A program made the position numbers and the translations under genes. From positions 1 through 35,401 of the forward strand of contig JAGWYB010000012.1 of NCBI GenBank assembly GCA_018969585.1: a stretch of DNA of 35,401 bases. Direction: 5' to 3'. Below are positions 1 to 35,401 of the stretch, piece after piece; the first letter of the stretch is position 1, and every line of letters begins with the position of its first letter. The notes under the pieces were generated by a model. It was not told the origin of the DNA, did no database searches, and was given only the letters and a program-made list of their open reading frames with translations. This stretch comes from Actinomycetales bacterium. GTDB lineage: Bacteria > Actinomycetota > Actinomycetes > Nanopelagicales > Nanopelagicaceae.

Positions 1-1
1 C

Positions 2-499
2 CTCTTTGGTGCAATCTTGCTCTGGACCGCCTATAAATTAATCACCGAAGATCCAGATGAAGATGAGTGGCAAGAGAATCGAATCATTACCGCGCTCCGT
101 AAGCGCGGTCTCTCTACATTTTCACTTGCGTTAGTTGCACTTGGCACAACTGATTTACTCTTTGCGCTCGATTCAATCCCGGCAATCTTTGGTTTGACAC
201 GCGATCCATATATTGTCTTTATGGCAAACGCCTTTGCTCTTATGGGACTTCGCCAACTCTATTTTCTGGTAGGAATTCTCTTGAAGCGCCTGGTATATCT
301 CTCTAAAGGTTTATCAATTGTCCTTGGATTTATCGGCATAAAATTGATTATTGAAGCTCTTCACGGAATTGGTATTCACGAAGCGTTTGGCTACAAGATT
401 CCACACGTATCACTTGCAGTATCGCTAGGTGTGATTATCTCTTCACTTGCAGTTACAACGGTGATTAGTTTGCGCCAGAAACCAGGCGTAATTAATTAA
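2..499 (+). CDS. TerC family integral membrane protein (5' truncated by window edge)
   Basis: The reading frame is open to the left edge, so the true start lies outside the window; the track's first residue is an internal TTG. The visible C-terminal part has TerC/Alx-family features: the 'FALDSIPAIFG' segment, in which an acidic residue lies in a membrane helix, then 'MANAFALMGLRQLYFL', with about four or five hydrophobic helices in view. Family members are inner-membrane proteins linked to metal ion (manganese) export and tellurite resistance. Which ion this one moves cannot be told. Its stop codon overlaps that of the convergent whiB-like gene by four bases, leaving no room for an intergenic terminator. 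Confidence 0.93.
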   Translation, partial: LFGAILLWTAYKLITEDPDEDEWQENRIITALRKRGLSTFSLALVALGTTDLLFALDSIPAIFGLTRDPYIVFMANAFALMGLRQLYFLVGILLKRLVYLSKGLSIVLGFIGIKLIIEALHGIGIHEAFGYKIPHVSLAVSLGVIISSLAVTTVISLRQKPGVIN

Positions 500-798
500 G
501 CGCTGAAGCTATGTGCCTGACGAGTTGCTTTACTGATAATTTCCAAGCGCTCATCTTCAGTTAAACCGCCCCAGATTCCGTAAGGCTCTTGCGCTGCAAG
601 GGCGTGTGCGCGGCACTGTGCGATTACCGGGCAAGACGCGCAGACTGCCTTCGCTGCAAGTTCGCGCGCCCTACGCCTTGGTCCACGTTCGCCATCTGGA
701 TGGAAGAACATCTCAGTCGGCAGAGATCTGCATGCGCCCTCGTACTGCCACTCCCAATTACTTGCGACTGGCTTTGGTAGGCGGGTCATCTCGGTCAT
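496..798 (-). CDS. WhiB family iron-sulfur transcriptional regulator, WhiD/WhiB3-like
   Basis: A 100-residue Wbl protein. Four cysteines at about 23, 53, 56 and 62 follow the C-x29-C-x2-C-x5-C spacing that binds a [4Fe-4S] cluster. 'GIWGG' and the basic C-terminal region follow, used in this family to contact sigma factor and DNA. 'WEWQ..GACR' and 'FFHPDGERG' resemble Streptomyces WhiD and mycobacterial WhiB3 more than WhiB1 or WhiB2. I chose the ATG at 798 (MTEMTRLP) because it matches the usual WhiD N-terminus and has a leaderless promoter directly in front; ATG 822 is an alternative. The 252-residue ORF in the track is this gene plus upstream noncoding frame. It is divergent from the MerR/B12 gene. 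Homologues respond to redox state or nitric oxide; its targets here are unknown. Confidence 0.93.
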   Translation of the reverse strand: MTEMTRLPKPVASNWEWQYEGACRSLPTEMFFHPDGERGPRRRARELAAKAVCASCPVIAQCRAHALAAQEPYGIWGGLTEDERLEIISKATRQAHSFSA

Positions 799-804
799 GG
801 GGAA

Positions 805-833
805 ACCATACAATCGCGCCATAAGTTGTTCAA
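805..833 (-). promoter_or_regulatory. Leaderless promoter of the WhiD-like gene
   Basis: On the minus strand TTGAAC (828-833) is followed after 17 nt by TATGGT (805-810), then 6 nt, then the ATG at 798. Transcription would begin at or next to the A of the ATG, so no ribosome binding site is needed, and none is seen. Confidence 0.55.
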
Positions 834-884
834 GTACCTTCTTTTCAAGATGCCATCGTGGCGCGCTTAGGTCAGGATTGGGGT

Positions 885-1762
885 ATGACTGAGAGCACAT
901 CTCTGACGGTGGCTGCGGTAGCCCGCCGCCTAGGCGTCGCTCCAGCAACCTTAAGGACTTGGGACCGCCGTTACGGCTTAGGCCCATCTGAACATAGCTC
1001 GGGCGAACATCGTCGCTATAGCGCCACTGATCTGGCGCGATTGACCCTGATGCGAAAACTAGTGATCTCAGGAGTTTCTCCGGCGGAGGCAGCACAGCGC
1101 GCTCTCTCCTTTGAAGGTTCGGAGAGCGATGGGACTCGAGCGGTTGAACGAGAGATAAAAGTTCGCGAAGAGCTCGTTGAGACCCTTTATCGAGCCGCCC
1201 ATGCTTATGACCGATCGTTTGTTGAAGAGTTATTGCGAACTGAAATTTCCTCAAGTGGAATTACTTCGACATGGAATGAGGTAATAGTTCCGCTGCTAAT
1301 TATGTTGGGTGATGAATGGGCAGATCAAGGCACTGGCATTGAGACTGAACACATGGTGAGCGAAATTATCAAGCGACTTCTTCATGCAAATCATGAGAAT
1401 GTAACTAATCCAATAAACGCCCGCCCGGTACTTCTTGCATGTATCGGCGAAGAGATGCATTCACTTCCGCTACATGCTCTCGCAGCGGCGCTCTCCGAGA
1501 GAAATATTCAGACTCAATTTTTAGGTGCGCGAACACCAATCGAAGCAATCAGCGCAATCGTGAAGCGTTCTGCGCCACCAGCGGTATTTCTCTGGGCCCA
1601 ATTAAATAAAAATGGCGACCCAGATATCTTGGCAGAGTTACCAAATGTCAGACCTGCGCCAAGGATTGTTATCGGTGGACGCGGCTGGGGAACATCTGAT
1701 CCAAAGAGCGCGGTTTATGTCGAAAATCTTGTTGAAGCTTGTGAGGAAATCCAACGGGCAGT

Positions 1763-1772
<10 letters not shown>
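885..1772 (+). CDS. MerR-type HTH regulator with cobalamin-binding domain (CarH/LitR-like)
   Basis: A 295-residue protein. Residues about 8-75 form a MerR helix-turn-helix ('VARRLGVAPATLRTWDRRYGL'). A four-helix plus Rossmann B12-binding module follows. W145, nine residues, then E155-H156 reproduces the W-x9-EH motif that CarH photoreceptors use around the adenosyl group. E190-M-H192 fits the ExH motif that supplies the lower axial histidine, although the usual following glycine is a proline here. CarH-type proteins repress in the dark with adenosylcobalamin bound and release DNA in light. That role is inference here, because no carotenoid or other light-response gene is in the window. I preferred ATG 885 over the track start at 858 because the HTH alignment begins just after it. 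The gene is divergent from whiB across 86 nt. Confidence 0.87.
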
Positions 1773-4042
<2,270 letters not shown>

Positions 4043-4045
4043 TAA

Positions 4046-5602
4046 TTGCTTAATTCACGGAGCAATCATGTTTTAGTTATTGATTTTGGCGCGCAATACG
4101 CACAGCTAATTGCGAGGCGCATCAGACAAGCCGGTGTTTACAGCGAGATTGTGCCTTCCACTATGTCGGTAGATGAGATCAGAGCGCGTAACCCACGCGC
4201 CATAGTTCTATCGGGCGGTCCGGCTTCTGTATATGTTGAAGGTGCACCCCAAATCGATGGCTCTCTCTTTGAAAGTGGAATTCCTATTTTCGGAATCTGT
4301 TATGGATTTCAAGCGATGGCGCAGGCCCTAGGTGGCAGTGTCGAAAAGACAGGTAACTCCGAATTTGGTCGAACTAAATTCACCGCAGATCAATCCTCAA
4401 AATTATTTGCCGGCCTTGATTCAAGCTTCGATGTTTGGATGAGCCACGGCGATAGCGTGTTTGAAGCTCCAAATGGATTTCAAACGATAGGTCGAACAAA
4501 CGGTACGCCAGTCGCAGCATTTGAAAATCAAGATGGAACTCTTGCCGGAGTGCAATTTCACCCAGAAGTCATGCATAGTGAGAATGGACAAGCGATCCTG
4601 CAACGTTGGTTAATTGACACGATTAAGTTACGGCCGAATTGGAACGCCGAGAACATAATTGAAAATGAAGTAATAAACATAAAATCAGAGGTCGGTAATA
4701 AGCGGGTTATTTGTGGCTTATCGGGCGGTGTTGATTCCGCTGTAGCCGCTGCACTCGTTCAAAAAGCCATCGGAGCACAACTTACTTGTGTCTTTGTAGA
4801 TCATGGACTTTTGCGAAAGGGCGAAGCAGAACAGGTCGAACGAGACTTCGTTACAGCAACCGGAGTCAACCTAGTTGTAGTAAACGCTCAAGAGAAATTC
4901 CTTAACGCGCTCTCCGGAGTTTCTGATCCGGAAGAGAAGCGAAAGATTATCGGGCGAGAGTTCATACGCGCTTTTGAAGCAGCTGCCAGAGAATTAGTTT
5001 CAACCGGAGAAGTGGAATATTTAGTTCAAGGAACGCTTTATCCGGATATCGTTGAATCTGGAGGTGGCACAGGTACGGCCAATATCAAGTCACATCACAA
5101 TGTTGGTGGACTTCCTAGCGATCTCAAATTCAAATTGATCGAACCTCTAAAGAATTTATTTAAAGATGAAGTTAGAGAAGTTGGAATGGAATTAGGACTT
5201 CCTTCCCCGATTATTTGGCGTCAACCATTCCCTGGACCGGGTCTTGCGATTCGAATCGTCGGTGAAGTTACTCAAGAAAGACTTAGAATCTTGCGCGAGG
5301 CCGACTTTATTGTGCGCGAAGAATTACAATTAGCGGGTCTCGATCGCGAGATCTGGCAATGCCCCGTTGTATTGCTTGCCGATATTAGGAGCGTTGGAGT
5401 TCAAGGCGATGGTCGAACTTATGGCCACCCTGTTGTTCTACGCCCGGTATCGAGCGAGGATGCGATGACTGCAGATTGGTACCGAGTGCCAACTGAAGTA
5501 TTAGCCAAGATTTCTAATCGAATCACCAATGAAGTACGAGAGGTAAACAGAGTGGTACTCGACGTAACGTCGAAGCCACCAGGAACCATTGAATGGGAGT
5601 AG
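4046..5602 (+). CDS. guaA: GMP synthase (glutamine-hydrolysing)
   Basis: Converts XMP, glutamine and ATP to GMP, completing the pathway begun by GuaB. The length of 518 residues is normal. The class I amidotransferase domain is N-terminal, with nucleophile Cys in '[10 protein letters not shown]' and the His-Glu pair in 'FHPEVMHS'. The ATP pyrophosphatase domain has the P-loop '[14 protein letters not shown]', and the C-terminal dimerisation domain ends in the family signature '[11 protein letters not shown]'. The start must be TTG at 4046: an in-frame stop lies directly upstream at 4043, and the conserved '[17 protein letters not shown]' begins nine residues in. GAGG lies 7-8 nt ahead of it. 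It belongs to the guaB operon. Confidence 0.98.
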
Positions 5603-5607
5603 TAGCG

Positions 5608-6270
5608 ATGCGTTTCAAAGTCGCAACGACGTTTGTATTCTGCTTTGCTCTTTTATCAATAGCTACCCCAGCTAACGCAGATACCAAGGGGAAAAATGGG
5701 GATCGCAATTCAGACGAAGTTATTTGTATCGACGAACTAACGGTATCTAGCGCTAATGAGTCGAAGCGAGTCGCCCTTCCTAGCCGATTAATGAAGCGCC
5801 CACCAAAATTCATAGATCTAATTACAAACTGCGGCGTAATCACAATTCGCCCAGAATTTGGACAAGCGCCGATCGCAGTCACATTTATGAGCTCGCTAGT
5901 CCAACAGAAATACTTTGATCTTACGTCTTGTCATCGTTTAACTACTGATGTCACAAGTTTTATTCAATGCGGTGACCCGACCGGAACCGGAATGGGGGAC
6001 AAAGTCTTTACTTATCAGAAAGAGAATCTCCCTAAGCGTTTTGGAAAATATCGGGAAGGCACGGTCGCCATTCAAAATCGCAATGGGATTAGCAGCCAAT
6101 TCTTAATTTTCTACGAAGAAACAACCCTCTCTCCAAACCATAGCGTCTGGGGACGAGTTGTTAATGGAATTGAAATATTGCATTACATCGCAGAGGGTGG
6201 AATAGATGGCGGCGGTACAGATGGCAAACCAACTAGAAATCTTGTGATTGAAAGAGCAGTCCTTCGTTAA
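5608..6270 (+). CDS. Exported cyclophilin-type peptidyl-prolyl isomerase
   Basis: A 220-residue protein starting with a Sec signal peptide (basic 'MRFK', hydrophobic stretch, likely cleavage after 'PANA'). A cyclophilin fold follows: 'FDLTSCHRLTT' carries the catalytic arginine, then 'FIQCGDPTGTG', 'GTVAIQN', 'SSQFLIFYEE' and 'SVWGRVVNGIEIL'. It should assist folding of proteins outside the membrane. ATG 5608 is preferred to 5593 because GGGAG lies 8 nt ahead and the signal peptide begins there; this leaves 5 nt after the guaA stop, so it is probably co-transcribed with guaA. It converges on the PIG-L gene with a 4-nt stop-codon overlap. The pre-cyclophilin segment (residues about 28-65) contains two cysteines and is otherwise unrecognised. 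Confidence 0.92.
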   Translation: MRFKVATTFVFCFALLSIATPANADTKGKNGDRNSDEVICIDELTVSSANESKRVALPSRLMKRPPKFIDLITNCGVITIRPEFGQAPIAVTFMSSLVQQKYFDLTSCHRLTTDVTSFIQCGDPTGTGMGDKVFTYQKENLPKRFGKYREGTVAIQNRNGISSQFLIFYEETTLSPNHSVWGRVVNGIEILHYIAEGGIDGGGTDGKPTRNLVIERAVLR

Positions 6271-6989
6271 TCAGTATTTACAACTTTAAATACTTCAGCA
6301 ATTCTTCCAGCGACTAATCCATTAGCTTCGCCGTTCTTTTCTCCCCAACTTCTCACCATTGGCTCTAACTCTGGATTATGCGCAGTTTGGCTTACATGTG
6401 CCTTTAGCGCATCCATTTTCTTAGAAAATGTTTCAGTTATATCTACGAAGTGATTTGGCTGCGGTGATCCAGTAATCCAAAGTTCTCTAACTCGCCACGG
6501 TTCAAATCCGGACTCTTTTAAGTCAGTAAATGCATAGGGATTTCTGGCATCCGGATAGACCGCTTGGATTGCGGCCTCTCCGGCGGCAAGATGATCTGGA
6601 TGACTTGCGAAAATTCGCTCCCAGTTTCTCTCTGGTGATTGAACAACCATTCGATCAGGTTTAGCCCTACGAATTTCGCGAACTATTTCTTTACGAAGTT
6701 CTAGCGTTGGAACCAGCGAACCATCACGATAATTTAGATAAGTAACTTGAGAGACTCCTAAGACTTTTCCAGCTTCGCGTTGTTCGCGCTGTCTTACTTT
6801 CGCCATATCTTCTAATGAGAATTCTGACGCCTCGCCTCCTTGATCACCATTGGTAACTATGCAATAGGAGACTTCAATTCCTTTTTTAGTCCAGAGAGCG
6901 ATCGTGCCGCCAGCGCCAAAATCGCAATCATCAGGATGCGCCATCACGACCAAAATACGTTTAATCTCTTCATCTGCTAGCGGAGTCAC
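6267..6989 (-). CDS. PIG-L/LmbE family zinc-dependent deacetylase
   Basis: A 240-residue metal-dependent N-deacetylase-like protein. Zinc-site motifs are 'AHPDDCDFGAGGT' near residue 17 and 'SHPDH' near residue 128. Actinobacterial relatives include MshB and Mca of mycothiol metabolism, which deacetylate GlcNAc-Ins or cleave mycothiol conjugates. The closest subgroup cannot be decided by eye, and nothing in the neighbourhood points to mycothiol. The start is GTG at 6989, with -10 TAGAAT exactly 6 nt upstream and no Shine-Dalgarno, which suggests a leaderless mRNA. It is divergent from pcrA across only 22 nt and overlaps the cyclophilin gene by 4 nt at its 3' end. Confidence 0.9.
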   Translation of the reverse strand: MTPLADEEIKRILVVMAHPDDCDFGAGGTIALWTKKGIEVSYCIVTNGDQGGEASEFSLEDMAKVRQREQREAGKVLGVSQVTYLNYRDGSLVPTLELRKEIVREIRRAKPDRMVVQSPERNWERIFASHPDHLAAGEAAIQAVYPDARNPYAFTDLKESGFEPWRVRELWITGSPQPNHFVDITETFSKKMDALKAHVSQTAHNPELEPMVRSWGEKNGEANGLVAGRIAEVFKVVNTD

Positions 6990-6995
6990 CGCCGT

Positions 6996-7005
6996 ATTCT
7001 AGACT
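6996..7005. promoter_or_regulatory. Overlapping divergent leaderless -10 elements (PIG-L gene and pcrA)
   Basis: The minus strand reads TAGAAT (6996-7001), then 6 nt, then GTG. The plus strand reads TAGACT (7000-7005), then 6 nt, then ATG at 7012. The two hexamers share the bases around a TCTAGA palindrome at 6998-7003, within a 22-nt gap between start codons. The -35 regions would fall inside the opposite genes and do not match the consensus well. Confidence 0.5.
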
Positions 7006-7011
7006 TCTAAC

Positions 7012-9240
7012 ATGTCCGAAAGAATGCAAACTTCATTGCTTGACGGACTTAATCCTGAACAACAATCTGCGGTGACCCATGAAGGCGGCCCACTCCTAGT
7101 TGTAGCGGGCGCAGGATCTGGAAAAACGAGAGTCCTCACTCGCAGAATCGCATACTTGCTTGCGAAACGCGGCGTTGAACCATTTGAGATTCTGGCGATT
7201 ACTTTTACAAATAAAGCAGCAGGTGAGATGAAAGAGCGAGTCGCCTCGCTAGTAGGTAAACGAGCAAAAGCAATCTGGGTTTCTACTTTCCACTCTGCTT
7301 GCGTTCGCATCCTTCGACAGGAAGGATCCCGCCTTGGATTCACAACTTCTTATTCAATTTATGACCAATCCGATAGCGTCCGACTCATTACCTTAGTAAT
7401 GCGAGATTTAAATATCGACCAGAAAAGATATAACCCACGAGCTGTTGCGGCACTTATATCGAATGCTAAGAACGAATTACTTGGTCCGGCTGATTATAGA
7501 AATAGCACCTCAACATATTTTGAAGAAATAGTCGCTGAAATCTACGCCGTCTATCAACAGAGATTAACAACATCAAATGCTATGGATTTCGATGATTTAA
7601 TTATGAAGACCGTCGAGGTCCTTCAGAAATTTCCAGAGGCGAGAGCCAGATATCGAAATCGCTTTAAACATATCTTGGTCGATGAATATCAAGACACAAA
7701 CCATGCCCAATACATTCTGATAAGAGAACTAGTCGGAACAAATCGAGAAGAGGTTCCGCCAGCCGAGCTCTGTGTTGTAGGTGATGCCGATCAGAGCATC
7801 TATGGATTCCGTGGCGCCACTATTAGAAACATTCTTCAATTTGAAGAGGACTACCCAGACGCGACCACAATAATGCTGGAACAGAACTACCGCTCGACCC
7901 AGAATATATTAAGCGCCGCCAATTCTGTTATTTCGAAAAATGAATCTCGTAAAGAAAAGAATCTGTGGTCTGAATCTGGAAGTGGCACAAAGTTAATCGG
8001 TTTTGTTGCTGAAAATGAACATCATGAGGCGGAATTTGTAAGAGATGAGATGCGCCGTCTAATTGACGAGGGAGTTTCTCGCTTCGGAGATACTGCAATC
8101 TTCTATCGGACAAATGCCCAATCTCGTGTTTTTGAAGAGACTTTTATGCGCTCTGGAATCCCTTACAAAGTCGTTGGTGGAGTACGTTTCTATGAGCGAA
8201 AAGAAGTTAAAGATTTACTTGCATATCTCCGGGTCTTAGTTAATCCAAGTGATGAAGTTTCGCTACAACGAATAATCAATACACCGAAACGCGGTATTGG
8301 AGATCGAGCTCTAGATGTAATTGGAAACATTGCAAAGTCAGAATCAAGTTCTTTTTGGAGCGCTCTCTCTCGAGCAAATAGTTCGGAGCTGACCCCAAAA
8401 GCTGCGGCCTCAATATCTGCTTTTTTTTCAATGATGAGCGCTCTCCAGGTTCTAGTTGAAGCGAATCGTCCGCCCGCAACAATTGCAGCTGCTGTTTTAG
8501 AACAATCTGGACTTCTATCCGAGTTGCGCGCTAGTGGTGACCCACAAGATGAGGTTCGCGTCGAAAACTTAGAGGAACTAGTAGCCGTAATTGAAGAGTA
8601 TGAAGAGCGAATTGTCGGAGAAGGTGAAACTCCTACGCTTGCTGGCTTCCTTGAAGAAGTCTCACTCGTCGCCGATGCAGATGAAATTCCAGAAGGAGAA
8701 GATCACGGAGGCGTTGTAACTTTAATGACTCTTCACACTGCGAAGGGTTTGGAATTTCCAACCGTATTTCTAACTGGCATGGAGGAGGGAGTCTTCCCAC
8801 ACTCTAGAACTTTGGGCGAGAAAAAAGAGTTAGAGGAAGAACGGCGTTTGGCTTATGTTGGCCTAACTCGCGCAAGAGAAAGACTTTTTCTATCGCGTGC
8901 TGAATATCGTTCTGCATGGGGTGCGCCGAATTACAATCCACCTTCAAGATTTCTTGATGAAATTCCAGATGATTTAATTGATTGGAATAAATCAGCGAGT
9001 GGATTCACAACTCCTCCTATAGTTAGAAGAAAATCGACCACTCCGTCACCAAGAGCTACTGGAAAACAGAGTTCCGCCTTACAACTTGTGATTGGAGATC
9101 GGGTATCGCACGACACCTTTGGCATAGGAACTGTGATTGCTGTCTCAGGTGAAGGAGATAAATCAGAAGCGACTATCAATTTTGGAAGCTACGGAGATAA
9201 GCGTTTGTTGCTCCGATATGCGCCAGTAGATAAGTTATGA
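7012..9240 (+). CDS. pcrA: ATP-dependent DNA helicase PcrA/UvrD
   Basis: A 742-residue superfamily 1A 3'-5' helicase used in nucleotide excision and replication or transcription-conflict repair. All helicase motifs are visible: 'AGAGSGKT' (Walker A, residues 32-39), 'ITFTNKAAGEMKER' (Ia), 'DEYQDTN' (II), 'GDADQSIYGFRGA' (III), 'EQNYRST' (IV), 'TLHTAKGLEFP' (V) and 'YVGLTRARERLFL' (VI). The C-terminal 'GDRVSHDTFGIGTV...NFGSYGDKRLLLRYAPVDKL' is the Tudor-like domain that binds RNA polymerase in PcrA proteins. The ATG has a leaderless-type -10 (TAGACT) 6 nt upstream. sucC follows after 3 nt. Confidence 0.97.
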   Translation: MSERMQTSLLDGLNPEQQSAVTHEGGPLLVVAGAGSGKTRVLTRRIAYLLAKRGVEPFEILAITFTNKAAGEMKERVASLVGKRAKAIWVSTFHSACVRILRQEGSRLGFTTSYSIYDQSDSVRLITLVMRDLNIDQKRYNPRAVAALISNAKNELLGPADYRNSTSTYFEEIVAEIYAVYQQRLTTSNAMDFDDLIMKTVEVLQKFPEARARYRNRFKHILVDEYQDTNHAQYILIRELVGTNREEVPPAELCVVGDADQSIYGFRGATIRNILQFEEDYPDATTIMLEQNYRSTQNILSAANSVISKNESRKEKNLWSESGSGTKLIGFVAENEHHEAEFVRDEMRRLIDEGVSRFGDTAIFYRTNAQSRVFEETFMRSGIPYKVVGGVRFYERKEVKDLLAYLRVLVNPSDEVSLQRIINTPKRGIGDRALDVIGNIAKSESSSFWSALSRANSSELTPKAAASISAFFSMMSALQVLVEANRPPATIAAAVLEQSGLLSELRASGDPQDEVRVENLEELVAVIEEYEERIVGEGETPTLAGFLEEVSLVADADEIPEGEDHGGVVTLMTLHTAKGLEFPTVFLTGMEEGVFPHSRTLGEKKELEEERRLAYVGLTRARERLFLSRAEYRSAWGAPNYNPPSRFLDEIPDDLIDWNKSASGFTTPPIVRRKSTTPSPRATGKQSSALQLVIGDRVSHDTFGIGTVIAVSGEGDKSEATINFGSYGDKRLLLRYAPVDKL

Positions 9241-9243
9241 CCC
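9208..9243 (+). promoter_or_regulatory. Possible leaderless promoter of sucC inside the end of pcrA
   Basis: TTGCTC (9208-9213), a 17-nt spacer, TAAGTT (9231-9236), and 7 nt to the sucC ATG. The hexamer and the 7-nt gap are the same as in front of mdh. No Shine-Dalgarno precedes the ATG. The -35 match is weak. Confidence 0.4.
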
Positions 9244-10407
9244 ATGGACCTCTTTGAGTATCAGGCGCGCGATCTCTTTGAGGCAAATGGAGTACCAGTT
9301 CTTGGTGGCGCGGTTGCAACAACTCCTGAAGAAGCAAAGTTAGCGGCAGCAAAATTTGGTGGAAAAGTTGTTGTAAAGGCCCAGGTAAAGATTGGCGGAC
9401 GAGGTAAAGCTGGTGGCGTAAAACTCGCGGAATCTCCTGATGATGCTTTCGAAAAGGCAAAAGCAATCTTAGGAATGGATATAAAAGGACACTTAGTTCG
9501 CAAAGTAATGATTGCTCAAGCAGCTCCAATTGAGAGTGAGTATTACCTCGCAATTCTTCTTGATCGCGCCGCTCGATCCTTTCTTGTCATGGCATCCGTT
9601 GCTGGCGGAATGGATATTGAGGAAGTTGCCCATAAAACTCCCGAAAAATTAGCGCGAGTACATATAAATCCCAATAGTGGTCTGGATAAAGCCAAGGCGC
9701 TGGAAATAGTCCGCGCTGGCGCATTTCCTGGCGATGTTGAAGATCAGGTCGCAGATGTTTTAATCAAACTTTGGGAGACTTTCCAAAAATCAGATGCAAC
9801 TCTTGTCGAAGTAAATCCATTGGTAAAGACTGGTGACGGAAAGATAATTGCACTTGATGGAAAAGTAACTCTTGATGACAACGCTTCTTTCCGGCACCCA
9901 GAATATGAAGCCTTGATTGATCATGCAGCAACGAATCCGCTTGAGGCGCTTGCTAAAGAAAAAGATCTAAATTATGTGAAGTTAGAGGGCGAAGTGGGCG
10001 TCATTGGAAATGGCGCTGGTTTAGTGATGAGTACGTTAGATGTGGTCGCATACGCCGGTGAGAAATATGGAGTAAAGCCGGCTAATTTCTTAGATATTGG
10101 CGGAGGCGCCAGCGCCCAAGTTATGGCTGACGGACTCTCAATTATCTTAGGAGATCCCGCAGTTCGCTCTGTTTTTGTAAATGTCTTTGGCGGAATTACG
10201 GCCTGTGATGCAGTCGCTAACGGAATCATCCAAGCTCTCGAGATTCTTGGCGATAAAGCCACCAAACCTTTAGTAGTTAGATTAGATGGCAATAGCGTTG
10301 TTGAAGGTCGCAAAATCCTGCAAGCTGCGAATCATCCTCTTGTACAACAGCTAGATACGATGGATGGCGCCGCTGCTCGTGCCGCGGAATTGGCGGCACA
10401 ACGATGA
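9244..10407 (+). CDS. sucC: Succinyl-CoA synthetase beta subunit (ADP/GDP-forming)
   Basis: With SucD it interconverts succinyl-CoA and succinate with substrate-level phosphorylation in the TCA cycle. The length of 387 residues is normal. It begins with the ATP-grasp domain '[19 protein letters not shown]' and has '[20 protein letters not shown]' (quoted in part). 'EVNPLV' contributes metal ligands, and the C-terminal CoA-ligase domain has '[10 protein letters not shown]' and '[16 protein letters not shown]'. Its TGA overlaps the sucD ATG (ATGA), so the two subunits are translationally coupled. Confidence 0.98.
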
Positions 10408-11285
10408 CTATTTTTATTGATGAAAATACAAAAGTTATCGTTCAAGGTATGACTGGCTCTGAGGGAACAAAACACACAAAGAGAATGTTGGCCAGCGGCA
10501 CAAAAATTGTTGGCGGTGTGACTCCAGGCAAAGGCGGTCAAGAAGTTGAAATTGATGGCAAGAAGCTCCCAGTTTTTAACTCAGTGAGTGAAGCAGTTGC
10601 CGCAACTGGCGCTAATGCCTCAGTTGTATTTGTTCCACCAAAGTTTGCTAAAGCCGCAGTCATAGACGCAATTGATGCAAAGTTACCTTTGGTAGTCGTA
10701 ATTACCGAAGGAATTCCTGTTCACGATACCGCAGCTTTCTTTGCGTATGCTCAAATAAGCAGCACCAGGATTATCGGACCTAATTGCCCAGGTTTAATCT
10801 CTCCTAGCAAATGCAATATTGGAATTACGCCTGCTGATATAACTGGCCCCGGCCGCATCGGTTTAGTATCTAAATCCGGAACTTTGACTTACCAGATGAT
10901 GTATGAATTAAGAGATATTGGATTTACTACCGCTGTCGGAATTGGTGGCGATCCAATTATCGGAACTACCCATATTGATTGTTTGCGCGCTTTCCAAGAT
11001 GACCCAGACACCGAAGCAATAGTTATGATTGGTGAAATTGGTGGCGATGCGGAAGAGCGAGCTGCTGCTTTTATTAAGGAATATGTAACTAAACCAGTCG
11101 TTGGATATGTTGCCGGATTTACCGCACCCGAAGGAAAGACCATGGGGCATGCTGGCGCGATAGTTTCAGGTTCATCAGGAACAGCGGAAGCAAAGAAAGT
11201 AGCTCTGGAAGCAGCCGGAGTTAAAGTTGGTAAAACCCCAAGTGAAACGGCGCGGTTGCTGCGCGAGTTAATCAGTAATGCTTGA
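10404..11285 (+). CDS. sucD: Succinyl-CoA synthetase alpha subunit
   Basis: A 293-residue alpha subunit with the CoA-binding Rossmann domain ('[19 protein letters not shown]', 'GGVTPGKGG') and the ligase domain. His249 in '[18 protein letters not shown]' is the residue phosphorylated during catalysis, and '[10 protein letters not shown]' is the conserved linker motif. It overlaps sucC by 4 nt and the DUF6350 gene by 8 nt, so the sucCD block runs directly into the membrane-protein gene. Confidence 0.98.
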
Positions 11286-12408
11286 GATTCTGCGTGTTGG
11301 CTTTCAACAGGCCATCCGCAGCATCATTCTGCTTCTACTTCCTACATCCTTTATCGCACTAGTTGTTTGGGCGACATCGGGTAGTGCTACTGGAAATACC
11401 GCCGATCCAATAAGAGCGGCTATCTGGTCAATCTTGGTTGCTCATCAGGTTCCGCTCCAATTGAACTCCGGATACTTAACATTTCTTCCGCTAGGAGCGC
11501 TTGTTATTCCTTACCTTGCTGTTAAGAGCGGAGTTCAAAGAATGAATGTGATTCTTGAAGCCGAGGGCACTCGAGATCGTCGGCGTAATATATTATCTTT
11601 CTCAATTTTTTACGCAACTATTTTATATTTAATTTCAATTCCAGCTTTGGCTAGAACTGTCTCAGCCCCATTTTATTTCGTAATACCAATTATTTTTTTG
11701 GTTGCTATTTTCTTCGCTTACCTAACAAGCGGACTCGTACCTAGAAATGCCATCCAATTTCCATGGCAACGCGCTCTCCGTTCTACCATTATCGTTTTTG
11801 CAGCGTTACTAGGCTTGAGTTTTCTAGTATTAACAACGTCACTTATTTGGCACTTTGAAACGGTATTGACGGTGACTCGCGTCGTTGAACCAGGAATATT
11901 CGGTGGATTAACTCTTGCTTTAATTCAACTCTTCTATCTTCCTAATGTCGCAATTGCAACTTTGAGTTATTTGATTGGAAGTGGCTTTGAAATAGGTGTC
12001 AATAGTTTAATCTCACCCATTACTTATCGAATTGATGAACTTCCGGCTATTCCATTACTCGGCGCGATACCAACGTCAAGCGCACCAATCTTCTTATTGG
12101 CGATAGCTATTCCGATTGCTTCAGGAATTTTTATAGCTAGATACGGAGTTGAGAGTTACTCCAGACCAGAACTTGATCGTTATATTTTCAGCGCACTTGC
12201 ATTTATTTTTCTAATTTCATTTGCGATGGCGAGATTGAGTAGTGGTGAATTACTTTCCGCTAACCTAAAATCAACTGGCCCAATATGGTGGGCGATGCCA
12301 ATCGCAATTACCGCTCAAATCGGCCTCGGTAGCGCTATCTACCTCTTGACCCCAAGGTTAATTGGTGCGATTCGCCAACTACAATCGCGCTATGGCCAAA
12401 CTTCTTGA
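11278..12408 (+). CDS. DUF6350 family polytopic membrane protein
   Basis: A 376-residue protein with about nine or ten hydrophobic helices and little soluble sequence. Its family has no established function. The position directly after sucD and before the purine/folate genes is the usual actinobacterial location of DUF6350 proteins, and the '[13 protein letters not shown]' start and long run of helices agree with it. The assignment rests on context and topology more than on any motif. It overlaps sucD by 8 nt and folD by 17 nt. In other actinobacteria purN and purH commonly follow this gene; here folD follows at once. Confidence 0.75.
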
Positions 12409-13228
12409 TGGACGTGCTGCGGCTGCCGCCATCAAGGAATCAATAAAAGAGCGAATTACAACATTAAAAGTTCCACCAACCCTGGGAACAATTCTGGTTG
12501 GAGATGATCCTGCTTCCATCTCATATATAAATGGAAAACATCGGGACTGCGCCGAGATAGGAATTAAGAGCGCTCGCATAGAGCTTCCGGCAAATGCAGA
12601 TGAAATTCAAATTAAGGCCGCGGTCGAGAAATTCAATAGCGATAGAAGTTGCACTGGATTCTTGGTTCAACTCCCACTACCGCATGGTGTTTTGGTAGAA
12701 AAAATTATGAGTTCTATTGATCCTTCGAAAGATGTAGATGGCCTCCATCCGATAAATCTCGGAAGATTGGTACTAGACCAAGATGGAATAAAACCTTGTA
12801 CACCGCTAGCTATTATCGATTTGCTACAACGAAATGATATCGATTTAAATGGTCGCGATATTGCAGTCATCGGACGGGGAACAACAGTAGGTCGACCATT
12901 ATCAATGTTGCTATCTTCAAAGAAGATAAACGCAACAGTCACTACACTGCATTCCAAATCAAAAAATTTGAGCGCTCATACAAAACGTGCAGAAATAGTC
13001 ATTTCAGCCGTAGGTAAACCTAACTTCCTGACATCAGAGATGATTTCATCGGGAGCGATTGTCGTCGATGTTGGTTTGACTAGGACAGATAAAGGATTAA
13101 TCGGTGATGTTGCTCCCGGGGTTTCTGATATTGCAAGTTGGATTACTCCAGTACCTGGTGGAGTAGGACCAGTAACTCGAGCGATGTTGCTTCAAAATCT
13201 TATGGAATTAGCGTCACGTGATTCGTAA
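12392..13228 (+). CDS. folD: Methylene-THF dehydrogenase / methenyl-THF cyclohydrolase
   Basis: A 278-residue bifunctional enzyme that interconverts 5,10-methylene-THF and 10-formyl-THF, supplying one-carbon units for purine synthesis. The active-site Tyr-Lys pair lies in 'SISYINGKHRDCAEIGI'. 'GFLVQLPLP' and 'DPSKDVDGLHPINLG' are family signatures, 'VIGRGTTVGRP' is the dinucleotide-binding loop, and 'PVPGGVGPVTRAML' closes the active site. ATG 12392 (MAKLLDG) is preferred to the track's 12362 because it matches the family start. There is no Shine-Dalgarno; translation is probably coupled to the overlapping DUF6350 gene (17 nt). Confidence 0.97.
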   Translation: MAKLLDGRAAAAAIKESIKERITTLKVPPTLGTILVGDDPASISYINGKHRDCAEIGIKSARIELPANADEIQIKAAVEKFNSDRSCTGFLVQLPLPHGVLVEKIMSSIDPSKDVDGLHPINLGRLVLDQDGIKPCTPLAIIDLLQRNDIDLNGRDIAVIGRGTTVGRPLSMLLSSKKINATVTTLHSKSKNLSAHTKRAEIVISAVGKPNFLTSEMISSGAIVVDVGLTRTDKGLIGDVAPGVSDIASWITPVPGGVGPVTRAMLLQNLMELASRDS

Positions 13229-13427
13229 AATTTCTTGGGTTTTTACCTTGGCGGGATTAGTTACAGCATCCCTATACTCGGTTCGCGTCGGCGCAATTAC
13301 CCTCGCTATCGCACTCACTCTCTACACCATTCCAGATTTTCGAAGCCGCAGAACGGTTGAGAAATTGGTTCCGGTCGCGCTAATTGTGTCCCTAATAACA
13401 GTCGCATTGGCGCTTCCACGTAGGTAG
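13218..13427 (+). CDS. DUF3017 family small membrane protein
   Basis: A 69-residue protein with two or three short hydrophobic helices and a basic 'PDFRSRRTVEKL' loop. Its size and its place between folD and mdh match DUF3017, an actinobacterial family of unknown function. The GTG start at 13218 gives an 11-nt overlap with folD. The function is not known. Confidence 0.8.
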   Translation: MIRKISWVFTLAGLVTASLYSVRVGAITLAIALTLYTIPDFRSRRTVEKLVPVALIVSLITVALALPRR

Positions 13428-13444
13428 CAGGTAAGTTCTGCCGC
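13407..13444 (+). promoter_or_regulatory. Possible leaderless promoter of mdh
   Basis: TAAGTT (13432-13437) stands 7 nt before the ATG, the same hexamer and spacing as before sucC. TTGGCG (13407-13412) lies 19 nt further up, inside the DUF3017 gene. There is no Shine-Dalgarno. Confidence 0.4.
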
Positions 13445-14401
13445 ATGAGCAGATCAGGAAAAGTAACTGTAGTAGGCGCCGGTTTCTATGGTTCCACAAC
13501 CGCTCTTCGCCTCGCTGAATATGACATCTTTGAATCGGTAGTAATCACCGATATCGTCGAAGGAAAACCAGAAGGTCTAGCGCTTGATATCAATCAATCA
13601 AGATCTATTGAGGGTTTTGAGACCAAAGTAATTGGACAAACCACAACCGCTGAAGGTGCTGGTTACGAAGCCACAGCTAATTCTGATGTTGTTGTAATTA
13701 CTGCTGGTTTACCTCGTAAACCGGGCATGAGCCGTATGGATTTAATTGGAGTAAACGCTGGAATTGTTCGTGGCGTTGCTGAGAATATTGCGAAGTATTC
13801 GCCAAAAGCGGTTCTGATTGTTGTCTCAAATCCACTTGATGAGATGACAGCCCTTGCCCGGATTGCCTCAAAATTTCCGCATCAACGAGTTATGGGACAA
13901 GCAGGCATGCTAGATACTGCGCGCTTCACACATTTTGTGGCGGAAAAATTAAATGTCCAAGTTTCAAGTGTTAAGACTCTGACTTTGGGATCTCATGGCG
14001 AAACCATGGTTCCAGTTCCAAGTCGATGCACAGTTAACGGAAAACCTCTTAGCGAATTATTGAGCCAAGCAGAAATAGACGAATTGGTAACGCGAACTAG
14101 AAATGGTGGCGCTGAAATCGTTGCGCTGTTGAAAACCGGTTCGGCTTATTACGCACCATCTGCTGCAGCCGCTCGAATGGCCCGCGCAGTAATTGAAGAT
14201 GCAAAGTTAGTCATGCCGGTATGCGCCTGGGTTACTGGCGAATATGGAATAAAAGATGTTTATCTCGGAGTTGAGGCTGAAATCGGCAGAGCTGGCGTAG
14301 TTAAAGTTGTTGAAGGAGCGCTAACTCCGATTGAACTAGAAGAGCTAAAGAAAGCTGCTGAAGCAGTTCGCACGAAGCAAGCAGATGTGAAAGATCTATA
14401 A
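13445..14401 (+). CDS. mdh: Malate dehydrogenase, LDH-like type
   Basis: A 318-residue NAD-dependent malate dehydrogenase for the TCA cycle. 'VVGAGFYGSTTA' is the dinucleotide loop, and the acidic residue in 'VITDI' favours NAD. 'AGLPRKPGMSRMDL' is the substrate loop, whose arginine indicates malate rather than lactate. 'VSNPLDEMT' and 'GSHGETMVP' carry the substrate-binding and catalytic histidine positions. The sequence belongs to the LDH-like (bacterial MDH3) type, whereas many actinobacteria carry the cytosolic-type enzyme at this locus. It is followed by icd after 11 nt, so the two are probably co-transcribed. Confidence 0.95.
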   Translation: MSRSGKVTVVGAGFYGSTTALRLAEYDIFESVVITDIVEGKPEGLALDINQSRSIEGFETKVIGQTTTAEGAGYEATANSDVVVITAGLPRKPGMSRMDLIGVNAGIVRGVAENIAKYSPKAVLIVVSNPLDEMTALARIASKFPHQRVMGQAGMLDTARFTHFVAEKLNVQVSSVKTLTLGSHGETMVPVPSRCTVNGKPLSELLSQAEIDELVTRTRNGGAEIVALLKTGSAYYAPSAAAARMARAVIEDAKLVMPVCAWVTGEYGIKDVYLGVEAEIGRAGVVKVVEGALTPIELEELKKAAEAVRTKQADVKDL

Positions 14402-14412
14402 GAGGAGAATAA

Positions 14413-15627
14413 ATGTCAAAGATAAAGGTAGTGGGTACTGTCGTTGAACTAGATGGCGACGAGATGACGCGAATTATCTGGGACTTCATCAAAAAGCAAT
14501 TAATCCTCCCTTATCTTGATATCAATCTTGATTACTATGATCTTGGAATTGAACATCGCGATGCCACAAATGACCAGGTAACTATCGATTGCGCTAATGC
14601 GATAAAGAAGCATGGAGTCGGCGTTAAATGCGCAACTATCACTCCTGACGAGGCTCGAGTAAAAGAATTCAATCTAAAACAGATGTGGAAATCACCAAAT
14701 GGCACAATTCGAAATATTCTCGGCGGCGTAATCTTCCGTGAGCCAATCATTATTAAGAACGTTCCAAGGTTGATTCCACATTGGAGTAAACCGATTGTTA
14801 TCGGCCGTCACGCCTTTGGTGATCAATACCGAGCAACAGATTTCAAAGTTCCAGGTCCAGGAAAATTAACCGTAACCTTCACTCCTAGCGATGGTTCAGC
14901 TCCGATGGAGTTTAATGTCTTTGATTTCCCTGGCTCTGGCGTAGCGATGACTATGTATAACCTCGATGAGTCAATACGGGATTTTGCTCGCGCTTCATTT
15001 AACTATGGAATTTCACGTAAGTATCCAGTTTATCTATCAACAAAAAATACAATTTTGAAAGCTTATGATGGTCGATTCAAGGATATCTTTGCGGAAGTAT
15101 TTGAAAGTGAATTCAAATCTAAATTTAAAGAGCTTGGACTTGAGTATGACCATCGATTAATCGATGACATGGTTGCCACTTCGCTGCGTTGGGAGGGCGG
15201 ATATATCTGGGCCTGTAAGAATTACGATGGCGATGTACAGAGCGATACCGTTGCACAAGGTTATGGATCACTTGGTTTGATGACTTCGGTATTAATGACT
15301 CCAGACGGCAAGACCGTCGAAGCTGAAGCGGCGCATGGAACGGTTACACGCCACTATCGCGATCACCAAGCCGGTAAAGCGACTTCTACAAATCCGATCG
15401 CATCAATCTTTGCTTGGACACAAGGTCTACAACATCGTGCCAAATTAGATAACACGCCAGAAGTTGCAAATTTCGCAAAATCTCTCGAACAAGTATGTAT
15501 CGAGACGGTTGAGAGCGGAAAGATGACTAAAGACTTAGCGTTGCTAATAGGCAACGATGCACCATGGCTAAACACTCAAGAGTTTCTCGCCGCAATCGAC
15601 GAGAATCTCAAGAAGAAACAGAGTTAG
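14413..15627 (+). CDS. icd: NADP-dependent isocitrate dehydrogenase, eukaryote-like dimeric type
   Basis: A 404-residue enzyme that oxidises isocitrate to 2-oxoglutarate and makes NADPH. Motifs of the eukaryote-like homodimeric subfamily include '[14 protein letters not shown]', '[11 protein letters not shown]', '[12 protein letters not shown]', '[15 protein letters not shown]' and '[16 protein letters not shown]'. This differs from the large monomeric IDH found in many actinobacteria. GAGGAG lies 6 nt before the ATG, one of the few clear Shine-Dalgarno sites, as expected for a downstream operon gene. Its stop overlaps that of the convergent ABC ATPase by 4 nt. Confidence 0.97.
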
Positions 15628-16703
15628 ATCCGCTCTCCGTTGGTTGCGCTGAAGAGATGAATTGCATCGCTCTTGGCCGAAACAGTTACATTCTGGCCTG
15701 ATTTAGGTGGCGACTTTGGATCCCAACGCACAATAACTTGGGCATTCTCATCGCTAGCATTATTGAATCTAACTGAGCTATCAATCGGCTTTCCATATAC
15801 AAAGGCATCTGCACCAAGTTCCTCAACAACTTCTACCTGAATCTCAAAACCAGTTGTGGCTGGCATAAATCCTTCGGGGCGAATTCCAACAATTACAGAG
15901 CTACCCGCGCTGGCAGGAACATCAATTTCGAGATGTCCAAGTTTTGCCTTACCGCCAGAAACCGGAGCAACTAATAGATTCATGGCAGGTGAGCCGATAA
16001 ATCCGGCGACAAATGCATTTGCGGGGCGATCATAAAGATTTCTTGGGGTATCAACCTGCTGGAGTAATCCATCCTTAAGTACAGCAACTCGATCACCCAT
16101 GGTCATAGCTTCAACCTGATCATGAGTTACATAGACCGTGGTAATTCCGAGACGGCGTTGTAACGCAGCAATCTGCGTTCTAGTCGCAACGCGTAATTTT
16201 GCATCAAGATTAGAGAGCGGTTCGTCCATCAAAAATACTTGTGGCTCACGAACAATCGCGCGACCCATAGCAACTCGTTGGCGCTGTCCACCAGAGAGCG
16301 CTTTTGGTTTACGTTCTAAATATGGTTCCAAATCCAATAGTTTGGCAGCTTCAAGCACTCTACGATCGCGTTCTTCTTTTGCGACGCCTGCGATCTTTAG
16401 AGCAAATCCCATATTCTCAGCAACAGTCATATGTGGATAGAGCGCATAAGATTGAAAGACCATTGCGATATCTCGATCTTTTGGCGCCACATTTGTTACA
16501 TCACGATCACCGATAAAAATTGCACCGTTATCAATCTCTTCTAAACCAGCGAGCATGCGAAGAGAGGTTGATTTTCCGCAACCAGATGGGCCAACTAAAA
16601 CTAAAAACTCGCCATCGTTAACTGTCAGGTTTAATTTATCTACAGCGGGAGAAGTGGTTCCGGGATAGATGCGAGAGGCATCTTTAAATACGACTGAAGC
16701 CAT
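15624..16703 (-). CDS. Sugar ABC transporter ATP-binding protein, MsiK/UgpC/MalK type
   Basis: A 359-residue ATPase of the CUT1 carbohydrate importers. Walker A is 'GPSGCGKST' near residue 38, the signature is '[15 protein letters not shown]', Walker B is '[16 protein letters not shown]' and the H-loop is '[12 protein letters not shown]'. A C-terminal TOBE regulatory domain is present but shorter than in MalK. No permease or binding protein is adjacent. It may be a shared ATPase serving several sugar importers, as MsiK does in Streptomyces; that is inference. GGAGAAGGA precedes the ATG. A near-palindrome at 16719-16736 lies just upstream. Databases often label such proteins UgpC without evidence for glycerol phosphate. 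Confidence 0.95.
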
Positions 16704-16718
16704 TTTTTCTTCCTTCTC

Positions 16719-16736
16719 CGGGCAGGTACGTGCCCG
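16719..16736. promoter_or_regulatory. 18-bp near-palindrome upstream of the sugar ABC ATPase gene (possible operator)
   Basis: CGGGCA and TGCCCG arms surround a GTAC centre; only one symmetric pair fails. It lies 16-33 nt before the ATPase start codon, in the 84-nt divergent gap with the CNNM/CorC gene. No U-tract follows on either strand, so an operator or 5'-leader hairpin is more likely than a terminator. The regulator is unknown. Confidence 0.35.
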
Positions 16737-16787
16737 ACGGTCCGTTGGATGAAGTAAGCGAGCGCAAGGCTAGGTCAGGAGCGCGAG

Positions 16788-18128
16788 GTGGGCAACCTCT
16801 CGGCTAATCTAGGGCGCTCTATGGACGACCCTGGTGGTGCCTTCTCCCTCGCTAGCCTGACTCTCGATCTCTTCGTTGTCTTTTTCTTTATCTTCCTGGG
16901 TGCGATCTTCGTAGCCGCTGAGATCGCTCTCATCTCCCTGCGAGAGGGACAGGCAAAGGCGATGGCAGAACGCGGTCGCCGTGGCCGTAAAGTCGCTGAA
17001 CTAGCTGGACACCCAAATAGATTTTTAGCCGCCGTACAAGTTGGCGTAACACTCTCTGGTTTTCTATCTGCCGCATTTGGCGCAGACCAACTTGGTGATT
17101 ACCTCATTCCAGCTTTAGAGAGCGCTGGCTTAAGCGAAGGTGTAAGCGCTGGATTATCGCTCGTGATTCTCACTTTAGTAATCGCCTACTTCTCACTTGT
17201 TTTAGGTGAATTAGTACCTAAAAGAATTGCCTTACATAAGACAGAATCAATTGCGCTGGCCGTCGCTACGCCGGTTGCAATTATCTCGAAGGTCTTTAAA
17301 CCATTAATTTGGCTTCTTGCACATTCATCGGATTTGATTTTACGTGTATTAGGAATCGATCCCAAGGCTTCCCGTGAAGAAATTTCCGAAGAGGAATTGG
17401 TGGACCTAGTCACTGGACATAAAGCGCTTACAGAAGAGGAACGTGACATTGTTGAGGAAGTTTTCAATGCTAGCGAGCGCTTGGTACACGAAATTATGGT
17501 GCCACGAACAGAAGTTGATTTCTTAGACGCTAGCTTGACGTTTGCTGACGCAATAGAGATCGCAAAGAAAAAAGCACATTCACGTTTCCCTGTTGTCCGA
17601 GGAAATAGTGATGAGGTAATTGGTTTTATCCATGTCCGGGACTTGCTAGACACGACGAGTTCGAAAAAGAATCAAGATAAGACCATAATCGAATTAATTA
17701 GAAAAATTATGTTCTTGCCTGGAACAAAAGGTGTTCTGCCGGCGCTTTCTGAGATGCGCGCCCAGAGACAACAGATTGCAATCGTTCTTGATGAATACGG
17801 TGGAACAGATGGCATCGTCACGTTAGAAGATTTAGTTGAGACTTTGATTGGTGATATTCATGATGAATATGACTCTCACGATGTAGAAGTTTCAAGTCCA
17901 AACACTGGAGAATTTAAGATTGACGCGTTAATTTCGCTTGAAGACCTTCAAGAAGAAACCGGAATTGAAATCCCTGAAGGTCCATATGAAACCTTGAGTG
18001 GATTTGTAATGCACGAATTAGGGCGCATCCCATCAATCAATGACGAAATTGCGATTCCAGGAGCCGTAATCAAGGTAATTTCCATGGAAGGAAAGCGCGT
18101 AGGAACCTTGCAATTGAAGCGAATTTGA
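16788..18128 (+). CDS. Hemolysin-family CNNM/CorC membrane protein (DUF21-CBS-CorC_HlyC)
   Basis: A 446-residue protein with a DUF21/CNNM transmembrane domain (helices at about 20-45, 75-100, 115-145, 155-175; 'FVAAEIALISLREGQ'). A CBS pair follows at about 215-345 ('HEIMVPRTEVDFLD', 'RFPVVRGNSDEVIGFIHVRDLL' in part, 'QIAIVLDEYGGTDGIVTLED'), then a C-terminal CorC/HlyC domain. Relatives are linked to magnesium and cobalt efflux; 'hemolysin' is a historical label. GTG 16788 has AGGAG 6 nt ahead and is used here; ATG 16821 is possible and would remove 11 residues. trpS follows after 12 nt. Confidence 0.93.
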   Translation: MGNLSANLGRSMDDPGGAFSLASLTLDLFVVFFFIFLGAIFVAAEIALISLREGQAKAMAERGRRGRKVAELAGHPNRFLAAVQVGVTLSGFLSAAFGADQLGDYLIPALESAGLSEGVSAGLSLVILTLVIAYFSLVLGELVPKRIALHKTESIALAVATPVAIISKVFKPLIWLLAHSSDLILRVLGIDPKASREEISEEELVDLVTGHKALTEEERDIVEEVFNASERLVHEIMVPRTEVDFLDASLTFADAIEIAKKKAHSRFPVVRGNSDEVIGFIHVRDLLDTTSSKKNQDKTIIELIRKIMFLPGTKGVLPALSEMRAQRQQIAIVLDEYGGTDGIVTLEDLVETLIGDIHDEYDSHDVEVSSPNTGEFKIDALISLEDLQEETGIEIPEGPYETLSGFVMHELGRIPSINDEIAIPGAVIKVISMEGKRVGTLQLKRI

Positions 18129-18140
18129 GAGGATTGGAAG

Positions 18141-19151
18141 ATGAAACGGATCCTCTCGGGAATCCAACCGACCGCTGACTCACTCCATCTCGGAAACTAT
18201 CTCGGTGCCGTTCAACAGTGGGTTGCTTTGCAAGATGGCAATGATGCCTTTTATTGCATCGTAGATTTACATGCTCTAACCATTGAGACTGAGCCGCAAG
18301 CGATGAGAAAAAGAACTCTGGCTGCCGCAGCACAATTAATCGCGTTAGGACTTGATCCAAAACGTTGTACGCTCTTTGTGCAATCCCAAGTCCCGCAACA
18401 TAATCAACTGGGATGGGTGATGGAATGTATTACTGGTTTTGGCGAAGCAAGTCGGATGACCCAATTTAAAGATAAATCTCAAAAATCTGGCTCGGACCGA
18501 ACTGTTGTTGGGCTTTTCACTTATCCAATGCTGCAGGCTGCCGATATTCTGCTGTATCAAGCAAATCAAGTCCCAGTAGGTGAAGACCAGCGACAACATA
18601 TCGAATTAACTCGAGATTTAGCCCAGAGATTCAACGCGAAATACGGTGACGTCTTTACGGTTCCAGATGCCCACATAATCAAAGGCGCCGCGAAAATTAA
18701 CGATCTCCAGGATCCAAATGCGAAGATGAGTAAATCTGCAGCTTCCAATGCTGGAGTTATAGATATTCTGGATAGCGCTGAGATAAATGCCAAGAAGATT
18801 AAGAGTGCGGTAACTGATACCGGTAAAGAGATTAAGTTTGATGAGAAGAATAAGCCAGGAATTTCTAATCTACTCTCGATTCATTCGGCGCTCTCTGGAA
18901 AGAAAATAAGTGAGATTGAATCTGAATTTGAGGGTAAAGGCTATGGAGATTTTAAAGGTGCGGTTGCCGAGGTAGTGACTAGCTATTTCGAACCTGTGAG
19001 AAAACGAGCTCAAGAGTTGTTATCTGATGAGAGCGCGCTTCAAGAAATTCTTGATGAAGGCGGTGCTAAAGCAAGAATTGTTGCCGGAGAGACGCTTAAT
19101 CGAGTTTATGATGCTCTTGGCTTAGTGCCTAGAATTACCAACCAGCGCTAG
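18141..19151 (+). CDS. trpS: Tryptophanyl-tRNA synthetase
   Basis: A 336-residue class I aminoacyl-tRNA synthetase that charges tRNA-Trp. '[10 protein letters not shown]' is the HIGH-type motif and 'AKMSKS' the KMSKS loop. 'GVQPT'-like 'GIQPTADS' opens the protein, and '[19 protein letters not shown]' is typical of bacterial TrpRS. Length is normal. AGAGGA lies 8 nt ahead of the ATG. It is probably co-transcribed with the CNNM/CorC gene. Its 3' end overlaps the convergent SDR gene by 17 nt. Confidence 0.98.
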
Positions 19152-19821
19152 AACTTTTCCCGCCATCAAAATCGAAAATGGCCCCGGTTGAATAAGAGAA
19201 TTCTTTTCCAGTTATTTGAAAGACAAAATCAGCAACTTCTTCGGGGCTGGCATACCTCTTCGCAGCAACGGCATTTTTCCAATTAGTGACGCCCGCGGGC
19301 CAGCGGTCAGTTAAATCTGGTCCGCCAACTAGTCCTAGTCGGATTCCATTAACTCTTACCGGTGCCAGCGCGTTAGTGAGAGTTCTGGTGAGCGCTTCCA
19401 ACGCTGCCTTTGAAGCGCCGTAAATTTCATGTCCGGATTTAGCAACATTTGCTTCAACCGAGCTTAAATTTACTATTCGACTCGCTCCCGCGGCTTTCGC
19501 CGCAACAGAAAGTTCACTAGGTGCAATCACATTAACTCGCAATATTTCCTCAAATTTTGCTCTGGAGATTTCAGAGATTGGAACCACTTCTTGATTGGCG
19601 GCGTTGTTTATCAGAATATCTAATTGACCAACTTCAGATAAGAGTTCGGCCCCAGATCCTCTAGAAAAATCGAAGGAATGAATCTCAAGATTTTCTCTGG
19701 GCGAGATGCTATTTGAATCTCGAACTTGAGCAATCACGCGATCGCCATTAGAAAGATATTTATTAACTAGTGCGCGACCAATTAGACCATTTGCACCGGT
19801 AATCAGAACGCGTTCACTCAT
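19135..19821 (-). CDS. Short-chain dehydrogenase/reductase (last gene of the nucleoside importer operon)
   Basis: A 228-residue classical SDR. '[13 protein letters not shown]' binds the nucleotide, 'INNAAN' is the NNAG-type motif, and Ser in 'NLSSVEA' with Y-x3-K in 'YGASK' completes the catalytic triad. The substrate is not evident; the sequence suggests neither FabG nor a sugar epimerase. It overlaps the DUF985 cupin gene by 8 nt and closes an eight-gene operon that starts at bmpA. A role in reducing or oxidising an aldehyde or ketone from nucleoside breakdown is possible but unsupported beyond position. Confidence 0.9.
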
Positions 19822-20236
19822 GGAATAACTCCGGTATCTCTAGGTGTGGAAATTCTTCGCGCATGGTTACAGATTTGCCAAGTTTCATCTTTGAAAATGG
19901 CGGAGTAAGAGCGCATAAGGCTAATGACCAGGCACCGTTAGGTTGAGCTGCCATCCAAGTTTTTGCCGGAACTCGATATGAGAAATTTCCAGATTCTCTA
20001 AATAGTTCGGTTGTGAGCAATTTACCGGATTCAATTGTGAAAAGAGTTATAGGCGAACCAGCGAGATGAACCCATAGTTCTGGTTCATCAAGAATATGCC
20101 AAGCCGAAAAATCTGGGTCTCTCATCATGAAATAAATAGCGTTGCTCTCAGCATCGCGATAGATCGGGCTCCATAACCCGCCTTCGCCCTCGAGGGGCTC
20201 AAGCTTTAAACTCTTAATTAATGCTTCGGGATTCAT
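19814..20236 (-). CDS. DUF985 / cupin_5 family protein
   Basis: A 140-residue small beta-barrel protein. 'EALIKSLKLEPLEGEGGLWSPIYRD', 'NAIYFMM', 'SAWHILDEPELWVHLAGSPITLF' (each quoted in part) and 'MAAQPNGAWSLALCALTPPF' follow the DUF985 (cupin_5) pattern; functions in this family are mostly unknown. The ATG at 20236 is chosen over the track's TTG at 20239: it shares one base with the stop of the amidohydrolase gene (TGATG), a coupled arrangement. The usual 'HPEGGYFRE' motif appears as 'EPLEGEGGLWSP', so the ligand site may have drifted. Confidence 0.82.
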   Translation of the reverse strand: MNPEALIKSLKLEPLEGEGGLWSPIYRDAESNAIYFMMRDPDFSAWHILDEPELWVHLAGSPITLFTIESGKLLTTELFRESGNFSYRVPAKTWMAAQPNGAWSLALCALTPPFSKMKLGKSVTMREEFPHLEIPELFHE

Positions 20237-21528
20237 CAAAGTTGTGCGATTCGATTAGTAACGTCTTTTTGCAGCTGAGAAAAATCCAATTTAGTGGAGC
20301 GATAATCTTCAACAACTTGTTCGCCATCAACAAATACATCACTTACATCAGATCGTCCAGCAGCAAAAACTAATTGCGCAAATAGATTATGAATCGGAAT
20401 TAAATGTGGACTATTTAATTCAACTGCGATGATATCCGCTCGTTTTCCAACCTCTAAACTTCCAATCGAATCGGCCATGCCAAGTCCTCGGGCACCTTCA
20501 ATTGTGGCCATTCGGAAAATTCGCTCGGCATCTAAATTTTGCGGCCCACTATTTTGGGCAATTAAGTAGCCCGCCAAGCGCATAACTGGCCACATATCTA
20601 AATCATTGCTGGAGGAGCAACCATCTGTGCCAAGAGCAACGGTAATTCCGTGCTTGAGATATTTGGTGACATCGGCGATGCCGCTAGCAAGTTTTAAATT
20701 GCTGCCTGGACAATGCGCAACCGCCGCATTACCACTCATCTCTGCGAGGTCAGAGTCACTCAAGTGCACGCCGTGCCCATATACACAACGTCGATTGAGC
20801 AGACCTGAATCTTTAAGAATGTCGGTCGGAGTTCTTGAGTATCGCGTTGCTACATCTTCATTTTCTCGGTTGTTTTCAGAGATATGGATATGAATATTGG
20901 CATTAATCTCATTAGCAAGAGCTGCAATCTCGGATAGATGATCCGGAGAGCAGGTATAAGTTGCGTGCGGCATCAAATAAATCGGAACTTTTGGCCCACC
21001 AATTTTCCCTAATTTATCTGGCCAACTTTTTGCGAATTCAATTCGCGCAGGCCACTCCATTCCATCTAAACCAGGAAAGTCGAAGAAGATAGGACCCGCT
21101 ACATGCCGTAAACCAGCAGCTACTGCGCCGCGATGAGTATCTTCTGGGAAAAGATACATATCCAGCGTTGTTGTCGTTCCACTAAGCAGCGCCTCTAGCG
21201 CGCCGAGTTTGGTTCCTAGTTCGGCAGTAGAACCATCCATAATCGCGCCCTCAGCGGCCCAAACTCTCTCTAAGAAACCTTGTAGATCGACACCTTCTGC
21301 GTATCCGCGCAAAAGCGTCATCGCTAAATGGGTATGAGTATTTACCAAACCAGGAGCAATTAATTTCCCACTCGCGTCATAATTTATGGCGCCATTTAGT
21401 TGGGACTTGGATATTTCGACTATCTCGCCAGCTCGTATTCCAATTGAATAATTCTCAAGTACTTCACCAGAGCTATTACATGTTACGAGATATCTAGCAT
21501 TGTTAATTGCTAGATCTAACTCAGGCAT
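20236..21528 (-). CDS. Amidohydrolase, probable 5'-methylthioadenosine/S-adenosylhomocysteine/adenosine deaminase
   Basis: A 430-residue metal-dependent deaminase of the TRZ/ATZ (MtaD) group. Metal ligands are His65 and His67 in 'NTHTHL', His in 'MPHATYTCSPDHL', His-Ile-Ser-Glu in 'HIHISENN', 'YGHGVHL', and Asp in 'LGTDGCSSSNDLDMW'. Relatives remove the 6-amino group from the adenine of MTA, SAH, adenosine or 5'-deoxyadenosine. The exact substrate cannot be read by eye, and guanine or cytosine-type deaminases are alternatives. It overlaps the MTIP-like phosphorylase gene by 8 nt, which fits a deaminate-then-phosphorolyse route. ATG 21528 matches the family start; the track's upstream extension does not. 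Confidence 0.88.
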   Translation of the reverse strand: MPELDLAINNARYLVTCNSSGEVLENYSIGIRAGEIVEISKSQLNGAINYDASGKLIAPGLVNTHTHLAMTLLRGYAEGVDLQGFLERVWAAEGAIMDGSTAELGTKLGALEALLSGTTTTLDMYLFPEDTHRGAVAAGLRHVAGPIFFDFPGLDGMEWPARIEFAKSWPDKLGKIGGPKVPIYLMPHATYTCSPDHLSEIAALANEINANIHIHISENNRENEDVATRYSRTPTDILKDSGLLNRRCVYGHGVHLSDSDLAEMSGNAAVAHCPGSNLKLASGIADVTKYLKHGITVALGTDGCSSSNDLDMWPVMRLAGYLIAQNSGPQNLDAERIFRMATIEGARGLGMADSIGSLEVGKRADIIAVELNSPHLIPIHNLFAQLVFAAGRSDVSDVFVDGEQVVEDYRSTKLDFSQLQKDVTNRIAQL

Positions 21529-22270
21529 ATATCGACACCAATTCGGGAAGGGCCGCTTCAATAACACTTAAAGTCTTAGCCTTACCTTGAACTAGTACAT
21601 CTTTAATATCATCCTCGCTGATCTCACCATCAAATAAGCCGGCGGCCGGATTTACGATCAGCGCAATGGCAGCGTAAGGAACTCCTATTTCTCTAGCTAG
21701 AGCAGCTTCTGGACAGCCAGTCATTCCAACGACAGTTGCGCCTGCAAGTGCGGCAAACCGAATCTCAGCGGGAGTCTCAAATCTCGGGCCATTAAAACCT
21801 GCGTAAATACCACCTTCTCTAAGCGGGATTCCTATTTTCTTAGCTCCATTGCTTAGCGCTGTCCGCACAGTTTTTGAATAGACATTTGTCATATCTATAT
21901 GTCGCACGCCATCTTCGCCATCAAAAAAAGTACTTATTCGTCCGGAAGTGAAGTCAACGAAATCTTCAATTAACGTGAGGTCACCTGGGGCAAGAGTGGT
22001 ATCGACTCCGCCGACTACATTAATCGCGATAATCGCGGAGACTTCTTGATCTTTTAACGCCTGGATATTCGCTCGATAATTTATTTTATGCGGGGGGATT
22101 GAGTGACCACCGCCGTGTCTTGTAAGAAAAACTAATTCAGCGCCTTGCCATTGACCGATAGTAATTTCCGCTTCTCCATAACGAGTATTAATTCGTTTAG
22201 GAGAATTTCCAGATAGAGCTGGCAGGTCATAAAAACCAGTCCCAGCTAGGAGCGCAATCCGGCAACTCAA
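21521..22270 (-). CDS. MTA/MTI phosphorylase family, probable S-methyl-5'-thioinosine phosphorylase
   Basis: A 249-residue nucleoside phosphorylase of the MTAP/PNP family. The phosphate-site 'FLTRHGGGHSIPPHKINYRA' (in part), 'INVVGG', 'GPRFETPAEIR' and 'GMTGCPEAALARE' are visible. Canonical MTA phosphorylases carry an adenine-recognition Asp after 'VTDYD'; here the segment reads 'ALIVNPAAG' with an Asn. That is the pattern of MTI/hypoxanthine-type enzymes such as Pseudomonas MTIP, and suits the adjacent deaminase. The product would be methylthioribose 1-phosphate (or 5-deoxyribose or ribose 1-phosphate). The start is TTG at 22270, whose TTGA overlaps the ATPase stop; no other start fits the family N-terminus. 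Confidence 0.88.
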   Translation of the reverse strand: MSCRIALLAGTGFYDLPALSGNSPKRINTRYGEAEITIGQWQGAELVFLTRHGGGHSIPPHKINYRANIQALKDQEVSAIIAINVVGGVDTTLAPGDLTLIEDFVDFTSGRISTFFDGEDGVRHIDMTNVYSKTVRTALSNGAKKIGIPLREGGIYAGFNGPRFETPAEIRFAALAGATVVGMTGCPEAALAREIGVPYAAIALIVNPAAGLFDGEISEDDIKDVLVQGKAKTLSVIEAALPELVSIYA

Positions 22271-23775
22271 GCGTTTGAACCTGCCATCAACCGGCCAATT
22301 TCGGCTCGGTCAGCGCTCTTCGAATCAAATGTCGCCACGATTTTGCCACCATAGATAACAGCTATGCGATCAGAAAGCGATAGAACTTCATCTAATTCGG
22401 CAGATACCAAAAGAATTGCTGATCCTTTGTCCCGGGCAGCAATCAACTGATTATGGATAAATTCTATTGATCCAACATCGACACCGCGCGTGGGTTGAGC
22501 GGCTACAACTACTTTTTTGTTTTGACTCAATTCTCGAGCAACTACCGTTTTCTGCTTATTTCCACCGGAGAGTGAACTTGCGGGTAAATTGGGCGACGGA
22601 GTTCGTATGTCATAACTTGCTACCAAAGTGATTCCATTTTTTGCAATTGCATCATGATTTCTTATCCAGCCTTTTGCAAAAGGCGCTTTATCAAAGGTGT
22701 TTAAAATTAAATTATCCGCAATTGAATAACTTGAAACAAGCCCATGCTTCTCGCGATCCTCTGGGATATGTGAAATACCTGCGTCATGCGCTGCACGTGG
22801 CGAGAGATTCGGTAGCTCAACCCCTTCAATGAATACAGTCCCACCGACTCGATTTCTCATACCGCAGATTGCTTCAACTAATTCACGTTGACCATTTCCC
22901 TCAACACCAGCTACTCCGAGAATTTCACCGGACCTTACTTCTAGCGAGAGACCGCGGACCGCTTCCAATTTTCGATCATCTAACACTTGTAAATCAGTTA
23001 CTTTAAGGGCGGGGGCAGCTGGCTTTGCTTGTGATTTTTCTACTCGCAAAACAACTTCTCTACCAACCATCATCTGAGCAAGTTGCGCCTCTCCGCTTTG
23101 CTTGGGGGAAGTAGTTCCAACTAATTTACCATTGCGCAATACAACGACTCGGTCTGCTACCGCCATTACTTCACGTAATTTATGAGTGATGAAAAGAATT
23201 CCAACGCCACGTTTTGCAAGATTGCGTAGCACATCAAGTAGTTCGTCGGTTTCCTGCGGTGTCAAAACCGCTGTTGGTTCATCAAGAATCAAAAGTTTAA
23301 CGTCGCGTCGCAGAGCCTTAAGAATTTCAACTCGTTGTGCCATTCCGACTGGTAAATCCTCGATAATTGCATCTGGATCTACATCAAGACCATATCTCTC
23401 AGAAATAGCCTTTGCAGCGTTGCGAGCTTCTTTCATCTGAATCACACCAAGTTTTCTTGGCTCATCACCAAGTATCAGGTTTTCAGTAACGCTCATGACT
23501 GGAACTAACTGGAAATGCTGATGAACCATGCCAATTCCATTAGCGATAGCGCTTGCTGTATCACCTGGTTCAATAACTTTCCCATTGATTCGAATTACAC
23601 CCGAGTCAGGCTTTACGAGACCAAAAACTGATTTCACTAGAGTCGATTTGCCAGCACCATTTTCTCCGAGAAGCGCAACGATTTCGCCAGGGGCAACTTC
23701 CAATGAAATTTCGTCATTTGCCTTAACTTGTCCAAAACTCTTACTAACTTTTTCTATCTCCAGGAGATTTGTCAC
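22267..23775 (-). CDS. Nucleoside (BMP-type) ABC importer, double ATP-binding protein
   Basis: A 502-residue protein with two ABC domains, like NupA/YufO of nucleoside importers and RbsA. The first domain has 'GENGAGKST', a degenerate signature 'LPVGMAQRVEIL' and 'LLILDEPTAVL'. The second has a degenerate Walker A 'GVEGNGQRE', a good signature 'LSGGNKQK' and 'VVVAAQPTRGVD', in which the catalytic Glu is Gln. This asymmetry is normal for the family: one composite site is active. The start is GTG 23775, with AAGGAG 5 nt ahead, and overlaps the permease stop by 4 nt. Confidence 0.95.
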   Translation of the reverse strand: MTNLLEIEKVSKSFGQVKANDEISLEVAPGEIVALLGENGAGKSTLVKSVFGLVKPDSGVIRINGKVIEPGDTASAIANGIGMVHQHFQLVPVMSVTENLILGDEPRKLGVIQMKEARNAAKAISERYGLDVDPDAIIEDLPVGMAQRVEILKALRRDVKLLILDEPTAVLTPQETDELLDVLRNLAKRGVGILFITHKLREVMAVADRVVVLRNGKLVGTTSPKQSGEAQLAQMMVGREVVLRVEKSQAKPAAPALKVTDLQVLDDRKLEAVRGLSLEVRSGEILGVAGVEGNGQRELVEAICGMRNRVGGTVFIEGVELPNLSPRAAHDAGISHIPEDREKHGLVSSYSIADNLILNTFDKAPFAKGWIRNHDAIAKNGITLVASYDIRTPSPNLPASSLSGGNKQKTVVARELSQNKKVVVAAQPTRGVDVGSIEFIHNQLIAARDKGSAILLVSAELDEVLSLSDRIAVIYGGKIVATFDSKSADRAEIGRLMAGSNA

Positions 23776-24752
23776 GCTTTCTCCTTCTCGTAAGGAATTC
23801 CTTCTGCGGCCGGAGGACGAACTTTTCCTGCGGAGATTGCAAGAATGACTATCGTTAGAACGTAAGGCAGGATATTTATGAATTGCTGGGGAATCTCGAC
23901 TACCTCATCTATCATCAATTGGCTAGTTACTGCTTGTGCTAAACCAAAGAAAAGTGCCGCAGCAAAAGCGCCGAGTGGATTCCACCTTCCAAAGATCATG
24001 ATGGCAAGAGCTGTAAATCCCTTGCCTGCGGTGAATCCACGTTCGAAAATTCCGACTGCTTCGAGAGACAAATACGCACCAGCGAGACCACCAATTCCAC
24101 CCGCAATGGTTACGTTTATATATCGCAATTTGATTACTGAAACTCCGGCAGTATCTGCGCTGGAAGGATATTCGCCCACCGCACGAGAACGAAGTCCCCA
24201 AGAAGTTTTATAGAGTGCAAACCAGAGGGCAACTACTATAAAGATGCCGAAGTATGTAATTGGACCGTGGAATGAAAGTATTGCGCCAGCAATTGGGATA
24301 TCACTAAGAATTGGAATTTCAATGGGAGAAAGTGTTCCTGCAATTGAATAATTCTGACGGTAAAGGAAAGAGGTAAGGCCTGCTGCCAGTATGTTAAGAA
24401 TTACTCCAGCGATTATTTGATCCATTTTCCACGAAATCGCCATCAGCGCAAGAAGTAATCCCATCATCGACCCAGTGAAAATACCAACTAGCACTCCCAA
24501 AACTGTGTCTTTGAAAATTGCCCCCAAGAAGAAAGCTGTAAACGCGGATATCAACATGGTGCCCTCAATGCCAATATTTACGATTCCGGTTCGTTCGCAC
24601 ATAACGCCAACCATCGCCGCTAATGCCAGAGGTAAAGCAAGTTGGATAGCTGAAAAAGAAACAGAAGTGGCAACTATCCCATTTTGAGCGTAAAAATAAG
24701 CGAAGACTAAAACTAAGCCAACAATGAGTGGATATCGAGTTTTGAGTCTCAT
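23772..24752 (-). CDS. Nucleoside ABC importer permease 2
   Basis: A 326-residue permease of the BPD_transp_2 family with about eight to ten helices. 'LALAAMVGVMCERTGIVNIGIEGTML' (in part) is the family N-terminal motif, and 'AVGEYPSSADTAGVS' with 'AGAYLSLE' marks the coupling region. It pairs with the adjacent permease to form the channel of a nucleoside importer (NupB/NupC or YufP/YufQ type). Its ATG shares one base with the stop of permease 1 (TGATG), and its 3' end overlaps the ATPase gene by 4 nt. Confidence 0.94.
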   Translation of the reverse strand: MRLKTRYPLIVGLVLVFAYFYAQNGIVATSVSFSAIQLALPLALAAMVGVMCERTGIVNIGIEGTMLISAFTAFFLGAIFKDTVLGVLVGIFTGSMMGLLLALMAISWKMDQIIAGVILNILAAGLTSFLYRQNYSIAGTLSPIEIPILSDIPIAGAILSFHGPITYFGIFIVVALWFALYKTSWGLRSRAVGEYPSSADTAGVSVIKLRYINVTIAGGIGGLAGAYLSLEAVGIFERGFTAGKGFTALAIMIFGRWNPLGAFAAALFFGLAQAVTSQLMIDEVVEIPQQFINILPYVLTIVILAISAGKVRPPAAEGIPYEKEKA

Positions 24753-25801
24753 CAGTTACTCCATCCGCTCGTAATCGCAACGTTTTCGTGTCGACGTTTC
24801 AACAAGCGTGCAAGTAGTGGAGCGGTCACAAAAAATAAAATTAATGCAAGTAGTAGATCGACTATTTCTGGAGACACTCCTGTTTTGAATTGAACTGTGG
24901 ATCCCGACGCTCGCATGCCACCAATTAAAATAGCCGCAGGTATGACTCCGAGAGGATTTCCTCGACCAAGAAGAGCTACTGTAATTCCATCAAAGCCAAG
25001 ACCCGCGTTGAAAGCCGGCTCAAATCTTCCTGTGATACTAAGAGTTTCAATTGCGCCTGCGATTCCGGCAATGGAACCACCTACAAGCATGCTCAATATT
25101 GTTACGCGCTTAACTGATATTCCGGCATACCATCCAGCATTACGGTTTCTGCCGATTGTTTCAATGCGAAAGCCCGTCGTTGTATTTCTCAGTAACCACC
25201 AGAGCGCGATAGAGAATGCAATTGCGATGAAGAATCCGAAGGGAAGTCCAAATATGTCAGGGATACGTGCCGAATCTTGAATCGCGGGCGTTCTCGTAAG
25301 CGGCTGATCTGGCTCTTTAAATGGCGTGCTCGCCAAATAGTCGGCAATTGCAATCACCATGCTATTCAGCATGATTGTCGTAATGACCTCATGTACACCG
25401 CGATAAGCCTTAAGGGCTCCTGCGATAAAAGCAACTAGGGCCCCAAAAGTTGCTCCGAACAAAAGTGCTAAAGGAATATGAATCAACGTTGGAAGTCCAA
25501 CAAAGTAATAACCAGCCCAGGCTGAAGCGAGCGCTCCAGAGATGAGCTGTCCTTGGGCGCCGATATTAAATAGGCCAGCTCGAAGGCAGATAGCCACTGC
25601 CAATCCGCTTAAAATTAAAGGTGTCGCTTTTGCAAGCGTTACAGAAATTCCATCAAATGAGAGAAATGCAGTTTCAAATAGGACTTCATATGTGTAAAGC
25701 GGATTAATTCCCTGGACCGCAATCATAATTCCACCAAAAAACATAGCAACCAAAACCGATAGGAGTGGGATTAATACGCCAGAGAGAGGTAATCGCTTCA
25801 T
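24752..25801 (-). CDS. Nucleoside ABC importer permease 1
   Basis: A 349-residue permease with about nine or ten helices. 'AICLRAGLFNIGAQGQ' is the BPD_transp_2 motif, and 'GVHEVITTIMLNSMV' and 'IGRNRNAGWYAGI' form the cytoplasmic coupling helix region. This is the longer partner, as in NupB/YufP. It is separated from bmpA by 82 nt holding a strong hairpin, and has only a weak AGGA ahead. TAGGAT, 9 nt before its ATG, could be a secondary -10 element, but no convincing -35 accompanies it. Confidence 0.94.
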   Translation of the reverse strand: MKRLPLSGVLIPLLSVLVAMFFGGIMIAVQGINPLYTYEVLFETAFLSFDGISVTLAKATPLILSGLAVAICLRAGLFNIGAQGQLISGALASAWAGYYFVGLPTLIHIPLALLFGATFGALVAFIAGALKAYRGVHEVITTIMLNSMVIAIADYLASTPFKEPDQPLTRTPAIQDSARIPDIFGLPFGFFIAIAFSIALWWLLRNTTTGFRIETIGRNRNAGWYAGISVKRVTILSMLVGGSIAGIAGAIETLSITGRFEPAFNAGLGFDGITVALLGRGNPLGVIPAAILIGGMRASGSTVQFKTGVSPEIVDLLLALILFFVTAPLLARLLKRRHENVAITSGWSN

Positions 25802-25814
25802 TCGCCAACTATCC

Positions 25815-25826
25815 TAGTAATTACTA
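25815..25826. repeat. 12-bp perfect palindrome TAGTAATTACTA
   Basis: It lies between the intercistronic hairpin and the start of permease 1. Bases are fully symmetric. It could be a regulator site or an incidental AT palindrome; nothing more can be said. Confidence 0.3.
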
Positions 25827-25832
25827 AGTGAT

Positions 25833-25870
25833 AAAGGAATGGGAGGTGCAAGAGCACCTCCCATTCCTTT
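25833..25870 (-). terminator. Intercistronic hairpin between bmpA and permease 1 (attenuator or mRNA stabiliser)
   Basis: A perfect 17-bp inverted repeat (AAAGGAATGGGAGGTGC and its complement) with a 4-nt loop begins 13 nt after the bmpA stop. The transcript's three terminal Us belong to the stem, and there is no long U-tract on the minus strand. Partial termination or 3'-end protection is therefore likelier than full termination, giving more binding protein than permease. Confidence 0.7.
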
Positions 25871-25883
25871 TCTATTTACTTCC

Positions 25884-26921
25884 TTAGAGTTTCACTCCAG
25901 TTGGTACGGATCCATCTAGTACCTGAGGAGTAATTGCCGCTACCTTGTCTTTGATTTCCTGAGCAATCTTGGAGTCGAAGTCGTGGTAAGGCGCAAGACC
26001 GACTTCACCGAAGAAGTTTCCTCCGGCTATCGATCCATCTTTAGCAGCTTCAATTAGAGCTGCTACACCCTTGTCAATCAACTTCATTGCTGAGGTGACC
26101 AAGCATGGTTGAGCTTCTGGCAAAGTTCCCCATTGATCTGCGTCTACACCGATGCAATATGCACCCGGTGTTTGCGCAATCTGGAGAAGCGCTCCGTTAC
26201 CTGTGTTTCCGCCAGCACCGAAGATCACATCAAAGCCCTGAGAGAGCATCTGCTTTGCAGTTGCTCCACCCCAAGCTGGATCGTTGAATGCGTTATCTGG
26301 AGCGTGGTAGACCAGTTTTGTCTCTGGGTAATCTTTTCCGAGTTCATTAGCAGCGTAAGCAACGCCGTTTCGGAAACCTTCACCGAAGTAACGAACTGGT
26401 GGAACTGTGTCGGTTCCTAGAACCGCACCAGTCTTTCCACTAGTTGTGATTTGTCCCGCGAGATATCCAGCTAAGAAGCCTGCTTTATCTTCAGGGAAAA
26501 CTAGACCAGTCAAATTTGGAACTGCAGCTCCTTGGAACTGGTCAACTCCAATAAATTTGATATCTGGATATTGTGCAGCTGCAGTTGACATCGCTTCGGC
26601 CATCAAGAATCCGACGCCAATAATTACGTTATAACCGTTTTCTGCAAACTGTCCAATGTTTGTTGCATAATCTTTTGGATCAACAGTCTCGATATATTTC
26701 GCGAAACCGCCAACCGCTGTGGCGCCAGCTTGGGCACCTTCCCATGCGGACTGGTTGAAGGACTTGTCATCTACCTTTCCGGTGTCTGTTACAAGACCGA
26801 TGCAGAATGCATTTTCAGAACCGCAATCAGCCTCAGATGTCGCAGAGTCGCTGCTGCAGGCAGCTAATCCGAACAACGCAAGGCTTAACGCTGCGGCGAT
26901 TGCCGCAAGACGCTTTAACAT
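25884..26921 (-). CDS. bmpA: BMP family nucleoside-binding lipoprotein
   Basis: A 345-residue substrate-binding protein. The lipoprotein signal is 'MLKRLAAIAAALSLALFGLAAC', with the lipobox LAAC and Cys22 as lipidation site. The mature BMP/PnrA-like domain has 'GLVTDTGKVDDKSFNQSAWEGA' (in part), 'DQFQG', 'FGAGGNTGNGAL' and 'GVDADQW'. Family members bind purine and pyrimidine nucleosides for ABC import. It is the first gene of the operon and has AGAGGAG 4 nt ahead of the ATG. The spacer upstream holds two palindromes. Confidence 0.95.
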   Translation of the reverse strand: MLKRLAAIAAALSLALFGLAACSSDSATSEADCGSENAFCIGLVTDTGKVDDKSFNQSAWEGAQAGATAVGGFAKYIETVDPKDYATNIGQFAENGYNVIIGVGFLMAEAMSTAAAQYPDIKFIGVDQFQGAAVPNLTGLVFPEDKAGFLAGYLAGQITTSGKTGAVLGTDTVPPVRYFGEGFRNGVAYAANELGKDYPETKLVYHAPDNAFNDPAWGGATAKQMLSQGFDVIFGAGGNTGNGALLQIAQTPGAYCIGVDADQWGTLPEAQPCLVTSAMKLIDKGVAALIEAAKDGSIAGGNFFGEVGLAPYHDFDSKIAQEIKDKVAAITPQVLDGSVPTGVKL

Positions 26922-26940
26922 GTGTCTCCTCTCAAAGTTT

Positions 26941-26956
26941 CTAGCAGAATTGCTAG
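26941..26956. promoter_or_regulatory. Inverted repeat CTAGCA-N4-TGCTAG upstream of bmpA
   Basis: Six-base perfect arms, 20-35 nt before the bmpA ATG. If the promoter proposed at 26966-26994 is right, this element lies at the very 5' end of the transcript, as a second operator or a small leader hairpin. Confidence 0.4.
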
Positions 26957-26965
26957 CTAGTTTTC

Positions 26966-26994
26966 ACTAGAAAATCGATCGATTTATCAACCAA
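26966..26994 (-). promoter_or_regulatory. Possible bmpA promoter with a palindrome in its spacer
   Basis: On the minus strand TTGGTT (26989-26994), a 17-nt spacer and TCTAGT (26966-26971). The spacer contains the 14-bp perfect palindrome AAATCGATCGATTT (26972-26985). A repressor bound there would block RNA polymerase directly. Both hexamers are imperfect. Confidence 0.4.
26972..26985. promoter_or_regulatory. 14-bp perfect palindrome AAATCGATCGATTT, candidate operator of the nucleoside island
   Basis: It is fully symmetric over 14 bases and lies 51-64 nt before bmpA, in the 214-nt divergent gap with mtnA. The rest of that gap (26995-27110) holds no gene or clear signal that I can see. No regulator gene lies in the island, so the binding protein is unknown. 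Confidence 0.45.
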
Positions 26995-27123
26995 TGTGGG
27001 GAGCCATCTGTTGACTGCCGGAATCCTATCTCTCGGGAATTACCTAACTGGAGACGACTCGAACCTGCCCGTGGTCGTTTTCATCACGAATAAGTAACGT
27101 TCCTGAACCTTCAAGGCAAGGTT

Positions 27124-27135
27124 TAGGCTACGAGC
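27124..27135 (+). promoter_or_regulatory. Leaderless -10 element of mtnA
   Basis: TAGGCT (27124-27129) stands exactly 6 nt before the mtnA ATG, and no Shine-Dalgarno is present. I could not find a good -35 at the expected distance. Confidence 0.45.
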
Positions 27136-28146
27136 ATGCGAACCATCGCCTGGCGGGAAGAAAACGGCGGCTTTATCCAATTGCTTGATCAAAGGCGTTT
27201 ACCAGAAAGCGCAACGCAACTTGATGTGACAAGTAATGAAGAGTTAATTAATGCAATTCAAAATCTTGCAGTTCGTGGAGCGCCAGCCCTAGGTGTTGCC
27301 GGCGCACTTGGGGTTGCATTAATCGCGCATAGAGCGGAATCGGAATCTTGGAGTAAAGACGACATCGAACGAGCAATTTCACAACTACGAGAGGCTCGCC
27401 CAACTGCCGTGAATCTTGCTTGGGGCGTTGACTTGGCTAAGGGTCAATTCACGAACGGTCCAGCCGCTGTTCTAAAGCTTGCTCTCAAACTGGCCGAAGA
27501 CGACGCTAAATCTTGTCGTGAAATGGGAAGAATCGGTGCAGATTATTTAATTGAGAAATTAGGTAAAAAGAAACTGCGAATTCTCACCCACTGTAATACC
27601 GGAGCTTTAGCAACTACGGAGTGGGGAACCGCGCTGGGTGTTGTTAGAGAGCTGCACTCTCGCAAATTAATCGAGGAAGTTTTTGCAGACGAAACCCGTC
27701 CGCTACTACAAGGTTCAAGATTGACTGCTTGGGAGTTGGCGCAAGCGGGAATTCCATATCGAATACTTCCAGATGGCGCCGCTGCCAGCGCCCTCTTCTC
27801 CGGATTGATTGATGCGGTGCTTATTGGCGCAGATCGCATCGCAAGAAATGGCGATAGCGCAAATAAAATTGGTTCACTCTCGGTTGCGGTAGCAGCAAGC
27901 CAAGTTGCAGTTCCATTTCTAGTTGTAGCACCTGAATCCACGGTAGATCGCAATATCGAATCTGGCGAGCATATTGAAATTGAATTTCGCTCAGATTCTG
28001 AAGTTACAACTTTTGCAGGCGTAAATATTGCGCCAGCAGGTTCGGAGACTTATAACCCCGCCTTTGATGTGACACCCGCAAGATATATAACCGCTGTGGT
28101 CACAGATAAAAAGGTTTATCGAGTAAAAGATGGCGAAGCGCTATGA
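27136..28146 (+). CDS. mtnA: MtnA family methylthioribose-1-phosphate (or 5-deoxyribose-1-phosphate) isomerase
   Basis: A 336-residue aldose-1-phosphate isomerase of the eIF2B-like family. 'AVRGAPALGV' binds phosphate, Cys153 in 'THCNTGALAT' and Asp233 in 'IGADRIARNGD' are the catalytic pair, and 'YNPAFDVTPARYI' is the C-terminal signature. MtnA turns methylthioribose 1-phosphate into methylthioribulose 1-phosphate; some relatives prefer 5-deoxyribose 1-phosphate. None of the classical methionine salvage genes (mtnB, mtnC, mtnD) follows. Instead its ATGA overlaps an aldolase/dehydrogenase fusion, pointing to carbon disposal via DHAP. It is divergent from the nucleoside importer operon. Confidence 0.94.
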   Translation: MRTIAWREENGGFIQLLDQRRLPESATQLDVTSNEELINAIQNLAVRGAPALGVAGALGVALIAHRAESESWSKDDIERAISQLREARPTAVNLAWGVDLAKGQFTNGPAAVLKLALKLAEDDAKSCREMGRIGADYLIEKLGKKKLRILTHCNTGALATTEWGTALGVVRELHSRKLIEEVFADETRPLLQGSRLTAWELAQAGIPYRILPDGAAASALFSGLIDAVLIGADRIARNGDSANKIGSLSVAVAASQVAVPFLVVAPESTVDRNIESGEHIEIEFRSDSEVTTFAGVNIAPAGSETYNPAFDVTPARYITAVVTDKKVYRVKDGEAL

Positions 28147-30104
28147 GTGAGCTACAAAAATTAGTTGAACGATCTAAGAAACTCGGCGCTGACCAAAATT
28201 TAGTCGTGTACGGAGGTGGAAATACTTCCGCTAAAGGAGAGATAAAAGATCACCTAGGAAGAAATCGAACTGTCCTTTGGGTAAAAGGTTCGGGCGCTGA
28301 TATGCAATATGGAGAAGCCGTGGATTATCCAGCCCTGTATCTCGAAGAGTTAATTGCGCTTCACAAGATGGACAAATTAGATGATGAAACCATGGTTGAT
28401 TACGTAACCAGAGCTTTAGTAGATCCGACCGCACGCCGTCCTTCTATTGAAACGCTTCTCCATGCGTTTTTACCCGCCAGACATATTGATCATGTGCATG
28501 CCGATCTCATTTGCGCATTGACAAATCATGAAGACGGCAAGTCCGCAGTAACGGAAGCGTTGGGCGAAGGATTCGCTTATGTCGATTGGATACGACCGGG
28601 CTTTCAACTATCAAAACTAGTAGGAGAACTCAAAGATTATGAAGGTGTAGTGCTAGCGCACCATGGACTTATTGTTTGGGATGACGATAGTGATAAATGC
28701 TATGAAAAAAACTTAATTGCAGTAGCGAAGGCTAAGTCATATCTGGATTCTCTTAAGAGACCACCTAAAGCTGATTTTAGGCATCAAGATTTGAGTGATT
28801 CTGAAATTCGAGAGTTACTCCTTAAATTGCGGGGCAAGCTCGGAAAGCGCCAAATTCTGCGGACTGATAATCGACTAAGAGCTGTAGCGGATCGACCAGA
28901 TCTTCCAAAAGTTATTGCTAGTGGAACTTCAAGCGCTGATCACATGCTCCGAATCAGGCCTTGGTCTTGTGCTTCTACAGTTGACTCGGTAGATGAATCA
29001 ATAACCAATTATCGAAAACGGTATGCCGAGTATTTTGAAGTAAATCGCTCTCAATTACCACCCGGATACGTTAGCCATGGAAATGATCCTCGAGTATTTC
29101 TTGTTCCAGGGCTAGGAGCAGTCACGGCGGCCACAACAGTTAGTGAAACTAAGATGCTGGCTGATATTGCCTTCCATACCCACTCTGTTGCTGCTTTGGT
29201 CGCAGATAGTTTTGCAAAGCCACGAGCGCTGCCTGATAGTGAAATCTTCGGCTTTGATTACTGGCCTATGGAGCTTTACAAACTAAAGTTAAAACCAAAG
29301 CCAGCGCTTTTGGCGGGTGCAATCTATGTAGTAACAGGCGCAGGAAGTGGGATTGGTCGTGGCATAGCGCTTTATCTCGCAAGTTTAGGTGCAAATTTAA
29401 CGCTTGCTGATCTTGATAAAGCTGGGCTAGACAAGACCGCAAGTGAAATTCGAGAGAGAAAGTTTTCGGAACCACAATTAATTGTTGGTGATCAAAGCGA
29501 TGAATTGAAAGTTCAAGAGACTATTGCGAGCACAATTTCAAACTTTGGTGGATTAGATGGACTTGTGTTAAATGCCGGAATTCCTGTGGCAGGAACACTC
29601 GAAGAACTCTCTATCGATTCATGGCGCAAAGGCTTAGAGGTCAATCTAACTTCGGCATTTCTACTTACTAAATATGGAATGAAAGCGATGCGCACACAAG
29701 GTATGGGAGGTAGTTTGGTTTACATCGCAAGCAAAAATGCGTTTGCTCCGGGAGCTGGATTTGGTGGGTATTCCGTTTCAAAATCAGGAATGATTCAATT
29801 GATGCGAATTGCAGCGTTAGAAGGTGGCGCCGCTGGAATTCGCGCTAATGCGCTAAATCCAGATGCCATCTTTGATAACAGCAAACTCTGGGAGGGTGGC
29901 GTGCGAGAGCAGCGAGCAAAGGAACATGGAGTTAAACCAGAAGAGCTCGAAGATTTTTACGCGAAGCGAAATCTGTTAAAAGTTCATGTTCGCTCCGAGG
30001 ATGTTGCCCGATCAGTTGCCTATCTACTATCAGATGAATCTTCAAGAACTACCGGTTCAGTAATTCCAGTCGATGGTGGCGTAGCAGGAGGATTTCCACG
30101 ATGA
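28143..30104 (+). CDS. Class II aldolase / short-chain dehydrogenase fusion (RhaD-SDR type)
   Basis: A 653-residue two-domain protein. Residues about 1-390 are a class II aldolase/adducin domain: 'GGGNTSAKG' binds phosphate, 'SIETLLHAFLP' carries an acidic residue, and 'HVHADL' and 'LAHHGLIVW' carry zinc-binding histidines. Residues about 394-653 are a classical SDR: 'VVTGAGSGIGRG', 'LNAGIP', 'YIASKNA' and Y-x3-K in 'YSVSK'. Characterised relatives split rhamnulose 1-phosphate into DHAP and lactaldehyde. No rhamnose genes are here. Overlap with mtnA (4 nt) and cdd (4 nt) suggests methylthioribulose or 5-deoxyribulose (or ribulose) 1-phosphate as substrate, with the SDR handling the released aldehyde. 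That substrate is inference. Confidence 0.92.
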   Translation: MSELQKLVERSKKLGADQNLVVYGGGNTSAKGEIKDHLGRNRTVLWVKGSGADMQYGEAVDYPALYLEELIALHKMDKLDDETMVDYVTRALVDPTARRPSIETLLHAFLPARHIDHVHADLICALTNHEDGKSAVTEALGEGFAYVDWIRPGFQLSKLVGELKDYEGVVLAHHGLIVWDDDSDKCYEKNLIAVAKAKSYLDSLKRPPKADFRHQDLSDSEIRELLLKLRGKLGKRQILRTDNRLRAVADRPDLPKVIASGTSSADHMLRIRPWSCASTVDSVDESITNYRKRYAEYFEVNRSQLPPGYVSHGNDPRVFLVPGLGAVTAATTVSETKMLADIAFHTHSVAALVADSFAKPRALPDSEIFGFDYWPMELYKLKLKPKPALLAGAIYVVTGAGSGIGRGIALYLASLGANLTLADLDKAGLDKTASEIRERKFSEPQLIVGDQSDELKVQETIASTISNFGGLDGLVLNAGIPVAGTLEELSIDSWRKGLEVNLTSAFLLTKYGMKAMRTQGMGGSLVYIASKNAFAPGAGFGGYSVSKSGMIQLMRIAALEGGAAGIRANALNPDAIFDNSKLWEGGVREQRAKEHGVKPEELEDFYAKRNLLKVHVRSEDVARSVAYLLSDESSRTTGSVIPVDGGVAGGFPR

Positions 30105-30490
30105 GTTCGATTAATTGGGATAACTTAAAGAGTGAAGCAAAACTAGCAATGGCTAAGGCATATGCTCCGTATTCAAAGTTTCCGGTTGGCGTTGCTGCGC
30201 TAGTAGATGATGGGCGAATTATTAGCGGCTGCAATGTCGAAAATGCCAGTTATGGTTTGACGCTCTGCGCAGAATGTTCGCTCGTTTCCGAATTGATTAT
30301 GAGCGGCGGCGGAAGATTGATTGCTGCAGTTTGTGTGGATAAAAATGGCGACTTACTCTCACCTTGTGGTCGATGTCGGCAATTGCTCTTCGAACATGGC
30401 GGCGAAAAATTAGAGCTACTTACTCCAGAAGGTCCAAAGAGTATGGCTGAAATTCTTCCGTGGGGATTTGGCCCGAAAGATTTGAGTTAA
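30101..30490 (+). CDS. cdd: Cytidine deaminase
   Basis: A 129-residue tetramer-type enzyme that converts (deoxy)cytidine to (deoxy)uridine. Zinc ligands are Cys56 in 'CAE', with proton shuttle Glu58, and Cys89 and Cys92 in 'PCGRC'. 'CNVENASYG' binds the ribose. It lies between the aldolase/SDR gene (ATGA overlap) and deoA (TAATG, 1-nt overlap), so cytidine is deaminated and passed to the pyrimidine phosphorylase. Confidence 0.97.
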   Translation: MSSINWDNLKSEAKLAMAKAYAPYSKFPVGVAALVDDGRIISGCNVENASYGLTLCAECSLVSELIMSGGGRLIAAVCVDKNGDLLSPCGRCRQLLFEHGGEKLELLTPEGPKSMAEILPWGFGPKDLS

Positions 30491-31767
30491 TGAGCGAACC
30501 ATTTGCGGCTGTCGAAATCATCTCTACGAAGAGAGATAGAAATGAATTAACTGATTCTCAAATTGATTGGGTAATTGACGCCTACGTTCGTGGCGTTGTC
30601 GCAGATGAACAGATGTCGGCACTTTTAATGGCCATTCTGTTAAACGGAATGAACTCACGGGAAATTTCACGTTGGACTGATGCCATGATCAATAGCGGTG
30701 AGCGCATGAACTGGAATTCGCTGGCTCGACCGACGGTAGATAAACATTCAACTGGCGGCGTCGGTGACAAAATTACCTTGCCACTTGCACCTTTAGTCGC
30801 TGCGTGTGGCGCAGCGGTCCCACAACTTTCTGGCCGGGGGCTTGGTCATACCGGTGGAACTTTGGACAAAATGGAGGCCATAACTGGTTGGCGCGCTTCA
30901 CTTTCAAATGAAGAGATGCTAAAAGTTTTACAAGATTGTGGCGCCGTAATTTGTGCCGCAGGAAGCGGATTAGCGCCAGCTGATAAGAAACTTTATGCGC
31001 TGCGAGATGTGACAGCGACGGTACAAGCAATTCCACTAATTGCCTCTTCTATTATGAGCAAGAAGATTGCCGAAGGTACAGGAGCGCTCATACTCGATGT
31101 TAAAACTGGAAATGGTGCATTTATGTCTGCGCCGGAACAAGCAAAAGAGTTAGCAAAAACTATGGTTGAACTTGGAAAACGAGCAGGTGTGAAGACTCGC
31201 GCTTTAGTTACCGCTATGGATGTACCACTTGGATTAACCGCTGGAAATGCTCTAGAGGTAAGAGAGTCAATCGAAGTTTTACAAGGTGGTGGCCCGAAAG
31301 ATATTGTTGAACTGACCTTGATCCTTGCTCGAGAGATGCTAGATGCAGCTGGTGTAACTGGAAAAGATCCTGAAGTAGCTCTCCGTGATGGCAGCGCAAT
31401 GGATCATTGGCGCCGTATGGTTTCTGCCCAAGGTGGCGATCCCGATGCACCGTTACCAAAAGCCAAAGAAAAGTTAACTATTAGCGCCGAAGCTAGCGGA
31501 GAAATCTCGACGATGAATGCGCTACAAGTTGGTATCGCCACTTGGAGATTAGGAGCCGGTCGCGAGCGTCAAGGTGAAAAAGTTCAAGCTGGCGCCGGAA
31601 TTGAGATCCACGCAAAACCTGGCGATACCGTAAAAGAAGGATCACCTTTATTCACACTTCATTCAGATGAGCCAGCAAGATTTGAGAGAGCTAAATCGGC
31701 GCTAAGTGGCGCTGTAACATTTGGAAAAGTAGAGCGGTTACCACTTATCGTGGATCGGATCGATTAA
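30490..31767 (+). CDS. deoA: Thymidine/pyrimidine-nucleoside phosphorylase
   Basis: A 425-residue enzyme that releases the base from thymidine, deoxyuridine or uridine, giving (deoxy)ribose 1-phosphate. 'KHSTGGVGDKITLPLAP' is the phosphate-binding signature, followed by 'LSGRGLGHTGGTLDK' and 'MSKKIAEGTGALILDVKTGNG' (in part). ATG 30490 replaces the track's 30460, since it overlaps the cdd stop by one base and matches the family N-terminus. It is the last gene of the mtnA operon and overlaps the convergent ALDH-like gene by 4 nt at the stops. Confidence 0.97.
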   Translation: MSEPFAAVEIISTKRDRNELTDSQIDWVIDAYVRGVVADEQMSALLMAILLNGMNSREISRWTDAMINSGERMNWNSLARPTVDKHSTGGVGDKITLPLAPLVAACGAAVPQLSGRGLGHTGGTLDKMEAITGWRASLSNEEMLKVLQDCGAVICAAGSGLAPADKKLYALRDVTATVQAIPLIASSIMSKKIAEGTGALILDVKTGNGAFMSAPEQAKELAKTMVELGKRAGVKTRALVTAMDVPLGLTAGNALEVRESIEVLQGGGPKDIVELTLILAREMLDAAGVTGKDPEVALRDGSAMDHWRRMVSAQGGDPDAPLPKAKEKLTISAEASGEISTMNALQVGIATWRLGAGRERQGEKVQAGAGIEIHAKPGDTVKEGSPLFTLHSDEPARFERAKSALSGAVTFGKVERLPLIVDRID

Positions 31768-32597
31768 ATCCCTACTGGGTGCCAGATAGTTTTATATTCC
31801 ATAAATGCCAAGATGCGCTCTGGTGAAACATCTTTTTCAAAAGTATGAATCCGCTTTAGATTTTCAGCGCCACTCACTCGCAATTCAGCGATGGAATCAA
31901 TTCCTGATAAATCTAGCCCATCTATTTCCATATGGCTCGCTAGCCAAGGCGCTAATTCAGTTTTGATGCCGGTGAGGATATTGACAACGCCAGCAGGTAG
32001 GTCGGAGGTAGCCAATACTTCCGCGAGTGTTACTGCAGCAAGAGGTCGACTCTGGCTCGCAATTAGTACTGAAGTATTGCCGCCAGCAATTATCGGAGCC
32101 AGGCTCCGCACCAAACCGATAAGAGAATCTTTTTCCTCTGCAACAATGCCAATTACTCCTAAAGACTCTGGAATTGTGAAGTTGTAATACGGACCAGCGA
32201 TCGGATTGTTATTTCCGCTCACAGATGTGATCTTGTCGCACCAACCGGCGTACCAAACCCATCGGTCTATTGCAGCTGATACCTCTTGTTTTGCAACGCT
32301 ACTTGTTACGCCTGTCGTTGCAACAATTTCATCTACAAATTGTGAAGTGCGACCTTCTAACATTTCTGCAATCCGATAGAGAATCTGGCCTCGATTAAAA
32401 GCGGTTGCACCCGACCAACCTGGATGAGCATTTTTGGCGGCTAGTACGGCATCACGGAGATCTTTTCGTGAAGCTTGTGCCGGGTTGGCAATAAATTGAC
32501 CGCGCTTATTTTTTATCTCGTATGAGCGACCAGATTCACTTCTTGGAAAGGCGCCACCAATAAATAACTTATAAGTCTTTTTCACATCAAGCCTCAT
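31764..32597 (-). CDS. Non-catalytic ALDH-like subunit (resembles the C-terminal half of ALDH16)
   Basis: A 277-residue ALDH-fold protein that stops before the catalytic region. It has the coenzyme-domain segments 'YKLFIGGAFPRSESGRSYEI', 'NFTIPESLGVIGIVAEE', 'LAPIIAGGNTSVLIAS' and 'LPAGVVNILTG', but no 'ELGGK' and no catalytic cysteine loop. 'RWVWYAGWCDK' and 'NPIAGPYYNFTIPE' resemble the second, inactive domain of ALDH16 enzymes. ATG 32597 has GGAG 7 nt ahead and shares one base with the stop of the catalytic ALDH; the track's GTG at 32600 is an alternative. The clean frame and coupling argue against a decaying pseudogene. Confidence 0.82.
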   Translation of the reverse strand: MRLDVKKTYKLFIGGAFPRSESGRSYEIKNKRGQFIANPAQASRKDLRDAVLAAKNAHPGWSGATAFNRGQILYRIAEMLEGRTSQFVDEIVATTGVTSSVAKQEVSAAIDRWVWYAGWCDKITSVSGNNNPIAGPYYNFTIPESLGVIGIVAEEKDSLIGLVRSLAPIIAGGNTSVLIASQSRPLAAVTLAEVLATSDLPAGVVNILTGIKTELAPWLASHMEIDGLDLSGIDSIAELRVSGAENLKRIHTFEKDVSPERILAFMEYKTIWHPVGI

Positions 32598-34048
32598 CAC
32601 TTAGCTCCTTTCCCAATCTTCAAATAAGCGCCAAGACCGTGGCGACCACCTTCGCGTCCCCAACCCGATTCTTTATATCCACCAAATGGGCTTGCGGGAT
32701 CGAATTTGTTAAAGGTATTTGCCCAAATTACGCCCGCTTTTAATTGTTGTGCGGCCCAGAGAATCTTTGAACCTTTCTCAGTCCAAATACCTGCAGATAA
32801 TCCATAAGGCGTGTTATTTGCTTTCTCAATTGCTTCGCGTGGTGTCCGGAAAGTTAAGATTGAGAGTACTGGTCCAAAAATTTCTTCGCGAGCAATTCGA
32901 TGAGCTTGCGTAACCCCGGTAAAGATTGTTGGCGGATACCAAAAACCCTTCGCTGGAAGTGAGCATGGGGCGCTCCAAAGAGTCGCACCTTCTTTATCGC
33001 CAGAATCTGAAATCTCTTTGATCTTCGCTAGTTGTGCGCTGGAATTTATGGCACCTAGATCGGTGTTCTTATCAAGAGGATCTCCAACCCTAATTTTTGT
33101 CATTCGATCTTTTAGCCGAATTAGAAATTCATCAGCGATATTTTCTTGAAGAAGCAAGCGTGAGCCAGCGCAGCAGACATGTCCTTGATTAAAGAAGATG
33201 CCATTTACTATGCCTTCAACCGCTTCATCAATGGGCGCATCGTCGAACACAATGTTCGCACCTTTACCGCCAAGCTCTAGAGTCGCTGGTATTCCTCGCT
33301 CCGCTATGGAGCATGCAATTAACTTTCCAACTTCAGTTGATCCAGTAAACGCTACTTTATCGATATCTTTGTGATTAACCAGTGCGGCTCCGGTACTTCC
33401 ATCACCAGTAATTATGTTTACAACTCCATCTGGAAGTTCTGCTTGTTGGCAAACTTCCGCAAATAAAAGAGCCGTTAATGGTGTTGTCTCTGCAGGTTTT
33501 AAAACAACAGTATTTCCAGTCGCGAGCGCCGGTGCAATTTTCCAGGAGAGCATCAAGAGAGGGAAATTCCAAGGGATGATCTGTCCGACGACGCCATGAG
33601 GGCGCGGGCGATCTCCGAATCCGGCGTACTCCAATTTGTCTGCCCAGCCAGCGTGATAGAAGAAGTGGGCTGCGGCTAGCGGAATATCAACATCTCTACT
33701 CTCTCGGATTGGCTTTCCGTTATCTAACGATTCGAGAACTGCGAATTCACGTGCTCGTTCTTGAAGGATTCTGGCTATTCGATAAAGGTATTTAGCGCGC
33801 TCTTTTGGTTTCGTTTTAGCCCATGTTTTATTTAACGCCGTTCTTGCAGCTTTTACAGCGCGGTCAACATCTTTGCCGTTAGCCAACGAAACTTTACTCA
33901 AAATCTCTTCCGTTGCAGGATTTATCGTAGTAAAGCGTTTGTTGGAATTTGCTGATACGAATTTACCGCCAATAAAAAGATCGTAATCTTTTTGGATTTT
34001 CACGACAGATCTTGATTCCGGCGCAGGCGCGTATTCGAATTTATTCAT
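32597..34048 (-). CDS. Aldehyde dehydrogenase, catalytic (ALDH16-like N-terminal half)
   Basis: A 483-residue NAD(P)-dependent aldehyde dehydrogenase. Asn161 in 'IIPWNFP', Glu258 in 'LELGGK', catalytic Cys292 in 'GHVCCAGSR' and 'EEIFGPV' are all present. 'AAAHFFYHAGWADKLEY' resembles ALDH16. Context predicts oxidation of acetaldehyde made by DeoC, and perhaps of methylthioacetaldehyde, acetaldehyde or glycolaldehyde from the aldolase/SDR branch. It starts 2 nt after deoC and overlaps the non-catalytic ALDH gene by one base. Confidence 0.94.
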   Translation of the reverse strand: MNKFEYAPAPESRSVVKIQKDYDLFIGGKFVSANSNKRFTTINPATEEILSKVSLANGKDVDRAVKAARTALNKTWAKTKPKERAKYLYRIARILQERAREFAVLESLDNGKPIRESRDVDIPLAAAHFFYHAGWADKLEYAGFGDRPRPHGVVGQIIPWNFPLLMLSWKIAPALATGNTVVLKPAETTPLTALLFAEVCQQAELPDGVVNIITGDGSTGAALVNHKDIDKVAFTGSTEVGKLIACSIAERGIPATLELGGKGANIVFDDAPIDEAVEGIVNGIFFNQGHVCCAGSRLLLQENIADEFLIRLKDRMTKIRVGDPLDKNTDLGAINSSAQLAKIKEISDSGDKEGATLWSAPCSLPAKGFWYPPTIFTGVTQAHRIAREEIFGPVLSILTFRTPREAIEKANNTPYGLSAGIWTEKGSKILWAAQQLKAGVIWANTFNKFDPASPFGGYKESGWGREGGRHGLGAYLKIGKGAK

Positions 34049-34050
34049 AA

Positions 34051-34992
34051 TTAATCAACCGTCACATAATTTGCGCTCGAGTAATGTCCACTCTTTAATT
34101 TCATACGCTGGAGAAGAAGGTCATTTAGGAGTGCGCTGGCGCCGATTCGAAATAGATTGGGGTTCAACCAGTCACTTCCTGCCGTTTCATTTACCAAGAC
34201 TAATTGCTTTATCGCATCTTTCGTGGTTCTTATTCCGCCAGCAGGTTTTACCCCGATTCTCTGACCAGTTAAACGATAGAAGTCTCGAACGGCCTCCAGC
34301 ATTACAAGAACTACAGAGGGCGTTGCCGCGGGTGAAACCTTTCCGGTACTAGTTTTGATGAAGTCAGCCCCTGCCAACATCGCCAAATAAGAAGCTCGGC
34401 GCACATTGTCATAAGTAGCTAGCTCTCCAGTCTCCAAGATAACTTTTAAATGAGCCTCATTTGAACAAACTTCCTTAATTTCTCTTATCTCTTCAAATAC
34501 TTCCATGAGCCTTCCAGATAAAAATGCTCCTCTATCAATCACCATATCTATCTCACTGGCTCCGGCGGAAATAGCATCCTTAGTATCTTGAATTTTCACT
34601 GCCATCGAAGCCCTGCCAGATGGAAATGCGGTTGATACTGCAGCTACAGGTATCTGTGTTCCACCAAAAGCATCTAAATATTTGCGGGCCACCTCGACCA
34701 TATCGTTGTAAACGCAGATTGCGCCAACGCTTGGAACTGAAGGATCAGTGGGATCTGGGCGCACCGCTTTCGCAGCTAGCGATCTGACTTTTCCTGGCGT
34801 ATCTGCACCTTCCAATGTTGTTAGGTCAATCATGCTAATTGCCAAATCAATTGCCATTGATTTACTGGAAGTTTTTATACTGCGAGTTCCAAGCATGGTT
34901 GCACGATTATCTGCGCCGACTTTATCTACACCAGGTAAATTCTCAAGAAAGGTCAGTAGCGAGCGTTCGCTGCCGTCAATTAAACCGGACAT
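34051..34992 (-). CDS. deoC: Deoxyribose-phosphate aldolase
   Basis: A 313-residue class I aldolase that splits 2-deoxyribose 5-phosphate into acetaldehyde and glyceraldehyde 3-phosphate. The Schiff-base lysine is Lys213 in 'ADFIKTSTGK', Lys183 in 'LKVILETGEL' is the second active-site lysine region, and 'GVKPAGGIRT' binds phosphate. It is longer than E. coli DeoC, like the eukaryote-like and actinobacterial forms. ATG 34992 overlaps the phosphohexomutase gene by 17 nt; the first 45 residues are poorly conserved, so a later start (such as Met33) cannot be excluded. Confidence 0.96.
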   Translation of the reverse strand: MSGLIDGSERSLLTFLENLPGVDKVGADNRATMLGTRSIKTSSKSMAIDLAISMIDLTTLEGADTPGKVRSLAAKAVRPDPTDPSVPSVGAICVYNDMVEVARKYLDAFGGTQIPVAAVSTAFPSGRASMAVKIQDTKDAISAGASEIDMVIDRGAFLSGRLMEVFEEIREIKEVCSNEAHLKVILETGELATYDNVRRASYLAMLAGADFIKTSTGKVSPAATPSVVLVMLEAVRDFYRLTGQRIGVKPAGGIRTTKDAIKQLVLVNETAGSDWLNPNLFRIGASALLNDLLLQRMKLKSGHYSSANYVTVD

Positions 34993-35401
34993 ATACCCAC
35001 GCTACCTGCATTAGAGAGCGAAATACGAGTTCGATTTGATCAATAATCGGATTAGCGGCCTGCTCAGAATCTGCAACCACCTCTATGTAGCACTTTATCT
35101 TTGGTTCTGTACCGCTGGGCCTGACGATAACTCGGTATTTCCCGTTCAGCCAGATGCGAACGCCATTAGTTGGAGGTAGGCCATCTGAAGGATGCTCCAG
35201 ATCATCAAATTGTGTAACAGTAAAATTACCGAGCTGCTGAGGAAGATGAGTGCGAAGTTTTTTCATTATGTTTTCTATCTCTTCAACTTGCGAAGTTCTA
35301 ATCGATATCTGGCGGGTACCGTGAAAGCCGTAACTATCCCAAATCTCATTTAACATTTCCGCTAGCGAACTCCCGTTACTTTTACGTTCGGCTGCCATCT
35401 C
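34976..35401 (-). CDS. Phosphohexomutase (PMM/PGM family), C-terminal part; cut by window edge
   Basis: The frame is open through the right edge, so the track's Met at 35398 is internal. The visible 141 residues hold the C-terminal domain with the phosphate-binding loop 'VIVRPSGTEPKIKCYIEV' and an upstream 'EIWDSYGFH' segment typical of actinobacterial PMM/PGM. Family members interconvert hexose (and in some cases pentose) 1- and 5/6-phosphates. Its place ahead of deoC suggests it may act as a phosphopentomutase linking DeoA products to DeoC, since no deoB is seen in the window. That is inference. Confidence 0.9.
   Translation of the reverse strand, partial: EMAAERKSNGSSLAEMLNEIWDSYGFHGTRQISIRTSQVEEIENIMKKLRTHLPQQLGNFTVTQFDDLEHPSDGLPPTNGVRIWLNGKYRVIVRPSGTEPKIKCYIEVVADSEQAANPIIDQIELVFRSLMQVAWVYVRFN

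Follow-up and report, generated by a model that had tools for sequence, protein, structure and literature searches.

The closest described relatives of the regulator analysed here are CarH of Thermus thermophilus (TtCarH), the class I LitR proteins of Streptomyces, and CtMerR (8JBS; the SignatureFinder study), a light-responsive MerR-CBD protein. In TtCarH, His132 gives the protein its bis-His light state, and an H132A variant mostly stays tetrameric in the light (PMC10442372), whereas CtMerR, with Arg at the corresponding position, is still light-responsive (PMC11796333). A predictive signature of light response, GxxW, EH, GxxH and GxxxP, has been described as a predictor and not as a strict definition (PMC11796333). 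The published CarH operator repeat is the 11-bp nAnnTnnACAn (PMC8156234), and the control of litS by LitR in response to light in S. coelicolor is described as positive (PMC12705666). In our comparison, the Streptomyces-type members face a LitS-like sigma factor gene and have a photolyase plus SDR gene, or carotenoid-type genes, downstream.

In many lakes no bacteria are more abundant than the acI actinobacteria, which carry rhodopsin; we know of no established account of how they sense light for gene control. The window, by which we mean the whole 35,401-nucleotide stretch of DNA that was analysed, belongs, as contig C21, to a genome of 1.1 Mb and 81% completeness whose named neighbours are Nanopelagicaceae/Planktophila-type actinobacteria of the acI group. 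Its LitR (Table 1) resembles the Streptomyces class I proteins in clade, domain order, W/EH/H contacts and a Glu/Ala residue at the His132 position, as well as in having a divergent regulator gene adjoining it (LitS there, WhiB here). It differs from them in its putative target, which is whiB rather than a sigma factor gene, in the absence of crt, photolyase or SDR neighbours, and in carrying Glu, not Gly, at position 189; overall identity with the plasmid-borne Streptomyces members is 33-38%. With TtCarH the protein shares the fold and the contacts W131/E141/H142/H177, and site 1 matches the CarH operator repeat, but identity is only ~28%, His132 is missing, the gene does not lie beside crt genes, and the spacer holds two separated sites in place of the three tandem 11-bp repeats of Thermus. 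CtMerR, which matches the window LitR over residues 6-242, likewise lacks His132 but has the full GxxW, EH, GxxH, GxxxP signature, of which GxxH reads ExxH in the window.

A maximum-likelihood tree unites the whiB-linked LitR proteins and the Streptomyces LitR-type proteins in one clade (100/99), with the Streptomyces group inside it and Thermus CarH and other paralogues outside, so that the window protein falls with known LitR by placement. Order within the clade is poorly resolved. As to whether whiB linkage marks a single clade, the label requires 5 changes on this tree, and for these reasons we make no claim as to which partner is ancestral. Three LitR relatives (L038, L197 and L240) form a subgroup in which a sigma-factor-like gene lies downstream and the divergent whiB is replaced; in two of them, L038 and L197, the residue equivalent to W145 is Gln, and upstream lies a phytoene-synthase-like gene. 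In a Streptomyces-like genome (G054, locus L042, 3043-4755; photolyase and SDR genes adjoining), the LitR-type gene appears to be split over two frames, by a frameshift or a sequencing error.

Table 1. Positions of the regulator, its domains and contact codons, its neighbours and the spacer elements in the window.
Feature	Position	Strand	Details
LitR/CarH-type regulator	885..1772	+	295 aa; start ATG 885, stop at 1772
MerR winged-helix DNA-binding domain	906..1097	+	residues 8-71; Pfam PF13411 (MerR_1), 5e-16
Four-helix B12-binding_2 domain	1176..1382	+	residues 98-166; Pfam PF02607, 2e-7; has G142-x-x-W145 and E155-H156
Rossmann B12-binding domain	1428..1682	+	residues 182-266; Pfam PF02310, 7e-8; has H192 and G214-xxx-P218
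W145 codon (= TtCarH W131)	1317..1319	+	TtCarH alignment, orthologue comparison
E155-H156 codons (= TtCarH E141-H142)	1347..1352	+	TtCarH alignment, orthologue comparison
H192 codon (= TtCarH H177), predicted lower Co ligand	1458..1460	+	TtCarH alignment, orthologue comparison
whiB, WhiB3/WhiD class (class III Wbl)	496..798	-	four Cys, GIWGG motif
guaB (IMP dehydrogenase), conserved downstream neighbour	1798..2937	+	
28-bp element TACAATCGCGCCATAAGTTGTTCAAGTA, includes whiB promoter spacer	809..836	.	strong conservation between whiB and litR
Site 1 TACTTGAACAA, over whiB -35	826..836	-	5/5 CarH repeat nAnnTnnACAn (PMC8156234)
Site 2 CATCTTGAAAA	842..852	-	4/5 CarH repeat; TTTCAAG core in 24/29 family spacers
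whiB promoter -35 hexamer TTGAAC	828..833	-	
whiB promoter -10 hexamer TATGGT	805..810	-	17 bp from -35; 6 nt before ATG 798 (near-leaderless)

Fold and predicted cofactor contacts of the regulator

The original prediction was that W145-x9-E155-H156 and E190-x-H192, joined to a MerR HTH, match the adenosylcobalamin (AdoCbl) contacts of CarH-type sensors. These residues are present, and the top solved relatives of the open reading frame at 885-1772 are the TtCarH entries 3whp and 5c8d (3e-19; full-length alignment), with which W145, E155-H156 and H192 are in register (Table 1). An AlphaFold model of LitR (45 sequences) has a pLDDT of 85 and CarH as its first PDB fold match; its B12 domain alone compares with that of TtCarH at a TM of 0.83 and an rmsd of 2.6 Å. 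The alignment and the model thus bear out the predicted CarH-type sensor fold with its contact residues. The combination of MerR HTH, B12-binding_2 and B12-binding domains is that of class I LitR/CarH proteins, whose W131, E141, H142 and H177 equivalents are all in place; the score for the NCBIfam TransRegCarH equivalog, 101.9 bits, lies under the 400-bit cut-off. The contact-residue match is not due to chance, since W145, E155, H156 and H192 are all retained in 151 of the 157 distinct whiB-linked orthologues. Losses are few (L246, which reads W-A-H-Y; L060, WERH).

Three of the four elements of the light-response signature are found in LitR (GxxW, EH and GxxxP); the remaining one reads E189-x-x-H192, in a position where seven of the eight Streptomyces LitR-type proteins compared have Gly and one has Asp. 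The equivalent of TtCarH His132 is Ala146, and this column is mostly Glu or Ala in the orthologues. Because Glu/Ala is also found there in the Streptomyces LitR-type proteins compared, His132 is, on alignment, a TtCarH trait and not a family-wide one. With His132 replaced by Ala146, and with the TtCarH H132A variant and CtMerR behaving differently, how photolysis would lead to release of the DNA is the point on which the LitR model is least secure.

Is the cofactor likely to be at hand? The host genome encodes a PduO adenosyltransferase and an AdoCbl-dependent class II ribonucleotide reductase (RNR), and a search of it for a CobA/CobO-type enzyme gave no match. This set of genes indicates that AdoCbl is likely available in the cell, probably from salvaged corrinoid. 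A cobalamin-riboswitch match in the same genome is weak and under the family cut-off. A bacterial rhodopsin is also encoded.

The divergent whiB gene and its spacer

The neighbouring regulator had been called WhiD-like, and its closest solved relative is indeed Mycobacterium tuberculosis WhiB3 (1.2e-30, compared with 3.5e-13 for WhiB1), which, together with four Cys and the G[VI]WGG motif, places it in Wbl class III. The spacer that it was said to share with litR, from whiB ATG 798 to litR ATG 885, is 86 nt long. The order whiB(-) litR(+) guaB guaB3 is kept throughout the family. Among 80 loci from named genomes, a divergent whiB is found in 77 of 77 acI-type loci with room upstream, and guaB lies downstream of litR in 73. 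A further 60 loci from 27 families include 39, from 20 families, with a divergent whiB. At E≤0.001, 52 of the 60 relatives gave a LitR orthologue, though some of these are MerR-domain matches only; at E≤1e-35, orthologues were detected in 95 of the 247 class-level genomes. In the family, one genus has three complete genomes from which litR and this whiB are both missing and in which rhodopsin is kept, which ties the two genes to each other and not to rhodopsin. A link between litR and rhodopsin is not supported, as two genomes (G026 and G029) have litR without rhodopsin and three (G024, G174 and G244) have rhodopsin without litR. We found no description of the whiB-litR pair, or of operator-like sites over this whiB promoter, in the literature searched (an incomplete collection), nor does a review of Wbl proteins speak of any pairing of whiB3/whiD with a MerR or B12 regulator (PMC6282962).

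Elsewhere in the window, an msiK RNA motif (16703-16762, minus strand; Rfam RF01747, 64.6 bits) directly precedes an ABC-transporter ATPase gene (15624-16703, minus strand). From the reading of its open reading frames, the region 20236-34992 is a nucleoside/deoxynucleoside salvage gene run that encodes a BmpA-like binding protein, two permeases, an ATPase, MtnP-, MtnA-, Cdd-, DeoA- and DeoC-like proteins, and aldehyde dehydrogenases.

The 28-bp element in the spacer is nearly invariant in the genus of the window and strongly conserved across the family, and it overlaps the whiB promoter (-35, spacer and -10). The pattern TTGAAC-N17-TANNNT, 6 nt from the start codon, occurs in 24 of 29 family spacers (26 of 38 spacers in all); with the whiB core promoter lying within the element, part of the conservation may be that of the promoter itself. 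The core CTTGAACAAC, allowing ≤2 mismatches, is present upstream of 29 of the 39 deeper divergent LitR-linked whiB genes; of the 26 whiD/whiB3 homologues from LitR-less genomes, only 4 have it (Fisher p 3e-6, with no correction for relatedness). Within one family (f18), the two linked whiB copies have 1 mismatch to site 1, while six unlinked copies have 3-5. The TTTCAAG core of site 2 is expected in 0.6 of the 29 family spacers and is found in 24.

Scanning the window spacer with nAnnTnnACAn gave exactly two places on the whiB strand, 826-836 and 842-852, and two 4/5 matches on the other strand; as a control, the same scan recovers the three tandem repeats of Thermus. A perfect repeat on the whiB strand is found in 26 of 58 linked spacers (5 expected). 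We rejected a simple tandem 11-bp operator, which is not seen in the window spacer. Since sites 1 and 2 are 16 bp apart in the window and their distance varies among relatives, the whiB-litR operator is no plain copy of the Thermus one. The proposal that LitR's own promoter and the divergent whiB are its closest target candidates is consistent with these data: the shared spacer is the best candidate, with conserved sites of which one lies over the whiB -35.

The suggestion that the same site might stand before crt or photolyase genes was not supported: the conserved-element model, searched with stricter filters in more than 40 genomes, gives one strong site in the host genome (81% complete), and it lies at whiB. 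Extra matches to the site 2 pattern in relatives, where examined, are inside coding regions. Neither the element model in the host genome nor the site 2 matches examined in relatives support direct crt or photolyase targets, and with a single strong element at whiB and those extra matches in coding sequence, a relay through WhiB is the more economical explanation. In a relative from another family (G040, contig C13; L066, 1501-1527), a second whiB-type element stands just before an EmrB/DHA2 MFS efflux transporter gene, in this single case a possible extra target.

Proposed control of whiB and competing readings

We infer, with a probability of about 0.6, that this LitR, of class I and dependent on AdoCbl, keeps whiB and probably its own gene repressed in the dark, and that light releases whiB. 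In this model AdoCbl would be held between the four-helix and Rossmann domains: H192 would serve as the lower cobalt ligand, W145 would stack on the adenosyl group, and E155 would form a bond with that group. LitR oligomers carrying AdoCbl would, in the dark, occupy both conserved sites in the whiB-litR spacer, covering the whiB -35 and promoter spacer, so that whiB, and probably litR too, would be repressed. Blue or green light would break the Co-C bond and weaken the oligomer, allowing whiB to be transcribed. WhiB, a predicted Fe-S protein of the WhiB3/WhiD class, would then relay the signal to the genes that it controls, in a way that recalls how LitR acts through the sigma factor LitS in Streptomyces. 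Because LitR is described as a positive light regulator of litS in S. coelicolor (PMC12705666), the sign of whiB regulation could differ.

The same protein might instead report AdoCbl supply, the AdoCbl-bound form repressing whiB when B12 is plentiful, with photolysis incidental. A cell with PduO and a class II RNR and with no CobA/CobO match probably salvages B12, which would then matter for growth, and both the missing His132 and the failure of litR to track rhodopsin (G026 and G029; G024, G174 and G244) are in keeping with such a role. However, the adenosyl-contacting residues of CarH are conserved here as W145 and E155, the nearest characterised members, the LitR proteins, are light sensors, and the Streptomyces LitR-type proteins compared also lack His132; we regard a pure supply sensor as unlikely. 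Somewhat less probable still is that LitR acts elsewhere, the spacer element being bound by another factor (WhiB itself or a sigma/Wbl complex) and the gene pairing being inherited synteny. The element does overlap the whiB -35, spacer and -10, and class III Wbl proteins work together with the primary sigma factor, which touches the -35 through its region 4 (PMC6282962). Yet most whiD/whiB3 homologues in LitR-less genomes have no such element upstream, site 1 matches the CarH consensus, and site 2 lies away from the whiB promoter.

The least probable of these readings, and one that we consider very unlikely, is a regulator of the type of Myxococcus xanthus CarA, which would need no cobalamin to bind DNA and would respond to a partner protein. 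CarA keeps a B12-binding motif and does not need B12 (PMC8156234), and a few orthologues of the window LitR have lost contact residues (L246 and L060), but the adenosyl-contact residues are conserved almost universally, and the immediate neighbours include no gene recognisable as an antirepressor or LOV partner.

As a sensor, the protein is of a known kind, class I LitR, and its putative whiB target is apparently undescribed. The litR-whiB pairing in at least 20 actinobacterial families suggests that light and redox control have long been linked, in a way not described so far. More tentatively, and at somewhat less than even odds, the pair may represent an ancient light circuit of actinobacteria, with an AdoCbl photoreceptor in direct control of a WhiB3/WhiD-class regulator that contains Fe-S and responds to O2/NO. 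Most acI lineages would have retained this circuit, and in Streptomyces the sensor would have been turned to other targets, a sigma factor and carotenoids. For the acI group, the conserved LitR-whiB pair points to a specific path, open to experimental test, by which light could reach a redox regulator. It also suggests that the textbook role of LitR in controlling carotenoids is one branch of a wider actinobacterial light response.
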